A stretch of 64,000 bases of DNA from Flexibacter flexilis DSM 6793 (GTDB lineage: Bacteria > Bacteroidota > Bacteroidia > Cytophagales > Flexibacteraceae), in contig NZ_FOLE01000013.1 of the NCBI RefSeq assembly GCF_900112255.1, forward strand, positions 1-64,000, given 5' to 3'. Position 1 is the first letter of the stretch. Every line of letters starts with the position of its first letter. Shown one piece after another: positions 1 to 64,000 of this stretch. A program made the position numbers and the translations under genes. Below the pieces are notes generated by a model. The model had not been told where the DNA came from, made no database searches, and saw nothing but the letters and a program-made list of their open reading frames with translations.

Positions 1-2
1 CT

Positions 3-344
3 TATATACCTTATCGCGAATCGGTAGGCATTGGAAAACTCTTTGCAGCTTATGCCGAAAACGCCACCGCCGAAGCAATTAAAATAGTAGGATTTGACGA
101 GCTGACAGGCTGTGTATATATGGAACTTGAAAACGGTATTTGTATAAATTCTTGTTTAGGTGAATCGGTTCATTATACGACACCTTACCACGAGCAGGAA
201 TTTATAAGTTACAAACAAGCCGTTAAATATAAAGAGTACGCCGAGTATTTGCGCAGTATCCAAGACGGCACACCAGAGGCTGTACAAGATATAAAATTTG
301 AAGATGAAGGCGACAACCCTTATGCTGTAAGTTCCTTGTTTTAA
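3..344 (+). CDS. C-terminal part of an unknown protein, cut by the window edge
   Basis: The frame is open from the first bases of the window to a TAA at 342-344, so the gene starts upstream and only its last 113 residues are visible. The first internal ATG is at 120, but the codons before it read as ordinary protein, so that ATG is probably not the start. The visible part is mildly acidic and rich in Tyr and Glu, with no membrane segment or motif that I recognise. It lies upstream of, and on the same strand as, a phage structural cluster, separated from it by a terminator-like hairpin. A phage or prophage gene is likely from position only. Confidence 0.6.
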   Translation, partial: YIPYRESVGIGKLFAAYAENATAEAIKIVGFDELTGCVYMELENGICINSCLGESVHYTTPYHEQEFISYKQAVKYKEYAEYLRSIQDGTPEAVQDIKFEDEGDNPYAVSSLF

Positions 345-375
345 AACCCTTTAAAACCCCTCAAATTTCAATGAT

Positions 376-416
376 AAAGCCCTTTACAGCGTTTTTAGAC
401 GTTGGGAGGGCTTTTT
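376..416 (+). terminator. Rho-independent-like terminator
   Basis: AAAGCCC at 376-382 pairs with GGGCTTT at 408-414, followed by a run of T. The loop is long, about 25 bases. It lies just after the partial gene ending at 344. Confidence 0.45.
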
Positions 417-588
417 TGGGCCGCGCTCGCGTTCTCCTCAGACACCACTATCACAATACTCAAATAAGAAGTCTCATTTGGTATTATGTACTGGCGGCTT
501 CCTCGAAACGCAAAAGGGTTTTTTGCCCATAAACTCAACTACTACACTTGTCCTTTTTTTCTCCTTACACCTTCGCCTATTTGCACAC

Positions 589-912
589 ATGAATCTGCTT
601 ACTCTCAAATTCGTGCTCGACCAAATGGACGTTCCTAAACCTTTTGCCATTACGGTCATTGCAGCAAACCAACAAACGGGTGTTGCTGGGCAACGTATTG
701 TACTCGAAGAGGCTATTTTGGCCAAACACCAACCTTCTAAGGCTGCAAAAATCGCCAGTAAGGTCTATAACAACAGCAAAAAAAAGCGAAACATTAAAAA
801 CGATGCCAACGCTACACGATTGCTTTTCGACAAAAGAGGTAAAAGACTCATTACTATACACATAAGACTTATCACTCATTTTAACGGTATCCCCGTCAGA
901 TACGGTTCTTAA
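589..912 (+). CDS. Small phage-cluster protein, unknown function
   Basis: I start this 107-aa protein at ATG 589. The frame is open further upstream, but the upstream residues are low-complexity and unlike protein. The product is basic (Lys/Arg-rich centre, about residues 45-85) and ends in TAA two bases before the portal gene's ATG at 914, so the two are almost certainly co-transcribed. In phages of this layout, a small gene just upstream of the portal can be a head or terminase accessory protein, but nothing in the sequence shows that here. Confidence 0.6.
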   Translation: MNLLTLKFVLDQMDVPKPFAITVIAANQQTGVAGQRIVLEEAILAKHQPSKAAKIASKVYNNSKKKRNIKNDANATRLLFDKRGKRLITIHIRLITHFNGIPVRYGS

Positions 913-913
913 C

Positions 914-2266
914 ATGGCAGAAAAACACATTTCAAACGACGGCAATTTCGCTTTTCTTGATTCGGTGTATGGCGCCGTTTCTTTCGCTACCGTTGGAGCA
1001 ACAGCAACAAACAGTGCTGGAGCTAAACCCACCGCTCCAACGGTCAAAGAAAAAAGCAACAGCAGTGAACCCATTGCTTACTGGGGAGAAGACAACCAGT
1101 TTCCCCAAAATGTACTCAAGCACGCACGACAAAACTCGCTTGTTTCCTCCACGCTCAACTGGAAAGCCAGAGCATTGTATGCGGGTGGTATTCAATACGG
1201 CACATACGACTACAACGACAATGGCGACGCTATCTTTTTGCCCAACAGCAAAAACAGCACTATCAATAAGTTTCTCAATGAAAGCAAAATTGAGCTGTAT
1301 TTAGCCAGTGCCATCACTGATTTCTACTGGTTTTACAACGTGTTTTCTGAGATGATTTTGTCCAAAGACAAGAAAACGATTGTTTCATTAAGGCCGCAAA
1401 AAGCCGCTTTTTGTCGTTGGGCAAAGCAAAATGCCAAAGGCGCACTTGAGAAGTGTTACATATCTCCTAATTGGGATAGCGGCGCAAAGTACAACTCAAA
1501 GGAAACGCAAACCGTTGATGCCATCGACTTGTACGATTTGCCAGAAGAGGTGCGCAAGAAAAAGTTTTTCAAATTCATTTATCCAAGTTCATATCCTACG
1601 CCCGACCGCGTGTATTATCAATTGGCCGATTGGAATTGCTTACGCACATCAGGCTGGTTGGATTTCGCCAATCACATTCCCGTATTCAAAAAGGCCTTGA
1701 TGAAAAATATCACGGCCATCAAATACCATGTGGCCATATCACAAGACTGGTGGGTGTGGAAATACAAGAATTTCCTCAACATGACCGAACCAGAACGCAG
1801 AGCTTTGATGAGCAAAGAAGTGGATGAGTTTGAAAAGGTCATGTCGGGTTCGGAAAATGCAGGTAAATCCATTTTTACCACCTTCAAAACAGACCCGCAG
1901 ACAGGCAAAAACTACGATGGTTGGGTAATTACTTCGTTGGGCGACAAGATGAAAGATGGCCAGTACATCGAAGACAGCCAAGAGGCCAGCTCTCACTTGC
2001 TCTACGCACTCGGCGTACATGGCTCTTTGATTGGTTCGACACCAGGCAAAGGCATGGGCAGTGGTTCTGGTTCTGATGCACGCGAAGCCTTCAATATTTA
2101 TCAGTCGCTCATTGAAATGGAAAAAGACTTGCTGCTTGGGCCACTTCATTTTATCCGCGATTTTAACGAATGGGGTTCGGACATTGCATTCCGTTTCAAA
2201 CGGCCTATTCTCCAAACGCTTGACAACGTGACCGCCAGCAAGCGAAATACTAATATTCCTCAATAA
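914..2266 (+). CDS. Phage portal-like protein
   Basis: A 450-aa protein. The C-terminal third (residues about 355-400) has an EASSHLLYALGVHGSLIG segment followed by a Gly/Ser-rich GKGMGSGSGSDAREAF stretch and a long helix, the pattern of portal proteins in Bacteroidota prophages. The portal forms the dodecameric ring at the head vertex through which DNA is packaged. Length fits the family (400-550 aa). It is followed by a DUF6712-like gene and then by lysis and tail genes on the same strand, which supports a phage late operon. I see no terminase in the window; it would be expected upstream. Family assignment is by recognition of the pattern, without a search. Confidence 0.6.
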   Translation: MAEKHISNDGNFAFLDSVYGAVSFATVGATATNSAGAKPTAPTVKEKSNSSEPIAYWGEDNQFPQNVLKHARQNSLVSSTLNWKARALYAGGIQYGTYDYNDNGDAIFLPNSKNSTINKFLNESKIELYLASAITDFYWFYNVFSEMILSKDKKTIVSLRPQKAAFCRWAKQNAKGALEKCYISPNWDSGAKYNSKETQTVDAIDLYDLPEEVRKKKFFKFIYPSSYPTPDRVYYQLADWNCLRTSGWLDFANHIPVFKKALMKNITAIKYHVAISQDWWVWKYKNFLNMTEPERRALMSKEVDEFEKVMSGSENAGKSIFTTFKTDPQTGKNYDGWVITSLGDKMKDGQYIEDSQEASSHLLYALGVHGSLIGSTPGKGMGSGSGSDAREAFNIYQSLIEMEKDLLLGPLHFIRDFNEWGSDIAFRFKRPILQTLDNVTASKRNTNIPQ

Positions 2267-2289
2267 ACCTAAACACGTCTGATAATGCC

Positions 2290-3381
2290 ATGATGGAAAC
2301 CCTATTTGTCGAAAAAAACGACTTTCAGCAATATTTGCCCGTCAATGCCTCGCTTGAGCTAAAGCTCATTCAGAGCCATTTATGGCAGGCGCAACAGCTA
2401 CATTTATTGCCTATTTTAGGCAATAAACTGCTGAATTTGCTCCTGTTGGCCAATGATGAAGTCGCTTATCAGGCTGCTTTTGAGGCGATTATCGCCCAAA
2501 ATACAGCCATTACCGACGAAAATAATAGCAATCCAGAAGCTACCCCGATTCCGCTTATTCCACTCATTCCTACGCACGCCCAAATGCTTTTGCTCATGCC
2601 TTACGCAAAATTGCCTTTGGCGCACTTAGGATTTGAGCGATACATTCCTATCGCTCAACTGGACATCTCCTCCAGTGGCATTCGCCTCAATGTAAGCGAG
2701 GGCAAAAAGACGGCTTTCGGTTGGCAAATCAACGATTTGGAAAAAAGCTGTCGTGCCAGTGGATTTTTGGGGCTTGAGACCTCTTTACAATTCTTGTACG
2801 AGAACAAAGAGGTCTATAATTGGCATCAATCGGAGGCCTATTTACAAGCCCGCCAGTGTTTCGTTAGCTCCGCTGCTGAGTTGCAGACGTTCTTCGCGCT
2901 AAACATCGTTTATCCGCGACTCACTTACCTGAAAATCGCAGGCATTATGTTACGAACTGAGCAGCGAATCAAGCAAGTAACCTGTATTCCGCTTTTCGCA
3001 GAAATCAAGCAACAGCACTTGCAAGGTAACATTAGCCCCGAAAATGCGGCTTTGCTTGAATACATCAAACCCGCCATTGCGCTGCTGGCCATGAGCCGCG
3101 CACTTCTGGAGTCTTCTGTTACACTCGACGATACGGGTATTAGTTTGTTTAACAACAACAATTCCCAAACCGTCAAGGTGCAGCAACCCGCAGAGTTAGA
3201 ACGACTTGACAGCGTCAAAAAAGAGCTGGAGCAAGAAGGCGAAAGCTACTTAACCCAGTTGGATAATTTTCTGCAAAAAAATGCAGAAACCTATCCACTG
3301 TATAAGGATAGCCCCTGTTTTGCAGACCGTCAGACACTCCGATTTGAGCAAGACCCAACCAAACATGTTCATTTATTTTAA
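2290..3381 (+). CDS. DUF6712-like phage structural protein
   Basis: A 363-aa protein. The N-terminus (VEKNDFQQYLPVNAS, then a Leu/Gln-rich helix with QAQQLHLLPILG) matches my recollection of DUF6712 proteins, found beside portal or head genes in Bacteroidota prophages and probably part of the head-tail connector. The start is ambiguous between ATG 2290 and ATG 2293. The C-terminus is Glu-rich and helical. It begins 23 bases after the portal stop and is followed 20 bases later by the holin-like gene. No enzymatic motif is visible, so the role is inferred from family memory and position. Confidence 0.55.
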   Translation: MMETLFVEKNDFQQYLPVNASLELKLIQSHLWQAQQLHLLPILGNKLLNLLLLANDEVAYQAAFEAIIAQNTAITDENNSNPEATPIPLIPLIPTHAQMLLLMPYAKLPLAHLGFERYIPIAQLDISSSGIRLNVSEGKKTAFGWQINDLEKSCRASGFLGLETSLQFLYENKEVYNWHQSEAYLQARQCFVSSAAELQTFFALNIVYPRLTYLKIAGIMLRTEQRIKQVTCIPLFAEIKQQHLQGNISPENAALLEYIKPAIALLAMSRALLESSVTLDDTGISLFNNNNSQTVKVQQPAELERLDSVKKELEQEGESYLTQLDNFLQKNAETYPLYKDSPCFADRQTLRFEQDPTKHVHLF

Positions 3382-3401
3382 ACCTAAACCCTTCTTTTTC
3401 A

Positions 3402-3602
3402 ATGGAAAATAACCATCACCACACCAATCCATTAGTCAATATTGCCATTGTTATCTGCAACTTTCTTGCTTGGGCTTTTTCGTTTCAAGGGCTACAACAA
3501 GTACAGCTCATTGCATCGCTGACGCTCACAACCTTGTCTATCGTTTTCGTTTCATGGCAGATTTATGACAAAATAAAGCAGCGAAAGCCGCCCAATCCTT
3601 AA
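3402..3602 (+). CDS. Small two-helix membrane protein, holin-like
   Basis: A 66-aa protein with a short His/Asn-rich N-terminus, two predicted hydrophobic helices (residues about 12-30 and 34-53) and a basic C-terminal tail. Size, topology and position just upstream of a CHAP endolysin suggest a holin that opens the inner membrane for lysis. There is no specific holin family signature, so this is a positional call. Confidence 0.5.
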   Translation: MENNHHHTNPLVNIAIVICNFLAWAFSFQGLQQVQLIASLTLTTLSIVFVSWQIYDKIKQRKPPNP

Positions 3603-3632
3603 CAATTATTTACATTCTAAACCCTTTATCCA

Positions 3633-3995
3633 ATGAAAAATCTATTGCCGCGTTTCTTGCGCTTCTTGGCCTTGTGGCCTGAAATTCTCGGCCTACCAAT
3701 GGCTTTGTTGGTCTTCTTTATTTCTCCGCTCGCGCTACGAAAAACAGACCCAACCGCCATTGTGTACGATGTCGGTATTTTGCAAATCATTCTATTTGCT
3801 CTCATCGCCATGCTCTCCCTCAACAGCCTTGTTTGGTTAGGCATTCGCCTCAATTTCAGAACATTGTTCCACTATTATGTAGAACAATTTCAGTGCGATT
3901 TTATCAACCTAAAACCCGTCCAAAGAATATGCGTTTTACTCTCTGTTTACTTTGGCTTGCTCATAGCCTTTGTGTTGTTGGTCAGGGTGCTATAA
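3633..3995 (+). CDS. Small membrane protein in the lysis cluster
   Basis: A 120-aa protein with a basic N-terminus and three hydrophobic stretches (about residues 12-30, 45-70 and 98-118). Its 3' end overlaps the start of the endolysin gene by 67 bases in another frame. It could be a second holin, an antiholin or an unrelated membrane protein; the sequence does not discriminate. Confidence 0.5.
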   Translation: MKNLLPRFLRFLALWPEILGLPMALLVFFISPLALRKTDPTAIVYDVGILQIILFALIAMLSLNSLVWLGIRLNFRTLFHYYVEQFQCDFINLKPVQRICVLLSVYFGLLIAFVLLVRVL

Positions 3996-4456
3996 GAAAC
4001 GACTTAGCGCAAACCTATCTTTCCCAAGTCGGCATTAGAGAAGCCACAGGCCGCAATGACGGAACGCAAGTAGAAATGTACTTGCATTCCGTCAAGGCCA
4101 AACGCGGCCAGTCTTGGTGTGCGGCTTTCGTGTCATGGTGCTTGCAGCAACATGACATACCGCACCCCCAGTCCGCTTGGTCGCCCGCCCTTTTTCCCAA
4201 ACGCCATACCGTCTTTGTCCGTGGCCAGCCTTACACTTACGCCCCGCAGCGTGGCGATGTATTCGGCTTGTACTACACCAATTTAGGCCGCATCGGGCAC
4301 GTAGGCTTTATTGAGCAATGGGATTATGGCGGAAAATTCGTAATCACCGTAGAAGGCAACACCAACGAAGCAGGTAGCCGTCAAGGAGATGGCGTGTACC
4401 GAAAAAAACGACCCAAACGTACCATTTACAAAATCGCTAATTTCATTGACCGATGA
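3929..4456 (+). CDS. CHAP-domain endolysin with signal peptide
   Basis: I chose ATG 3929, giving 175 aa, because the first 20 residues (MRF followed by Leu/Cys-rich hydrophobic residues and VGQG) form a signal peptide. Upstream frame sequence belongs to the overlapping membrane-protein gene. The mature domain has the CHAP/NlpC-type amidase pattern: the catalytic Cys in WCAAFVSWC (about residue 68), the His in IGHVGFIEQW (about residue 122) and the acidic/Asn residue in VEGNTNEAGS (about residue 142). Such enzymes cleave peptidoglycan cross-bridges during lysis. The gene ends in TGA that overlaps the next gene's ATG (ATGA at 4453-4456), an arrangement expected when TGA is a stop. Confidence 0.75.
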   Translation: MRFTLCLLWLAHSLCVVGQGAIRNDLAQTYLSQVGIREATGRNDGTQVEMYLHSVKAKRGQSWCAAFVSWCLQQHDIPHPQSAWSPALFPKRHTVFVRGQPYTYAPQRGDVFGLYYTNLGRIGHVGFIEQWDYGGKFVITVEGNTNEAGSRQGDGVYRKKRPKRTIYKIANFIDR

Positions 4457-5055
4457 AACCTATCCTTTTCTACATACTCTTCTTCGTAGTCTGCTTTGTT
4501 GGTGCTGCCTATTGGCATCACCAGCAAATCGCAGCCCTTGAAGCGGAGCGCGAAAACCTTGTTTTAGCGCATAACAATCAATTGCGCCGCGTGCGCAATG
4601 CACAAGGCCAACAAAGAGCTATCGCTCCCGTCGCTCAGCTCTCAGCCGCTACGCTTCGAGAGCTGAACGCGGCACATATTGCCGCCTTAGAACGCGCTTT
4701 TGATACCAAAATCAAACGCGTTCAGGCTGTAATGCGTTTGTCGGTTACCACATCGGGCAAGGCTTCCATGTCTGCGCGTGATACGCTTGTCATGTCGCCG
4801 CGCGATTCGCTGCCCAAGCAGCTCAAGCAATACCGCTACGCCGACCAATACTTTCAGATGTCCGCAATTGCGGACACTGACAGTCTTTGGGTTACTAATT
4901 ACTCCGTGCGCAATGACATTACAGCCATTGCGCACAAAGGCCGCCGCTCCCCCCGTTGGAAGTTCTGGAAACCCAGACCTATCCAATGCCAAGTGTTCCT
5001 TTTTAACCCTCATTCGGGCATAGATACAATTGAAATTCAAACCCTTAGCAAGTAA
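4453..5055 (+). CDS. Spanin-like protein (one TM plus coiled coil)
   Basis: A 200-aa protein with an N-terminal membrane anchor (residues about 3-20) followed by a Glu/Arg/Gln-rich region likely to form a coiled coil (about 25-80), then a Ser/Asp-rich part and a basic C-terminus. The architecture and its place directly after the endolysin resemble Rz-type spanins, which disrupt the outer membrane at the end of lysis. It overlaps the endolysin by 4 bases and the next gene by one base (TAATG), so translation is probably coupled. No sequence motif proves spanin function. Confidence 0.45.
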   Translation: MKPILFYILFFVVCFVGAAYWHHQQIAALEAERENLVLAHNNQLRRVRNAQGQQRAIAPVAQLSAATLRELNAAHIAALERAFDTKIKRVQAVMRLSVTTSGKASMSARDTLVMSPRDSLPKQLKQYRYADQYFQMSAIADTDSLWVTNYSVRNDITAIAHKGRRSPRWKFWKPRPIQCQVFLFNPHSGIDTIEIQTLSK

Positions 5056-5864
5056 TGGAAGACAACGGATTTTATTTAGAAGGTAAATTTTACCCTTGCC
5101 CCAAAAACTACCAAGAACTTACCCGTGACCAGCTCATCAAAATCTATGAGCTTTTGATGAGCGAAGCTCCCTACACCGATGTAGTGGTAGCCATTATCCC
5201 CGTTTTGTTTCGCTTGCACATGAATTTGGAGCTATTGCGCTTCTTCATGACCAAAGTAACGCCTGTTGAATGGGTGGATTTGGCACTATTGACAGACCCT
5301 TTTATTCAAAATCCTGAGTCTTGCATCAACTTACTACCCACCGTTTGCGTGGACGAAAAACAATTCGTAGGCCCCGCTGACACCTTGGCCAACCTATCGT
5401 TTGCCGAGTTCATCAATGCAGACACGCACTTTTTGCGTTTTCTGCAAACCCAAGACGAAAGCCATCTCAACGCCTTGTGCGCTACGCTCTATCGACCGCA
5501 GCGCGAAGACTTCAATCCCGATGCGCCAGATACCAATGGCGACCCGCGCGAAGTCTTCAACGACAATTTAGTGGCGACCCGCGCTCAAACATTTGCTACT
5601 TTGCTCAAGGGCGAAAAGGCCGCTATTCTCTATTTTTTCATGGGTTGCCGCAACGAAATAGAAAAGCAATACCCTTGGATTTTCAAGAAAACCGACGAGG
5701 AAAAAACAGAATCCGAAGGTTGGGTAGGCGTGTGGTTGCAAATGGCAGGCAATAAGTTCGGCGACGCTGAAAAGACGGCCAACACCAATTTACATTGGAT
5801 TTTGACCGAGCTAAATATTATGATGCGTAACTACTTTGAAACCAAATCTAAAACGCAACAATGA
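5055..5864 (+). CDS. Phage tail-assembly-chaperone-like protein
   Basis: A 269-aa mostly helical, acidic protein. The beginning (FYLEGKFYPCPKNYQELT) and the helical body resemble proteins encoded just before tail genes in Bacteroidota prophages. I do not recognise a defined domain. It sits between lysis genes and a gp10-like gene and ends in TGA overlapping the next ATG (ATGA at 5861-5864). Function is inferred from position only. Confidence 0.4.
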   Translation: MEDNGFYLEGKFYPCPKNYQELTRDQLIKIYELLMSEAPYTDVVVAIIPVLFRLHMNLELLRFFMTKVTPVEWVDLALLTDPFIQNPESCINLLPTVCVDEKQFVGPADTLANLSFAEFINADTHFLRFLQTQDESHLNALCATLYRPQREDFNPDAPDTNGDPREVFNDNLVATRAQTFATLLKGEKAAILYFFMGCRNEIEKQYPWIFKKTDEEKTESEGWVGVWLQMAGNKFGDAEKTANTNLHWILTELNIMMRNYFETKSKTQQ

Positions 5865-6355
5865 CACGCCAATCATACGAAGACTATTTCAAAAACGTAG
5901 CCGCCAAGCTGCCCGAAATTCAGCATTCCGAGCAGAACAAACGTTTTGAAATCATGGACATTGAAGAAGTGTTTGGCGAGGTAAAAAAAGACATGGATTT
6001 GGAAGCCTTTTGTCTGTTCTTGGATTACTACGAAGGCTTATTGGATTTGAAAAACATTGACAATCCTTTCAATAATCAATTATGCGCTTTTCAAATAATC
6101 CGAAAATTAGACAGCCGCAGCGATACCGATAGCAAAGTACAGTTGCTTGACCAAGCCGAAGCCATCGCCAAGAAAATCATTGCCAAAATGATACATGACG
6201 CTTACGAGCGTAGCCATTTCAAAAACTTAGAGTTTTCTGAAATTCCGCTCTTAAAGGTAGGGCCTGTTTTTGACAACTGTTATGGCATCAGGGTAGAGTT
6301 TAAACTCTACGCCTCCGAGCGATTAGACTACAATCCAGACGATTGGCTACCATGA
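5861..6355 (+). CDS. Phage protein of unknown function
   Basis: A 164-aa acidic protein with no recognisable motif. Its start overlaps the preceding stop (ATGA) and its own TGA stop at 6353-6355 overlaps the next gene's ATG at 6352. This tight packing shows it belongs to the same late operon. The position just before a gp10-like gene suggests a head-tail connector or minor tail component. Confidence 0.5.
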   Translation: MTRQSYEDYFKNVAAKLPEIQHSEQNKRFEIMDIEEVFGEVKKDMDLEAFCLFLDYYEGLLDLKNIDNPFNNQLCAFQIIRKLDSRSDTDSKVQLLDQAEAIAKKIIAKMIHDAYERSHFKNLEFSEIPLLKVGPVFDNCYGIRVEFKLYASERLDYNPDDWLP

Positions 6356-6747
6356 TAAACCAAGAGCTTTACAACGTCTTTCAGGAATGGGCAAACCGCA
6401 CCGTCGAGGTATTGCGCCAGCAAATCAAATCCAAAAACATCAAAGAAACCGATGCGCTGCTACGCAGCTTATCCACCAAACTAAGCCAGCAAACGGGCGG
6501 GGTAGTTTCGGCGCAATTCTGGTTCAACACCTATGGCCGTTTCGTGGATATGGGCGCAGGCCGTCGGCGAAAAGCAGAGACCCAAGCCACCAACCGAGCC
6601 GTTTGGAAAAGCAGAGGACGAAAACCCAAGAAATGGTATTCGCGCCCCATACACGCCCGAATACATCGGTTACGCGAAATCGTTACCCTTGATGTAGCAG
6701 AAATCGCACTCAAGCAAGTTTTAGAAGAGCTGGACAAGGCCAAATAA
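6352..6747 (+). CDS. HK97 gp10-like minor tail protein
   Basis: I use ATG 6352 (131 aa), which overlaps the previous TGA, rather than the TTG nine bases upstream. The protein has an N-terminal helix, a central segment with YGRFVDMGAGRRR and a basic stretch with SRGRKPKKWYSRP. The pattern YGxFVDxGxG is typical of gp10-like tail completion proteins. The TAA stop at 6745-6747 lies inside a strong terminator hairpin, so this is the last gene of the transcript. No tape-measure, major tail or tail-fibre gene follows, which is unusual for a complete phage. Confidence 0.5.
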   Translation: MINQELYNVFQEWANRTVEVLRQQIKSKNIKETDALLRSLSTKLSQQTGGVVSAQFWFNTYGRFVDMGAGRRRKAETQATNRAVWKSRGRKPKKWYSRPIHARIHRLREIVTLDVAEIALKQVLEELDKAK

Positions 6748-6765
6748 CCTTGTTCAGCTCTTTTT
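6726..6765 (+). terminator. Strong terminator overlapping the last phage gene
   Basis: AGAGCTGGACAAGG (6726-6739) pairs with CCTTGTTCAGCTCT (6748-6761) with one G-U-type mismatch and an 8-base loop, followed by TTTTT. The stem includes the final codons and the stop region of the gp10-like gene. Confidence 0.8.
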
Positions 6766-7369
6766 GCTTATAACGGCATTTTTGTTTTTATAAATACCTA
6801 ATAAATAGGTGCTTATAAAATATTTTACACTTTTTCCAAATGCCATGTCACCCTTTTTTCCTTCGGCAAACGTCTTGTATCTATATAGAGATATTTAAAC
6901 CGAAAATTGCCAGCGAAAGCCAAAAATTTTGGGTAGGGGTAGTTTTGTGCCTGCGTATAACTATTTAAAAAATAGAGCTTTATTTTTATTTTTTGCATTT
7001 AAGGCGTTGATTATCAATTGAATGAATTTTGTTTAAAATTCTACTGCCACATCATTTGCCACACTAAGTATATTGATAAATACAATTAGTTGTTTTAGGT
7101 GTAAATAGTCTGTTACTTGATTGAAGTAAATCTTCTGCTCTTTGTTCGGTAGCATAGAGTTACATTCAAATTAAGGAGAATCCTTTTTGTTGACCGCATA
7201 CACTAGCATTTTTGCATGTACTTTCAATAACTGACTTAGTGTTCCACTAGAAAACAAGGTTTTTATATCCGTGCAAAATCATTTATGAAGGTACGATACA
7301 CGAATTATAACCGAAAAAATACATTACTTTGCAGTTTATAAAATAAAGGCATAAGTCTAAATAGAAATA
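6766..7369. other. AT-rich gap between phage cluster and Ssp operon
   Basis: About 600 bases without a convincing gene on either strand. It marks the junction between the phage cluster and the defence operon and should contain the operon promoter. A Bacteroidota-like -7 element, TACTTTGC at 7325-7332, lies about 40 bases before the sspB start; it lacks one base of the TAnnTTTG consensus. I see no attachment site, tRNA or obvious repeat. Confidence 0.5.
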
Positions 7370-8269
7370 ATGAGTGAAATGACTACATCAAAATATATAT
7401 TTTCAGGGCACGATTCATTTCATTGTCGACAACTTTGGCTCAAAAAAGGGTTTGACTTTGTTCAAAGTGGGTTATTATTCAACAGTGAAGATGCTGTTGT
7501 TAAACTGGGTGTAGGTAAAAACATGGTTTCTGCAATCCGTTACTGGTTAAAAGCATTTAATATAATTGATAACAAAGATCATCCTACTGAATTTGGAATA
7601 AGGCTTTTTGATACAGATACGGGATATGATCCTTTTTTAGAGGATGATGCAAGTTTGTGGCTACTACACTATCAGCTTGTTAAAACGGGTATAGCATCTA
7701 TCTATAGTATCATATTTAATGAATTTAGGAAAGAAAAAATAATATTTAATGATGGTTCTTTTTTGAATTATTTGAAGCGAATTCAGGAGATAAACCATGT
7801 ATTAAATTTTAACGAGAATACTGTAGCGAAAGACTTTATGGTTTTTGTAAATACATACAAAAACGATGAAGGCTATAATGACGTTGAAGATAGCTATTCT
7901 GGTATACTTTCTGAAATTGATTTGCTCAAAATCATTCAGATAGAGTATAAAGATGAAAATGGCAAAATAAAAAAAAGGATAGAATATCAAATTGAAAACA
8001 ATGACAGAGATAAATTACTAGCACAGGTTTTATTGTTTTCAATTTTAGATAACCCAAATTATGGGAACTCAATTAGTTTAAATTCGCTTGAGTACGACTA
8101 CAACAGTCCTGGTTCAATCTTTGCATTGAATCGTTCGGGACTGATAAACAAAATTTCTGAAATCGTGGACAAAAACATTACGTTCACAGACCACGCAGGA
8201 ATAAAAGAATTGCAATTCAAGAATAAACCGAACGCATTTTCAATTTTAGACAAATACTATGGCAAATAA
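7370..8269 (+). CDS. sspB: DUF4007 protein, SspB-type phosphorothioation nickase
   Basis: A 299-aa protein with the DUF4007 pattern near its N-terminus: FSGHDSFHCRQLWLKKGFD (about residues 11-29), LGVGKNMVSAIRYWL (about 45-59) and YDPFLEDDASLWLLHY (about 84-99). In SspABCD systems the DUF4007 protein SspB is reported as the nicking enzyme that opens one DNA strand for sulfur insertion. It is the first gene of a co-directional operon and overlaps the next gene by 11 bases. The order DUF4007, large ATPase, PP-loop sulfurtransferase is that of sspBCD. Family recognition is strong; the biochemical role is taken from characterised relatives. Confidence 0.8.
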   Translation: MSEMTTSKYIFSGHDSFHCRQLWLKKGFDFVQSGLLFNSEDAVVKLGVGKNMVSAIRYWLKAFNIIDNKDHPTEFGIRLFDTDTGYDPFLEDDASLWLLHYQLVKTGIASIYSIIFNEFRKEKIIFNDGSFLNYLKRIQEINHVLNFNENTVAKDFMVFVNTYKNDEGYNDVEDSYSGILSEIDLLKIIQIEYKDENGKIKKRIEYQIENNDRDKLLAQVLLFSILDNPNYGNSISLNSLEYDYNSPGSIFALNRSGLINKISEIVDKNITFTDHAGIKELQFKNKPNAFSILDKYYGK

Positions 8270-11200
8270 TTTCACAACATCGGTAAATATACTCAGAGAT
8301 ACTGAGAGGGATTTTAATTATATCCCAACGCCAAATGCCAAACAGGTAGTAGGTCAAATTGTGAACGATTTTAAAAAAGGTATTCGCTCGTTCAATATCA
8401 TTGGAACTTACGGAACAGGAAAATCTTCGTTTCTTTTAGCTCTTGAACAAAGTGTGAGAGGGAAAAAACGTTATTTTGAAACAAACTTTCTTGCGAATCC
8501 TATAGTTGATTTTGTAAAAATTGTAGGTTCTTACACTTCGATTGTAGAGCAATTTGCAGATACTTTTGAAGTAACAACAACTAAAAATAAGCACGAAAAT
8601 ATCTTATCTGAAATTTTCAATCGCTATTATTCTCTTGGCAAAAACAACGGCATTTTGTTTTTGCTGTTAGATGAGTTCGGGAAATTTTTGGAGTATGCAA
8701 GCAAACACAATCCCGAAAACGAATTGTATTTCATTCAACAATTAGCGGAGTTTTGCAACAACCCAAAGTACAATGTTGTTCTAATTTCTACGGTTCATCA
8801 AAGTTTTGAATCGTATGCTTACGCTTTAACAAGTACACAAAAGCAAGAATGGACAAAGGTTAAGGGTCGTTTTCGTGAAATTACATTTAACGAACCCGTT
8901 GAACAACTTTTGTATTTGGCTTCGGAATATGTTGCAGAAAACTTTGAAAACAAAGCCCCGAAAGCACAAGTTGAAAAATGCGTGGAATTGTCTGTCGCTT
9001 CAAAAGCGTTCAATTTCAACAAATATTTCTTAGATGAAATTTCTACAAAACTTTTTCCGCTTGATATTCTTTCGGCAAATACGCTTACACTTGCGCTGCA
9101 ACGCTACGGACAAAATGAACGTTCTCTCTTTTCATTCCTTGAATCAACAGATCATACAGGGTTAGCGAAATTCAACAAACGTGAAAATCCGTTTTATAAT
9201 TTGAGTTGTGTTTACGATTATCTCAACTTCAATTTTTATTCGTTTCTCACTTCAAAATACAATCCCGATTTTTCGGCTTGGAGTTCAATCCGTTCTTCGT
9301 TGGAAGAAGTAGAAAGAGCATTTGATGAAAAAATAAACGATTACTCAAATGCCGTTAAAACAATTGGTTTGCTGAATATTTTCTCGGCAAGCGGAGCGAT
9401 TTTAGATAATAACTTTTTGAGTAATTACCTTGAAATCGCCTGCGGTGTTTCCAATGCAAGCACAATCATCAAAAATCTTGAAACGAAAAAAATCATTCGT
9501 TTCCGTTCGCACAGCAAACGCTATATTTTGTTTGAGGGAACGGATTTGGATATTCAAACTGCCTTACTTGAGGCGGGGGAAAAAATTTCGGAAGTTAATG
9601 ACGTTGTTTCATTGTTGAAAAAACATATTTCATTTTCTCATAAATTAGCAAATCAGTATTATTCCAAAAAAGGAACGCCAAGATATTTTGAGTTTATTAT
9701 TTCAGAATCTCCTATAAATAAAATTCCAACGGGCGAAATAGATGGTTTTGTAAATCTTATATTCAACAGCAAATTGACAGTTTCAGAGGTTGAAGAGACT
9801 TCAAAAAATCAAAAAGAAGCTATCGTTTATTGTTATTTCAAAAATTCAACTGAAATTAGAAACTTGTTATTTGAAATAGAGAAAATCCAACAAGTAATTG
9901 AAGAAAACAAAGATGATAGGGTTGCTAAACGAGAATTGGAAAGTATCGTTCAGCACCAAATTACAATTCTTGAACACGAGATAACAAGGAAAGGACTTTT
10001 TACTAACAATAAGAATGTAGTTTGGTATTTTCAAGGAGTAAGAAAAACTATTACCAGTCAAACAGATTTCAATAAATTGCTTACTCAAGTTTGTGGTATT
10101 GTTTATGACGCAACACCGACATTCATAAACGAATTGGTAAACAAACACAAAATTTCACCTTCAATTCACACCGCAAAACGCAACTATTTTAAAGCACTTG
10201 CGAATAATTGGGATAAAGAAAACTTGGGGTTTGAAGATGCAAAATTTCCGCCTGAAAAGACAATTTTCTTATCACTTTTGAAAGAAAACGGAATTTCGCC
10301 AATTCGTGAAAATTCGTTCTCTGTACCAAGTATTGACAAAAATTCAAGTTTCAATGAACTATGGAAAACATCGGAAAAATTCCTTGAAAGTGCAAAATTA
10401 GAACAGCGAAGTATTGATGAATTTGTTTCTATTTTGAGCAAACGACCATTGAAACTGAAACAAGGCTTTATTGATTTTTGGGTTCCGACTTTTCTGTTTT
10501 TGAGAAGAGATGATTTTGCTTTGTTTAATAGAGGTGGCTATCTACCAAATATAACGGATGACAATCTTGAGTTAATTGCCAAAAATCCAGAAAATTATTT
10601 TATTAAAACTTTTGATATAGAAGGCGTGAAGCTCGATATATTTAATAGCTACCGTACATTCTTGAATATTTCAACTGAATCGAAGTTTGATAACAATTCA
10701 TTCATTGAAACGATAAAACCGTTCATTGTTTTTTACAAACAGTTGCATGAATATTCAAAGCAAACAAAACGTCTTTCATCTTCGGCTTTGAAAATTCGCA
10801 CTGCTATTGCAATGAGCAAAGACCCCGAAGATACTTTCTTTGATGCATTCCCAAATGCGTTAGGGACTTCGCTTAGTGCTTTGCAAAAAGATAAATCAAA
10901 ACTGCAAGGCTACACAACAAGTTTGCAAAATGCGGTTCGTGAATTGCGTACTTCTTATGATGAACTAATCAAACGCTTTGAAGAATTTATCTGCAATGAA
11001 TTTGTTGGAAAATCAGTTGAGTTTGACGAATACAAAAAATATTTACAAGACCGTTTTGCAAAGCTGAAAAAGCATTTGCTTTTAGCAAATCAAAAAACGT
11101 TTGTCCAACGAATTGATTCGGGTTTAGAGGATAAAAAGGCTTGGTTAAATTCTATTGCACAAGCCGTAGTTGGAAAAAAGCTTGAAAATTTCAGTGATGA

Positions 11201-11480
11201 GGATGAAATCGCATTGTACGAAAAATTCAAGTCAATGATTTTGGAATTGGATAGCTTGACTAACATTTCAAAAGCCTATATTGATGAGAAATCTGAAGAT
11301 GTAATAGGAATCAAAATTGATACATTTTTCAGTGAAATAAATCCAAAAGTTGTTCGTATTCCTAAAAATAAGTCAGAAGAAATTGAGCAATTGAAGTCTG
11401 CGTTGAAGAAAAAATTGGGAGCCGACAGAACTTCAAATATAGCGGCAGTGTTGAACCTCTTAAAAGAATTATTGCAATGA
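8259..11480 (+). CDS. sspC: Large P-loop ATPase, SspC-like
   Basis: A 1073-aa protein with a Walker A motif GTYGTGKSS at about residues 49-57 and a Walker B-like FLLLDEFGKF at about residue 130. A long helical region follows, with coiled-coil character near residues 885-960. It resembles the large ATPases encoded between sspB and sspD (and, more distantly, BrxC-type ATPases). The ATPase is thought to power or coordinate phosphorothioation. It overlaps sspB by 11 bases and ends in TGA overlapping the sspD ATG (ATGA at 11477-11480). No nuclease or methylase motif is evident. Confidence 0.72.
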   Translation: MANNFTTSVNILRDTERDFNYIPTPNAKQVVGQIVNDFKKGIRSFNIIGTYGTGKSSFLLALEQSVRGKKRYFETNFLANPIVDFVKIVGSYTSIVEQFADTFEVTTTKNKHENILSEIFNRYYSLGKNNGILFLLLDEFGKFLEYASKHNPENELYFIQQLAEFCNNPKYNVVLISTVHQSFESYAYALTSTQKQEWTKVKGRFREITFNEPVEQLLYLASEYVAENFENKAPKAQVEKCVELSVASKAFNFNKYFLDEISTKLFPLDILSANTLTLALQRYGQNERSLFSFLESTDHTGLAKFNKRENPFYNLSCVYDYLNFNFYSFLTSKYNPDFSAWSSIRSSLEEVERAFDEKINDYSNAVKTIGLLNIFSASGAILDNNFLSNYLEIACGVSNASTIIKNLETKKIIRFRSHSKRYILFEGTDLDIQTALLEAGEKISEVNDVVSLLKKHISFSHKLANQYYSKKGTPRYFEFIISESPINKIPTGEIDGFVNLIFNSKLTVSEVEETSKNQKEAIVYCYFKNSTEIRNLLFEIEKIQQVIEENKDDRVAKRELESIVQHQITILEHEITRKGLFTNNKNVVWYFQGVRKTITSQTDFNKLLTQVCGIVYDATPTFINELVNKHKISPSIHTAKRNYFKALANNWDKENLGFEDAKFPPEKTIFLSLLKENGISPIRENSFSVPSIDKNSSFNELWKTSEKFLESAKLEQRSIDEFVSILSKRPLKLKQGFIDFWVPTFLFLRRDDFALFNRGGYLPNITDDNLELIAKNPENYFIKTFDIEGVKLDIFNSYRTFLNISTESKFDNNSFIETIKPFIVFYKQLHEYSKQTKRLSSSALKIRTAIAMSKDPEDTFFDAFPNALGTSLSALQKDKSKLQGYTTSLQNAVRELRTSYDELIKRFEEFICNEFVGKSVEFDEYKKYLQDRFAKLKKHLLLANQKTFVQRIDSGLEDKKAWLNSIAQAVVGKKLENFSDEDEIALYEKFKSMILELDSLTNISKAYIDEKSEDVIGIKIDTFFSEINPKVVRIPKNKSEEIEQLKSALKKKLGADRTSNIAAVLNLLKELLQ

Positions 11481-12583
11481 GTAAAGTAAGGCATGTTTTA
11501 GGAATTTCAGGAGGCAAAGATAGTGCCGCCTTAGCAATTTATATAAAGACGAAATATCCATCATTAAATTTGGAGTTCTATTCTTGTGATACTGGGAAAG
11601 AATTAGATGAAACATATCAACTTGTTCAAAACCTTGAAGGCTATCTCGGAATTAAAATAAAACTCTTAAAAGGTGCTGAAAATAGTTCGGAAGACCCATT
11701 TGACCACTTTTTAAAGATGTATGGAGGGTACTTGCCTTCTTCTAACTCTCGCTGGTGTACAAAGAAATTAAAACTTGACCCATTTGAAAAATATGTAGGA
11801 ATGGATAATGTTATTTCTTATGTTGGTATTCGTGGAGACGAAGACCGTGAAGGGTATATTTCAACAAAGAAAAATATTCAATCAATTTTTCCTTTCCGAA
11901 AAAACATTTGGAGTGAAGATGTAATTGCTAAGACTTTATCAAATCAAAACATTGAGCAAATCATTTCCTATTCTAAAAACATTGATTTTGGAAAATATCA
12001 AAACAAAGTAGTGCAAATCATTTCCCAAAAAATTGATGCTTCATTTACGCAAATACAAAAATTAAACGTCTTACTTGATACCGATGTGAAAGGCTTTAAT
12101 CAATTAGTTTTTGATTTTTTGAAAACAACTGATTATCCCTTATCAAAAGAAGACTCATTTCCCTTGCTTGACAATGAAGACGTATTGGTTCGTGATGATA
12201 TTTTCAGAATCTTGGAAGAAAGCGGTGTTGGTGTGCCAGCCTATTACAACAAAATTGATTTTGCCATCAATGGTAAAATAGGTCAATATTCAAGAAGCCG
12301 CTCTGGCTGTTACTTTTGCTTTTTTCAGCAGAAAATAGAATGGATTTGGTTGTACGAACAGCACCCCAACTTGTACAAAAAAGCAATGGAGTACGAAAAA
12401 GATGGCTACACTTGGGGGCAGAACGAAAGTTTGGAAGAGTTGATTCATCCAGAAAGAGTAAAGCAGGTGAAGGAAGAGTATGTTAAACGAATGGAACGAA
12501 ATGCAGCTAAAAGCAAATCACCTTACTTGATTGATATTTTAGACGATGAAGAAGGAATTGGTTGTGCGAGTTGTTTTATTTGA
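11477..12583 (+). CDS. sspD: PP-loop sulfurtransferase, DndC/SspD-like
   Basis: A 368-aa PAPS-reductase-family protein. The PP-loop SGGKDS is at about residues 11-16 and binds ATP to activate the DNA backbone. The cysteines in RWCTKK (about 93-98), SGCYFCF (about 276-282) and near the C-terminus (GCASC) are consistent with an iron-sulfur cluster, as in DndC/SspD. In the pathway it receives sulfur from the cysteine desulfurase and transfers it to DNA. It ends in TGA followed directly by TAG, so it would terminate almost identically under either reading of TGA. Confidence 0.82.
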   Translation: MSKVRHVLGISGGKDSAALAIYIKTKYPSLNLEFYSCDTGKELDETYQLVQNLEGYLGIKIKLLKGAENSSEDPFDHFLKMYGGYLPSSNSRWCTKKLKLDPFEKYVGMDNVISYVGIRGDEDREGYISTKKNIQSIFPFRKNIWSEDVIAKTLSNQNIEQIISYSKNIDFGKYQNKVVQIISQKIDASFTQIQKLNVLLDTDVKGFNQLVFDFLKTTDYPLSKEDSFPLLDNEDVLVRDDIFRILEESGVGVPAYYNKIDFAINGKIGQYSRSRSGCYFCFFQQKIEWIWLYEQHPNLYKKAMEYEKDGYTWGQNESLEELIHPERVKQVKEEYVKRMERNAAKSKSPYLIDILDDEEGIGCASCFI

Positions 12584-12604
12584 TAGAAAAACATTATTGA
12601 AAAT

Positions 12605-13132
12605 ATGACTGGAAACGCATTTTCATTAGGAGAAGAATTGGAATTAAGGAAAGTTGAATACAAGCTTCATAGAGAATTGTGGAGTAAATTCAATTATCCT
12701 GATTTGAATTTAAACTTTAACCAATGGGTAACAATAAAATACCTAAATGACAATGCTGACAATTTTGATGCAAACATTGAAAATATTCCCAACGACAAAG
12801 GAGGTTTGTATATGTTTTATGTTAAGTGTGAAATCATTACGGGCATAACTGAATATCCACTATATGTTGGACGGGCACAGTTTACAGCAAATCAAAATCT
12901 AAGAAAACGTGTAAAAGAATACTTTCAAAAATATCAACGTAATGATGAAAGACCAAAAATAACAAGAATGTTTAATTATTGGAAAAACGATTTACACTTA
13001 GCATATTTTCCATTAGATGATAACGAAGACACTGTTTGTATTGAAAAGGAGTTTATTAACTCATTACTTTTACCAATGAATACAGAAATTCCAGACGCAG
13101 AAATTAAACAAGCAATAAAAGCATTTCAATAA
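12605..13132 (+). CDS. GIY-YIG-fold protein inside the Ssp operon
   Basis: A 175-aa protein. GGLYMFY (about residues 66-72) and PLYVGRA (about 83-89) match the GIY and YIG elements. They are followed by a basic helix LRKRVKEYF containing the expected Arg and then by IEKEFINSLLLPMN (about 145-158), which supplies the metal-binding Glu and an Asn. GIY-YIG domains are single-metal nucleases. The gene lies between sspD and the DGQHR gene, sharing the last base with the latter (TAATG), so it is a true operon member. It is not part of the core sspABCD set as I know it. It could nick unmodified DNA or process intermediates. Confidence 0.68.
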   Translation: MTGNAFSLGEELELRKVEYKLHRELWSKFNYPDLNLNFNQWVTIKYLNDNADNFDANIENIPNDKGGLYMFYVKCEIITGITEYPLYVGRAQFTANQNLRKRVKEYFQKYQRNDERPKITRMFNYWKNDLHLAYFPLDDNEDTVCIEKEFINSLLLPMNTEIPDAEIKQAIKAFQ

Positions 13133-14367
13133 TGAAAATTCCAGCGTTAAGAGCAAAAATAGGTAATTGGGATTACTACGTAACCACTCTTACTTTTGAA
13201 CAAGTAGATAAATTTGTTTCAAAGGTTGATGAAAATTTACATAAGTCGGAATCATTAAAAGATTTGATTCAGCGAAGCATTACCGACAATTATAAAGGGG
13301 TAAAAGAATACATAATTAATCAACAAGAATTATTCTTTAATTCACTTGTATTAGCTGTTTATGACGATTATCCTGATTGGCAAGAAATTGAGTTTAAATA
13401 TGACGAAACAGAAACTTATCAAATGGGATTACTTGATTTCCCTAGTCAGCATAAGATATTTCCTGTTGATGGACAACATCGTGTTGAAGGAATTAAAGCA
13501 GCATTGAAAGAAAAACCTGAGTTAAAAGACCAGCAAATTGCTGCAATTTTTATCGGACACAAAAACGATGATTCAGGAAAACAAAGAACAAGAAGATTGT
13601 TTACTACACTTAACCGTTATGCGAAACCCGTTTCACCTGATTATGTTATTGCGTTAGAAGAAGACGATGTTGTTGCAATTATGACAAGAAACTTGCTTGA
13701 AGAATATGACTTGTTTACAGGCAAAAGAGTTATTTCTGCAAAACAAAAAGCTATTCCACCTAAGAATAAAGAAGCTATCACATCTATTATTACTTTGTAT
13801 CAAGCCAATCTTGAATTGTTCAAAGTTTTTTATGAAGAAAATTTCAAAAAGAAACCTACTAAAAAGGTCTTAGATAAATATCTAAAATTTAAACCATCAA
13901 ACGAAGAATTTGAAGCCTATAAGTCTTTTTGTATTCGTTTTTGGGATGCTTTCAAAACAAAACTTTCATTCATTTCCGAGTATGTAAACACAGTTGAAAA
14001 TTCAGCAGAAGCTTATCGTAATAATGAAACGGGAGGAAATCTTTTATTCCGTCCTATCGGTATATTGCCTTTTATAAAATCAAGCTTGTTGATTTATCAA
14101 AGAAAACAAATTTCATTTGAGCAAATCTTTGAGCGTTTTAATAATGTCAATTTTGAAATAAATACTAAACCTTGGTTAAATGTAGTTTGGAATCCGATTG
14201 AAAAGAAAATGATAATGAACTCTGATTCGGTAACGCAATCATTGCTTATTTATCTGTACTCTGACAATGTTTTGACTGCCCAAGAAATTAAAAAACTCAA
14301 AGAAGGCTATGCGTCAAAAATTTCATCACAAGACGTAGATAATGTTTTACAAGGAATTGAAAATTGA
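13132..14367 (+). CDS. DGQHR-domain protein, DndB-like
   Basis: A 411-aa protein with FPVDGQHRVEGIKAAL at about residues 110-125 and RRLFTTLNRYAKPVS at about 155-169, the signature of DGQHR/DndB proteins. DndB acts as a transcriptional regulator and modulates modification levels in dnd systems. Here it is embedded in an Ssp-type operon between the GIY-YIG gene and the desulfurase. It ends in TGA at 14365-14367, overlapping the TTG start of the next gene. Whether it regulates this operon is inference. Confidence 0.75.
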   Translation: MKIPALRAKIGNWDYYVTTLTFEQVDKFVSKVDENLHKSESLKDLIQRSITDNYKGVKEYIINQQELFFNSLVLAVYDDYPDWQEIEFKYDETETYQMGLLDFPSQHKIFPVDGQHRVEGIKAALKEKPELKDQQIAAIFIGHKNDDSGKQRTRRLFTTLNRYAKPVSPDYVIALEEDDVVAIMTRNLLEEYDLFTGKRVISAKQKAIPPKNKEAITSIITLYQANLELFKVFYEENFKKKPTKKVLDKYLKFKPSNEEFEAYKSFCIRFWDAFKTKLSFISEYVNTVENSAEAYRNNETGGNLLFRPIGILPFIKSSLLIYQRKQISFEQIFERFNNVNFEINTKPWLNVVWNPIEKKMIMNSDSVTQSLLIYLYSDNVLTAQEIKKLKEGYASKISSQDVDNVLQGIEN

Positions 14368-15512
14368 ATTATAAACACAACATATCATACCTCGACTACA
14401 ACGCCACCACTCCAATAGACCCACGAGTGTTGGATGCGATGCTTCCATTTCTAAAAGAAAATTTTGCCAATCCAAGCAGTACGCATCATTTTGGCAAAAC
14501 CATAAATGAAGCCATAAAATCAGCAAGAACGCAAGTCGCAGATTTAATCGGTGCAACGGATAAAGAAATTATTTTCACAAGTGGTTCAACAGAAGCAATC
14601 AACATTGCTTTAAAAGGTGTCGCCGAAAATTATTCAGAAAAGGGTAAACATATCATAACAGTATCAACCGAACACAAAGCCGTTCTTGATACTTGCAATT
14701 ATCTTGAAAATAGAGGTTACGAAGTAACTTATTTGTCTGTTCAAAAAAACGGATTGATTGATTTGGAAGAATTGAAAAAATCTTTGCGTTCAGATACAAT
14801 TTTGGTTTGCGTAATGTTTGTAAACAATGAAACAGGCGTAATTCAACCAATACAAGAAATTGCTTTACTTACTCACGAAGTTGGTGCTTTGTTCATGACT
14901 GATGCAACTCAAGCTATTGGAAAAATAGACATAAATGCTGGAAAAATAGGCATTGATATTTTGTGTTTAAGCGGACATAAAATGTACGCTCCAAAAGGAA
15001 TTGGGGCTTTGTATGTGAAGAAAGGAATTAAACTTCCTGCATACACGCACGGAGGCGGACACGAAAATGGATTGCGAAGTGGAACGTTAAACGTTCCGAG
15101 TATTATTGCACTTGGAAGGGCTTGTGAAATTGCTGAACAAGAAATACAACAAGATGCAGAAAGAATTGTATCGTTGCGAAATGAGTTAGAGAACGAATTG
15201 CTCAAAATTCCCGACACGTTCGTAAACGGAAGTACAGAAAATAGAATTCACAACGTCAGCAACATTTGTTTCAAAGGTTTTGACGCAAATGTTTTAATCG
15301 GAAGAATGAAAAATGTAGCCGTTTCAAATGGTTCTGCTTGTACTTCTGCAATTGTTGAGCCTTCATACGTTTTAACGGCAATGGGATTGAGTGATGATGA
15401 TGCTTTTGCTTCAATTCGTTTTTCGTTGGGAAAGTTTAATACGAAAGAGGAAATAAAATTAGTTGTTAAAATTGTTTCTGAACTAATCAAAACAAGTTTT
15501 AGATATGCTTAA
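14364..15512 (+). CDS. sspA: Cysteine desulfurase (SspA/DndA/IscS family)
   Basis: A 382-aa PLP enzyme of the NifS/IscS fold. YLDYNATTPIDPRV opens the protein, LSGHKMYAPKGIG (about residues 199-211) carries the PLP-binding Lys, and NGSACTSAI (about 321-329) carries the active-site Cys. It releases sulfur from cysteine as a persulfide and passes it to the PP-loop sulfurtransferase. The start is TTG 14364, overlapping the previous TGA; the next ATG would remove the conserved N-terminus. It overlaps the helicase gene by 8 bases. In Vibrio systems sspA is separate from sspBCD; here it is in line. Confidence 0.82.
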   Translation: MNYKHNISYLDYNATTPIDPRVLDAMLPFLKENFANPSSTHHFGKTINEAIKSARTQVADLIGATDKEIIFTSGSTEAINIALKGVAENYSEKGKHIITVSTEHKAVLDTCNYLENRGYEVTYLSVQKNGLIDLEELKKSLRSDTILVCVMFVNNETGVIQPIQEIALLTHEVGALFMTDATQAIGKIDINAGKIGIDILCLSGHKMYAPKGIGALYVKKGIKLPAYTHGGGHENGLRSGTLNVPSIIALGRACEIAEQEIQQDAERIVSLRNELENELLKIPDTFVNGSTENRIHNVSNICFKGFDANVLIGRMKNVAVSNGSACTSAIVEPSYVLTAMGLSDDDAFASIRFSLGKFNTKEEIKLVVKIVSELIKTSFRYA

Positions 15513-17706
15513 AGATTGCGAATGGTCTATAGATAGGGATTATAAAACAGGTTCGGAAAACGAGCCTATGCAGTTCTATTTGGAAGGTTTGGCAAATAGT
15601 TCCGAATTTCATTTGTTATTGGGCTATTTTAGTTCGGCAGCTATTAATTTGCTTTCGATTGGTTTTGCTACATTTATCAGCAAAGGTGGAAAAATGCGAA
15701 TGGTCATCAATCATTTGCTTTCTGAAAAAGATAAAGCAGTAGTTGAAAAAGGGTTGAATGAAAACCCAAATAAGGTTTTTGATTTAACTGATATTGTTAC
15801 GCTTGGTAGAATACTTGATGAATACGACACGCATTTTTTTGAATGTTTAGCTTATTTAATTGCTGAAAAACGCATTGAAATAAAAGTTGTAAAACCCAAA
15901 AATGGTAGAGGAATAGCACATTATAAGTCTGGTGTTTTTACTGATGGAGAAAACAGTATTGCATACAAAGCTTCCTGCAATTTTACATTGAGAGGGTTAT
16001 CAGAAAATTTAGAAGAATTAGAAGCTTTCTTGAGCTGGGAAAACGGACGGTCAAATAAACTTATTAAAAAGCAAATGAGAATCATTGATAATTATTTTGC
16101 TGAAAATGATGACAGTGTTGAATATTTATCTGCAAGTGATATTGAAATTGCAATCAGAGATAGGTTTGGTAACAAAGATTTGGATGAGCTTATAGTTCAG
16201 GAATCCCAATTATTAAAAAAGAAAGTGAGCTTGATTAACAATGGGCGTTTGAAACAAACTATTCTCAAACTTCACAAAGAAATTGATAAAGTCATTCACA
16301 ATCCAAGATTTCCCAATAATGGGACGCCAAGAACGTATCAGGTAGAAGCCTATCAAAATTGGGTTACAAACGATTATAAAGGAATTTTTGCAATGGCAAC
16401 AGGAACAGGCAAAACAATTACTTCGTTGAATTGCTTGTTAGAAGATTATAAAAAAGAAAACTCATACAAAGCGATTATTTTAGTTCCAACAACAGCATTG
16501 TTGGAGCAATGGAAAAAAGAATGCGCCAAGTTCAATTTCAAAAATGTTATCACAGTAAGCTCAAAAGAAAAGTGGGAAGATAAACTTGCGTTTTTCAATA
16601 CCGCAAGCAAATTGATTGACACTTCATATATCGTAATTGTAACGTACGCTTCGCTTTCGAGAGATAAGTTTCAAAGTTTTTTCAAACAACTTCCAAAGGA
16701 AACCCTATTGATTGCGGACGAAACGCACAATTTAGGTTCACAAGGACTTTTGAAGATTTTGCCGACAATTCATTTAGAAAAAAGAATTGGTTTATCGGCA
16801 ACACCACACCGAAAATTTGACGAAGCAGGAAATACAGCAATTGAAGAATTTTTCAATGACAAATCGCCTTATATTGTTTCCTATTCAATGAAACAAGCAT
16901 TAGAAAATGGTTTTCTCTGCCAATACACATACTTCCCGCATATCGTAAAATTGACTGAAGAGGAAATGAAACGCTATAAAGAAATTTCGCTTCAACTTTT
17001 GCGAATGGGTTTGTTTGATGAGAAAGGAAATTTTAAAAGTTCGCCAGAGATTGAGAAAAAATTGTTGGAAAGAAAACGCATTATCCATAAAGCCACCAAT
17101 AAAATTGACGCGTTTCAAAAGATTTTGAACGATGAATTTAAGCAACGAAAAAACTTGAAATATACTTTGGTTTACGTTCCCGAAGGAGTTGAAGCAAATT
17201 TTGAATACAACGATTTCATTGAAGAAACAGAAGATGAAAACAAATTGATTAACGAGTACACAAGAGTTGTAAGTAATACTGACGATTCTGTAATGGTAAA
17301 ACAATTCACGTCAAATTCCACAAATCGAGAAGGAGTTTTAATCAATTACGAAAAAGGAATTACACACGTTTTAACTTCAATGAAATGTCTAGACGAAGGC
17401 GTGGATGTACCTCGTTCGGAATTGGCGATATTTTGTGCCAGTACAGGAAATCCAAGGCAATTTATTCAAAGACGTGGGCGAGTTTTGCGTTTGCATAAAG
17501 ATAAAATTCACGCAACAATTCACGACTTAGTTGTTATTCCTGAAGTTTCAAATAACGAAAGCACCTTTGAAATGGAAAAGAGCTTAGTAAGAAAAGAATT
17601 AGAACGTGTTGTTGATTTTGCAAATTTGGCAATGAACAAAACAGAAACATACAATTCTTTGAAAGATGTTTTAGACCAATACAATTTAAACTTAAACGAC
17701 ATTTGA
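15505..17706 (+). CDS. PLD-nuclease/DEAD-type helicase, probable SspFGH component
   Basis: A 733-aa protein. The N-terminus is a phospholipase-D-like domain: HYKSG at about residues 138-142 is the HxK half-motif and ASCNFT follows. A superfamily 2 helicase follows: Walker A ATGTGKT (about 298-304), DETH (about 403-406), LSATPHRK (about 431-438) and the C-terminal QFIQRRGRVLR (about 652-662). Such a protein can translocate on and cut DNA. Placed after the modification genes and before an SMC ATPase, it fits the restriction half of SspABCD-SspFGH, which is reported to damage unmodified phage DNA. Which of F, G or H it matches I cannot say. It ends in TGA. Confidence 0.7.
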   Translation: MLKDCEWSIDRDYKTGSENEPMQFYLEGLANSSEFHLLLGYFSSAAINLLSIGFATFISKGGKMRMVINHLLSEKDKAVVEKGLNENPNKVFDLTDIVTLGRILDEYDTHFFECLAYLIAEKRIEIKVVKPKNGRGIAHYKSGVFTDGENSIAYKASCNFTLRGLSENLEELEAFLSWENGRSNKLIKKQMRIIDNYFAENDDSVEYLSASDIEIAIRDRFGNKDLDELIVQESQLLKKKVSLINNGRLKQTILKLHKEIDKVIHNPRFPNNGTPRTYQVEAYQNWVTNDYKGIFAMATGTGKTITSLNCLLEDYKKENSYKAIILVPTTALLEQWKKECAKFNFKNVITVSSKEKWEDKLAFFNTASKLIDTSYIVIVTYASLSRDKFQSFFKQLPKETLLIADETHNLGSQGLLKILPTIHLEKRIGLSATPHRKFDEAGNTAIEEFFNDKSPYIVSYSMKQALENGFLCQYTYFPHIVKLTEEEMKRYKEISLQLLRMGLFDEKGNFKSSPEIEKKLLERKRIIHKATNKIDAFQKILNDEFKQRKNLKYTLVYVPEGVEANFEYNDFIEETEDENKLINEYTRVVSNTDDSVMVKQFTSNSTNREGVLINYEKGITHVLTSMKCLDEGVDVPRSELAIFCASTGNPRQFIQRRGRVLRLHKDKIHATIHDLVVIPEVSNNESTFEMEKSLVRKELERVVDFANLAMNKTETYNSLKDVLDQYNLNLNDI

Positions 17707-17717
17707 AATATTTTCTT

Positions 17718-17951
17718 ATGGCAAGAAAAGATGAAATTTTAAAAAGTTTTCTGAATCACGAATTACTTACAACAAAGTATGAGTTGCAAGATTCTGAAAT
17801 TCCTGCAACAGTTCGTGAGGCACTCAATTCAGACAAGCTAATTATTAAAGCAATCGCTTTGATAGTTGAAGGTCTTGACGGCACGTCACCCGTAACTGAT
17901 AAAGTTTTAAGAGACCAAGTAACCCAATTTTTAAACACAGTATCAATATGA
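17718..17951 (+). CDS. Small protein of the Ssp restriction half
   Basis: I prefer ATG 17718 (77 aa), 12 bases after the previous stop; a TTG at 17703 is the alternative. The product is helical and begins MARKDEIL, with no motif that I recognise. It ends in TGA overlapping the SMC gene's ATG (ATGA at 17948-17951), so it is co-translated. Its place between helicase and ATPase suggests an adaptor subunit, possibly the small member of an SspFGH-like set. Confidence 0.6.
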   Translation: MARKDEILKSFLNHELLTTKYELQDSEIPATVREALNSDKLIIKAIALIVEGLDGTSPVTDKVLRDQVTQFLNTVSI

Positions 17952-20122
17952 TTATCAAAAAAATATCCATAGAAAACTACCTCTGTTACAGCGGTGTAAA
18001 AGAGTTTGAATTATCAGACGGCTTAAATATTATTTTAGGAGAAAATGGAGAAGGTAAAACAAAGTTTTTTGAAGCCATTGAATGGTTGTTTGATAATAAT
18101 AAATTAGGCTCGTTGTTCGACAATGATAACGACAAACTAAACTCATTAGTTTCTGCAAAAACATTGAACGAAGCGGAAATCGGAGAAGATTTTAGAGTAA
18201 AAGTATCCATTACGGTTGAGCAGTATGAGGAAAAACAAATCATTTCAAAATCTTTTATTGTAAAAAAGACAGCCGATAACGAGTGTTCAACTTCCAATTA
18301 TATGCTGGAGGGCATTGAGGAAAACAAGTTAGGCGAAAGAAATCAAGTTGACGGAGCTGATTTATTAAATAGAATTTTTCCTTTTCAAATCCGAAAGTAT
18401 TCAATGTTTAAAGGAGAATCCCAATTGAATATTTTTGAAAGCGAAGATGCTTTGATTAATTTGATAAACTTGTTTTCCGATGCAAAATATTATGACAAGT
18501 ATTCTGAAAAAGGTGCTTTTCTAAGAGAAAAAGCAGAAAAGGCCGTTGAAGATTCTACAAAATCTAACAAGAAGAACGAAGTATTGTATAAAAATTTGGA
18601 AACCGAAATTCTTCGTCTTGAAAATGAAAAACACAAATATCAAGTTCACTTAAATTCAACTGTTGAAGAAATCAAAAAAATAGAAGGCAATCTTCAATCA
18701 GCAGAAAGCCACGTTAAAAATGCCGATACGCTTGAAACGATAAACAACAGAATCAAAAACATTGAAGAAAAAATTGCAGAGGCAAACAAACGTATTGACG
18801 AAAATTACACAACCTCATTGTTTGATGAAAAATGGATTGCAGTAAACTTTGAGCCAATTCATAAAGAATTTACAGACAAAGTAAAGCAGTTAAGTCATGA
18901 CAGAAGAAAGCAACAATCTGAATTTGACAAGGAGCAAGGAATTAAAGAGGGCGAAAGAAAAGCCAAAGCAGAACTATTGAATAATGCCGTTCCGCTTCCT
19001 GATAATATTCCATCAAAAGTTATTATGGAGGAAATGCTCCACGATGAAATTTGTAAAGTTTGTAATCGAGAAGCTCCAAAAGGTTCAGAGGCGTACAACT
19101 TTATGTTTGAACGCCTGCAAACGTATTTACAAAGCCAAGTCAAAAAGGAAAAGGAAGCCGATGATGAACTTTTGTTCAAGAAAGATTATACGAGCAGACT
19201 TTTAAATTTGAGTGTAAGCCACGAAGACAATTTGAAAAATCTTAGAGAAATCAGAAAAACAATCAAAGATTTGTTTGAATTTAATGCTGATAGAAAAAAA
19301 GATATTGAGTTGCTGAATGAGCAATTAGAGAAAGAAAAAACAGAGAGAGAAAAGGTTTTAGGCGATTCAAGTATTGCAGAAGAAAAACTTGTCAATGTTC
19401 TGAAAAACTACAATTCTTGGCAAAGAGATTTGAAACAGAAAGGCAAAGAACAGATTGATTACGAGGCGAAACTAAAGGATATAGAAGCACAACTAAAAAC
19501 CAAAAAAGATGAAAAAGACAAAATTGATTTAAGCTCTGCCCAATCATTTTTGATAAAAACAAGAACAATTTTGCGAGATATTGAAACGATTTTCAAAGAC
19601 ACGAAAGAGAAAAAGTTTGACGGGTTTATTGAAAAACTTGAAACGAAATCAAACAATATTTTCAAGCAAATTAATATTGATGCTTTCACAGGAACAATTG
19701 TTTTTGAAAAACAAAATAAGAGCAATAAAACGATTGTAAATATTGAATTGCAAGAAGACGGAAGAATTTTTTACAAACCGAACCAATCGTTGCTTACATC
19801 AATGCACATTTCCATCTTGTTTGCCATATCAGAGTTAGCAACGGAAATCCAATCAGAAAAATTTCCAATGATTTTTGATGCACCGACATCTTCGTTTGGC
19901 GAAAACAAAACAGAGAAATTCTTGAATCTGATTTACGAAACGGGCAATCAAAAAATCCTTTTGATAAAAGATTTCCTTTACACAGATAAAAACACAAAAG
20001 TGCTTTCAATCAAAGATGAATTTAAAAGCGTAAAAAGAAACAAAGCGTTTTGGGTAAAATTGGAAAGACCCTTTGACCCGAACAATTTAAAAACAATCAA
20101 TACCCAAGTAATTACTTTGTAA
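17948..20122 (+). CDS. SMC/Rad50-like ATPase (DndD-like)
   Basis: A 724-aa protein. Walker A LGENGEGKTKFFEAIEWLF is at about residues 29-47. Long Lys/Glu coiled coils run from about 190 to 580, interrupted by a zinc-hook-like CKVC at about 369-372. FPMIFDAPTSSFGENK near residues 637-652 forms the Walker B and D-loop. The fold is that of Rad50/SbcC and DndD. In this position it probably belongs to the restriction or DNA-sensing half of the phosphorothioation system, perhaps with the small proteins on either side. It overlaps the preceding gene by 4 bases. Confidence 0.75.
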   Translation: MIIKKISIENYLCYSGVKEFELSDGLNIILGENGEGKTKFFEAIEWLFDNNKLGSLFDNDNDKLNSLVSAKTLNEAEIGEDFRVKVSITVEQYEEKQIISKSFIVKKTADNECSTSNYMLEGIEENKLGERNQVDGADLLNRIFPFQIRKYSMFKGESQLNIFESEDALINLINLFSDAKYYDKYSEKGAFLREKAEKAVEDSTKSNKKNEVLYKNLETEILRLENEKHKYQVHLNSTVEEIKKIEGNLQSAESHVKNADTLETINNRIKNIEEKIAEANKRIDENYTTSLFDEKWIAVNFEPIHKEFTDKVKQLSHDRRKQQSEFDKEQGIKEGERKAKAELLNNAVPLPDNIPSKVIMEEMLHDEICKVCNREAPKGSEAYNFMFERLQTYLQSQVKKEKEADDELLFKKDYTSRLLNLSVSHEDNLKNLREIRKTIKDLFEFNADRKKDIELLNEQLEKEKTEREKVLGDSSIAEEKLVNVLKNYNSWQRDLKQKGKEQIDYEAKLKDIEAQLKTKKDEKDKIDLSSAQSFLIKTRTILRDIETIFKDTKEKKFDGFIEKLETKSNNIFKQINIDAFTGTIVFEKQNKSNKTIVNIELQEDGRIFYKPNQSLLTSMHISILFAISELATEIQSEKFPMIFDAPTSSFGENKTEKFLNLIYETGNQKILLIKDFLYTDKNTKVLSIKDEFKSVKRNKAFWVKLERPFDPNNLKTINTQVITL

Positions 20123-20123
20123 T

Positions 20124-20648
20124 ATGGAAAACTTATTTGACAAATGGAAAACCAAAATTCCAAAGTATAGTGAAGTTCACAAGGTGCTTTTTACTTCGCT
20201 TTCACAAAAATTTGGCGCGGAAGGCGAAAAGAAAAATAATCTTGGAAAGTATTTTAGTACCAACTACGAATTGTATATGTATGCCTTTTTTTTGGGTTTA
20301 TATAATGATGAATTTTCGCCAATTCCAAACGGAGAAAAGAAAACAGATTTCAGCCACCACATTCAACATTGGGGCAGTAAGACAACAACTTCTTACAGAA
20401 AAGATTTTACAAGCCTTCAAGAAAATATCTTTATTGCCTTATTTGCAAAAACAGAATTAGATATTCTTGCATTAGAAAAAGGTGAAATTGAAGAAGATGA
20501 AGTTGTAAAACAACTTATTCATACAATGGAATCATATACAAACGGAGGGTTAATTCTAATTAAAGAAAAAATTGATGAAAACCCGAATTACTTTCTTCAA
20601 CCAACATCTTTTTTAGATATGATTTTGAGTAGTAAAATATATAAATAA
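20124..20648 (+). CDS. Last gene of the Ssp operon, unknown function
   Basis: A 174-aa helical protein starting two bases after the SMC gene's stop, hence the same transcript. It has an aromatic-rich middle (YELYMYAFFLGLY at about residues 50-62) and a Glu-rich C-terminal half. I do not recognise a family; proteins of this size occur beside DndD/SMC ATPases. The operon ends here. Confidence 0.6.
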   Translation: MENLFDKWKTKIPKYSEVHKVLFTSLSQKFGAEGEKKNNLGKYFSTNYELYMYAFFLGLYNDEFSPIPNGEKKTDFSHHIQHWGSKTTTSYRKDFTSLQENIFIALFAKTELDILALEKGEIEEDEVVKQLIHTMESYTNGGLILIKEKIDENPNYFLQPTSFLDMILSSKIYK

Positions 20649-20864
20649 AATTACAAGTGGGCTACTTTGGGGATTCAGTCAAATTCAATTAGAATAATTT
20701 ACAGAGTGTTTTATTTAATACAGTAGCATTAGGCACTGGGTAGAGCATTGTAAGTAAAAATATGTTTTTAGTAATTAAGGATTTGAATAGACTTATTTTT
20801 ATTATTGAATAGTAATTTTAAAATACAGTTTATTATTCTTAACCAATCACAGGCACTTCTACTA

Positions 20865-20921
20865 AATCCCCTCCGTCCCCAATCTATTCCAAATCGGAAC
20901 AAAATGGGGACGGAGGGGATT
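20865..20921. repeat. Long perfect hairpin at the 3' end of the HTH gene
   Basis: AATCCCCTCCGTCCCCA (20865-20881) is the perfect reverse complement of 20905-20921, a 17-bp stem with a nested TTCC/GGAA. It sits immediately downstream of the minus-strand HTH gene and between convergent operons. There is no long T run on either side, so it could be an atypical bidirectional terminator or a mobile-element end. Confidence 0.7.
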
Positions 20922-20922
20922 G

Positions 20923-21243
20923 CTATTTTCTTGCGGAAAGCCTATGGTTAGCATAGCTTTCTACACTGGCTAACTTACTGCCATTCATATAATTGAGGAG
21001 TTCGCTACGCTTGCAAAACAATCGCTTTCCTACCTTGTAAAACGTGAATGGTGACTGCCGACTGCATGAATACTTGTATAAAGTGCTTTTGGAGATGCCT
21101 AACAGTTGGGCAGCATCGGCCAACTGCATAAAATCACTTTCGGCGGGTGGCACCACTTTTTCAGCTCGCCAATCCTGTAAAGCACTGACCATTCCTTTGA
21201 GTTCTTCCAACTCTTTCAATATTGTTGCAAAGGGATTTTCCAT
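20923..21243 (-). CDS. Excisionase/MerR-like helix-turn-helix protein
   Basis: A 106-aa protein with an N-terminal helical segment and then FMQLADAAQLLGISKSTLYK (about residues 39-58), the winged-helix pattern of excisionase-family HTH proteins common in Bacteroidota mobile elements. The following FYKVGKRLFCKRSELLNYM fits the wing and last helix. It stops in TAG. It lies downstream of two membrane or coiled-coil genes on the same strand and may be a recombination directionality factor or a local regulator. Confidence 0.7.
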   Translation of the reverse strand: MENPFATILKELEELKGMVSALQDWRAEKVVPPAESDFMQLADAAQLLGISKSTLYKYSCSRQSPFTFYKVGKRLFCKRSELLNYMNGSKLASVESYANHRLSARK

Positions 21244-21244
21244 T

Positions 21245-21616
21245 TTAATTAGGGGTGTTTCGTTTTAAAAATTCATTCATGCGCCGCTGCGCTTCTTCTT
21301 TTTCGGCTGCGGCTTTGGCCTCCAACGAAGCCTTATTAAGTTTGAGCAATTGTTGATTGACCTCTACCTCCTGACGGGCTTTTTGCAGTTCATCAAAGGC
21401 TGCTCTTGGATTCATGGCCTCTGTTTCTTGGTTTGGGAGAGGCAACTCTGTTGTTGTGCTGGTAACAGAAGCCTCCCCGAATCTTGCTTCTTTGTTGATA
21501 GGAGGAAGGTAGTTGGACTTTTTAAACATACTCAGCGATACAATAAGCATGAGTACACCGCCAACTATCAACCACATTGTCGTATTTTCACCCAACAACT
21601 CATCAGGCATACTCAT
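21245..21616 (-). CDS. Small single-TM protein with charged helix
   Basis: I start at the ATG at 21616 (123 aa); the frame is open further upstream but there overlaps the preceding gene. One membrane segment (about residues 12-32) is followed by a Pro/Thr-rich linker and a Glu/Ala/Lys-rich helix. It overlaps the end of the DUF4407-like gene by 14 bases and ends one base before the HTH gene's ATG region, so the three genes form an operon. Function unknown. Confidence 0.6.
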   Translation of the reverse strand: MSMPDELLGENTTMWLIVGGVLMLIVSLSMFKKSNYLPPINKEARFGEASVTSTTTELPLPNQETEAMNPRAAFDELQKARQEVEVNQQLLKLNKASLEAKAAAEKEEAQRRMNEFLKRNTPN

Positions 21617-22697
21617 GCTCTTTGGGTTGTTTACCAAGATTGACAAAATCACTGCTAATTTGCTGACGTATCATGTTTGACTCCACCAAACGATAGGCCA
21701 AATCCTGCCGAATCGCTCCGCTATTAGGGCTCGGATTGACCATCTCATCTAATATGGTATTGACCAAATTATTACGAATTTCAACGTTTTTTTGTGCTTG
21801 CAATTGGTTGCTCTTGGCCAAATCCGTATAATCAGTTTTAATAATCATTTTGAGAATAAGGACAGCACTTTCAAAGAAAACCGAGAAGGCAATGACAATT
21901 TTACCCCAGAGGTCGAAGGCGATTTTGTGATATTCGTCGGCCTTATCTTTAGCTTTTTCTAAGGCAGCACTTTGCTCCACCGCCGAATAATGAGGCGTAG
22001 AACTCAACTCAAGAATATCTTGCTTGGCTACGGCCGTGACACTATCCCGCTTAAAACCTGTTTCAGTAGAAGACAATCGCCCTTCTATATCTTGGATTTT
22101 TTGCTCACACAGCGCAATATCATTTTTGATGATGCCCGCAAGTTTACCATCTCCTTCATTTCCACTAACCTTTTGGCTGAAAGAAACACCGCCAATTTCT
22201 TGGGCAAGTTTACTTTCTAAATCAGCTTTTTGGTGTCTCAATTGCGTTAGCTCATCTTGCAGTTCCTTTTTGCTGGCCAAATAATTCCCCACTGCGTTGG
22301 TCATGGGTTCGATGGTTTCAAGTCGTTTTTGCTGGTAATTTTCCTCAATGGTTTGCGTAATTTCTTTGCCGTACACAATGTATTCGTTCACCGTGTGGAG
22401 CATATAGGTTGAACCAAAGACGAAAATTAGCCTAAAAATCATACCCTTATTACTTGCACTGGCATACATGATGCGTTCGACTTGCAACATAATGCCCCCA
22501 TAAATCAAGAACATCAAGACGGCAAGAAGGTAGCTATTGGATACCGTCCAAATCAAATAAGCCATATTAAGAGCTGAGAGTACAATAACGAGCCAGACAC
22601 ATAGTCCTACGGCGCGTTGCGTCATGCGAGAATGATTTGTGCATTGGGATAATAACACTTCATCAGAAAAAGAAGCATACTCTAACATATTTCCCAT
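21603..22697 (-). CDS. DUF4407-like membrane protein with coiled coil
   Basis: A 364-aa protein. Four hydrophobic segments (about residues 28-48, 52-72, 90-108 and 262-285) surround a long Glu/Gln/Lys coiled-coil region (about 120-250). The arrangement of an N-terminal membrane pair, a periplasmic helix and a late membrane helix resembles DUF4407. As annotated it stops at a TGA (21603-21605) next to a second TGA. If TGA were glycine here the frame would run on to a TAA at 21522-21524, deep inside the next gene; the overlapping start of that gene argues for a stop. Confidence 0.6.
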   Translation of the reverse strand: MGNMLEYASFSDEVLLSQCTNHSRMTQRAVGLCVWLVIVLSALNMAYLIWTVSNSYLLAVLMFLIYGGIMLQVERIMYASASNKGMIFRLIFVFGSTYMLHTVNEYIVYGKEITQTIEENYQQKRLETIEPMTNAVGNYLASKKELQDELTQLRHQKADLESKLAQEIGGVSFSQKVSGNEGDGKLAGIIKNDIALCEQKIQDIEGRLSSTETGFKRDSVTAVAKQDILELSSTPHYSAVEQSAALEKAKDKADEYHKIAFDLWGKIVIAFSVFFESAVLILKMIIKTDYTDLAKSNQLQAQKNVEIRNNLVNTILDEMVNPSPNSGAIRQDLAYRLVESNMIRQQISSDFVNLGKQPKEHEYA

Positions 22698-23135
22698 TTT
22701 TGTATCATTTTTAGTTTTAACAATTGATTAAATAATGAATTACTAAAAAAGACGGCACAACCAGTTTTATCGACACACTTACATTTTCCGCTAAAAAGTC
22801 TTGCAATTGCCAGACAAATCCGTATAGATTTTACTGAACAAATCGTTCAACTTCCAAATTTAACCGCGCGGGAGTTTCAGTGTGGTGCTGGCATATTTGT
22901 CAGTACCATTTTTTTGTATTCTAAATCATGGGTAGCTATGCCAATTTTTAGAAAATTCTATCTTTTGAGTACTCGTTTGATGTAGCAATAATATATAAGT
23001 CATTGATTATTGCATAAATAACGTATAACTTGCTACAATGACATGACAAAAGTCGTTATAAAAGGGAGTGTCTATTCGTATTTTCAACCTTTAATAAAAA
23101 GTTGAAAATAGTGTTTACTTTAACCTATTTGAATA
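22698..23135. other. Intergenic region with an inverted repeat before the 368-aa gene
   Basis: A 438-base divergent promoter region. TATTTTCAAC at 23079-23088 and GTTGAAAATA at 23101-23110 form a perfect 10-bp inverted repeat with a 12-base loop, 25 bases before the ATG at 23136, a plausible operator or leader hairpin. I see no other gene-like structure. Confidence 0.5.
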
Positions 23136-24242
23136 ATGAAACCATCTATTGTGCATGAATTATATTTTAAACTTAATTGCTTGCGTTCATTTCACGGAGC
23201 AAGTCAGGAGTTTAGTAAAAAGTTAGGGCTACGAATACAAGATAAAGCTTTTGCCAAAGGCTGGTTTACGCACCTACTTAATGATAAAAGTTTTTTTGAG
23301 GGTCATCGTTCTATTTATCTTCCAGAAGCACTGAGTTTGGCTGATGAACTCTTGGCCAAATACAGAAAAAAGACAGAAGATGAGGCGATTATATCGTTTA
23401 AAGTTAGCGACTTACAGGAGACAATCACGCATTTAGACCAAGAGTTTGAGAAAGGCAATGTAGATTATTCTCTTTGGTATTACGATATGCTCACGCAAAA
23501 AATACGCAGCCCTCAGGTTTTGGCTCGTAACCCAGAAGTATATAGAAATCTGCATTTTAGCATTGCTAAATGTCTGATGCAACGCGGCGAAGCGTACCGT
23601 GACTTTAAGCCACTCGAAAGTATTAATTATGTGTTAGAAATCAATCAGTATTTACCGCCCAATCCACTTCTTTATATGCGAATGCTGAATTTGAAAGGCC
23701 ATATTCATCGACAACATTCGCCTATTAAAATAGCGATTGATTATTATGATACACTTTCTAAAGAAGCCAATTTTTTTTCTTTGGGAACACAAAAGTCTTA
23801 TTGGAATGCGTTACTTGAGCATCAATTAGCGATTACATTAGCTCATAATAAATCATATTTAAAGCAAAAAGACATATCACTCAAAGCGTTGGAATTATTA
23901 TCAAAAAGTAATCAATATTTTGATGACAATACAGATGAAAAATGGTCTTTATTTACCAGAATTAGAGAAGCAGAAATTCAATTATTGGTAGGAAATAAAG
24001 ATAAAGGAGGCGCATTTTTGGATATGTTGGAGCATCGGCCAGATTTATTGATGAGGCTTCCTTTATCGCACCAATCTATTTATTTGAGAGCAAATACTCT
24101 TCGTTATGCCGTAACTGAAAATAAAGAAAATGCACTTAAATATTTATCTTCTGTACAGGAATTTAATCAAAAACATCAGTATTTGGGACAGTTAAATTTG
24201 ATAGAAAAATATAAAAATGAACTTTTAAACCAATTAAAATAA
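23136..24242 (+). CDS. Unknown protein, probably helical repeats
   Basis: A 368-aa protein with no in-frame TGA, ending in TAA. It has no signal peptide or membrane segment. The body is built of amphipathic helices with aromatic spacing (for example ALLEHQLAITLAHNKSYL at about 228-245), suggesting TPR-like repeats. It is 67 bases upstream of the adenine methylase gene, on the same strand, and may be co-transcribed with it. Its function is not recognisable. Confidence 0.6.
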   Translation: MKPSIVHELYFKLNCLRSFHGASQEFSKKLGLRIQDKAFAKGWFTHLLNDKSFFEGHRSIYLPEALSLADELLAKYRKKTEDEAIISFKVSDLQETITHLDQEFEKGNVDYSLWYYDMLTQKIRSPQVLARNPEVYRNLHFSIAKCLMQRGEAYRDFKPLESINYVLEINQYLPPNPLLYMRMLNLKGHIHRQHSPIKIAIDYYDTLSKEANFFSLGTQKSYWNALLEHQLAITLAHNKSYLKQKDISLKALELLSKSNQYFDDNTDEKWSLFTRIREAEIQLLVGNKDKGGAFLDMLEHRPDLLMRLPLSHQSIYLRANTLRYAVTENKENALKYLSSVQEFNQKHQYLGQLNLIEKYKNELLNQLK

Positions 24243-24309
24243 GGTCTTTACTCAGAAAAAAAAGGAAAATAACTACACCCAGTGTATTTACTTCCTAAAT
24301 AAGAGAAAA

Positions 24310-25170
24310 ATGTTAAACTGGTTTAAAAGAAAAACACCAATTAGTTACTATGGCTGAAAGCAGCAAATGGCGAATAAAATAGCCAAAGCAATCCCTGCTC
24401 ATCAACTTTATTGTGAACCCTTTTTTGGGGGTTGAGCCGTGTACTTTGCAAAGGAACCTTCAGAAATAGAGGTAATTGGGGATAAAAATGAAGTAGTGGC
24501 GAACTTCTACCAAGTGGCACAAGACGAGGATTTGTTTCCTTTGTTGCAACAGTTGGTTGTTGCCACGCCCTATGCCCGTCGCGAATGGGCAATTGCTCGC
24601 AACGTTTGGCGCAATGCCGATTGCTTTTCAGAGCTAAAGAAAGCATGGGCGTTTTGGGTTTTGAGTGCCACGTGTTTTAGTTCAAGCATTGGTAGTGGCT
24701 TTGCTTTTGACAGAAATCATAATACAGTCGCCAAACGTTTCAATAACAAAAAGAAAAACTTTGGGTCGCGAATCAAGGAACGTTTGGCGAAAACTTGTAT
24801 TGAAAACATAGGAGCTTTGGATTTGATAGCCGCCCGCGACACAGAAAATGCCTTCTTTTATATCGACCCGCCTTATATATCTGAGCGTATGGGCAGCAAA
24901 TCAGGCAAAAATAAAGTTGACCAAGGCCATTATTCTGGCTACACGGTACAGGATTATGACGATTTACTGACGCTATTGGGTGGGCTGAAAGGCAAATTTA
25001 TTCTGTCCAATTACCCTTCAGATTTGCTGGATAAACACGTGCAGGCCAACGGACGAAAAGTGCGAAGCGAAACCAAGGCATTACAAGCAGGCTCTAAGGT
25101 AAAAGGCAAAGTATCGAGCTTGAAAACGGAGGTATTGGTGGCCAATTTTGATTTAGTTGTAGAAGTATAA
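24310..25170 (+). CDS. DNA adenine methylase (Dam/D12 class), with two TGA=Gly codons
   Basis: Read from ATG 24310 with TGA as glycine, this is a complete 286-aa D12-class adenine-N6 methylase. The SAM motif FFGGGAVYF has its third glycine encoded by TGA at 24433-24435, and the N-terminal YYGGKQQM motif has a TGA glycine at 24355-24357. The catalytic DPPY is in FFYIDPPYIS (about residues 186-195). Under the standard code only a fragment from 24439 would remain, lacking the SAM site. Stop is TAA. It neighbours a serine recombinase and is probably an orphan methylase of a mobile element. Confidence 0.85.
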
Positions 25171-25174
25171 TCTA

Positions 25175-25270
25175 ATGAATAACCGTATTTTGCAAGACCC
25201 CGAAAGCAGCTCGTTAGTAGCTTTACGAATCCAACTTTGTATTGAAATAATCGGGAGTTCGCTAATGTAA
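25175..25270 (+). CDS. Possible 31-aa ORF between methylase and recombinase
   Basis: ATG 25175 to TAA 25268-25270, starting 4 bases after the methylase stop and followed by a terminator hairpin. It could be a real small protein or the leader of the downstream gene. There is no homology or motif to support it. Confidence 0.25.
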   Translation: MNNRILQDPESSSLVALRIQLCIEIIGSSLM

Positions 25271-25318
25271 AAGAAAGTGATTTTGCTCTTGCGCTGACAA
25301 AGCAATTGGATATAATTG

Positions 25319-25339
25319 GGCGGTGAAAGCCGCCTTTTT
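25319..25339 (+). terminator. Rho-independent terminator after the methylase
   Basis: GGCGG (25319-25323) pairs with CCGCC (25330-25334) and is followed by TTTTT. It separates the methylase transcript from the recombinase. Confidence 0.65.
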
Positions 25340-25362
25340 CTTTATCTTTTTTTCTGATTTTC

Positions 25363-27033
25363 ATGGTTAATGTAGTAATTTATTGTCGTGTTTCCTCTGA
25401 CCTTCAGGTACAAAATGGGGCTTGATTGGACGGCCAAGAAATAGCATGTCGTCAATTTGCACAAGCCAAAGGCTGGACGGTCATGCAGGTATTTAAGGAA
25501 GAAGGGGTTTCGGGTTGAATCCTTGAAAGGCCAGCATTATTGAATTTATACCAGTTTGTGTCTTCGTATAATGCCAAAAATCCGACCAAAATCATGTATT
25601 TTTTATGTGATGACATAGACCGTATTGCGCGTGATATAGTGGTTCACATGCAAATCAAACAAGAATTGGAGAGGTTGGGCTTGTCTTTTGTTACCGTAAA
25701 AATGACGTTTGAGAACACGGCTACGGGTAGGTTTTCGGAAGGGATTATGGCCTTACAAGCGGAATTTTTCCGCAGGCAAAACGCCGAGAGAGTTTTTTCG
25801 CGCCAACACGCCCGTTTGATGGACGGTTATTGGCCATGGTTTCCGCCATTGGGTTATCAGCAAGTCAAATCGGCTCACGGCTGAAAAATCTTGTTACCCA
25901 AAGAACCCGAAGCAAGTTTGTTAAAAGAGGGTTTAGAGGCTTATGCTTCGGGCAAAATAATATCTGTTAGAGAATTAAGAGACTTTTGGAATAAAAAGGG
26001 TTTGCGTTCTCAGACAGGCGAATCGAAGGGCTCGGCCAAAGGAATGAGCGTGAGTAATGTGGGTCGTATATTGAATCAGTTGGTATATGCGGGCTATATA
26101 GCATATCAAAAAACGACGAAAGATGCCAATGGAGCAATGCTTTGGCATTGGAATGTTCCGTTTCGTAAAGGGAAGCATGAAGGGCTTATTTCGCTGGAAA
26201 CGTATAATATTATTCAAGAGAAATTAAATAATAAAAAGCCCGTGATGGGGAATTTTTCCAGTCTTTATGATGAGCATTTTCCGTTAAAATGAATGTTAGC
26301 CGATGAGGAAGGGAATTTATTGTTTGCGGGTTGGAGCAAGGGTAGAAATCAATCTTATCCTTATTATAGGTTTAGTAGTGGCTCAGCCTATAAGGGCAAA
26401 TCCATTAGAGCGGAGAAGGTACACAAACGATTAGAGTTGTATTTTAGAGGTATTACACTCAGCCCCAAAGACAAGGAAGCCTTTAAAAAACTGCTGATAG
26501 AACACGTAAATGGACTAAAGAGCCAAGTGCATCAGAGAGATACAAGCCGTGAATTGAAGATTCAAGAGCTTGAAAAAGAATACAATAGCTTAATGGATAA
26601 GATTATTCATTATAGCAACCCGACGCTTATTCAAAAAATAGAATCGCAGTTGTCGAGTTTGGAACTGACGATACGTGGCTTAAAAGAAAGTAATGTGACT
26701 GCCTCAACCGATAAACGATTGGAGGAGGAGGTTTTGGAGGCAACGGTCAGGTTGATATTGAGTCCACGACAGGCGTGGGAACAGGCTAATCACCTTCAAA
26801 AGAAGAAATTTATTGAAATGTGGTTCAAAGAGCCGTTAAAAGTGAGCCCTGTAAAAAATGGTGTTTTGAACCGCCCACAAAGTGCTTTGCGAGAGGCGTT
26901 TCAGGTGTTTGATAATAGGAAAAATAGTCATTTGGAGATGACGGATACAGATTTGAACCACTTTTGAACGGTATTATACAGCGAAATACTGGCATGGTCG
27001 CAGTATAAGGAATGGGGTGGGGTTTCTGTGTAA
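25363..27033 (+). CDS. Large serine recombinase, with five TGA=Gly codons
   Basis: Starting at ATG 25363 and reading TGA as glycine, this gives a 556-aa large serine recombinase. The resolvase domain begins VVIYCRVSSDLQVQ, with the catalytic Ser in RVSS (about residue 10). The recombinase domain has HGGKILLPKEPEAS and FPLKGMLADEEG, and a Lys/Glu coiled coil lies at about residues 400-435. In-frame TGA codons at 25423, 25516, 25882 and 26290 fall where Gly is usual (SGG, HGG, PLKG). A fifth at 26965 extends the protein to TAA 27031-27033. Such enzymes integrate phages or mobile elements. In the standard code the gene looks like five broken fragments. Confidence 0.85.
26957..27009 (+). repeat. 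Imperfect repeat at the 3' end of the recombinase gene, copy A
   Basis: ACCACTTTTGAA (26957-26968) recurs exactly at 29831-29842. In each copy a looser similarity follows, with CGAAAT, GCAT, CAGT and TAAG in the same order. The two copies bracket the TGA=Gly ABC transporter and could be recombinase attachment sites. Confidence 0.4.
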
Positions 27034-27176
27034 AGGAGGTATAAAATTTAACACTGCCTAATCTATGACTCATTGCTATAAAATACTGCCTTAGTTTATA
27101 CTAAAAAATCAATTGAATTTTTGCAACTAAACATTATATGTGATTTGAGGATATTTATTCTTTTCTCACCTGTTTG

Positions 27177-28193
27177 ATGTATAAATCTTTTGCAAAAAAC
27201 TCAAAGGGATTGCTTTTATTTATTGCTATTTTGGTTATAGCTGGGTGTTCTTATCAGAAATCTAGTATCACTGATGTAGAAACAACTACAAAAAAAGAGA
27301 TTGTCTTAGGAGATATTGGTTGGGCTGGTCTTGCTCCTCTTTATGTCGCAAAAGAAAAAGGTCTATTTTGACCAAGTATTAGTGTTAAAATTGTAAAAAT
27401 AGGTGGTATAGGTGACGCAAGGTTAGCTATGAAAGCCTGAAATATTGATATATACCAATGAACATATGATATGTATTTAAATACTGATGGTCAAGAAGCT
27501 CCTGGTATTGGTTTTATGCTCGGAGACGAGTCAAATGGAGCAGATGGATTATTGGTTAAAAATGGAGTCAAATCTTTGGCTGATTTAAGTGGTAAAACTA
27601 TTGCCTTAGAAAAAGAAACACCGGCATACATTCTCCTCAAATACGCTGCAAAACAAAATAATATTGATTTCAAAACACTTAAAATTAAGTATATGCCAGC
27701 CGCAGATGCAGCCACTGCCTTTATTGCAGGTCAGGTTGATGCTGCTTGAACATATGAGCCATATATTACTAATTCACTCAATATAATATCAGGCGCAAAA
27801 TTACTATATAGTTCAAAAGATTTTCCTGGTCTATTTCCTGCAATCTACTTTGCAAAAAGTGAACTTTTCTCTGGGACAAATACTAATTATCTAAAAGATT
27901 TCCTTCAATGATGGGTAGCGTCACTAGATTATATAAATAATAACCCTACTGAGTCATATGAAATTATGTCAAAAGCTTTTGAGATGCCTACTGGCGATAT
28001 GCTGGACTTAAAAAAGGTCATTATATGGCATACTCTATCTGACAATAAAGACATGTTCAATAAAAACTATACTAGTAATGTATGGACTATGTACAATACT
28101 GTTGCAGATCTTATGAAAACAAATGGAGACAGCATTGCACCTAACAAATCTGTTGATGCATTGACTAATTCTATCTTAGATATGATTCCTTAG
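27177..28193 (+). CDS. NMT1/SsuA-type ABC substrate-binding lipoprotein (TGA=Gly)
   Basis: A 338-aa protein when TGA is glycine (five in-frame TGA, first at 27369-27371). The signal peptide ends in a lipobox, IAGCS. The body has the NMT1/THI5-like pattern: GLAPLYVAKEKGLF, SLADLSGKTIAL and VDAAGTYEPYI, with the Gly of the last encoded by TGA. Members bind taurine, aliphatic sulfonates, nitrate or pyrimidine precursors; the ligand cannot be read here. It stops in TAG. The permease follows in the same frame after 24 bases. Confidence 0.82.
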
Positions 28194-28217
28194 ATTAATA
28201 ATTATTCTTGTATATTT

Positions 28218-28985
28218 ATGATTATATCCTACATTTGTATAAAATATGAAAAAACACTAATGCCGTTAATAAGTATTGGCTTTGCTATACTTTTGTGGCT
28301 TGTTTTAGGAATGAGTGGTGAGCACTCATTCTTTTTCCCTTCATTTCAAAAGTTGTTTGATACCGCATTGACCATGTTTTGAGAAGGCTGATTTATGGTA
28401 GATGTCATATACTCATTTACTAGGGTTTTTATTGCATTTACTATTTCACTTACTCTTGCCTTTGTTGTTGGAGGTATATTTTATACATTTCCTTATATAC
28501 AAAAACTACTAACCCCTTACATTACATTCATGAGATATATACCAATAGAGGGGATATTACCACTAATTTTACTTTCTTTATGATTAGGAGAAAGTGCAAA
28601 AATTGGGCTACTTATTATAGGTACTTTTTTCCCTCTTTTAGGTACGATCATGAATGGACTTCATCATATTCCTTGAGAATTACAAGACCTTATAACGATT
28701 TTACACTTCTGAAAAACTAAAAGAATACTTATGTACTTCCGTTATATTTTACCGCAAGTATATGATAATGTTCGCGTACTCATAGGTCTGTGTCGATGAT
28801 ATGTTGTTTTAGCTGAAATGATCGCAGCAGAGCATGGTATTGGTTATAATATACGAATGGCTCAAAAGTATGCAAATATCCCAAAAGTGTATATTTCTAT
28901 TTTGACTATTTGAACTCTTTGATTTCTGGTAGACTATTTGATGAAACTATCGAGAAAACATATATTCCCTTACCTGTATAAGTAA
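28218..28985 (+). CDS. ABC transporter permease, BPD type (TGA=Gly)
   Basis: A 255-aa inner-membrane protein reading through eight TGA codons as glycine. Hydrophobic helices run throughout. The coupling loop is near ITILHFGKTKRILMYF, where TGA supplies the Gly, followed by ILPQVYDNVRVL. The C-terminus LTIGTLGFLVDYLM contains two TGA glycines that match the IGxLGxxxD pattern of SsuC-like permeases. Starts at 28218 and 28260 are both possible; I take the longer. It lies one base before the ATPase gene. Confidence 0.78.
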
Positions 28986-28986
28986 C

Positions 28987-29715
28987 ATGGCAAACTATAA
29001 AATAGTTGTAGAAGGCGTAAGTAAGCACTTCAAAAACACCAAGGTCTTTTCGGACATATCTTTTAACATTAAAAAGGGGGAAATATTTTGTATTCTTGGT
29101 CGTAGTGGTTGCGGTAAGACAACCTTATTAAGAATGTTTTCAGGACTAGATACAAACTATCACGGAGATATACTCATTAATTGATTGAATCCAAAAACCT
29201 ATCTCAAAGAAAACAATATTGGATTTATTACTCAAAAATATAGCAATTTCCCGCGAATGACTGTTTCTGAAAATATTATTCAAGGCACGCATTCAATAGA
29301 TAAAGATAAACTAGACGCACTACTAACACACTTTGATATGTATAACCAAAAAGATAAATATCCTGACCAACTGTCATGAGGAATGAACCAAAAGGTAGCA
29401 ATTATGAGAGCAATTATGCAAAATGCTGACATTATTTGTGCAGATGAACCATTTTGATCTCTTGATTTTGTTAATAGAACCAATGCTCAGCGTTACTTTC
29501 GTAACATCATCCATGAAAACCATAAAACTTCTATTGTCGTGACACACGATATAGACGAAGCATTAACAATTGCAGATACTATTTGTGTTATGTCTCATAA
29601 AGGAATGTCTATTATCTCTAACCCACTAGCCTGATACGATATATCCTGAGAAATAAGCGACGATAATACTCATATGCTACTTGCTAGTAAGATGGAGATT
29701 ATCAAAATGTTCTAA
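28987..29715 (+). CDS. ABC transporter ATPase (SsuB/TauB-like), TGA=Gly
   Basis: A 242-aa nucleotide-binding protein. Walker A GRSGCGKTT is at about residues 38-46. The signature LSGGMNQK has its first Gly encoded by TGA, and Walker B/D-loop ADEPFGSLD has its Gly encoded by TGA. The loop GDILINGLNPK and two further sites near the C-terminus are also TGA. The H-loop is VVTHDIDEA. Each TGA sits on a position that is glycine in the family, the cleanest evidence in the window for UGA=Gly. Stop is TAA, followed by a terminator. Confidence 0.9.
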
Positions 29716-29731
29716 CTCAATATTTTCTCAC

Positions 29732-29761
29732 AAAAAAATCTCTCATTTCGAGAGTTTTTTG
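29732..29761 (+). terminator. Terminator of the TGA=Gly transporter operon
   Basis: CTCTC (29740-29744) pairs with GAGAG (29750-29754), preceded by an A run and followed by TTTTTT. Confidence 0.7.
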
Positions 29762-30387
29762 TAAGAAAATTGTTGTTGTATGTCTGTATAATAGCATATT
29801 TTTGAAAAAATGTAGTTAAGCAAATGTTAAACCACTTTTGAAAGCCGAAATGTTTGCATAGTTACAGTGTAAGAGCCTTACTTGAATTAACTTTTGTTGG
29901 CGGTATTTGTGATTATCATAATAACTAAAAACGCATTCGCATTTCAAGTATTCTTCTTGTAATCCTTTGATAGTCTAAGATTAATGTTTGCCTAAGTAAT
30001 AAATCTTTCCAAAAATCGCGTGAGTAGTGGTTTTAGATTTTTTAGCGAATTGCGAGAATAATGTCCATGTTCACCCATGACTTGCCAAAATGCTCTGCCG
30101 AAAGTATTATCCGCATACACTTTCTCTATCTTATCTAGCAAGCAACATATTAACCCATGATTTAACTCGCGATTGTTTTATATCCGTAGTTTTATCATAA
30201 CAATTCTCAACACAAGCAATACTTTGGGCTATATTGCTTGTGTAGTCCTGTATCTACTAATAGCTCAATTTTGCAACCCAATCCCTCTATAAAGACAATA
30301 ATACATGGTTTTTCATTTGCAAGGAAAATCACGATATACATACTCAACCATTTTTGCATATGTAAAAGATGCCTTGTACTATCGCTT
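29762..30387. other. Intergenic region with repeat copy B and possible gene remnant
   Basis: Copy B of the recombinase-tail repeat is at 29831-29874. Between about 29940 and 30390 the minus strand shows protein-like segments (for example VFIEGLGCKIELLVDTGL) broken by stops and frame changes, which could be a decayed transposase. I cannot assign it to a family. Confidence 0.3.
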
Positions 30388-30765
30388 TTAATTGCTATTT
30401 GCATTTTCTTCGAAAACAGCTTTCTTAATAGCTGCGAATTTATCTTGTACACAATCATCAATAAGTATTTCAAAAACTTCTTTGAACTTGCCTGGATGAT
30501 TTGAAAATTCTTTATTTTTAAATTTTGAATAAAATGCTTCAACTGTCTGACTATGATATAACAAATAATCATTCTCTTCATCGATTTCAAACTCAGGATT
30601 TTTAAAATCAAGATGAATATATACCTGATCGTTAAGTATCTGTTGGATTGGCTGATCTATAGAAATATTCAGTAGGTCGGCAACCCTTCTTTTTGCATTT
30701 CCTTCTCCTCTGCCAAAACAGACACCTGCTGAATCTCTGTTTGTTGAAATAAATATTTTACTCAT
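30388..30765 (-). CDS. Unknown 125-aa protein coupled to the GHKL protein
   Basis: The protein begins MSKIFISTNRDSAGVCFG and has an acidic middle (DFKNPEFEIDEENDYLL). Its ATG overlaps the TGA stop of the 1124-aa gene (ATGA at 30762-30765), so the two are translated together. No family is recognised. A partner or effector of the large upstream protein is a reasonable inference from coupling alone. Confidence 0.6.
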   Translation of the reverse strand: MSKIFISTNRDSAGVCFGRGEGNAKRRVADLLNISIDQPIQQILNDQVYIHLDFKNPEFEIDEENDYLLYHSQTVEAFYSKFKNKEFSNHPGKFKEVFEILIDDCVQDKFAAIKKAVFEENANSN

Positions 30766-33700
30766 ACCTTATTTGGTTTACGTGATGACATAATAATTTG
30801 ATGTAAATAATATTTGCTTCTGAAATCTATAACTGAAGCAAGTAAAGGTGAAAGATTTACAAAATGAATATTAGGTGGGAGATTCTTTATCTTTCCTCTA
30901 CCTGATGTTACAATTATATTTGACAATGACGAATAATGATTTAGCCATTTGTGAACAGCAGTTTCTTTATTTTGCGCCTTATTAAAAAAGCGTTCAATAA
31001 TACTGTAATGAATAACCAAATAATTTTCCATTGATAGAAAGGGTATTATAAAATTTTCTATTTCCTTCTTTACTATATCCATATTATTTGCCCCCAGATC
31101 AATTGTCTTTTCAGGAACAAAAATTCTGCTATGATGATAATATTCGGCAAAACTATGCCCTTCATAAAATAAATTATTTGCAGCATACTGAACCCTTTCA
31201 TCAAGAATAATTATATTTGTCTTAGCAGCTTCTGTGATTGAGAAATAAAGTTCAGGATAAAGCAACTTATCATTTATCTCATCCTTAATACATGATTGAT
31301 ACTTAGTTAAGGGTGACGTTGATGTACCCGCGGTAAATTTAAAAAATGATGGTAATTTTTGCTGACCGTTACTCGATAGGGCTTCAATGTAGTTATTGTT
31401 ACATTTGTCGTTAAACCATTTTTCAAAGAATTTTTTTTGGCATTCTGACAATGTATTTTTACCGTGATTTAAAATATGTATTTCCTGACTTTCGGAGTTT
31501 TCAGGAACTGCTGTACTTATACATAAATCATAGCAGTTCACTTGTTTGGCCCACTGTTCCCAAAAAAGTTTCATTACATTTTCTGCACTTGAGGGAAAAC
31601 CTTCTAAGGATTTAATTTCCATTATTCGCTTTGGAAGTAGTGTCTTATATTTTGCTACTTTTATTGCGGTATCGTTAATATCAATTACTGTTTCGGTTTC
31701 GTTTATCAAGTTTTTTGTGTTATCATCTTCATACACCAAAAATTGGTGATTGAATACTTTACCTTTTTTTATTTCCTTTTGAAAATCTTCAAAAGATAGC
31801 TGTTGAAAGCCATTATTCTCAAACTCAGACGAAAGCTGATAATCGCCGATTAAAAGTACCTCAGTGGGTTTAAGTACAAAAAAACGATACCCTAAATAAA
31901 ATCTTTCTGCTTCATTTTCCTGTTGTGTTTTGGCTTTAATCTTGAGAGCTTTTAGAATATTAAAATTGTCTTTGCTGTTAAATATATTTTCATTGTACTC
32001 TATATTATAATCATCATCTTCTAAATTAGAAACATCTAAATGTCTTAAATAGCAAGCAGATGCCTCCATTTCAATTAAACCTAAACTGGAGGAGCGAAGC
32101 GTATTGTCATCCTTTTTTAAAATGCTGTCATTAAGCTTTTTATTTTGATTATAAACTAAATAGTCTATAGTAGATATTTGAGCTTGGTTGTCGGTTTGGG
32201 TTTTATCATAGTACTCATCTTTCTCTTCTTTTGAAAGTTTATCTGCACTGCCTGATACAACAACATTATCATAAATATTTACTTCATAAAGCAAATTAGC
32301 TTGATGAAGTAAATGTTCTTTGAATCCATTTGTGTTTATAGGTTTTAACTCAATGGTAAATATTATGCTATTATTGTTTGGGTTATCAACGTTTATTTTA
32401 TCGCTATGCTTAGCAGTATTACGAATGACGTTCTCTATGATATTATAAAATGCTTGACAACCCAAAATATCATTGGGCATTGCTACAACTGGGTCTATTT
32501 CAAATTCGTTTTCACTCCTCTTTATTCGAGAATCAATATTAATTGAATAATGAAAATCTGATAAACCAGAAATGTTTTCTAAAAGTAATCGTACATCATC
32601 TAAATCTGATAGCACTTCCGAATGCAATCGTTTATTTACACGCATTGCAGGAATACCAAAGGTAATATCAGATAGATAGTCCATTCGACATTTGATGTAG
32701 TTGTTAAATTTAGAAAGCTGGTCTAATATATTTTCATTTTTTAGCACTTTATTAGTATAAATGCTGTCATAACTTTTAAAGTCTTCCAATCTTAATTGAG
32801 AAATATCTCCTGTTAGTTTATTTAGTACATGGCTTCCAATATTGTGACTTGAGTTACGAGCCATCACTTGGGAAATAGCGGCTTTTGTAGAAGGAATAAT
32901 AAGCTCTTTCTTAAGAACATTCTTTAGGTAATCCTCTTGAATAATTTTCTCTGCAAATATCTTTACAATTTCTTTTGTTAGTTGAAATCCATCAGCAGAA
33001 TCATTATCTTCATCAAACACACCATCTTGAAGTAATAAGTAGCGAGTTTTAATATACAAAACCAACAATAAAGGAGAATAGATTTCCAATTCAACGCCGT
33101 TCACACATGAGGTTTTTAGGATAGGTTTATTTTTTTCGGTATATAGTGGAAACACAAAAAGATCATGAAAGATAACTTCTTGATTTTCGCTGTCGAAAAT
33201 TAAAAGTGAAGCTTCTATATCGAATCTCGATATATGCTTTAATATTTTAAATTTCTCTTCTTTCAAATTAAAAGAACCATCAATACTCTCTTGAATAAAT
33301 TCATTAATCAAACCATCAACTATTCCTTCAAAGAGTTTATATGTCTGCTCCTTCCATTTATCATTCTTAACATTTTCATTTACTATGGAGTATATCTTAG
33401 TTCTTTGTTCTATTTCACATGCTTTATTCCAGTTTTCTAAAGGAATATGCAATTTTTCATGTAATTTATTTTGGCCAATTTTTTGTTCAATACTCAAGGC
33501 AAATTTTATCAAATAAGTAAAAACGAGATGTTCTTTATCTTTTTTATAATAACTACTTAAACTCGTCTTATTTAAATAACAATAGGCAAATTGATAGAAT
33601 ATAATTTCGTCAAATAATACAACATAATAGTCCGTTTTTTCCCTGATTTGACAGGGAATAAAGCAGTTGAGGCATTTATCTGAAATTAGTTCAGTTGTTT

Positions 33701-34136
33701 CATTTCCTTTTCGTTGAATAGGCAGATGTTGGTATAATTTGGGTGCTTCTTTTATTGATTTAAATTTTGCCTGAGAATTAGTAAACAATTTCGACACCAG
33801 ATTGGTATATGTATTACTACCTTTATCACTACAGTAGAAATATGGAATATAAGGTGCTTGAAATTCATTAGTCCTATCGTTGTGTAATACATTAGGAATA
33901 TCTAAGAAATATTTCATTTCCTGACTGTATGGATCATACTCAGAAAAATATCCATATATTACACCCAAATCTTTTAAAGTGTTTTCAAACAAAATTTGCC
34001 ATTTTGTTTTGCCATTTTCATCACGATTTTGATCAGCCCAAATTTCAACTATTTGAAGTTCTTTACAAACACCTAAAAAGATGTTTGTAAACTTTAATTT
34101 AAGATCATTGCTTGCTTTTTGTACATCGTTGCACAT
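30762..34136 (-). CDS. 1124-aa GHKL-ATPase (histidine-kinase-like) protein
   Basis: The N-terminal 400 residues hold a CLNCFIPC cysteine cluster (about residues 150-160) and no recognised domain. RNSSHNIGSHV (about residue 429) resembles a dimerisation/phosphoacceptor helix. NIIENVIRNTAKHS (about 570) is an N-box and SSSLGLIEMEASACYL (about 690) a G2-like box, so the middle is a GHKL/HATPase module. The C-terminal 400 residues have alternating hydrophobic strands (TNIIILDERVQYAAN, LSNIIVTSGRGK) of unknown fold. The ATG overlaps the ABC ATPase stop by one base. This suggests a sensor reading the transporter's state or substrate. Confidence 0.65.
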   Translation of the reverse strand: MCNDVQKASNDLKLKFTNIFLGVCKELQIVEIWADQNRDENGKTKWQILFENTLKDLGVIYGYFSEYDPYSQEMKYFLDIPNVLHNDRTNEFQAPYIPYFYCSDKGSNTYTNLVSKLFTNSQAKFKSIKEAPKLYQHLPIQRKGNETTELISDKCLNCFIPCQIREKTDYYVVLFDEIIFYQFAYCYLNKTSLSSYYKKDKEHLVFTYLIKFALSIEQKIGQNKLHEKLHIPLENWNKACEIEQRTKIYSIVNENVKNDKWKEQTYKLFEGIVDGLINEFIQESIDGSFNLKEEKFKILKHISRFDIEASLLIFDSENQEVIFHDLFVFPLYTEKNKPILKTSCVNGVELEIYSPLLLVLYIKTRYLLLQDGVFDEDNDSADGFQLTKEIVKIFAEKIIQEDYLKNVLKKELIIPSTKAAISQVMARNSSHNIGSHVLNKLTGDISQLRLEDFKSYDSIYTNKVLKNENILDQLSKFNNYIKCRMDYLSDITFGIPAMRVNKRLHSEVLSDLDDVRLLLENISGLSDFHYSINIDSRIKRSENEFEIDPVVAMPNDILGCQAFYNIIENVIRNTAKHSDKINVDNPNNNSIIFTIELKPINTNGFKEHLLHQANLLYEVNIYDNVVVSGSADKLSKEEKDEYYDKTQTDNQAQISTIDYLVYNQNKKLNDSILKKDDNTLRSSSLGLIEMEASACYLRHLDVSNLEDDDYNIEYNENIFNSKDNFNILKALKIKAKTQQENEAERFYLGYRFFVLKPTEVLLIGDYQLSSEFENNGFQQLSFEDFQKEIKKGKVFNHQFLVYEDDNTKNLINETETVIDINDTAIKVAKYKTLLPKRIMEIKSLEGFPSSAENVMKLFWEQWAKQVNCYDLCISTAVPENSESQEIHILNHGKNTLSECQKKFFEKWFNDKCNNNYIEALSSNGQQKLPSFFKFTAGTSTSPLTKYQSCIKDEINDKLLYPELYFSITEAAKTNIIILDERVQYAANNLFYEGHSFAEYYHHSRIFVPEKTIDLGANNMDIVKKEIENFIIPFLSMENYLVIHYSIIERFFNKAQNKETAVHKWLNHYSSLSNIIVTSGRGKIKNLPPNIHFVNLSPLLASVIDFRSKYYLHQIIMSSRKPNKV

Positions 34137-34867
34137 TATAATATAGACATCATTTGATTATAAACTTCTTTGAATAATAAGGAGCTTGTAAAGCTATCAT
34201 CTCTATCGGAGCTATTGGCTAGATTAGTAACATTTATTTGTTTTGATATAACAGTTGGTGGTGGGGAGAAAGCAATTATTCTATCTGATAAAACAATTGT
34301 TTCTTCATAATCATGGCTAATAAAAATAGCTGTTACTTCGTTTTTTTTTATATAGTTACGCAACTTCAAAAGCAATTTATGTCGTATTGTCTTTTCAATC
34401 CCTACCATTGCTTCATCAAAGCAAAGTATGTCTGATTTTATTGCCAATCCTCTTGCTAAAGCAGTTCGTCTGGACATACCGCCAGAAAGCATACTTGGTA
34501 ACTTTTGAGAGTGATTTGACATATTAACCAACTCTAATACCTCAGCTGATGAAAGTGAGGTATTAGCAGTATTTTTTGACCAAATTTCAATATTTTCTTT
34601 TACTGAAAGCCAAGGTAGTAGGTCATTATCTTGTGGTACATAAGAAATTGGTGATTTAAATTCTGCGGCTTCTACCCCTCCAATAGTAACACTGCCACTT
34701 TTTGGAGTATTAATTCCTAAAACCAGTTTCATTATAGAACTTTTTCCACAACCCGAAGGCCCGAAAAAAGTAACTATCTCACCCTTGTTTATTGACAAGT
34801 TGAATGATTCAACTATTACATTGTTGCCAAATGCAAGGTCAATATCATTAAACTTTATTTGTTCCAT
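34136..34867 (-). CDS. ABC transporter ATPase of the NMT1/SsuA-type operon
   Basis: A 243-aa protein. Walker A GPSGCGKSS is at about residues 35-43, the Q-loop in SYVPQDNDLLPW and the signature LSGGMSRRTALARG. The Walker B region reads DILCFDEAMVGIE, so the usual DEPFxALD D-loop is altered to DEAMVGIE. The H-loop FISHDYEE is intact. Glycines use GGN codons throughout, unlike the homologous ATPase at 28987-29715. It overlaps the permease by 13 bases and ends in TAA overlapping the start of the 1124-aa gene. Confidence 0.85.
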   Translation of the reverse strand: MEQIKFNDIDLAFGNNVIVESFNLSINKGEIVTFFGPSGCGKSSIMKLVLGINTPKSGSVTIGGVEAAEFKSPISYVPQDNDLLPWLSVKENIEIWSKNTANTSLSSAEVLELVNMSNHSQKLPSMLSGGMSRRTALARGLAIKSDILCFDEAMVGIEKTIRHKLLLKLRNYIKKNEVTAIFISHDYEETIVLSDRIIAFSPPPTVISKQINVTNLANSSDRDDSFTSSLLFKEVYNQMMSIL

Positions 34868-35604
34868 GGAAATAGTTTTTTTCTCATTAAAACCAATGAC
34901 CTGTCGGTAAGAATACCAATCAAGCCGATTACAATGATGTAAGCAAATATTTTGTCTGTTGCTAAGTATCGCTGTGCTCTAATCATGGCATAGCCAATGC
35001 CGTATTCAGCTCCAACAATTTCAGCTACTATTAAATATGTCCATGCCCAGCCCAAACAAATTCTTGAATTGTCTAAGATGCTTGGGGCACTTCCTTTAGC
35101 AATTACATTCTCAATGTATTTTAGCTTCGACCATTTTAATGCAAAATTGAAAGATGAATATTTTTTTTCTATTGCAGTCGCTGAATCGTAAAACATAGGA
35201 ATCATTTGAGCAAATGTTCCTAATACAATAATAATGATTTTACTCATATCCTCAATGCCAAACCACAAAATTATGATTGGGATAAAAACTGGAACTGGCA
35301 GGTAGCGAAAGAACTCAATAAAATAAAAAATAGTATCTTTAAGTTTGTTATTTAACAAAGAAGCAAAAGAAATAGGATAGGCTATTAAAAATGAAATTAA
35401 AAAGCCTACAAAAACTCTATACCAACTGCTTAAAAGATCCTGCCAAAACTCTACTTGCTGCAACATACTCCAAAGAGAAAAAAGAGTATGTTGTGGGCTT
35501 GGCAGAAAGATTGTTTTTACTCCATAAATATTTGAGAAAAAACACCAAACCCCTACTAATATAATTAGCAGGGATAGAGGATAAATTGCGTTAGAAACCT
35601 TCAT
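34855..35604 (-). CDS. ABC transporter permease, BPD type
   Basis: A 249-aa membrane protein with five to six hydrophobic helices. It has the SsuC/TauC pattern: FLPSPQHTLFSLWSML near the N-terminus, IIILWFGIEDMSKIIII in the middle and GWAWTYLIVAEIVGAEYGIG (about residues 188-207). It ends LIGILTDRSL. It overlaps the ATPase gene and begins one base after the binding-protein stop, so the three are one operon. Confidence 0.85.
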   Translation of the reverse strand: MKVSNAIYPLSLLIILVGVWCFFSNIYGVKTIFLPSPQHTLFSLWSMLQQVEFWQDLLSSWYRVFVGFLISFLIAYPISFASLLNNKLKDTIFYFIEFFRYLPVPVFIPIIILWFGIEDMSKIIIIVLGTFAQMIPMFYDSATAIEKKYSSFNFALKWSKLKYIENVIAKGSAPSILDNSRICLGWAWTYLIVAEIVGAEYGIGYAMIRAQRYLATDKIFAYIIVIGLIGILTDRSLVLMRKKLFPWNK

Positions 35605-35605
35605 T

Positions 35606-36592
35606 CTATTTTTGTATGAGGCTGGTATTGACCATGCTTTCCGTATTTAAATCTTTATTAATAAATCCATTCTCTTTCCAGAACACATTAATATTTGAAA
35701 GTAAGTCAAATAAATTATTTGGAGTTGTCTTGTCAATTAGTTTTTTATTCAAATCTTTTGTTTGAATATCTACTACCGAAAGAATATCTCTCACATCTTG
35801 AATCTTCATCCCCATGCCTTCCGAAATTATTTTTTGAGATTCTTCTTTATGAGAATAGTAGTAGTCTGCACTTTTGAACCATGCTCTTAAAAATTTTTCA
35901 TAATGCTCTTTGTTAACCCCCATAACTTTATCTCTGTTGATAATCAAAAGCCCAGGAATAAGAGTTGGATACTTCTTGGTATCGATCAAAACATGTAATC
36001 CTTTTTCTTTTCCAGCTTGTGAAAGCCAAGGCTCGTAAGTTACAGCTGCATCCACTTGTCTTGCGATAATTGCATTACCTGCAATTTGAGGATCTGCAAC
36101 TGGTTTGAAATGCACACTTTTTAAATCAATATTATTTGCTTTCAAAATATATCTTAAAAAGAAATCGCTGGGAGATGCTTCTGCGTAAGCAATTGTTTTC
36201 CCTTTTAACTGTTGTAGGTCAGTTATAGAATCACTTGAAACTAATCCGTCACCTCCATCTGACTCGTCAGTAATTCCAATGACTTGTGCAGGGAAACCAG
36301 TTTCATTATAAATCAATAACTGGTCAAGTGTGCTGGCTACATCCACATCAATCTGCCCTGAAATCAATGATGCTCTTTTGGTATCAAAGTTTTCAATTTT
36401 CTTAATATCAATCTCAACTCCTTCTTCCTTGAAGAAACCCATTTTGTCGCCTATGTAAACCATTCCACCACCAGGCCAAGAATGTACTCCAACTGTAATC
36501 TTGTTGGTTGATGTTTTCTGCATTTTGAAATAAGCAACTGTCCCTCCAATAACCACAAATGCTGCGATTAGAATTACGATATATTTTTTCAT
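35606..36592 (-). CDS. NMT1/SsuA-type ABC substrate-binding protein
   Basis: A 328-aa protein with an uncleaved-anchor or signal segment (residues 4-22) and no lipobox Cys. It has GMVYIGDKMGFFKEEGVEID (about residues 42-61), DLQQLKGKTIAYAEA and VDAAVTYEPWLS, the NMT1/THI5-like fold. It aligns along its length with the TGA=Gly protein at 27177-28193. The ligand is unknown. It stops in TAG just before the permease. Confidence 0.82.
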   Translation of the reverse strand: MKKYIVILIAAFVVIGGTVAYFKMQKTSTNKITVGVHSWPGGGMVYIGDKMGFFKEEGVEIDIKKIENFDTKRASLISGQIDVDVASTLDQLLIYNETGFPAQVIGITDESDGGDGLVSSDSITDLQQLKGKTIAYAEASPSDFFLRYILKANNIDLKSVHFKPVADPQIAGNAIIARQVDAAVTYEPWLSQAGKEKGLHVLIDTKKYPTLIPGLLIINRDKVMGVNKEHYEKFLRAWFKSADYYYSHKEESQKIISEGMGMKIQDVRDILSVVDIQTKDLNKKLIDKTTPNNLFDLLSNINVFWKENGFINKDLNTESMVNTSLIQK

Positions 36593-36613
36593 TTTTAATT
36601 ATTTAGATATAAT

Positions 36614-37225
36614 TTAACTGCTTTTGAGAATTGATAAAACCTTTTGTTGCATTTCATTTGAATTATCAAGTTTAAATTTGCTTAATGCTACATGGATGTC
36701 GGTTTTGTTTCCTATTGCCTTTAATCCCAAAATATAAATCCATTTTTTTGAATTGGGAAATTTTTTATCATAAAATCTCTTTTCAGAGAAACTTACAAGG
36801 TTTGCTGAACCCCCTGCGAACTTGGTGTAATCCAATTTCCATTTTTCCCAATTATCAGTTACAAACTCAAATATTTCTTTGTGCATTTTTTCTGTAAGTT
36901 GGCTATTGTTAAGCAATGGCCACATCAAGAAATATCTTCTTTCATAATCATCAGTATTATTCCAAAATGTAATGAGATACTTTTTAATTAATTCAAGGTG
37001 TAGCACTCTATTTACTAAGTTTAGCCCTAAATAGCATAGATTTATGTCCTCAGATTTAATCAAAGAAATAATCACTTCCACATCTGAATCAATTACTTGT
37101 TCTCTCAAATAGTCAACTAATGGAAAGCTATTCATATCATCTAACATTGAATTAGAGAATGAAGATTTATTCCTAACATCATTAAGAATTTTTTCTGCCA
37201 AATAATTTAGAGTATCTGTTTCCAT
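36614..37225 (-). CDS. Unknown 203-aa helical protein of the transporter operon
   Basis: Short amphipathic helices (for example VEVIISLIKSEDINLCYLGL at about 48-67) suggest HEAT-like repeats, as in scaffold or DNA-alkylation-repair-like proteins. It follows the zincin-like gene in the same frame, separated only by TGA and two codons. Under TGA=Gly the two would be one 478-aa protein. It precedes the binding-protein gene by 21 bases. Confidence 0.55.
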   Translation of the reverse strand: METDTLNYLAEKILNDVRNKSSFSNSMLDDMNSFPLVDYLREQVIDSDVEVIISLIKSEDINLCYLGLNLVNRVLHLELIKKYLITFWNNTDDYERRYFLMWPLLNNSQLTEKMHKEIFEFVTDNWEKWKLDYTKFAGGSANLVSFSEKRFYDKKFPNSKKWIYILGLKAIGNKTDIHVALSKFKLDNSNEMQQKVLSILKSS

Positions 37226-37231
37226 TTTTAA

Positions 37232-38050
37232 TCAGCTATTTACCATAACATTATCTCTTATTACTATTAAAGAACCATTAGGGTCGGGAACTACATTGAC
37301 TTCAATTTTTTTAGGCTCAATGGTGGTATATTTCCCCCTGTTATTATACCAGCACTTTTGAAATTCGTCCATGAAATCGGGGCCACTTTTGAGATTGCTG
37401 ATTGTTACCCATCTCCACAATTCATTGAAGTCAGTTTCAATGTAAACATTCATTGCGTAATCAAGTAATTCATTGAACTCATTACCTGCTCTTAAAAATG
37501 CAAACTTTGCATAACGAAAAGCTTCAATTTCAAATTGAAGAAAGTCTTCTTTATAATTGCCTCCGAATTTGTTTCTATATTCTGTCAAAATAAAATTCAA
37601 ATCAAGCGGCTTTGGATAATTAAGAAAGTCTGTAATCTTTTTATACTTCTCGTGTTCCATCCTTTGCACTAAATGACCGTAAATGTGTCCGATACTTAAA
37701 TAAATGCTTAGAAAGTCAATATTTCTTGGGTTTACACAGATGTTGTTTCCTTGTAACTCTGCAACAGGAAGGTATCTCCAATTTTGACCTTCGTTACGTT
37801 CCCATTGTTTTTCTTCGTCATACACCCTGTCAGTGAATGTTACATGGATGTTTCGTTCTTTCAAGTAGCTAATCACATTCCGCAACATATCCAATTTGTC
37901 TTCTATGGTAAGCCCTAATTCCTTCTCATATTCAAAAACTGGTGTGAATTTGAGTTCATAGAATTCAGGGATATTAAGTGGATTATATCCGAGCGTACTG
38001 TTTTTCTCTATTAAGTCATATGTTAAACATAAATAATTTTTCATTATCAT
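37232..38050 (-). CDS. Zincin-like protein with an HxxxH motif
   Basis: A 272-aa protein. SIGHIYGHLVQ (about residues 119-129) followed by QFEIEAFRYAKFAFL (about 168-182) resembles the HExxH and third-ligand helix of ImmA/IrrE-type metallopeptidases, but the usual Glu is replaced (HIYGH), so catalysis is doubtful. It is first in the operon with the transporter and GHKL genes. The stop is TGA at 37232-37234, in frame with the next gene. Confidence 0.5.
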   Translation of the reverse strand: MIMKNYLCLTYDLIEKNSTLGYNPLNIPEFYELKFTPVFEYEKELGLTIEDKLDMLRNVISYLKERNIHVTFTDRVYDEEKQWERNEGQNWRYLPVAELQGNNICVNPRNIDFLSIYLSIGHIYGHLVQRMEHEKYKKITDFLNYPKPLDLNFILTEYRNKFGGNYKEDFLQFEIEAFRYAKFAFLRAGNEFNELLDYAMNVYIETDFNELWRWVTISNLKSGPDFMDEFQKCWYNNRGKYTTIEPKKIEVNVVPDPNGSLIVIRDNVMVNS

Positions 38051-38172
38051 TTAATTTATTAGTTTGAATTTGTTACTATATAATTAAGGAATAGGAACAT
38101 CTATAAAATTAGTGAAAGTTGCTTTAATGCAAAATAATAGTGATAGTAAAACGGCCTACGGCCTATCCCAAT

Positions 38173-38665
38173 CCAGCTAAAGCTGGGGGCTTTTACTCCG
38201 CCATTGGCGGAATTTTTCATCGTTCTTCTATACATTCTTTCATTAACTTCTCACACAGTACAGATGAAGTATCATCTTACTCGCTTTCAAGACAACTATT
38301 TTCGATAAAACTTTTTGATGTATTACTTATGTTCTTCCATATCTCAGGGTTTCTTTGAAGTAGCTCATTTTATTTTTGTACCACATCAGGAAAATGTCAT
38401 GGTTGTAACAGAATGGATATATATACATGATATCTTTCCATTCAAATTCTTATCACCTTCACAAATATCCTTGATCATTTCTTCAAGCAACGGTTCTAAT
38501 TTCTTATGTATCCATCTCTTTCTGTACTTCGTCACCCGAACCAAATGATATCTACAATCATATACTGTATCTCATCAACTTCTAATAGTATGGCATTACG
38601 CTTCTTTTACAGACTTGATCCTTCTCATATTAAGGACTAAGTCTTTCTTGTCCAGCTGAAGCTGG
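38173..38665 (-). pseudogene. Decayed IS200/IS605-family element
   Basis: The two ends carry near-identical small hairpins, CCAGCT-nn-AGCTGG followed by GGG (38173-38189 and 38652-38668), typical of IS200/IS605 ends. On the minus strand from about 38590 to 38220 the frame reads VYDCRYHLVRVTKYRKRW and KLEPLLEEMIKDI, the start of a TnpA transposase. It then loses the HUH motif and breaks into other frames, with a C-terminal trace EKLMKECIEER. It is therefore a remnant. A second hairpin CCGCC-ATT-GGCGG at 38197-38209 adjoins the left end. Confidence 0.6.
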
Positions 38666-38989
38666 GGGCACCCATCCCACGATGTGGAAATAAAATTATG
38701 ATGAATCATTATTAACCTTTTCAAAAATAATAAATAAATTAGAATTATCCTTAAATATAGTTTCACCTTTAAAGTTAAATTCGTATAGACTTGCGGGTGA
38801 TGTTTGTGCTTACTAATAATATATTTATATAAAATATTATTGTAAAGGCTAAAACTGGGTACTAATTTAGTAAAAAAAGAGAGCTTAATCTAAATATTTG
38901 TTCTTATTTTTATTTACTTATTGTATATCAATTTGGTGCTTGAGCAGATACTGATAGGGAACTAATACCAGCATGTGCCCTCTTTAAAA

Positions 38990-39175
38990 ATTATAAAAAT
39001 GTCTAAACTGCTGCAATATTTTTCGTGCCTGCCGCAAATAATTCATTTCAAACCACTGAAAAACAATACTTTCCATGACGGGATGATAGGCTTCAATATA
39101 CAGATGCTGTGGCGTAGGTTTGATAAATTCTTGTTTGGCTTGCTTCTGGCGGAAATACTTTTATACTCCATGTAG
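38990..39175 (-). pseudogene. Frameshifted fragment, unknown
   Basis: Reading the minus strand from about 39155 gives a convincing C-terminal peptide (QAKQEFIKPTPQHLYIEAYH and on, ending FRHFYNF then TAA at about 38990). The ATG at about 39173 is one base out of frame with it (ATGGAGTATAAAAG). One missing A in the run would restore a small gene. This may be a real frameshift or a sequencing error. Confidence 0.35.
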
Positions 39176-39397
39176 AACTAAATTGGCTGACATTGGAACT
39201 TTTGACATAAATCTTTTTTTGAAAAAGTACTTGTAACACCAAGAATCACGACCTCTTTACTTAGTGTTACAAGTACAATATTGACCAAATTTTATTTTAA
39301 ATTTATATTCAGTCCTGTCAAGAACTGCATTCTCGCTGATTAGTAATATATTTTATTTAAAAACCCTGATAGTAAAAGGGAACTCAGGTTTAGAAAA

Positions 39398-39598
39398 TCA
39401 AGTCTTTAGCCCAAGTACAGGGGCACGCTTGAAACTAATTGCGTACTCGCTTCGGATTATTTCACTCTGTTCTCCTAATTTATAAACCGAGTGCTTGCCC
39501 ATTTTAAAACCTAATTCATCCAGAAGATAAATATATGATTTATAGTAATCATAGTCCAAAAAGTGCTTGGCAAACAAGACTTGTAATTTATCGAGCAA
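39398..39598 (-). pseudogene. Small ORF fragment, unknown
   Basis: The minus-strand frame DLLDKLQVLFAKHFLDYDYY and on to RAPVLGLKT looks protein-like for about 65 residues. It lacks an ATG: it opens at TTG and is preceded in frame by TAG. Probably the tail of a broken gene in the debris between the two modules. Confidence 0.3.
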
Positions 39599-39776
39599 AT
39601 CTTGAACTGTTTTTGGCCACTATTGCAGTCAGAACTACTCACATGGCCGCGGCATAAGGAATGTAAGAATATTTTTGTATGAATTATTTAGCTTCTTTCT
39701 TTTATATCACTACCCGCACCTACCTCAGAGAAATCCCCAACCTATCTTATTGGACAAATTGGGGAGGATATGTTGT

Positions 39777-40088
39777 TTAGTATTCTTCTGGTGTGAGGAT
39801 AGTAAAATGGTGATATTCTAAGTTGCCCATTAACTTATTTTCCTGTAAACAACTGCGAGGTGTAGCATCTATCACCCATATTTTTTGCTGACTTTCGGGC
39901 TGATAAAATACCTGCAAATAATCTATACCACCTTGCGCTTTGGCCAAGTCTTGCAACTCTGCTATGATGCTTTGTAGTGCTTGTGGATTGAGTAATGCTT
40001 GTGCTCAAGGAGTGACAAAGGGTGTGCCATCAAAGAAGAAATCGCCAGTGGCTAATTCAGGTGTTTTTCTGGTTCGTGTGTTGTTCAT
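39777..40088 (-). CDS. Hidden small protein with a TGA=Gly codon
   Basis: ATG at 40088 to TAA at 39777-39779, 103 aa if the single in-frame TGA (in VTP-G-AQALLNPQ, about residue 28) is glycine. The sequence is uninterrupted and protein-like, with ELQDLAKAQGGIDYLQVFY and KIWVIDATPRS, and ends TILTPEEY. Proteins of this pattern accompany plasmid and ICE genes of Bacteroidota-like elements, but the function is unknown. Under the standard code it would be missed entirely. Confidence 0.65.
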
Positions 40089-40757
40089 GGAAAGATAGAT
40101 TGAAGGAGTAAAACGTAGCTATTTAAGAGCTACGGCCTGCTGTCAATCGCCAGCCCTCAAGGTCAAAGACCTATCGATGCGGGGAAGAACCGATTTTTGG
40201 GCAAGGTCTCCTCGAAGCCCAAAAACGAGTTCGATACCAGTGTAGGATATGGTCTTGACGGCGAGTAAGGCGCAGCGATTATACTCAAGGCAGTGCGATA
40301 AGAACTTCTTGTTTTGTACCATATACTAATCTTTGGCTATTCTTCCTTTATTCATATTCAATAATTCTTACCTATTCCCCAATCCTTAACGTATTAACCC
40401 CTGTCGGGCAGATGAATGCGATGTTAGTAAAGCCCTCAGCCAAGAGGAATGTGATGAAAGAAAGGCCGCGCCAACGACTCACCTTCCCACAAGAAAAAAA
40501 ACTAAAAAGATAAAGATAAACAAAAAAAAGCCCCGAACGCGGAGGGAACGGAGAGCCGCCGCAACGTAAGCCTCCTTATTGGCTGGAGTGAGGAGGAACG
40601 TAGAGAGGGAGAAGTGAGGGGAATTGAATGTAATAAGTGGTGTAAAATATTGTTTATAAGTGTATTGTGTGCTGTTTGGGGTAACCTTTAAGATGTATCA
40701 AAAATGTACTCATAAATGTAACTAAAAAGGTAGGGTAAATGTAGCGTAAATGTAATA
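40089..40757. other. Noncoding region with hairpins and iteron-like repeats
   Basis: About 670 bases without a gene. It contains hairpin GTAGCT/AGCTAC (40115-40133), hairpin TTTTTGGGC/GCCCAAAAA (40194-40225) and a cluster of four AAATGTA repeats (40702, 40714, 40737 and 40748). In a plasmid-like module, such a region could hold a replication or transfer origin. Confidence 0.45.
40702..40754 (+). repeat. Four iteron-like AAATGTA repeats
   Basis: Copies start at 40702, 40714, 40737 and 40748, spaced 12, 23 and 11 bases, close to one or two helical turns. This phasing is typical of protein-binding iterons. Confidence 0.45.
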
Positions 40758-41666
40758 TTACGTTCCATAGAGCCTTAGTAACTCATTTGTCCAGTGGGTG
40801 AAGTTCTCCAACATTTTGGTATTGAAAATAAGCGGCTTTGGGCTGTGTTGTGGTGTGGCAAATGTTCCAAACTTTTCTACCCAATAAGCATAGTTGGCCA
40901 GTTGTTCAGCGGAAGCGGCACAAGGGAACAAAAAGAAAATATCCTTGTCTTGTGCTAAAGCCTTATTCTTGGGATTTTGCAAAATGTCAGTGAGCCTTTC
41001 CATCGAAATACGGTTTCGTTTATAGAGTGTTTGGGCTCGTTGCACCCGTTCACTGACCGATAATTTTGCCTTTAAAATCATACGGACATAGGCACGTGCT
41101 GCCTCACTTTCTCCTCATAATTCATGGTCAGGCGCAGGTTCTGCATGGGGCATTTTCTCCATGACCATCACTTTTAAAATATCTTTTAATAACTGTTGTT
41201 GTTGGGCTTGGTTGGGGCAATATTGTAGCTCAGGCAGGAAAGATTCCTGCACCTGATAGGCAAAACCTCGTTTGCGTTTTGCTACCATTTCGGGATTATT
41301 TTCCTCTGGCCACTGCTTGGCCAAAAGGGCAAAGGTGTCCTTGGCCTTCGCCGCATTTTGCAACACCTTGTCCAAAGACGGCAAGCCAATATCATAAGTT
41401 TTGGGGCTGCGTTCTCGACCATTTTTGCTACGTTGATAGGGTTCAAATACAACTTTTCCGTCAAGCTGAATCTTGAGCGTAAAATCCGTATCAAAAAACT
41501 TTCCTGTTGCCCAAAGGCTGACTTCTTGGGACATTCGCAAGGTTAGCGGCTCGGTCTCAATCCCTGTATTGGTGGCTATCAAAGGGGCTACGAGAGGTTG
41601 CAAGGCTTTTCGATAAAAGTCTTGTGTAAAATCCTTTATTGCCTGATAAATAGTATATTGTGCCAT
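40758..41666 (-). CDS. Unknown 302-aa protein with a TGA=Gly codon
   Basis: The frame runs from ATG 41666 to TAA 40758-40760, crossing one TGA at 41115-41117 (HEL-G-GESEAARAY). Both halves are in the same frame and read as continuous protein, so I treat it as one gene. The N-terminal half has a basic/aromatic part (TYDIGLPSLDKVLQNAA), and the C-terminal half is helical (LSVSERVQRAQTLYKRNR). No family is recognised. It lies in a minus-strand group with the 717-aa gene and the 103-aa gene. Confidence 0.65.
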
Positions 41667-41695
41667 AAAGTAAGGTGCCTGAAAAGGATAAAGAA

Positions 41696-43849
41696 TTAAC
41701 TAACAGGGGCAAGAGCATCAAGTTTGGCATCAAGTTCTTGGTCTAAATCCTGTTGTTTTTGAGCCTCATAAAAGGCTTGTACTTTGGGCGGTCGGAAGTA
41801 ATAATCATGCTCCGTAATGGGTACATTGCTGCTAACTTTTTGCAATCGCTCGTGATAATGGGTTACATCTTCGTTTCTAAGAGTCAGTTTTCCGTTCATC
41901 AAATGGCCAGTGGCGAACATTTCCATAAACTCAGTTTGTGCGCCTAATTGGGTGCTTGCCAGCGTTGGTACTTTGTAAGAGTCTGCGGGTCAGGCTACCA
42001 CATCTTGTTTGAAATCGCCCTGCAAACGTGTAAAATACTTGGAAAACAAAGGGTCTTTTACTGCCCTTTTTTTATTCAAATCACTTTCTTTGAGTTGTTT
42101 GAGTTGGTCTTGTGCTTCTGCAATTTTAGTGCGACTCCTGACACTCAAAAGCGGATTGGCAAACACACGCATATAATCAATTGCAGCCCTTTCTTCGGGT
42201 ATACTTCCCGTCAAAACCTGTGGATTTTCGCGGTCTCGGTGTTTGAGTTGATTTCCAAAATCATAATTGGCCGCTACCTTTTCCACTTGAATTTGCTTCT
42301 GAACAAACTCGTTTAACACACTGGCATTAAACGTGGGCAATTGTTGAGTAAGTTCTTGGGTTTTTTGTCGGTATAAGTCTTGATAAAGCGTTTGGGCAAG
42401 TGCGACAATATCTTCGGGTTTAGATAATTCTTTGTTTTTAATCTCTTGCTGAAGGGATTGACTGTATTGTTTATTAAAATCTTTAGATTGTATAATTTGC
42501 TGAAATTCATTGAGTTTGGGGGTGGCATAAGGCAATGGACGATAGCCTGAAGTTAAAGTTCCAGTCAAGTCATCGTATTGTAATAAATCGGGAAACATCG
42601 CTGCTCCATCAGGCTTAAACACTAAAGAACTTTGTATAGAATCGAACTGCAAAGGGATTTCGACTTGTCCGTTTGGGTCTGCCTGAAGATTTTTAAGGAC
42701 AAATGCGCTGCTGTGATTGAGTTGAGCATTATTGCGCATTCCGTCGGCAATGGTACGAACAAACCCCGCCGTTGGCAACACATTGAGTATTTGGTGCATA
42801 CTGCCTTTAATCGCGTCAAGGGTTTCTGGGTCTAACAGTGGTTTTTGGTCTTGGGTTTGGGCTTCTTTTAAAGAATCTAATTGTTGATTAAATGCCTCTT
42901 GATGAGTACTTTGTGTGGGGATATGGGTATTTTGTTGCAAAGCGGCAACCATGGCGGCAGGCTGCTGCAATAGGTCGGTGGCCGATGCGCTGTTGCTGAG
43001 TTTTCTGGCAGTTTCTCTGGCGAGTGCATCGGGCTTTTTCAGTTCAATTTTGGGCAAAGTATAAGCCTGAGCCAACTGATTATAACTTTGCGAAAGGGAG
43101 TGAATACTTTCTCGGTTTTGTGCCATAAAATCAGCCACTTCAGGTTGTTCTTGTTGTGTTTGCAACTGTTGCAACAAATAAGAGGCTTTGAGTATAAGCA
43201 TTTGTTTGTCAGGACTATCTTTGAATGTTTCCGTGATTTGTGGGAATTGGGTTTGCGCTGTTGTGAGGTCAAAATCAGCTAAAAGATTAGCCATCATTGG
43301 CTGACTTGATAATTGGTTCAGTTGGTCGGCTATTTCTGCCAAAGCAGCATCTCTAAGGGCAAGATTTTCTGCGTTTTGTGCTTTATTTTGTGCGTCTTGC
43401 CTGTCATTTTCACTGATTACCTGTTTTTCTGCGGATATTTCATTTTGATTGTTTATTTCTCTTTTGTCATTTTCATATTGCAAGAGCAAGGAACTTTTAA
43501 TAGCTGCCCCCAAATCGGATTGTGCATCAGGCAAAGGGCTTGGTAAAAAATGGGCAGCAATAACGGCTTGTAAGGTTTTGAACATAGCCGTTTGGTTCAA
43601 ATCAGGAATTTTATCCGCGTCTAAAAATTGTAATAATGCTTGCGCTTGTTGTTTTTCGCTGGGGTCTGCAAACTGCTCTTGAAGGTTTTGACTGACCAAA
43701 ATATCAGTCTTTGGCAGATGCTGTTCTAGACTGTCTTGCGGAATAATTCAGGTTTCTAATCCCATTACGATATTGGCAGTAAGTGAAACATTATCAGTAT
43801 ATTGACCGCTTGGTAGAATACAAAATAAGGAGATGGCTAACAAGCACAT
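41696..43849 (-). CDS. Large secreted helical protein with two TGA=Gly codons
   Basis: Read from ATG 43849 to TAA 41696-41698 with TGA at 43748-43750 and 41990-41992 as glycine, this is a 717-aa protein. The N-terminus MCLLAISLFCILPSG is a signal peptide. The body is Gln/Ala/Leu/Asp-rich and helical (for example NQNEISAEKQVISENDRQ). The segment after the second TGA (PADSYKVPTLASTQLGAQ) continues smoothly. It is co-directional with the 302-aa gene; both may be surface or transfer-apparatus components. No domain is recognised. Confidence 0.65.
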
Positions 43850-43890
43850 CTCCTTGACATTTACGGTGTTTGGTTTCTGGTGAGAATATT

Positions 43891-44256
43891 TTATTTGTTT
43901 ACTTTTGTAAGTTGGGCAGCAATACCTTGGGCAATTTTTGCTTGCTTTGCAGACAATTCAGCTTGTTGAGCGGACTTCTCCGCTTGTTTGGCAGATTCTT
44001 CGGATTTTTGCTTGGTAAGAGCGAGTTCTTTAGCAGACTTTTCTGCTTTCGCTTTTGAAGCGGCAATCAAGCTGTCGAGTTTGGCGATTACGATGTTTTT
44101 AGGAGGGTTTGTACCTGCTGCAAGAGCAGTGTTATCTCCCTTGATGGGAGAATTAGAAGCAGTAACGGGGGCGGCCGTGTGGTTTTGGGTTTGACCCAAA
44201 GCCTCATTGCCCATCAGAGCAAGGACAGCCAACGGAATAATGAAATAAGTTTTCAT
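43891..44256 (-). CDS. Secreted coiled-coil protein
   Basis: I start at the ATG at 44256 (121 aa) because MKTYFIIPLAVLALMGNEALGQ is a clean signal peptide. The mature part has a Thr/Ala/Pro-rich stretch followed by a Lys/Ala/Glu/Gln heptad-like coiled coil (KSEESAKQAEKSAQQAEL). It stops in TAA 42 bases before the 717-aa gene's ATG, suggesting co-expression. Confidence 0.65.
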   Translation of the reverse strand: MKTYFIIPLAVLALMGNEALGQTQNHTAAPVTASNSPIKGDNTALAAGTNPPKNIVIAKLDSLIAASKAKAEKSAKELALTKQKSEESAKQAEKSAQQAELSAKQAKIAQGIAAQLTKVNK

Positions 44257-44401
44257 TTTTTTGTGAAGTTGATAAATTGAGTATGAACCAAGTAATGCAA
44301 ATACATTCAACTTCCTTTTGAATTATTTGCAATGTTTATAATGATTTTTGATAAAATATCAAGTGCAAATTGCAAAAAAGTAGTGATTATCAACTATCAA
44401 A

Positions 44402-44443
44402 ACCTTGTAAGATACAAGGTGCGAACTTGTATTTTACAAGGTT
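44402..44443. promoter_or_regulatory. Two palindromic operators for the adjacent XRE repressor
   Basis: ACCTTGTA-aga-TACAAGGT (44402-44420) is a perfect 8-bp palindrome. A second, AACTTGTA-ttt-TACAAGGTT (44424-44443), matches with one or two changes, 22 bases away. They lie in the divergent gap between the secreted coiled-coil gene and the XRE gene, the expected place for autoregulation. Confidence 0.7.
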
Positions 44444-44494
44444 TGTTTTTATGAAAAAAAACGATTATTTTTAAGTCAAAATATCATCAAAACT

Positions 44495-44851
44495 ATGCAG
44501 AAAGTAGGCGAAAGAATCAGAAAGTTACGCGAACTTCGTAATTATACACAAGAATATATTGCAGATAAATTAGAAATCAGTCAGCAACAGTATTCTAATA
44601 TAGAAAAGGGATTATTTGACATTTCCTTAAAGAAATTATATAAAATTTCTGAAGTTTTGGAAGTTTCTCCTGCTACTATTTTGGAATTTGACGCACAAGT
44701 TATTTTCAATAACTATGCAGAGAAATCTCATCAAAATAATAAACCTATTTACTATTCAATTGATGAAAAAATAGAAAATCTTTATAAAGATAAAATTAAA
44801 TTGCTTGAAGAAAAGATATTGTGGTTAGAAAAGCAAAATAAGGGACAATAA
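44495..44851 (+). CDS. XRE-family transcriptional regulator
   Basis: A 118-aa protein with a classic helix-turn-helix: GERIRKLRELRNYTQEYIADKL (about residues 4-25) is interrupted by the recognition helix QQQYSNIEKG. It ends in a coiled-coil C-terminus. It has a pair of palindromes immediately upstream, so it probably represses its own promoter and the divergent minus-strand operon. It is 10 bases upstream of the conjugation ATPase. Confidence 0.8.
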   Translation: MQKVGERIRKLRELRNYTQEYIADKLEISQQQYSNIEKGLFDISLKKLYKISEVLEVSPATILEFDAQVIFNNYAEKSHQNNKPIYYSIDEKIENLYKDKIKLLEEKILWLEKQNKGQ

Positions 44852-44861
44852 AAGAAACCCA

Positions 44862-46574
44862 ATGGTTACTCGGTCGGATATTTTGGCGATTACCTATCGA
44901 GTATCGCAGCTTCCTGATAGCGATGCTGCCACTACTTTGCCCATTGGGCAAACCATTCCTGCGGAGTTTTTTGAAGTTATCCAAACTGCTTTTCTGTTGC
45001 ATACCCAAAGCATTGATAAACAGTTATCTAATAAGAATATCAGCACCACAAAACGCTATCAGCTGCTTGCATACAGGGGTTTTAATTATCAAGAATTTTT
45101 GACATTATGGGATAAATCTATTCCTGTGGAAAACACCAAACTTCACCCTATTTTTGAGGTTTTGATGTTGGCTACACAAGCCCAACGAAAAGCGTTTATC
45201 TCTTCTTATCAACCTGATGAAATTTCCTACATTCAAGCACTTATTCAGCTCCATTCGCCGATTATTCCCCTCTTTTTTTATCCTTTGCCTGCTCGTTTGT
45301 TAGTAGGCAATTTAATGAAACATACCTATATTTCTGGACAAAGTGGTTCGGGTAAATCCGAAATAATGAAGCTGATTTGGTACGGATTACAAACAAAAAG
45401 CAGCGGAAAAGAAAACGGAAAATATAGTTTGGTTTTTATTGACCCACACGGTGATATTTCTCGTGAATTATTGGCACTACATTTGAATTTAGAAGAAAAA
45501 GAAAGGCTTATTTTTTTTGACCCTTTTTTGAGTAATGATAAATTTCCTGTATTAAATCCCTTAGAAACCAATAATAAAAGTCTTTCTTTTGTCGATACTT
45601 TGGCGCAAAGTATTAGTAGTGCTTTACAGGAACTTTGGCCTTCTGCCGAAATGACTTTGCAAATGCAAACGCTTTTAATTCCTTGCATTGCAACTCTTTT
45701 ATTAGACGAAAATAGAAGCCTGAAAGACCTACAAAATTTCATGCAAAATGACCCTGCTTTGTTGGCCTTAGGCAAACAAAGTCCCTTTCCCGCGCATCGC
45801 CAATTCTTTGAAACGGCCTTTTTGAACAAAAGTTATGAGCATACCAAAGCAGGGATTTATACCAGAATCCAATCTTTGCTCAATAACGCGGGATTTTATC
45901 GCGCTACCACAGGCCGCAGTACGGTTCATCTGGAAAAAGCCATCAATGAAGGGAAAATAATCATTGTGCGTTTTACCAAAGACAAGGGCGAGGAGGCCAG
46001 TCGTGCTTTCAATAAACTGCTGATTGCCAGACTTCAAAGCATTGTGCTGAGTAGATCCGACCAAGTCAAAGAACAGAGAAAATCGTGTTTTCTATTCATT
46101 GATGAGTTCCAAAATTACCTGAGTCCGAGTATTGGGCTGATTTTGGAAGAAAGCAGAAAGTTTGGGTTGCATTTAGTGATTGCCAACCAAAATTTAGGAC
46201 AAATCAGTGATACCAGACTTTTGCGCACCATTTTATCCAACACGTTTACCAAGATAGTGGGGGCAAACGGATTTAAGGATTTAAAGGATTTTTCTGCTGA
46301 AATTGGGGTGAAAGTAACGCAGTTACAGCAATTGCCGCCATACAAATTTTATTGTAAGTCAGGTACTAACCCCGCTTTTGTGTTTGACCCTGCGGCCTTT
46401 TTGGTCGGTCATCAACCACCGTTCTTTTTGGACAAAAAACAGACGACTCAACTCAAAGAATACTTGGTTCATCAATCGGGGCAATACCAAAAACAAGAAG
46501 AAGTGGAGCGTTCCAAGGCAGCTGCGCCAAACACGCCTCCCAAGAAAAAATTAGAACCTAAATACAAATTTTAG
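44862..46574 (+). CDS. HerA/TraD-like conjugation coupling ATPase
   Basis: A 570-aa P-loop ATPase. Walker A GQSGSGKSE is at about residues 160-168. FIDPHGD follows, Walker B is in SCFLFIDEFQNYL (about 406-418), and the sensor ESRKFGLHLVIANQNLGQI follows. This is the DUF87/TraG-TraD group of coupling proteins that pump DNA in conjugation or plasmid partition. It has no in-frame TGA and stops in TAG. The next gene is a replication-relaxation protein, a frequent partner. Confidence 0.75.
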   Translation: MVTRSDILAITYRVSQLPDSDAATTLPIGQTIPAEFFEVIQTAFLLHTQSIDKQLSNKNISTTKRYQLLAYRGFNYQEFLTLWDKSIPVENTKLHPIFEVLMLATQAQRKAFISSYQPDEISYIQALIQLHSPIIPLFFYPLPARLLVGNLMKHTYISGQSGSGKSEIMKLIWYGLQTKSSGKENGKYSLVFIDPHGDISRELLALHLNLEEKERLIFFDPFLSNDKFPVLNPLETNNKSLSFVDTLAQSISSALQELWPSAEMTLQMQTLLIPCIATLLLDENRSLKDLQNFMQNDPALLALGKQSPFPAHRQFFETAFLNKSYEHTKAGIYTRIQSLLNNAGFYRATTGRSTVHLEKAINEGKIIIVRFTKDKGEEASRAFNKLLIARLQSIVLSRSDQVKEQRKSCFLFIDEFQNYLSPSIGLILEESRKFGLHLVIANQNLGQISDTRLLRTILSNTFTKIVGANGFKDLKDFSAEIGVKVTQLQQLPPYKFYCKSGTNPAFVFDPAAFLVGHQPPFFLDKKQTTQLKEYLVHQSGQYQKQEEVERSKAAAPNTPPKKKLEPKYKF

Positions 46575-46588
46575 TTGCTGTTTAACTC

Positions 46589-47407
46589 ATGGAAATTAAA
46601 GCCTCTCAACAAACGATTTTGGAATTTTTGGCTCAATGCAAGTTTTTGACTGTCTCGCAAATGATGGCTTTGGGAATCAAAAAGGACAGAGCCAACCTGA
46701 ACCGCGAACTCAAAGCCATGCGCCATTGGAACAAACCGCCGATAGCACACAAAAACTTTGGGGCAGACCCAGTGGCAGGCAAATTGGAGTCGGTGCATTA
46801 CCTGACGGCTGCGGGTGAAAAACTATTGCAGGAACATACGGATATAGTTCAAATCAGAAGGCCGATGGGAGACAGCACCCTTTTTTACAAGGACTATAAA
46901 CACCGCAAGCATACCATTGATATTCAGGTATCTTTGCTTCAGCAGCAGTTGCAAGGCAAAGGCAATTTGCTGTTGTTCGATACTTATTTTGACCAAGAGG
47001 GCAACAACAGAACGCAGGCTAATGCCCGCAGTAAGACCAAGTTGGTACTTTCGGACAACTCATTTTTGATTGCCGATGCGGTAATTGTTTGGGATAATAA
47101 TACTGATTATCAGGTATATGCCTTAGAAATGTATAATGGAAAAGATACGGGAAGAGTGGAAAGGGCTTTGTGGCAACACGCTCAGGCTTTATCGGAGGGG
47201 GTGTTGGTGGATTTGCTCCTACCGCGTTTTCCGCACATTAAAGGTTACCAAATTTTGTGCGTATTTGAACATGCCAGTTGCCAACAAGCCACTTGGGAAA
47301 GACTCTCCCAAAATCCAGCATATGAAAATCTAAGAGGCTATTTTTTAGCCAAAAGCCTTCAAGAAATTCAAGCCAATGGTTTTTTCGGGAACTGGCAGTC
47401 TTTTTAG
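46589..47407 (+). CDS. Replication-relaxation (MobC-like) family protein
   Basis: A 272-aa protein with an N-terminal winged helix (ILEFLAQCKFLTVSQMMALG, about residues 9-28) and a nuclease-like core including LLLFDTYFDQEG and YALEMYNGKDTGRVERAL. This matches the replication-relaxation family often encoded beside TraD-like ATPases in small plasmids and CPR elements. It stops in TAG overlapping the convergent small gene by 4 bases. Confidence 0.65.
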   Translation: MEIKASQQTILEFLAQCKFLTVSQMMALGIKKDRANLNRELKAMRHWNKPPIAHKNFGADPVAGKLESVHYLTAAGEKLLQEHTDIVQIRRPMGDSTLFYKDYKHRKHTIDIQVSLLQQQLQGKGNLLLFDTYFDQEGNNRTQANARSKTKLVLSDNSFLIADAVIVWDNNTDYQVYALEMYNGKDTGRVERALWQHAQALSEGVLVDLLLPRFPHIKGYQILCVFEHASCQQATWERLSQNPAYENLRGYFLAKSLQEIQANGFFGNWQSF

Positions 47408-47619
47408 TGCAATTGTCCCCCGTCTCCCAAACTAACATATTCGAGGGTGCGGCCTTCGATTCTGGGAATTTGTAGCGTAAAATGGGGTCGGTCGGTGGCG
47501 CGTACCATTAACCATTGTTCTGAAATGGATTCAATGAGCATGAGATAAGGTTTGGCTTCTCAGGCGACTTTCACCAACAGAAAAGTTCCGATAGAGAGGT
47601 GTTTTTGCTTGGCGGCCAT
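47404..47619 (-). CDS. Hidden 71-aa protein with a TGA=Gly codon
   Basis: ATG 47619 to TAA 47404-47406. A single TGA in VKVA-G-EAKPYLML is read as glycine. The rest is continuous and protein-like (RATDRPHFTLQIPRIEGRT). It is convergent with the replication-relaxation gene, overlapping by 4 bases. Function unknown. Confidence 0.6.
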
Positions 47620-47829
47620 AATGGGGCAACAACAATAAAAGCGGGTCATGAATACCCAAGCCGCCAAGCCCTTTTCTCTCTTTTCACAGAAAAAAAGTAT
47701 CCATGCCCGCTTTTACTTTCTGTAAAAACGACGCGGAGAAAAGGTTGGCGGAATAATTGTTTATGCTTATTTCAGGTGCGTTTTGCAATAGAAAAATTGC
47801 TCACCTGAAAACAGGGAGCAATTAGGATT

Positions 47830-48249
47830 TTAACTGAGTTCTTCCACCGTGATAATGGTGTGATGTTTGTTGCTACGGTGCCACTGTCCCGAACGGCTCA
47901 AATCCGAACCGTAGATTTCCTCGCGGCTGTTGCTGTCTTTGACTACAACGCGTAAACGGCCATTTTTAAAATACAAGGTGTCCGTTTTGAGGCCGCGTTC
48001 TGCACTTACTTTTGCAAATACGGCTTTGATGATATTGGCCACATCTTCGATAGGAATCTTTTTGAATACCTCGCGGCTGATGTGCATATCTCCATCAAAA
48101 TCATAATGGAAATACTGTTCTTCCTGTTGCCAAGTGTTAGGGGTTGGATTGTCCTGCAACTCTTCGGACACAGGTGTTTGCACCGATTCTTCGGCATTGG
48201 GAAGGTTCGTAGCTGCTACGCCCTCTTCCTCGTCTTTTCTTTTTGTCAT
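47830..48249 (-). CDS. Unknown 139-aa protein
   Basis: It has an acidic, Pro/Thr/Glu-rich N-terminal 45 residues, then a compact domain (YDFDGDMHISREVFKKIP, about 49-66) ending HHTIITVEELS. There is no in-frame TGA; it stops in TAA. It is on the same strand as the ArdC-like gene and 84 bases downstream of it, so it may be co-transcribed. Confidence 0.55.
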   Translation of the reverse strand: MTKRKDEEEGVAATNLPNAEESVQTPVSEELQDNPTPNTWQQEEQYFHYDFDGDMHISREVFKKIPIEDVANIIKAVFAKVSAERGLKTDTLYFKNGRLRVVVKDSNSREEIYGSDLSRSGQWHRSNKHHTIITVEELS

Positions 48250-48333
48250 GGATTTTAATTGATTGATGAGAAGCGAATGATTCGCCTGTTGTTTGTACTG
48301 AAGTATGGTAGATTTTCTGTTTAAAGGTGGTCT

Positions 48334-49233
48334 TTATTCATCGTTTTGCTGCCCTAAGAGATAATCCACGGCTTTTTGTGCTCTGGCAGAGGCATTGATT
48401 AAGAGCCTTTTATCTTCTTTGATGGCTTTGAGCCAACTTTCCAAATAGGCCACCGAATTGTCCAAGACCTGAGGTAGAATTTGGGCATGATAGCACAGAA
48501 AACTTGCTCCCATTTCGGCGGTTAGTTCTTCCACGCCGTAGCTGTATGAACCAAAGGAACTGGTTTCGACCACTTCTTTACGACAAAGCCGCTTGGCGTG
48601 TCCTGTGGCATGTATGCACTCATGGAACAGAGTAGCATAATAGCTTTCAGGCTTAATGAAGTGTTGTTTTTCAGGGATTTGTATGTAATCCATGGGGGGT
48701 GTATAATAGGCCGAAGAGCCGCCCACGCGAATAGGTGGCAACTGTGGTTGCATAAAATGCAATAAGCGTTCAGCGGTTTGAATGGAAAGATTGGCACCAA
48801 GAGGTTGCACTTGGGGCAGTTGCCACTTTATCCCCTCTATCTGACTGATATTAAATACATTGTAATATCGTAGTAGCGGGACTTTTTCTAAAAGGGGCAA
48901 TTGCTGGGGTGCAGGATTAGGGACGGACTTTTGAGTGATAGGGTCAATGTAAAGCCAATTCCAATACACCACGGGTAGGGCTTTACTGTTTTTTATCACT
49001 TTCCCGCCCAAATCGCTGGCCTGTTGGAAGGTAAGGAAATAGGGTTCTTGGAAATTAAAGAGGTTCAGCAAGAAGCAGTTAATGCCACGGTAGGGCTTTT
49101 TGCTGAGGTAGTTTTGAGGCAAAGTGTTTTGCCAAGGTTGCTGCCAAGGGGCAACGCCTTGTTCTAAGCGTGCCATAATCAGTTGGTTTACTCTTTGGTA
49201 AACATCAGGGGTCGAATTGTTTTTGGATTCCAT
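48334..49233 (-). CDS. ArdC-like antirestriction protein with zincin domain
   Basis: A 299-aa protein. The N-terminal ssDNA-binding ArdC domain has VYQRVNQLIMARLEQGVAPW (about residues 11-30) and KPYRGINCFLL. The C-terminal metallopeptidase has the zinc motif HECIHATGH (about 204-212) and an EELTAEMGA helix with the third ligand. ArdC proteins protect incoming plasmid DNA from restriction during conjugation, which fits this module. It stops in TAA. Confidence 0.78.
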   Translation of the reverse strand: MESKNNSTPDVYQRVNQLIMARLEQGVAPWQQPWQNTLPQNYLSKKPYRGINCFLLNLFNFQEPYFLTFQQASDLGGKVIKNSKALPVVYWNWLYIDPITQKSVPNPAPQQLPLLEKVPLLRYYNVFNISQIEGIKWQLPQVQPLGANLSIQTAERLLHFMQPQLPPIRVGGSSAYYTPPMDYIQIPEKQHFIKPESYYATLFHECIHATGHAKRLCRKEVVETSSFGSYSYGVEELTAEMGASFLCYHAQILPQVLDNSVAYLESWLKAIKEDKRLLINASARAQKAVDYLLGQQNDE

Positions 49234-49629
49234 CGTGAAATTTTGTTTTATTTTGATTTCACGAGCAGCATAAGAACGCAGCTAATTCTTTCTGTTTAAA
49301 TCATCAAGCGGCCATTCCTAAGTCTTCAATAGGGGCATCGTCGAAAACTTAGGCTATAATAATACCGCAAAATGTGGATAACTTTTTTGTTTGTAATTTA
49401 TTGATAACAAGATACTTGAAAAATATTTTCATTTTTTTGAAAAGTGCTTGTCACCCATTTGCCCTTCGAGATTCGTCTTTATATACAGTTACCCTTCCCG
49501 TGTGCTTTACTTCCCCTGAATTTTAGACTGCTGTACCTCTGAAATTCAGGGGATTGGGGTCGGTTTGTATCTTTAATTAATTGCACTAAAAATATATTAA
49601 AAATAATTTTTTACATAATTCACAGATGC

Positions 49630-49637
49630 TACCTTTG
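49630..49637 (+). promoter_or_regulatory. Bacteroidota-type -7 promoter element
   Basis: TACCTTTG matches TAnnTTTG exactly and lies about 147 bases before the RNase H gene; I see no clear -33 TTTG, so the call is tentative. Confidence 0.35.
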
Positions 49638-49641
49638 TAAA

Positions 49642-49663
49642 AGAATGGCGGGCAAGGTGCTTG
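49642..49663 (+). repeat. Left 22-bp direct repeat (putative attL)
   Basis: Identical to 63051-63072 except for one base (GGCGGG versus GGCAGG); the core GGCAAGGTGCTTG is exact. The pair brackets the RNase H, restriction and integrase genes. Confidence 0.6.
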
Positions 49664-49783
49664 TCGAAACAATAAAGGCATTGGTAAGTAAATCAGATGT
49701 TAAGCGTAATAGGCTTGATTTTATATCTGATAAACGAGAGTAGGTTTCGTTTATACAGATTTTAGTAGCAATGCAAAACGAGT

Positions 49784-50527
49784 ATGGAAACAGAAGAAAT
49801 AATCCCAGAAGTAAATATTTACGCAGACGGAGGTGCTGAACCAAATCCAGGAAAAGGTGGATTTGGTGTAATAATGACATATAAAGAACACAAAAAAGAA
49901 TTTAGCCAAGGTTACTTGCTAACGACAAATAACCGTATGGAACTAATGGGTGTTATATTCGCTTTGGAAAGGTTGAAAAAACCTTCAATTGTAAATGTTT
50001 ACACAGACTCTCAATATGTTGTGAACGGAATTGAAAAAGGTTGGGCGGAAAAATGGAAATCAAACAATTGGTACAGGAAAAGGAATGCGAAAGCCATCAA
50101 CTATGACTTATGGGATAAATTATTAAACTTGATTTCAAACAACCAAAAGGTAACTTTTAATTGGGTAAAAGGTCATGCAGGGCATAAAGAAAATGAGAGA
50201 TGTGATGAATTGGCTAATTGGGCATTGAATAGCAAAAATTTGTTAGAAGATGTTGGGTATGAATCAGAGAAAGAGGAAGTTTATATTCCCACTCACTCAG
50301 AGCAAGAAAAGCATCAAAATCGCAAAAGAAAAGTTCTAAATGAAGGCGATAATTGCAGAAAATGTAATACCCAAGTAATAAAAAAGGATACCAAAAGGAA
50401 AGAGCTAAAACCAAACCAAGAATATTACTTTGACTATTATTTGTTGTGTCCAACTTGTAAGACAATGTATATGGTCGAAGAAGCAAAAAAGTTTGTAAAC
50501 GACAATAAAAGCAGATTGTTTACATAA
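49784..50527 (+). CDS. Ribonuclease HI with C-terminal zinc ribbon
   Basis: A 247-aa protein. IYADGGAEPNPGKGGFGV (about residues 12-29) holds the first catalytic Asp, NRMELMGVIFALERL the Glu, YTDSQYVVNGI the second Asp and HAGHKENERCDELAN the His and last Asp, a complete RNase HI active site. About 90 residues follow, including two CxxC pairs (CRKC near 188 and CPTC near 228), unlike chromosomal RNase HI. It removes RNA from RNA-DNA hybrids. Its location at an element edge suggests a role in mobile-element replication or defence. Confidence 0.8.
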   Translation: METEEIIPEVNIYADGGAEPNPGKGGFGVIMTYKEHKKEFSQGYLLTTNNRMELMGVIFALERLKKPSIVNVYTDSQYVVNGIEKGWAEKWKSNNWYRKRNAKAINYDLWDKLLNLISNNQKVTFNWVKGHAGHKENERCDELANWALNSKNLLEDVGYESEKEEVYIPTHSEQEKHQNRKRKVLNEGDNCRKCNTQVIKKDTKRKELKPNQEYYFDYYLLCPTCKTMYMVEEAKKFVNDNKSRLFT

Positions 50528-50912
50528 ACTCACTGCCACTAACATTGCATTTGTGCAACCCGAACTAAGGTATTAAAATAAACTTTTGTGCTTTTTGGGG
50601 GCAATAGTGTTATCAAATCCCGTCCTGCACAAATACTTTTTCGTTAATCTACCCCTCCATTGGCGGCTTTTCTTTTGTCTTTTTTCCCCTATTCGCCTCA
50701 CATAACTTGCAAGCAAAACAAGCAATATGGTACGCGAGTAGAAAACCAGATAACCTTCATGGTGGACGGCAAACAAGCTATCAATGAACTCGAAATAAAT
50801 GTACTATGGTAGTAACAATGGCATTGTTTTATAATGACGTTTATTGTTTGTTAAGACACTTTTATCCAACTTGCCCCTAAGTTTTAATCACGCCATCATT
50901 TTACAACCCAAT
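50528..50912. other. Gap before the restriction operon
   Basis: About 385 bases with no convincing gene. I see only weak promoter-like boxes (for example AAACTTTTG near 50580). Confidence 0.4.
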
Positions 50913-53900
50913 ATGTCGTCTAAATTCTTCACTAATAGCAAAGACAGAAATCTCTTTGATAAGTTTAAAGGTATCATAGAACACATGAAAGATTTATATG
51001 CCTTTCATGCAGTGGTAGGCTATTTTAGGTCGTCGGGATATTTTGCATTAGAACCTTATTTGCAGAATATTACAGATATAAAAATATTGGTTGGTATCAA
51101 TGTAGATGCGATGTTTGCCGAATCTCAACGTAAAGGATTATTGTATTTTGGCGATGAGCAAAGAACCAAAGATGAGTTTTTGAAGTGGTTTGTTCAAGAC
51201 ATAAGAGAAGCAAAATATTCCTCAGAAGTTGAAAAAGGTATTTTAAAGTTTGTGAATGACCTCATTGATGGAAAAATTGAGGTGCGAGCGCATAATTCCA
51301 GTGCTATACACGCCAAATTTTATTTGTTTCTGCCAGAAAATCATTCGGTACACTCTGACGGCTGGGTAATTATGGGGTCTTCCAACCTGACAGAAGCAGG
51401 GCTTGGAATAAAGAAATCGCCTAATTATGAGCTAAATATCGCGCTGAAAGACTACGATGACGTAGCGTTTACCAAACAAGAGTTCCTTACACTTTGGGAG
51501 CAATCTACTCCTATCTTACCCGCAGATATACACAGCTTTAAACAAAAAACACACGTAGGACAAAAATTTTCGCCCTATGAACTGTACATAAAGTTTCTGA
51601 TAGAATACTTTGATAAAAATATAGATTACGACCCCGACACTGTAGGCGATTTGCCTCGAAATTACAAGAAATTATCGTATCAGGTTGATGCAGTAAATGA
51701 AGGTTTTCAGATGCTTATGGAGCATAACGGGTTTTTCTTGTCCGACGTTGTGGGCTTAGGAAAAACCGTGATTGCTGCTATGATTGCCAAGCGATTTTTA
51801 ATTGCCAACGGCTCACTAAATACCAAGATTCTTGTAGTATATCCACCAGCACTAGAAAAAAACTGGAAAAATACATTCGGCTTATTTAAACTTGACAAAC
51901 ATACCAAATTTATTACGAACGGAAGACTTGAAAAAATAGCAGAAGGCAACGACATTAATTATTGGGCAAAGGAAGATTACGACTTAGTTTTGGTAGATGA
52001 AGCACATCGCTACCGAAATCATACCTCACAAGCATTTGCTATGCTCCAAAGAATTTGTAAGGCTCCAAGAAACGGGGAAGGTCTTGTAACTGGCAATAAG
52101 AAAAAGGTAATTCTCATCTCAGCAACACCGCTCAATAACAGACCGCAAGATTTATATTATCAATTGCTTTTATTCCAAGATGCAAGGCGCAGCACGTTGC
52201 CCATAACAAATTTACAAGGCTTTTTTGCCCCAATTATTCGGGAGTTTTGGAAAATTATGCAGCATGACAAACCTGATATTGAAAGAATACGAGAGTTGTA
52301 TTCAGAAATACGCGAAAAGATAATTTCGCAGATTACCGTAAGGCGTACTCGCAAGCACCTAGAAAAGTACCCTAAATACATAGAGGACTTAACCGAGCAG
52401 GGAATTAAGTTTCCCGACATAGCTGCCCCTAAACCCAAAATTTATACCCTAGATGCCAAGTTAAGTAAGCTATTTTATCATACAATTTTTTACTTGACAG
52501 ACGAAGATAAAATTCAGTTTTATAGATACCAAGCCATACGGTTTTTATCCGATGAACAGTTGGAAATTTGTGGCTACACGCAAGCTGAAAGATTTTCAAA
52601 ATCTTTGGCTGGTATTATAAAAACGCTTCTGATAAAAAGACTAGAAAGCAGCTTCACTGCGTTTAAGAAAACGCTTAATAATCTCCTCATCTCCACAGGG
52701 CGAATGATTGAGATGTTTGAAAATGATAAAGTGTTCATTGCGCCAGACTTAGGAGTCAATGAATTACAGGACAAAGGTTTAACCGAAAGTCAAATTGAAT
52801 CTATCATTTTAGACTACAGTATTATCAATCCCAAAAACAATGTCTTTAATAAAAAAGATTTTGTTGAAAGGCAAATCAGTAAAAAAAATCCTGTATTTGT
52901 CGAGATTTTAGATGGCTTGAAAAAAGACTATGCCTTATTGCAAGAATTAGTAAAGGCATGGAGCAAGGTAGATACTGACCCAAAACTTGACACTTTTCTT
53001 GCAACGTTAAAAGACGAACTACTTGATAAACAGATAAACCCGACAGGAAAGCTGGTGATTTTTACCGAAAGTACCGACACTGCCAACTACCTGACAGAAA
53101 AGGTAGAAGCGTTTTTAGGGACTAAAATCTTGAATGTGTCGAGTAATAATCGGAACAAAATTTTTGAGATAATACTCGAAAATTTTGATGCCAATTATAT
53201 TGGGGAGAGAAAAGACGACTACGACATTATCATCACTACCGATGTGCTGGCCGAAGGTGTAAACCTACACCGCGCCAATGTGATTGTTAATTACGATACC
53301 CCTTGGAACGCCACAAGGCTCATGCAGCGTATTGGGCGAGTAAACAGAATTGGTAGTGTTGCGGGCGTTATCTACAATTACAATTTCTACCCATCGCAGC
53401 AAGGTGACGAGGAAATAAAATTGTATAGGAATGCGCTCGTAAAGTTGCAAGGTTTTCATACTGCCTTTGGCGAAGACGCACAAATTTATACGCACGAAGA
53501 ATTGCTCGAACAATTTGAGTTATTTAAGGAAGGTTTGCCCGACGACGAAGACAAAAGGCTTTATTATTTGCGCGTTATCAGAGAGTTTAAAGACAAAAAC
53601 CCAAAAGAATTTAAACGAATAAAGGCATTCCCGCTTAAAGCCAGAACAGCCCGAAAAGAAGAGTATGCACAAAAAAGTCAGGCACAACAATCTACTGTAG
53701 TATTCCTTAAATCGGTTTACAAAACAGAATTTTACCAAATAAACGACAAAGCACAAGTAAAACCACTTACTTTTTTGGAGGCTGCACAAATTTTTGAAGC
53801 CAAGACCTCAGAGCCAGCTTTCGACCTGCCAGAAAGCCACTATAAACACGTACAAGCCGCTTTACTCTCTTTTGAACAAGATTTTCTGAGTGCAAGCACA

Positions 53901-54251
53901 GAAAAAGTAACTTCTACCGACAAAGCTGATGCCAACACCAAACAAGCACTCAAATTTTTGCGTGATTTTAAAGGCATTACACACCAAGCTACTGTAAAAG
54001 AAGTTTGTCAAACCTTGCAACCAATAGTAGAGGCTGGCACTTATACGCCATTGGCTAACGAACTGAAAAAAATCAGTCAAAAATTGTTTAACAAACGAGA
54101 AATTACTACATCGCAGGCTGATAATTTGCTCATTGCTCTCGCTCAAAAATACGATGCACTCAACACCGACGAAGAAAATAATGCGCAAACAAGCATTGTA
54201 GAAGCCAATATTTCACCAGAAATTGTACTATCAGAAACCTTTATTGATTAA
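50913..54251 (+). CDS. PLD-nuclease/SNF2-type helicase of a restriction system
   Basis: I start at ATG 50913 (1112 aa), since the TTG at 50844 adds residues unlike the family. The N-terminal PLD-like nuclease has AIHAKFYLF (about residues 131-139) and GSSNLTEAG. A SNF2/RapA-like helicase follows: VVGLGKT (about 279-285), VDEAHRYRN, SATPLNNRP and the C-terminal RLMQRIGRVNRIG. The helicase likely tracks along DNA and the PLD domain cuts it. It is followed by a DUF1016 nuclease and an Eco57I-like methylase in one operon, a restriction-modification-like set. It has no DUF1998 partner, so it is not standard DISARM. Confidence 0.75.
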   Translation: MSSKFFTNSKDRNLFDKFKGIIEHMKDLYAFHAVVGYFRSSGYFALEPYLQNITDIKILVGINVDAMFAESQRKGLLYFGDEQRTKDEFLKWFVQDIREAKYSSEVEKGILKFVNDLIDGKIEVRAHNSSAIHAKFYLFLPENHSVHSDGWVIMGSSNLTEAGLGIKKSPNYELNIALKDYDDVAFTKQEFLTLWEQSTPILPADIHSFKQKTHVGQKFSPYELYIKFLIEYFDKNIDYDPDTVGDLPRNYKKLSYQVDAVNEGFQMLMEHNGFFLSDVVGLGKTVIAAMIAKRFLIANGSLNTKILVVYPPALEKNWKNTFGLFKLDKHTKFITNGRLEKIAEGNDINYWAKEDYDLVLVDEAHRYRNHTSQAFAMLQRICKAPRNGEGLVTGNKKKVILISATPLNNRPQDLYYQLLLFQDARRSTLPITNLQGFFAPIIREFWKIMQHDKPDIERIRELYSEIREKIISQITVRRTRKHLEKYPKYIEDLTEQGIKFPDIAAPKPKIYTLDAKLSKLFYHTIFYLTDEDKIQFYRYQAIRFLSDEQLEICGYTQAERFSKSLAGIIKTLLIKRLESSFTAFKKTLNNLLISTGRMIEMFENDKVFIAPDLGVNELQDKGLTESQIESIILDYSIINPKNNVFNKKDFVERQISKKNPVFVEILDGLKKDYALLQELVKAWSKVDTDPKLDTFLATLKDELLDKQINPTGKLVIFTESTDTANYLTEKVEAFLGTKILNVSSNNRNKIFEIILENFDANYIGERKDDYDIIITTDVLAEGVNLHRANVIVNYDTPWNATRLMQRIGRVNRIGSVAGVIYNYNFYPSQQGDEEIKLYRNALVKLQGFHTAFGEDAQIYTHEELLEQFELFKEGLPDDEDKRLYYLRVIREFKDKNPKEFKRIKAFPLKARTARKEEYAQKSQAQQSTVVFLKSVYKTEFYQINDKAQVKPLTFLEAAQIFEAKTSEPAFDLPESHYKHVQAALLSFEQDFLSASTEKVTSTDKADANTKQALKFLRDFKGITHQATVKEVCQTLQPIVEAGTYTPLANELKKISQKLFNKREITTSQADNLLIALAQKYDALNTDEENNAQTSIVEANISPEIVLSETFID

Positions 54252-54254
54252 AAC

Positions 54255-55307
54255 ATGAATAAACTTAAAAGTGAGAATACTGAATTTAAGCAAGTTGTTC
54301 TACTGATAGAAGAAGCCAGAAACAGAGCTTTCCATAAAGTAAATGAAGAACTTATATTACTTTATTTCAGGGTAGGTAAACTGGTGTCCGAAAAAGTTTC
54401 TGCTGGAATATGGGGCGAAAATACAGTGGAAGCACTCGCAGGTTTTATTCAGGAAAAATGCCCAGAGTTGAGAGGATTCAACCGCAGGGGACTTTATAGA
54501 ATGAAGCAATTTTATGAAGCATACACAGCACCTGAATTTGTGTCAACACTGATGACACATTTACAAAAATCTGAAAATGAAGCTATTAAAATTGTAAAAA
54601 CACTACTAACTCAATTGCAATGGTCGGCACATCTCCTCCTTTTGAGCAAAACCAAAACACCCGATGAAAAGCTGTTTTACCTGCATTTGGCCATACAAGA
54701 AAAACTTTCTGTAAGGGAACTGGAGAGACAGCTCAACTCCGCAGTATTTGAAAGAACGGCACTTTCTAACCAACAATTGAAAACGACATTTACACAATTG
54801 CCTCAAAACTTTTTTAAAGACCCCTACATTTTCGAGTTTTTGGAACTGCCAGAAGGTCATTCAGAAAAAGACCTTGAAAAAGCACTCATAAGCAATCTGC
54901 AAAAATTTATTCTTGAAATAGGAAAAGGGTTTACCTACATGGGAAATCAATACCGATTACAAGTAGGCAATAAAGACTATTACACCGACTTACTTTTCTA
55001 CCATCGCGATTTGCAATGCTTAGTATTATTTGAACTGAAAATTCAAGAGTTTGAACCCGAATTTTTGGGTAAACTGAACTTCTATTTAGAAGCATTAGAC
55101 CGCGACGTAAAACGCCCTTTTGAAAATAATAGTATTGGTATTTTGCTTTGCAAAGGCAAAGAAACCGAAGTAGTTGAATATGCGATGGCTCGAAATACAT
55201 CGCCTGCCATGATTGCCGATTACGAAACCAAACTAATATCCAAAACCTTGTTGGCAAACAAGTTACATCAACTTGTGCTACAACTTTCTAATAAAGATAT
55301 TGACTAA
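54255..55307 (+). CDS. DUF1016 (YhcG-like) PDDEXK nuclease
   Basis: A 350-aa protein. The N-terminal DUF1016 helical domain spans about residues 10-150. The C-terminal nuclease domain (about 190-335) has a catalytic pattern in KDYYTDLLFYH (Asp) and LVLFELKIQEF (ExK). Such nucleases accompany type I and other restriction modules. The gene lies 3 bases after the helicase and ends in TAA overlapping the methylase ATG (TAATGG). Confidence 0.75.
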   Translation: MNKLKSENTEFKQVVLLIEEARNRAFHKVNEELILLYFRVGKLVSEKVSAGIWGENTVEALAGFIQEKCPELRGFNRRGLYRMKQFYEAYTAPEFVSTLMTHLQKSENEAIKIVKTLLTQLQWSAHLLLLSKTKTPDEKLFYLHLAIQEKLSVRELERQLNSAVFERTALSNQQLKTTFTQLPQNFFKDPYIFEFLELPEGHSEKDLEKALISNLQKFILEIGKGFTYMGNQYRLQVGNKDYYTDLLFYHRDLQCLVLFELKIQEFEPEFLGKLNFYLEALDRDVKRPFENNSIGILLCKGKETEVVEYAMARNTSPAMIADYETKLISKTLLANKLHQLVLQLSNKDID

Positions 55308-58300
55308 TGGAAAAGAAAATACTTCAAAATATATTATCGAAGCCCTTTGTGCTTTCCGACTGGCTGACTTTATTGACAGATGTTTTCGGTGTAAAAAACT
55401 TTCTTCAAAACCCTGCTGAAATCCCTTTACCAAGCAACAACAAAGCCGAAGCTGCTTTTGAGTTGGGTAGTTTCAGTACGGCTGACGATAGAATTATTGG
55501 GTTGTATTTGGTAAAGGTAAAACCCGAAGTTTGGTTGGAGCGCAACAAAGTGGGTTTAAGGGAATTACTACGTTCTGTTTACAAAAATGAGGTGGACGGT
55601 GCTTTAATTGTATTCGAGCAAGCTGATAAATGGCGTTTGAGTTTTGTAAGCGAAATTCGTACTTTGGACGAGTATGGGCAAATTGTTGAAAACCAAACGC
55701 AACCCAAACGATACACCTATCTTTTAGGCAGTGGTCAAAAAGTAAAAACCCCCACCGACAGACTATGTGCCATTGCAGGTAAAAAAGCAAAACTTGAGGA
55801 TATTAGAAGTTTATTTTCTGTTTCAACGCTCACCAAAGAGTTTTACAACGAACTCTTTAAATGGTACGAATGGGCATTGTCGGAGGAAATAGGTATTACC
55901 TTTCCTAAAAATACAAGTACCGCAGACGACGACCGCGAAAAGTTGGAAGAACAAATTATTCGCCTCATTACTCGTTTGCTTTTTGTATGGTTCATCAAAC
56001 AAAAACAGTTAGTGCCACACAATTTATTCGACAAAGAACAACTAAAATCCATACTAAAAGACTTTAATCCAAACGACAACAATAACGGGAGCTATTACAA
56101 TGCTATCTTGCAAAACCTGTTTTTTGCCACACTCAATAAATCCGTTACTGAACGTGCTTTTGCCAAAGACGAAAATAACAGAGATGTAAAAACATTGTAT
56201 CGCTATGCAGAAATGTTTGATATTGAAGAAGCGGAAGTTTTAAATCTATTCTGCAAAATTCCTTTTTTGAATGGCGGTTTATTTGAATGTTTGGACAAAG
56301 AAGCATCAACCGACGGCGTAAAATATCATTTAGACGGCTTTAGTCGAAACGATAGGAAAGTAAGAGGGCAATTCAGCCACCGTGCATACATTCCCAACTG
56401 CGTTTTCTTCGACGAAAACAAGGGCATTATTCCACTATTGGAACGCTACAATTTTACCGTAGAAGAAAATGCGCCCGAAGATGTGCAAGTGGCTCTTGAC
56501 CCCGAACTCTTGGGTAATGTATTTGAAAACCTTTTGGGTGCATACAACAGCGAAACCAAAGAATCTGCCCGTAAGCAAAGCGGAAGTTTTTACACACCCC
56601 GCGAGATTGTGGATTTTATGGTAAGCGAAAGTTTGCAGACCTATTTGAACGAAAAAATTGGCGATGTTGATTTGAACGGACAACTGACCGATGAACAAAA
56701 AAAGAAAATTTACAATACCTTACTCAAAGTAAAAATCCTTGACCCAGCCTGCGGTTCTGGTGCTTTTCCAATGGGAATTTTGAACGGCATCATTGCCTTG
56801 CTCGAAAAAATTGGCGTGGCACAACACTTGGATATGTACCAGCTAAAACTACACCTGATTGAAAACTGTATTTATGGTGTGGATTTACAAACCATAGCGG
56901 CACAAATAAGCAAATTGCGTTTCTTTATTTCGCTTATTGTGGAACAAGGGGAAATGGATTTGAGCAAAGAAAATTACGGTGTCATTACTTTACCTAACTT
57001 GGAAACCAAATTTGTAGCGGCAAACACCTTACTTGGGCTGCCTAAAAGGCAAGCTCAGATTGATTTGTTTGAAGACCCAGCCATAGAAACAACTAAACAG
57101 GAAATTTTTGCAGTGCGCCACGAACATTTTTACGCCAGAACAGCCAAAGAAAAGCGGCAACTACGCGATAAAGACGAAAAATTGCGTAAGAAGTTAGTGC
57201 AGTTGTTAGAAAACAACCATTCACTTAACCATGAAGATGCAAAAAAAATAGCTGAATGGAATCCTTATGACCAAAACTCAAGTTCTGATTTTTTTGATGT
57301 AGAATGGATGTTTCTTTTAAAGGATGGCTTTGACATTGTAATTGGAAATCCACCTTATTTTTCACTATCAACAGATAGCATCTACTTAGATGATAAAACA
57401 GGGAAAAGGATAAAACACAACAGAATTTATGAACCTCAGGGCTTCAAAGTTTTTTCTAATTCTGGCGACATCTATTCTCTCTTTTATGAAAAAGGTTGGC
57501 AAGTGATAAAAGAAAAAGGCCACTTGTGTTTTATTACTTCCAACAAATGGATGCGGGCAGGCTATGGCGAAAGTACACGAAAGTTTTTTGCTGAAAATAC
57601 CAACCCCGTATTACTGATTGATTTTGCAGGGCAAAAAATATTTGAAAGTGCCACAGTTGATGTAAATATTTTACTGTTTAGCAAAAGTAAAAATCAACAA
57701 AAGACACTTGCTTGCATTGTTAAAGAAAAGGTGTTAAATAATTTGAGCGTTTTTGTTAGACAACAAGGCTCAGAATGTGGTTTTTTAGGAAAAGAAAGCT
57801 GGACAATTCTTAGCCCAATTGAGCAAAGTATTAAACAAAAAATAGAAGCTGTTGGCACACCCCTCAAAGATTGGGATATAAATATTTATCGTGGAATTTT
57901 GACGGGCTACAACGAAGCATTTATAATTGACGGAAGCACTAAAGACAAACTGGTAAAAGAAGACCCAAAATCTATCGAAATTATAAGACCGATTTTACGT
58001 GGGCGCGATATTAAGCGTTACGGCTATGAGTATGCAGACCTTTACCTGATTGCTACTTTTCCAAGCCTTAAAATTGATATAGAACAGTATCCTGCCGTAA
58101 AAAAGCATCTGCTTTCGTTTGGAATGGAACGTTTAGAGCAAACAGGAAAAGAGTACAAAGTAAATGGCGAAACTATAAAAGCTCGCAAAAAAACCAACAA
58201 TAAATGGTTTGAAACGCAAGATAGCATAAGTTATTGGGACGATTTTAATAGGCAGAAAATCGTGTGGAAACGTGTTGGTTCAATTTTGCGATTTTCATAC

Positions 58301-58645
58301 GATGAAGCGGGAACAATGGCTTTGGATAGTACTTGTTTTGCAACGGGAAAATATATCAAGTTTTTGGTTGGTGTTCTCAACTCTAAAATGGGACATTATT
58401 TGATGAAAGATGCGCCACAAACAGGAACAGGAGATTTATTGATAAGCGTCCAAGCTATTGAGCCACTCAAGATTCCTATTCCTGATACAAATACAGAGCA
58501 GTCCATTAGTAAACTAATAGAAGAAATCTTGCATAATAAAAAACATGGATTAAGTTCGTATGAGTTAGAGCATAGACTTGATAATGTAGTATACGCTTTA
58601 TATAACCTTGAAAAAACAGAGATTGATTTTGTTAATATTCTGTAA
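55307..58645 (+). CDS. Eco57I-like N6-adenine methyltransferase, expressed allele
   Basis: A 1112-aa protein. SFYTPREIVDFM (about residues 426-437), the SAM motif ILDPACGSGAFPMG (about 477-490) and the catalytic NPPY (about 681-684) define an N6-adenine methylase of the Eco57I/PglX type. The C-terminal 290 residues form the target-recognition part in two halves: variable (about 819-890), conserved (about 891-985) and variable (about 986-1112). The conserved DNA at 57977-58260 recurs perfectly inverted at 59912-60195, so the recognition half can be exchanged. It methylates DNA and protects it from the upstream helicase/nuclease genes. Confidence 0.8.
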   Translation: MEKKILQNILSKPFVLSDWLTLLTDVFGVKNFLQNPAEIPLPSNNKAEAAFELGSFSTADDRIIGLYLVKVKPEVWLERNKVGLRELLRSVYKNEVDGALIVFEQADKWRLSFVSEIRTLDEYGQIVENQTQPKRYTYLLGSGQKVKTPTDRLCAIAGKKAKLEDIRSLFSVSTLTKEFYNELFKWYEWALSEEIGITFPKNTSTADDDREKLEEQIIRLITRLLFVWFIKQKQLVPHNLFDKEQLKSILKDFNPNDNNNGSYYNAILQNLFFATLNKSVTERAFAKDENNRDVKTLYRYAEMFDIEEAEVLNLFCKIPFLNGGLFECLDKEASTDGVKYHLDGFSRNDRKVRGQFSHRAYIPNCVFFDENKGIIPLLERYNFTVEENAPEDVQVALDPELLGNVFENLLGAYNSETKESARKQSGSFYTPREIVDFMVSESLQTYLNEKIGDVDLNGQLTDEQKKKIYNTLLKVKILDPACGSGAFPMGILNGIIALLEKIGVAQHLDMYQLKLHLIENCIYGVDLQTIAAQISKLRFFISLIVEQGEMDLSKENYGVITLPNLETKFVAANTLLGLPKRQAQIDLFEDPAIETTKQEIFAVRHEHFYARTAKEKRQLRDKDEKLRKKLVQLLENNHSLNHEDAKKIAEWNPYDQNSSSDFFDVEWMFLLKDGFDIVIGNPPYFSLSTDSIYLDDKTGKRIKHNRIYEPQGFKVFSNSGDIYSLFYEKGWQVIKEKGHLCFITSNKWMRAGYGESTRKFFAENTNPVLLIDFAGQKIFESATVDVNILLFSKSKNQQKTLACIVKEKVLNNLSVFVRQQGSECGFLGKESWTILSPIEQSIKQKIEAVGTPLKDWDINIYRGILTGYNEAFIIDGSTKDKLVKEDPKSIEIIRPILRGRDIKRYGYEYADLYLIATFPSLKIDIEQYPAVKKHLLSFGMERLEQTGKEYKVNGETIKARKKTNNKWFETQDSISYWDDFNRQKIVWKRVGSILRFSYDEAGTMALDSTCFATGKYIKFLVGVLNSKMGHYLMKDAPQTGTGDLLISVQAIEPLKIPIPDTNTEQSISKLIEEILHNKKHGLSSYELEHRLDNVVYALYNLEKTEIDFVNIL
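57745..57763 (+). repeat. 19-bp inverted repeat, active side
   Basis: GAGCGTTTTTGTTAGACAA occurs here and inverted at 60409-60427. It sits at the boundary where the expressed and silent recognition halves start to differ, the expected crossover site of the invertase. Confidence 0.8.
57977..58260 (+). repeat. 284-bp perfect inverted repeat, active side
   Basis: Every base I compared matches the reverse complement of 59912-60195. It encodes the conserved middle of the recognition region and lies between two divergent variable halves. Confidence 0.85.
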
Positions 58646-58880
58646 TTCTGCTCAATATGTTTTTTATAGAGTTTTCAATCTCATCTATTTCTTCGTTGGT
58701 AAAAAGCATCATTTCATAAACCCATTTATTTACATAAAAAGCATCTATTTTTTTAGACAAAATGTTTTGGGTTTCTTTTAATCTTTTTTCATTAGGTAAT
58801 GGCAATGGAATATTTTGAAAATAGTCGGTAAAAATTTTAAATCCTGTTTCATCAAAGGAATAAATGTAATATCGAAATAA

Positions 58881-59742
58881 GAGTATGTTTAAAAATTAAG
58901 TATTGTGATTATCTAAAACGATTGAGTATAATTTGGATATTAGTCCACAAAATCCAGTTTTGGGAACTTTTCGCTGTTTTTTCATAATCTTTAGCAAGCC
59001 TACGAAAGAAATTATGCCAAGCAAAAGTTCTTTCCACTGCCCACCGCCACTTGACGGGAACAAATCCTTTCCTGCTGGGCGGTACAGCACTACACTCTAC
59101 TGCTAAACCAAGTATATTAGCTTCTACCCATTGCATAAATCCTTTTTTGTAGGCCGCATCCACCAGTATTTTTTGCATCCTATCTAAATAACCCAAACAG
59201 TGTTCTACCAGTAAATGAGCCTTTTGACTGTCATGGCTGTCTGCTCCATGAACAACCACCCCCCAAACTAAACCAAGCGTATCTACTATCACGTGTCTTT
59301 TTCGACCATTGATACACTTATTCCCATCAACACCTTTGTCTTTACTGACAAAAGGAGATACTTTTATAGATTGACTATCAATACTGAATAAACTCGGGAT
59401 AGCCTTTTTCCCTTGCCGTTGGCGTTCGAGTTTATTCAGTTCGCTATTGATTCTTTCTAAGGTGCCATCTTTGCCCCATTTGGCAAAATAATAGTAAACC
59501 AATGGCCATGGGGGATAACAAGTTTCCAAATTACGCCATTGCGTCCCTTTCCGAAGAATGCTCAAAATACCATTGACAACCGCACGCAAAGAATATTTGC
59601 GCTTTCTTTGCTGATTCAATATTTTACTGATAATTTCCCACGCGGTATCGGATAAATCTTTAAAACAGGTTTGCATTTTACTTTCATGTTTGGTCACTAA
59701 AAGTAAATTATCCGATACCCTTTTTTAAATTTAAACATACTC
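58881..59742 (-). mobile_element. IS5-family insertion sequence, 862 bp
   Basis: The ends GAGTATGTTTAAA are inverted (58881 on, and 59742 backward) and flanked by the target duplication TAA (58878-58880 and 59743-59745). It carries one transposase. It interrupts the silent recognition cassette. Confidence 0.85.
58909..59697 (-). CDS. IS5-family DDE transposase
   Basis: A 262-aa protein. The N-terminal HTH-like region (LSDTAWEIISKIL, then AVVNGILSILRKGTQWR) is typical of the IS427/IS1031 groups of IS5. The DDE residues lie in FSIDSQSIK, ILVDAAYKKG and WAVERTFAW. It appears full length; the IS ends and target duplication are also intact, so it could still be active. Confidence 0.85.
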   Translation of the reverse strand: MTKHESKMQTCFKDLSDTAWEIISKILNQQRKRKYSLRAVVNGILSILRKGTQWRNLETCYPPWPLVYYYFAKWGKDGTLERINSELNKLERQRQGKKAIPSLFSIDSQSIKVSPFVSKDKGVDGNKCINGRKRHVIVDTLGLVWGVVVHGADSHDSQKAHLLVEHCLGYLDRMQKILVDAAYKKGFMQWVEANILGLAVECSAVPPSRKGFVPVKWRWAVERTFAWHNFFRRLAKDYEKTAKSSQNWILWTNIQIILNRFR

Positions 59743-59911
59743 TAAATACCCCAAAAGGGTAGAGTTTAAAAGTAACCAAAGATATTCTAAATCTTTACCA
59801 ACTAAAAAATAGCAATCATTGCCAAAGAAAAAGTTCTTATCGTTATCTAATGCAAAACGGGGGAAATTATTTTCGTTGCTTTTAGCAATTCTCATAATTC
59901 CTGGATAGATA

Positions 59912-60195
59912 ATTTTCTGCCTATTAAAATCGTCCCAATAACTTATGCTATCTTGCGTTTCAAACCATTTATTGTTGGTTTTTTTGCGAGCTTTTATAGT
60001 TTCGCCATTTACTTTGTACTCTTTTCCTGTTTGCTCTAAACGTTCCATTCCAAACGAAAGCAGATGCTTTTTTACGGCAGGATACTGTTCTATATCAATT
60101 TTAAGGCTTGGAAAAGTAGCAATCAGGTAAAGGTCTGCATACTCATAGCCGTAACGCTTAATATCGCGCCCACGTAAAATCGGTCTTATAATTTC
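59912..60195 (-). repeat. 284-bp perfect inverted repeat, silent side
   Basis: Reverse complement of 57977-58260 without a mismatch that I could find. Confidence 0.85.
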
Positions 60196-60408
60196 TTCAC
60201 TTTTGGGGTCTTGCGCAATGAGTTCTTTTCGCTTTGAGCCATCAATGATGAAAGCCTCATTAAAACCTGTTTTTATTCCATAATTGATTTGAATATCCCA
60301 GTCCTTTAACGGTGTTCCTATTCTCTCAATTTTTTCTTTTATGCGTTGTTCAATGTCAGAAAGAATAACCCAGCTATCGGCATTATTGAAACTACCCAGA
60401 TTTCCTGC

Positions 60409-60427
60409 TTGTCTAACAAAAACGCTC
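60409..60427 (-). repeat. 19-bp inverted repeat, silent side
   Basis: Reverse complement of 57745-57763; it marks the outer edge of the silent cassette, 97 bases from the invertase start. Confidence 0.8.
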
Positions 60428-60433
60428 TTTTAG

Positions 60434-60469
60434 TTGTATAAAATAATTGTCTAAGTTTTTTCTATACAA
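60434..60469. promoter_or_regulatory. Inverted repeat upstream of the invertase gene
   Basis: TTGTATA (60434-60440) and TATACAA (60463-60469) are perfect arms in the short gap between cassette edge and invertase, a possible operator or auxiliary recombination site. Confidence 0.4.
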
Positions 60470-60524
60470 TTTTGGTTTAAATTAAGCAGTTGAATGTAAT
60501 ATTAAGTTAAACAAGAAAAACATT

Positions 60525-61121
60525 ATGATTTACGGTTACATTCGGGTAAGCACCGACAAACAAACAGTAGAAAACCAACGCTACGAAATCAATCAATTTT
60601 GCCAAAACAATGTATATGTAGTAGATAAATGGATTGAAGAAACCATTTCGGGAGCTAAAAATCTACAAGACCGAAAACTTGGCAAACTTTTAAAACGAAT
60701 GAAAAAGGGCGACATTCTTATCTGCTCCGAGCTTTCACGTTTGGGCAGAAATTTGTTAATGATTATGGGCATACTTAACGAATGTATGAACCGCGACATT
60801 CAGGTTTGGACGATAAAGGATAATTATCGTTTGGGTAGCGACATCAACTCAAAAGTATTGGCCTTTGCCTTTGGTCTTTCAGCAGAAATAGAGCGCAACT
60901 TAATTTCGCAAAGAACAAAAGAAGCCTTGGCGCGAAAAAAAGCGGAAGGCGTAATTCTTGGCCGTCCCAAAGGACGAAAATCATCGAAAACCAAACTTAC
61001 AGGACAGGAAAAAAAGATAAAGGACTTATTGGATAAAAAAGTTTCTTATTCAGCCATCGGCAGGATATTGGGTGTACACAGGCTTACGGTCAGTAGTTTT
61101 GTGAAAGCACAAACAGAATAG
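60525..61121 (+). CDS. Serine DNA invertase (Pin/Mpi-like)
   Basis: A 198-aa resolvase/invertase. MIYGYIRVSTDKQTVENQ carries the catalytic Ser at residue 9. CSELSRLGRNLLMI and AEIERNLISQRTKEAL are diagnostic of the family, and the C-terminal HTH is SYSAIGRILGVHRLTVSS. The length fits small DNA invertases. It sits beside the inverted cassette and almost certainly catalyses its inversion at the 19-bp repeats. It stops in TAG. Confidence 0.88.
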   Translation: MIYGYIRVSTDKQTVENQRYEINQFCQNNVYVVDKWIEETISGAKNLQDRKLGKLLKRMKKGDILICSELSRLGRNLLMIMGILNECMNRDIQVWTIKDNYRLGSDINSKVLAFAFGLSAEIERNLISQRTKEALARKKAEGVILGRPKGRKSSKTKLTGQEKKIKDLLDKKVSYSAIGRILGVHRLTVSSFVKAQTE

Positions 61122-61229
61122 GTAATCAAATTGAATGAAGGCAAAATTCTTTTCCCAAGAAAGTAGAAGCAGCCAACAGATTTTTAGAAGGTGCAACATT
61201 CAAAACCCCATTGAAATCAAAACCACTCA

Positions 61230-61259
61230 CCGCCAGCGCAACCCGTTGGCGGTTTTTTT
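61230..61259 (+). terminator. Terminator after the invertase
   Basis: CCGCCA (61230-61235) pairs with TGGCGG (61247-61252), followed by seven T. Confidence 0.75.
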
Positions 61260-61298
61260 ATGTCCTTTTTCTCCTTCTATTTCCCTTTAGCTTGCACC

Positions 61299-62537
61299 TT
61301 ACAATCCTAACAACCTGTTACTCATTTCTTTTCGGGTATCGTCCTCAAAACTGGCCAAATAGACTTCTGTGATGGTGGTATTGGTATGTCCCAAACTTTC
61401 ACTAATGTATTCTATGCTTGCCCCTGACCGCTTCAATACTGTTGAGAAACTATGCCGCGCCGTGTAGGTAGTAATATGCTTACTGATACCTAATTCTTGC
61501 CCAACCTGCTTCATAAATCTATTGATGGTGGAGACGATATTGTGGGTTTTAACTGCCCTCTTCAATGGTGATTGTTGGTCATTATAAAAAGGAAAAATAT
61601 AAGTATTGGGTAAGCAGGGTTTCTGTCCCCAACGGGCAATAATATCTTGGGCAATGGCTGGCAAATGAGCCTGAATTAAGCGTGGGTTGCTACGGAGCTT
61701 ATTAGCTGTTTTTTGTCTCATAAAGGTTAGCCTATCGCCATCTATATTGCTATATTTGAGGTTGCATATATCTTTTACGTTTATCCCATTGCACAGATAA
61801 GAAAAGACCCACAAGTCTCGGGCTAAAGCCTCTTTTCCTTGTGGGTCTTGTGGGGTGTAATGTATAATTTTCATAATATCAGCGAAGGGCAAGGCTTTTT
61901 TGATATTGACGGATGTTAAGGGTTGGTATTTTTTTCTTCCAAAGGGGTAGAAATCTTTTGAAACAATACCGTCTGCCATGGCAGCATTAAAGACGGTACG
62001 AATAGAGGTTGTATAAAATCCAATAGACCCCGCTTTGAGTCCTTTTATGAGTAGAGCCTCTTCGTATTTTTTCAAGAAGGCGGGAGTGATGTCCTCAAAA
62101 TATAGATTTGTGCCAGCGTATTGCCGCAGGGAGTTGAGAGCGCAAGCAAATCCCCATGCAGATTTAATACGGCCTTCAGCAAATAGATTATCAATAAAAG
62201 ATTGGAAGTAGTTTATGACCTTACGCGATACGACAGCATTGTTACTTTTTCCATTGTATAGTTCCGTGAATCGCCTAAAAGTAAATACTCCCATAGACTT
62301 AAGTATGAGTTGTGCTTTATGCTCTATGGCCGTTATTTTAATTTTGAGCTCTTTAAGTTGTCCGCCGCGCACGGAGGTGGTTTTGAGCTTGTCCCAATCA
62401 GCTACTGAAACATATTCTGCAATGCTGATATATTGTCTTTCTTTTCGATAAGTAATGCGTAATTTAAGAGGGAAAGTTCCATCGACTTTTTGCCTTCTTC
62501 TGTCGATAACGACGGCAATTGTTGCAGTGTTTTCCAT
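61299..62537 (-). CDS. Tyrosine recombinase (integrase)
   Basis: A 412-aa protein with an N-terminal SAM-like DNA-binding domain and a C-terminal catalytic domain. YTARHSFSTVLKRSG (about residues 359-373) has the HxxR pattern and LGHTNTTITEVYLASF the second His/Tyr. The first Arg region reads YLCNGINVKDICNLKY and lacks the usual Arg, as in a known subgroup of Bacteroidota integrases. It lies near the right direct repeat and is the likely integrase of the 49.6-63.1 kb element. Confidence 0.8.
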   Translation of the reverse strand: MENTATIAVVIDRRRQKVDGTFPLKLRITYRKERQYISIAEYVSVADWDKLKTTSVRGGQLKELKIKITAIEHKAQLILKSMGVFTFRRFTELYNGKSNNAVVSRKVINYFQSFIDNLFAEGRIKSAWGFACALNSLRQYAGTNLYFEDITPAFLKKYEEALLIKGLKAGSIGFYTTSIRTVFNAAMADGIVSKDFYPFGRKKYQPLTSVNIKKALPFADIMKIIHYTPQDPQGKEALARDLWVFSYLCNGINVKDICNLKYSNIDGDRLTFMRQKTANKLRSNPRLIQAHLPAIAQDIIARWGQKPCLPNTYIFPFYNDQQSPLKRAVKTHNIVSTINRFMKQVGQELGISKHITTYTARHSFSTVLKRSGASIEYISESLGHTNTTITEVYLASFEDDTRKEMSNRLLGL

Positions 62538-63050
62538 GATATTTACGATAAAATGTAAGATTTGTGTAATGCGTAAATATACAAATAGTACAATAAAATA
62601 TCAAAGAAAAACGGAATAATTATTATAATAAATAGCTATAAATCAGATGATTAGTAAATTTGTGCAAACAATGAAAAAATAAGTAAAATTACATTTTGCC
62701 CAAATGGGTGATTGCTCTAAAAATGTATAAATAAATCTAAATAAGCATGTGTACGGAGAGTATTTAAAACTGCTCAGTATAAAGCTTTGTTAGACACGAG
62801 TAATATGATATTTTGAGTAAAAACTTTTCTTTGACGTAAAAAATCGTATTACTTTTGATACACTATTTGATACATGGTGTAGTAAAATAGCGCAAAAAAG
62901 TAATAATGTAGAGGAAAGAAAAATTCGTTATTGCATTGTAAATCAATGTATTATGATAGTATTGTAAAATAGCGAAAATATAACTATCCCTTCTTAAAAA
63001 TAAAATATAAAAATATTTGCAAATATTCTATCTGTTTAAGATTTTGCGTG

Positions 63051-63072
63051 AGAATGGCAGGCAAGGTGCTTG
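63051..63072 (+). repeat. Right 22-bp direct repeat (putative attR)
   Basis: Matches 49642-49663 with one mismatch, 13.4 kb away, about 510 bases beyond the integrase start. Confidence 0.6.
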
Positions 63073-63114
63073 CAGAATGGAAAAGATAAACGCAATAAGG
63101 TGTGTTTATACAAA

Positions 63115-63130
63115 TGTTGTGCATAATTAA
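63115..63130 (+). repeat. Inverted flank of the cyclase-like gene, left
   Basis: TGTTGTGCATAATTAA; its reverse complement recurs with one change at 63881-63896, just after the gene's stop. Confidence 0.55.
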
Positions 63131-63141
63131 ACGAAACAGAA

Positions 63142-63879
63142 ATGTCAGATAACAAAGAAAATAAAGCTAACTGGAAGCCCACAGATAAAAGATTTGTAGC
63201 ATTTTTAGATATATTGGGTTTTAAAGACTTGGTTATGAGAAATACCCATGATGAAATATATCAAATATTAAATCAAATATCAAAAAGCAAAAAATTAATA
63301 GAAGAAGCCACAAAGTTTGAAGAAATTTCAAAGGTATTTGGTGATGTTGAAGTTTATGTAGTAAGCTTTTCAGATTCTATTGTAATCTTTTCAAAAAACG
63401 ATAGTATTGAAAATTTCAAATATTTTCTATTAGCGACTAGGTGGTTTTTTACAGGTGCATTTAATAAACAAATACCTATAAAAGGAGCAATGGCACACGG
63501 TGAAATTAGTTTGAATAAGAAGGAACAGATTTATTTTGGGCAACCAATAATTGATGCTTATTTAATGGAAGAAGATGTGAATTATATGGGCATTGTCGCT
63601 CATAATAGTATTGACAATTATATTTCAAAAATTGAAGAAGAATCAGTTCTAAAGAGTATTGAGAGATTGTTGTTTGAAGAAAAAACTCCACTAAAATGTG
63701 GTAGCTTGACTCATACAAATCTCAATTGGTTCAAGATAATTAAGAAAACCGATGAAGAGTTTAATATTCAGTATTTAAAATCTAAGATTAATTTATTCAA
63801 AAAAACGACATCTGGTACTGCAAGAAAATATATTGATAATACTTTTAATATCTTAGAAAAAATAGAGGGTAGTTTATAA
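63142..63879 (+). CDS. Possible nucleotidyl-cyclase-fold protein
   Basis: A 245-aa protein. RFVAFLDILGFKDLV (about residues 14-28) and VYVVSFSDSIVIFSK (about 72-86) have the spacing and metal-binding Asp residues of class III nucleotide-cyclase-like domains. IPIKGAMAHGEIS (about 112-124) matches the following strand-turn. Whether it makes a cyclic nucleotide is uncertain, since substrate-determining residues cannot be judged by eye. It is a lone gene with inverted repeats on both sides and no partner effector in the window. Confidence 0.5.
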   Translation: MSDNKENKANWKPTDKRFVAFLDILGFKDLVMRNTHDEIYQILNQISKSKKLIEEATKFEEISKVFGDVEVYVVSFSDSIVIFSKNDSIENFKYFLLATRWFFTGAFNKQIPIKGAMAHGEISLNKKEQIYFGQPIIDAYLMEEDVNYMGIVAHNSIDNYISKIEEESVLKSIERLLFEEKTPLKCGSLTHTNLNWFKIIKKTDEEFNIQYLKSKINLFKKTTSGTARKYIDNTFNILEKIEGSL

Positions 63880-63880
63880 A

Positions 63881-63896
63881 TTAACTATGCACAACA
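63881..63896 (+). repeat. Inverted flank of the cyclase-like gene, right
   Basis: TTAACTATGCACAACA, the reverse complement of 63115-63130 with one change, beginning one base after the gene's stop codon. Confidence 0.55.
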
Positions 63897-64000
63897 CACA
63901 ATATAGCCAATAAGGGTTTCAGTGGTATGCGAAGGTTTGTAGCCCCCTTCAATTTTTCGTGTACCATGATAGGAAATCGCCCGCAATCCCTTACTGGCCA

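Follow-up and report, generated by a model that had tools for sequence, protein, structure and literature searches.

Integrative and mobilisable elements carry an Arm-DNA-bind_3 tyrosine integrase, a MobA/VirD2-like relaxase and a VirD4 coupling protein. A reading of UGA as glycine in mobile genes, like that found here, has been described in the phages and prophages of the code-25 Absconditabacteria and Gracilibacteria (PMC10746230, PMC13059738), and recoded phages of standard-code hosts have been described in which TAG encodes glutamine or TGA tryptophan (PMC10746230, PMC9523058). A differing genetic code is usually viewed as a barrier to gene exchange; in the element considered here, genes in two codes travel together, and both sets are under selection.

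The window, the whole stretch of 64,000 nucleotides of Flexibacter flexilis DNA that was analysed, contains an integrated mobile element consisting of a recombinase, a TrwB/VirD4-like ATPase, a Replic_Relax-like protein, a methyltransferase, an ArdC protein and cargo, which is written partly with UGA as glycine. The initial annotation held that five genes need TGA to be glycine, and all five are open to a TAA or TAG under translation table 25 and broken under table 11. These are a D12-class adenine-N6 DNA methyltransferase (24310..25170, + strand; two TGA, read as glycine at residues 16 and 42), a large serine recombinase (25363..27033, +; five in-frame TGA) and, as cargo, an ABC transporter comprising an NMT1/SsuA-like substrate-binding protein (27138..28193, +; six TGA, or five if the start is the methionine at 27177), a permease (28218..28985, +; eight TGA) and an ATPase (28987..29715, +; five TGA). 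Read with code 25, they match the Pfam families MethyltransfD12 (1e-20), Resolvase (9e-24), NMT1 (7e-14), BPD_transp_1 (3e-13) and ABC_tran (6e-33), respectively, and neighbouring genes of this set end in TGA stops. Two further genes requiring TGA as sense, missed at first, encode element proteins of 302 aa (40758..41666, − strand; one in-frame TGA) and 717 aa (41696..43849, −; two in-frame TGA). A second, paralogous ABC ATPase, permease and binding protein in ordinary code (34139..36592, −) shows 29-32% identity to the UGA-coded set.

The core of the element is formed by an XRE-type HTH regulator (44495..44851, +), the TrwB/VirD4-like ATPase (44862..46574, +) and the Replic_Relax-like protein (46589..47407, +), the Pfam match of the last being slightly below the curated cut-off. 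Neither of the latter two genes contains TGA in the window; their relatives have up to 16 and 10, respectively. The TrwB protein has, in addition, a match to a terminase PHROG (2e-6), and no relaxase was present among the scanned proteins of this element, which combines a serine recombinase with a TrwB-like ATPase. An ArdC-type antirestriction protein (48334..49233, −) is probably also part of it. At the opposite edge of the cargo region, the recombinase 3' end is partly duplicated (39575..39663, +); this stretch is 79-80% identical to the copies on contigs C23 and C20 of the same genome, each of which has two TGA. Copies of the methyltransferase are found at the ends of contigs C14 and C5 (78-79% nucleotide and 92% amino acid identity), with TGA at other sites, and the ordinary-code genes upstream of the methyltransferase (20873..24242) are held in common with the C5 copy at approximately 74% nucleotide identity. 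The TGA of the 302-aa protein is opposite TTT in an intact 301-aa homologue on C20; the C20 homologue of the 717-aa protein likewise has two TGA, one common to both copies, with one window TGA opposite GGC and one C20 TGA opposite CCA. No Pfam family was found for the 302-, 558- and 717-aa proteins.

The alignment of these genes with their families supports glycine as the meaning of TGA, at a level far above chance. From 140 TGA codons in five families, six lacking an aligned sense residue were dropped; at the remaining 134 the glycine share was 0.43 (background 0.044), with no enrichment of any of the 19 others. The share at TGA columns was comparable to that at GGN columns in the TrwB (0.56 vs 0.49) and Replic_Relax (0.35 vs 0.41) families. 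Glycine was the majority residue at 76 of the 134 TGA overall, at 21/45 in Replic_Relax and at 8/25 in the recombinase. The suggestion that the diagnostic TGA codons fall on family glycines holds for the methylase residues of the window, where the two columns are glycine in 21/21 and 15/20 sequences, and for the ATPase motifs (the first glycine of LSGGM and those of ILING and PFGSLD). It does not extend to several recombinase, methyltransferase and element-protein sites: some recombinase TGAs align to Val and Trp, the TGA at residue 224 of the C14 and C5 methyltransferases is opposite Ser, Glu and Ala (glycine in 1/20), and the methyltransferase of another genome, G283, has no glycine opposite its TGA. 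The column of the C5 TGA at residue 130 is glycine in 13/21. When the standard-coded ABC paralogues of the window are used as the reference, glycine is found at 6/16 aligned TGA vs 24/46 GGN. Substituting residues at TGA gave the best Pfam score with glycine for the ATPase; for the permease, serine scored 52.2, glycine 50.6 and tryptophan produced no match, and for HpaII, the profile of which is covered in full (1-359 of 359), glycine (260.3) was nearly equalled by alanine (259.8). A tryptophan reading was rejected: its share is zero at the TrwB and Replic_Relax TGA columns and 0.9 times background, thus unenriched, over the five families, and its Pfam scores are lower. As first proposed, TGG still encodes tryptophan, the most frequent residue at TGG columns.

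Reading one stop codon as sense lengthens eight ORFs of the window with TGA, nine with TAA and one with TAG; as the TAA count matches that for TGA, this measure alone is not decisive, and it is the family matches and glycine columns that decide. Across 37 recoded genes (14,475 codons, 221 TGA) there is no internal TAA or TAG, partly by construction because ORFs were called up to the next TAA or TAG. This set leaves out the two TGA-free window genes and G105 212133 and adds the Rep3 of ColB, the composition table having 39 rows. Read-through TrwB matches in the carriers contain 52 TGA and no internal TAG or TAA, the single TAG being, by its coordinates, the final stop of the Pseudoalteromonas rubra ORF; the methyltransferase matches of two other genomes contain one TAA and one TAG. 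Chance open frames were rejected on the full-length family coverage and the read-through counts.

The host chromosome uses the standard code, with UGA as a stop. The idea that the source genome itself uses code 25 was to be given up if RF2 were intact and no tRNA-Gly with a UCA anticodon were present, and this is what was found. The prfB product reaches 487 bits (cut-off 370), has the GGQ and SPF motifs, and its gene contains a UGA frameshift site, AGGAGGTATCTTTGAC. No UCA anticodon occurs among 46 Rfam tRNA matches, obtained by scoring 150 of 288 first-look candidates in an assembly that is 99.84% complete. No convincing sense TGA was seen in ten 20-kb stretches (200 kb) elsewhere in the genome, three calls that are longer under code 25 (one in L102, two in L103) being, by eye, upstream extensions or a low-complexity frame. 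Otherwise TGA serves as a stop in this sample, though rarely (12/135, seven of them within one prophage-like stretch). As RF2, tRNAs and sampled genes all show the host to use the standard code, the code-25 reading belongs to the mobile element and its cargo.

Relatives with many in-frame TGA were found on contigs of Pseudoalteromonas rubra, two Colwellia, Motiliproteus and another genome of the window's order, the carrier records including P. rubra S2471, Colwellia sp. 1_MG-2023 and Motiliproteus sp. MSK22-1. Their UGA = Gly genes encode the TrwB-like ATPase, Replic_Relax-like protein, a Rep_3 initiator and recombinases; with methyltransferases, HpaII and ABC genes, these make up the recognised recoded genes overall. 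The relatives have the features of an integrative mobilisable element, the same islands containing ordinary-code genes for a relaxase, VirD4 and an integrase, some with TGA stops. The integrase is present in the islands of P. rubra, Colwellia MAG-91 and Motiliproteus; L208 has both the relaxase and VirD4, Motiliproteus the relaxase and P. rubra VirD4. The relaxase homologue of P. rubra had no Pfam match, and the Colwellia relaxase and VirD4 are assigned by resemblance only. TGA is the stop in 9/47 ordinary island genes: in Motiliproteus, the relaxase gene stops at TGA and the recombinase reads through 12. The carrier contigs of P. rubra, Motiliproteus and Colwellia are 113-396 kb long, and the islands of P. 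rubra and Colwellia MAG-91 adjoin groEL. RF2 scored above the cut-off in 7/8 carrier genomes tested in addition to that of the window, and the UGA frameshift site was found in two RF2 genes.

These elements appear to be rare. The Replic_Relax model found 1/394 and 1/395 genomes, in each case the starting genome (with at most six candidates scored per genome). None of the 22 loci from the scan of genome contigs is named Patescibacteria. Viral contigs gave no match with queries A4 or A6, and single distant matches with A7, the methyltransferase and a tyrosine recombinase, with no TGA in the matched stretch. Plasmid and phage collections contained only distant relatives of the methyltransferase, recombinase, TrwB and Rep_3; the Replic_Relax-like protein had a single distant match there and the 558-aa protein had none. 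Standard annotation would probably record genes of this kind as pseudogenes, and their number may therefore be underestimated.

Nine of ten UGA-bearing TrwB sequences fall in one clade with 100/100 support, in a tree where the pieces from L118, L120 and L123 are partial matches. The UGA-coded genes show a signature of purifying selection: between two Colwellia islands, which have the same backbone order, omega is 0.09-0.16 for four UGA genes vs 0.10 for the relaxase and 0.06 for VirD4, at similar dS (0.26-0.62 in the UGA genes), with 19 TGA in common, two TGA/GGN swaps and gap-free alignments of TrwB and Replic_Relax. The three methyltransferase copies in the window's genome, with TGA codons at differing sites, give an omega of 0.03. 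Most UGA-coded core genes have a GC content near that of their standard host rather than one low value; the cargo has low GC (0.32-0.33 in the ABC operon, 0.31-0.32 in the HpaII restriction-modification genes), with TGA making up 21-50% of its glycine codons.

The reading preferred here, assigned a probability of roughly one half, is that of an integrated element whose UGA = Gly genes stay silent in standard-code host cells and function in a code-25 cell. These genes would be off in the standard host and come on once the element enters a cell that has tRNA-Gly(UCA) and lacks RF2; UGA would then passively sense which code the cell uses. The partner would most likely be an absconditabacterial or gracilibacterial epibiont or predator of the standard host. 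Absconditicoccaceae are described as epibionts of Gammaproteobacteria, with tRNA-Gly(TCA) in one of their phages (PMC13059738), and a code-25 Gracilibacterium is reported to have increased together with Colwellia, with signs of gene exchange (PMC6851277). The ordinary integrase, relaxase and VirD4 genes would serve in the standard host, and the UGA-coded replication initiator, recombinases, TrwB, Replic_Relax and restriction and transport cargo in the code-25 cell; the two ABC transporters of the window, one per code, may then be cargo for one kind of cell each. More tentatively, such elements may form a class of dual-code elements commuting between standard-code bacteria and code-25 Patescibacteria epibionts, with a set of genes and cargo for each kind of cell. 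Searches found neither a decoder tRNA nor a code-25 carrier. Counting against such a shuttle are this missing carrier, the core-gene GC near that of the standard host, the TGA-free TrwB and Replic_Relax genes of the window, which look partly adapted to the standard code, and the TGA stops of ordinary island genes, which a code-25 cell would misread. There are two possibilities: UGA is translated as glycine in an ordinary bacterium by undiscovered means, or mobile DNA crosses the code boundary between epibiont and host.

The first of these, translation of the UGA-coded genes within the standard host by an unrecognised, conditional or odd tRNA or a helper element, is unlikely, even though it would be analogous to the suppressor tRNAs with which recoded phages express late genes. 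It would fit the selection on UGA genes at levels like those of the linked relaxase and VirD4, the host-like GC of core genes, the deep UGA clade seen here in standard-code hosts only, and the sparse TGA stops of the window's genome. Against it, intact RF2 would compete at every UGA, up to 16 per gene, and no decoder was detected by any method. ARAGORN found no tRNA in the window or the P. rubra, Motiliproteus and Colwellia stretches, and no UCA tRNA in the remaining carrier loci; permissive settings returned only noise. C20 and C23 likewise lack a tRNA, and ordinary tRNAs were seen in the G105 contig (four, at 166.8-167.3 kb) and in L125 (a tRNA-Asn). The stretches searched with Rfam gave no UCA tRNA. 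A pattern of anticodon and T-arm gave four matches vs one control in the window's genome (G000) and 42 vs 64 in eight other genomes, with no tRNA at the 34 sites inspected of these 46, and a tRNA-Gly model gave no UCA in 30 inspected loci among the matches listed. A pattern match beside RF2 was rejected as a tRNA. Two odd tRNA-like sequences, at C8:193443 and C14:16982, have a four-base loop where the anticodon loop should be and lack UCA.

A recent one-way transfer of epibiont code-25 genes into standard chromosomes, dead on arrival and awaiting decay, is improbable. The low-GC, TGA-rich cargo and the rarity of the Replic_Relax model agree with it; it is opposed by the divergence of the Colwellia islands at an omega of about 0.1 without gaps, by the differing TGA sites of the three methyltransferase copies, and by the nine UGA-bearing TrwB sequences in one deep clade. 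Pseudogenes or sequencing and assembly artefacts can be considered very improbable: in their favour, none of these genes is intact when read with the standard code, several of the carrier genomes are drafts or MAGs, and stray TAA and TAG codons occur in two methyltransferase matches, but TGA placement is glycine-specific in full-length family matches, the read-through TrwB genes have TGA as their only internal stop, and the contigs are long, with two islands beside groEL. Use of code 25 throughout the source genome can be dismissed, as only the island genes and rare TGA stops speak for it, against its RF2 frameshift site, overlapping genes ended by TGA, and the lack of a UCA tRNA or convincing sense TGA elsewhere in the searches above.

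Among described systems, the code-25 phages live in code-25 hosts, whereas the chromosome that contains the element of the window uses the standard code and has RF2, and the element yielded no tRNA. Recoded phages, as described, resemble it in having a code unlike that of the host and in combining recoded with ordinary genes (PMC10746230, PMC9523058); it differs from them in the glycine meaning, in recognised genes of the mobilisation type, and in that no suppressor tRNA was found. The gammaproteobacterial islands are like integrative and mobilisable elements in their ordinary-code integrase, relaxase (PF03432) and VirD4 (PF02534), and unlike them in that other backbone genes use UGA as glycine. 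A parallel to the silencing proposed here is the code 'locking' of recoded laboratory strains, in which a gene is functional only under the right code, although the locking described there is engineered and uses sense codons (PMC12269064).

Translation under code 25, in which UGA is read as glycine, leaves all five genes at 24310-29715 open to a TAA or TAG stop, while table 11 breaks every one of them, as the initial annotation had stated. The ORFs match the families MethyltransfD12, Resolvase and Recombinase, NMT1, BPD_transp_1 and ABC_tran, and two further genes that need TGA to be read lie on the minus strand at 40758-41666 and 41696-43849. In surrounding genes, e.g. 8259-11480 and 11477-12583, TGA is a stop; the TGA-terminated end of the former is overlapped by the start of the next gene.

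The proposed meaning of these codons, with TGA as glycine and TGG still as tryptophan, is upheld by the alignment columns of the D12 methyltransferase (24310-25170), by residue shares in five families and by a comparison with GGN codons. Matches to the methyltransferase at E<=1e-40 were present in 22 of 291 genomes, and the alignment comprised 20 loci, including that of the window, plus two copies from contigs C14 and C5 of the same genome. Both TGA codons in the window's gene fall on glycine columns (21/21 and 15/20), and the two in G105, a carrier from another family of the order, occupy the 15/20 and a 21/21 glycine column; the remaining TGA sites in this family fit glycine less well. The five families contain 140 TGA codons, of which 134 stand opposite a sense residue in the alignments. 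The share of glycine at TGA is 0.43 against a background of 0.044; glycine holds the majority at 76 of these 134 sites, and no enrichment is seen for any of the other 19 residues. Within the same sequences, the TrwB-like ATPase has a glycine share of 0.56 at TGA and 0.49 at GGN columns, the Replic_Relax-like protein one of 0.35 and 0.41 respectively, and the tryptophan share at the TGA columns of both is zero; at TGG columns, tryptophan is the commonest residue. An HpaII restriction-modification pair on contig C23 (L060:5971-7959), matching PF00145 (3e-84) and PF09561 (4e-77), contains 11 and 10 TGA codons, is open only when these are read, and scores highest with glycine among five residues tried.

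The host genome itself (4.25 Mb in 48 contigs, 99.84% complete) uses UGA as a stop; phage relatives of its methyltransferase place it probably in the Bacteroidota. The suggestion that the source might be a code 25 genome devoid of RF2 fails, as its RF2 scores 487 bits; the RF2 genes of both this genome and G105 contain a AGGAGGTATCTTTGAC site, where UGA controls RF2 synthesis. None of 46 tRNA matches, from 150 of 288 first-look candidates scored, has the UCA anticodon anticipated for a tRNA-Gly. Therefore the recoding is refuted for the genome, but not for the genes. In ten 20-kb stretches, the 135 ORFs with 150 aa or more end in TAA (109), TAG (14) or TGA (12), and seven of the last come from a single prophage-like stretch. 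Inspection by eye of the three ORFs that become longer under code 25 showed upstream extensions or a low-complexity frame.

The additional methyltransferase copies, situated at the ends of C14 and C5, exhibit 92% amino acid and 78-79% nucleotide identity without gaps in the CDS. TGA occurs at residues 16 and 42 in the window, 130 in C5, and 224 in both C14 and C5, with TGA in one copy standing opposite GGN in another; omega among the copies is 0.03. C23 and C20 also carry the 3' end of the serine recombinase (25363-27033), which holds two TGA codons in each contig, and window positions 39822-46650 are 74% identical to C20. Because this 3' end is duplicated around the cargo (L060:590-692 and 2606-2708; in the window, a partial copy at 39575-39663 on the far side), it is suggested to be the point of cargo entry. 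The cargo includes a UGA-coded ABC operon (27138-29715) and its ordinary-code paralogue on the opposite strand (34139-36592, minus strand), 29-32% identical; adjoining the latter is a 1124-aa protein (30762-34136, minus strand) without Pfam or PADLOC matches. The core genes encode an XRE regulator, a TrwB/VirD4-like ATPase (44862-46574), a Replic_Relax-like protein (46589-47407) and probably ArdC. Unlike their gammaproteobacterial relatives, the three TrwB-like matches in this genome (L061:78-1784 on C20, the window's own on C13, and the partial L207:3452-4393 on C27) lack TGA. C23 also carries an array of 21-base tandem repeats (L060:8508-8979). Elsewhere in the window are an Ssp/Pbe phosphorothioation-type defence locus (7370-17706; SspB, SspC, SspD, DndB-like, SspA and PbeA), followed after PbeA by a weaker LmuB/PbeC-like match (17948-20122), and, near the far end, an SNF2-type helicase with a type IIG restriction enzyme-methyltransferase (50844-58645).

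Scanning a collection of genome contigs with the TrwB alignment identified 22 loci. In-frame TGA codons were found in TrwB and Replic_Relax genes of Pseudoalteromonas rubra S2471 (16 and 10), Colwellia sp. 1_MG-2023 and Colwellia MAG-91 (8 and 4 each), Motiliproteus sp. MSK22-1 (7 and 6) and further MAG contigs; contig C11 of G105 has six in the recombinase, two in the methyltransferase, and four in each of an 822-aa protein, TrwB-like and Replic_Relax-like genes. The islands of P. rubra and Colwellia MAG-91 adjoin groEL and have an Arm-DNA-bind_3 integrase. Other UGA-coded island genes include a Rep_3 initiator, tyrosine and serine recombinases, and unknown proteins. Ordinary code is used by VirD4 (PF02534) in P. 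rubra and a further carrier locus, L208, and by a MobA/VirD2-like relaxase (PF03432) in Motiliproteus and L208; the P. rubra relaxase homologue has no Pfam match, and the Colwellia relaxase and VirD4 are named by resemblance. The Motiliproteus relaxase gene ends in TGA, and the recombinase there reads through 12. In four islands, TGA terminates 9 of 47 ordinary ORFs, and 20 of 99 in the flanks. RF2 exceeds the family cut-off in seven of eight carriers tested, the eighth, a MAG, having weaker matches only. The element family is rare: with up to six candidates scored per genome, the Replic_Relax model detected one of 394 genomes in the order of Colwellia and one of 395 in the window's class, in each case the starting genome itself.

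The UGA-coded lineage is deep and under selection. A TrwB tree of 22 rows groups nine UGA-bearing sequences, of which seven carry the label Pseudomonadota, in a single branch (support 100/100); the tenth, from G105, stands apart beside a TGA-free copy from the same genome, hence the UGA label requires two changes on the tree. The two Colwellia islands share their backbone order. Between them, four UGA-coded genes have dS of 0.26-0.62 and omega of 0.09-0.16, with 19 TGA codons in common and two exchanges between TGA and GGN, and the linked relaxase and VirD4 have dS of 0.38 and 0.56 with omega of 0.10 and 0.06; divergence is greater in two short ordinary genes of these islands (dS 0.92 and 1.19, omega 0.20 and 0.12).

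With RF2 present, a gene containing 5-16 UGA codons would not be expected to be made in useful amounts. Yet these genes are visible to selection, and our preferred explanation is that they are translated in a code 25 cell. The principal rival is that the standard host itself conceals a decoder reading UGA as glycine. TGA is rare among sampled stops (12/135 in the window's genome, 2/48 in G105), so a UGA suppressor would be less costly there. ARAGORN and Rfam detected no tRNA on the islands that would read UGA as glycine. Matches listed for a tRNA-Gly model were all outside the islands, and among these no UCA was present in the 30 loci examined. An anticodon/T-arm pattern gave 4 matches against 1 control in the window's genome and 42 against 64 in eight others, with no tRNA among 34 matches examined across the nine. 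Two tRNA-like sequences, L056:94-169 (C8:193443) and L044:983-1056 (C14:16982, near a tRNA-Met), have a short hairpin with a 4-base loop replacing the anticodon arm; both strands of the stem differ between them.

Translation in a code 25 cell has its own weak points: no code 25 genome holding the element was seen among the 22 loci of the TrwB scan, the GC content of the core genes is near that of the standard host, and such a cell would misread those island genes that end in TGA. Candidate hosts are described in the literature: PMC13059738 reports that Absconditicoccaceae live on Gammaproteobacteria and that one of their phages carries a tRNA-Gly(TCA), and PMC6851277 reports a Gracilibacterium that increased along with Colwellia and bears signs of gene exchange. 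Among the open PMC papers listed by the literature searches, no title or abstract opening mentions UGA-glycine genes carried by a mobile element within a standard-code chromosome. Known systems for comparison include phages: PMC10746230 describes both code 25 and 'code 11-compatible' phages of Patescibacteria in these groups, and cite recoded phages in standard hosts.
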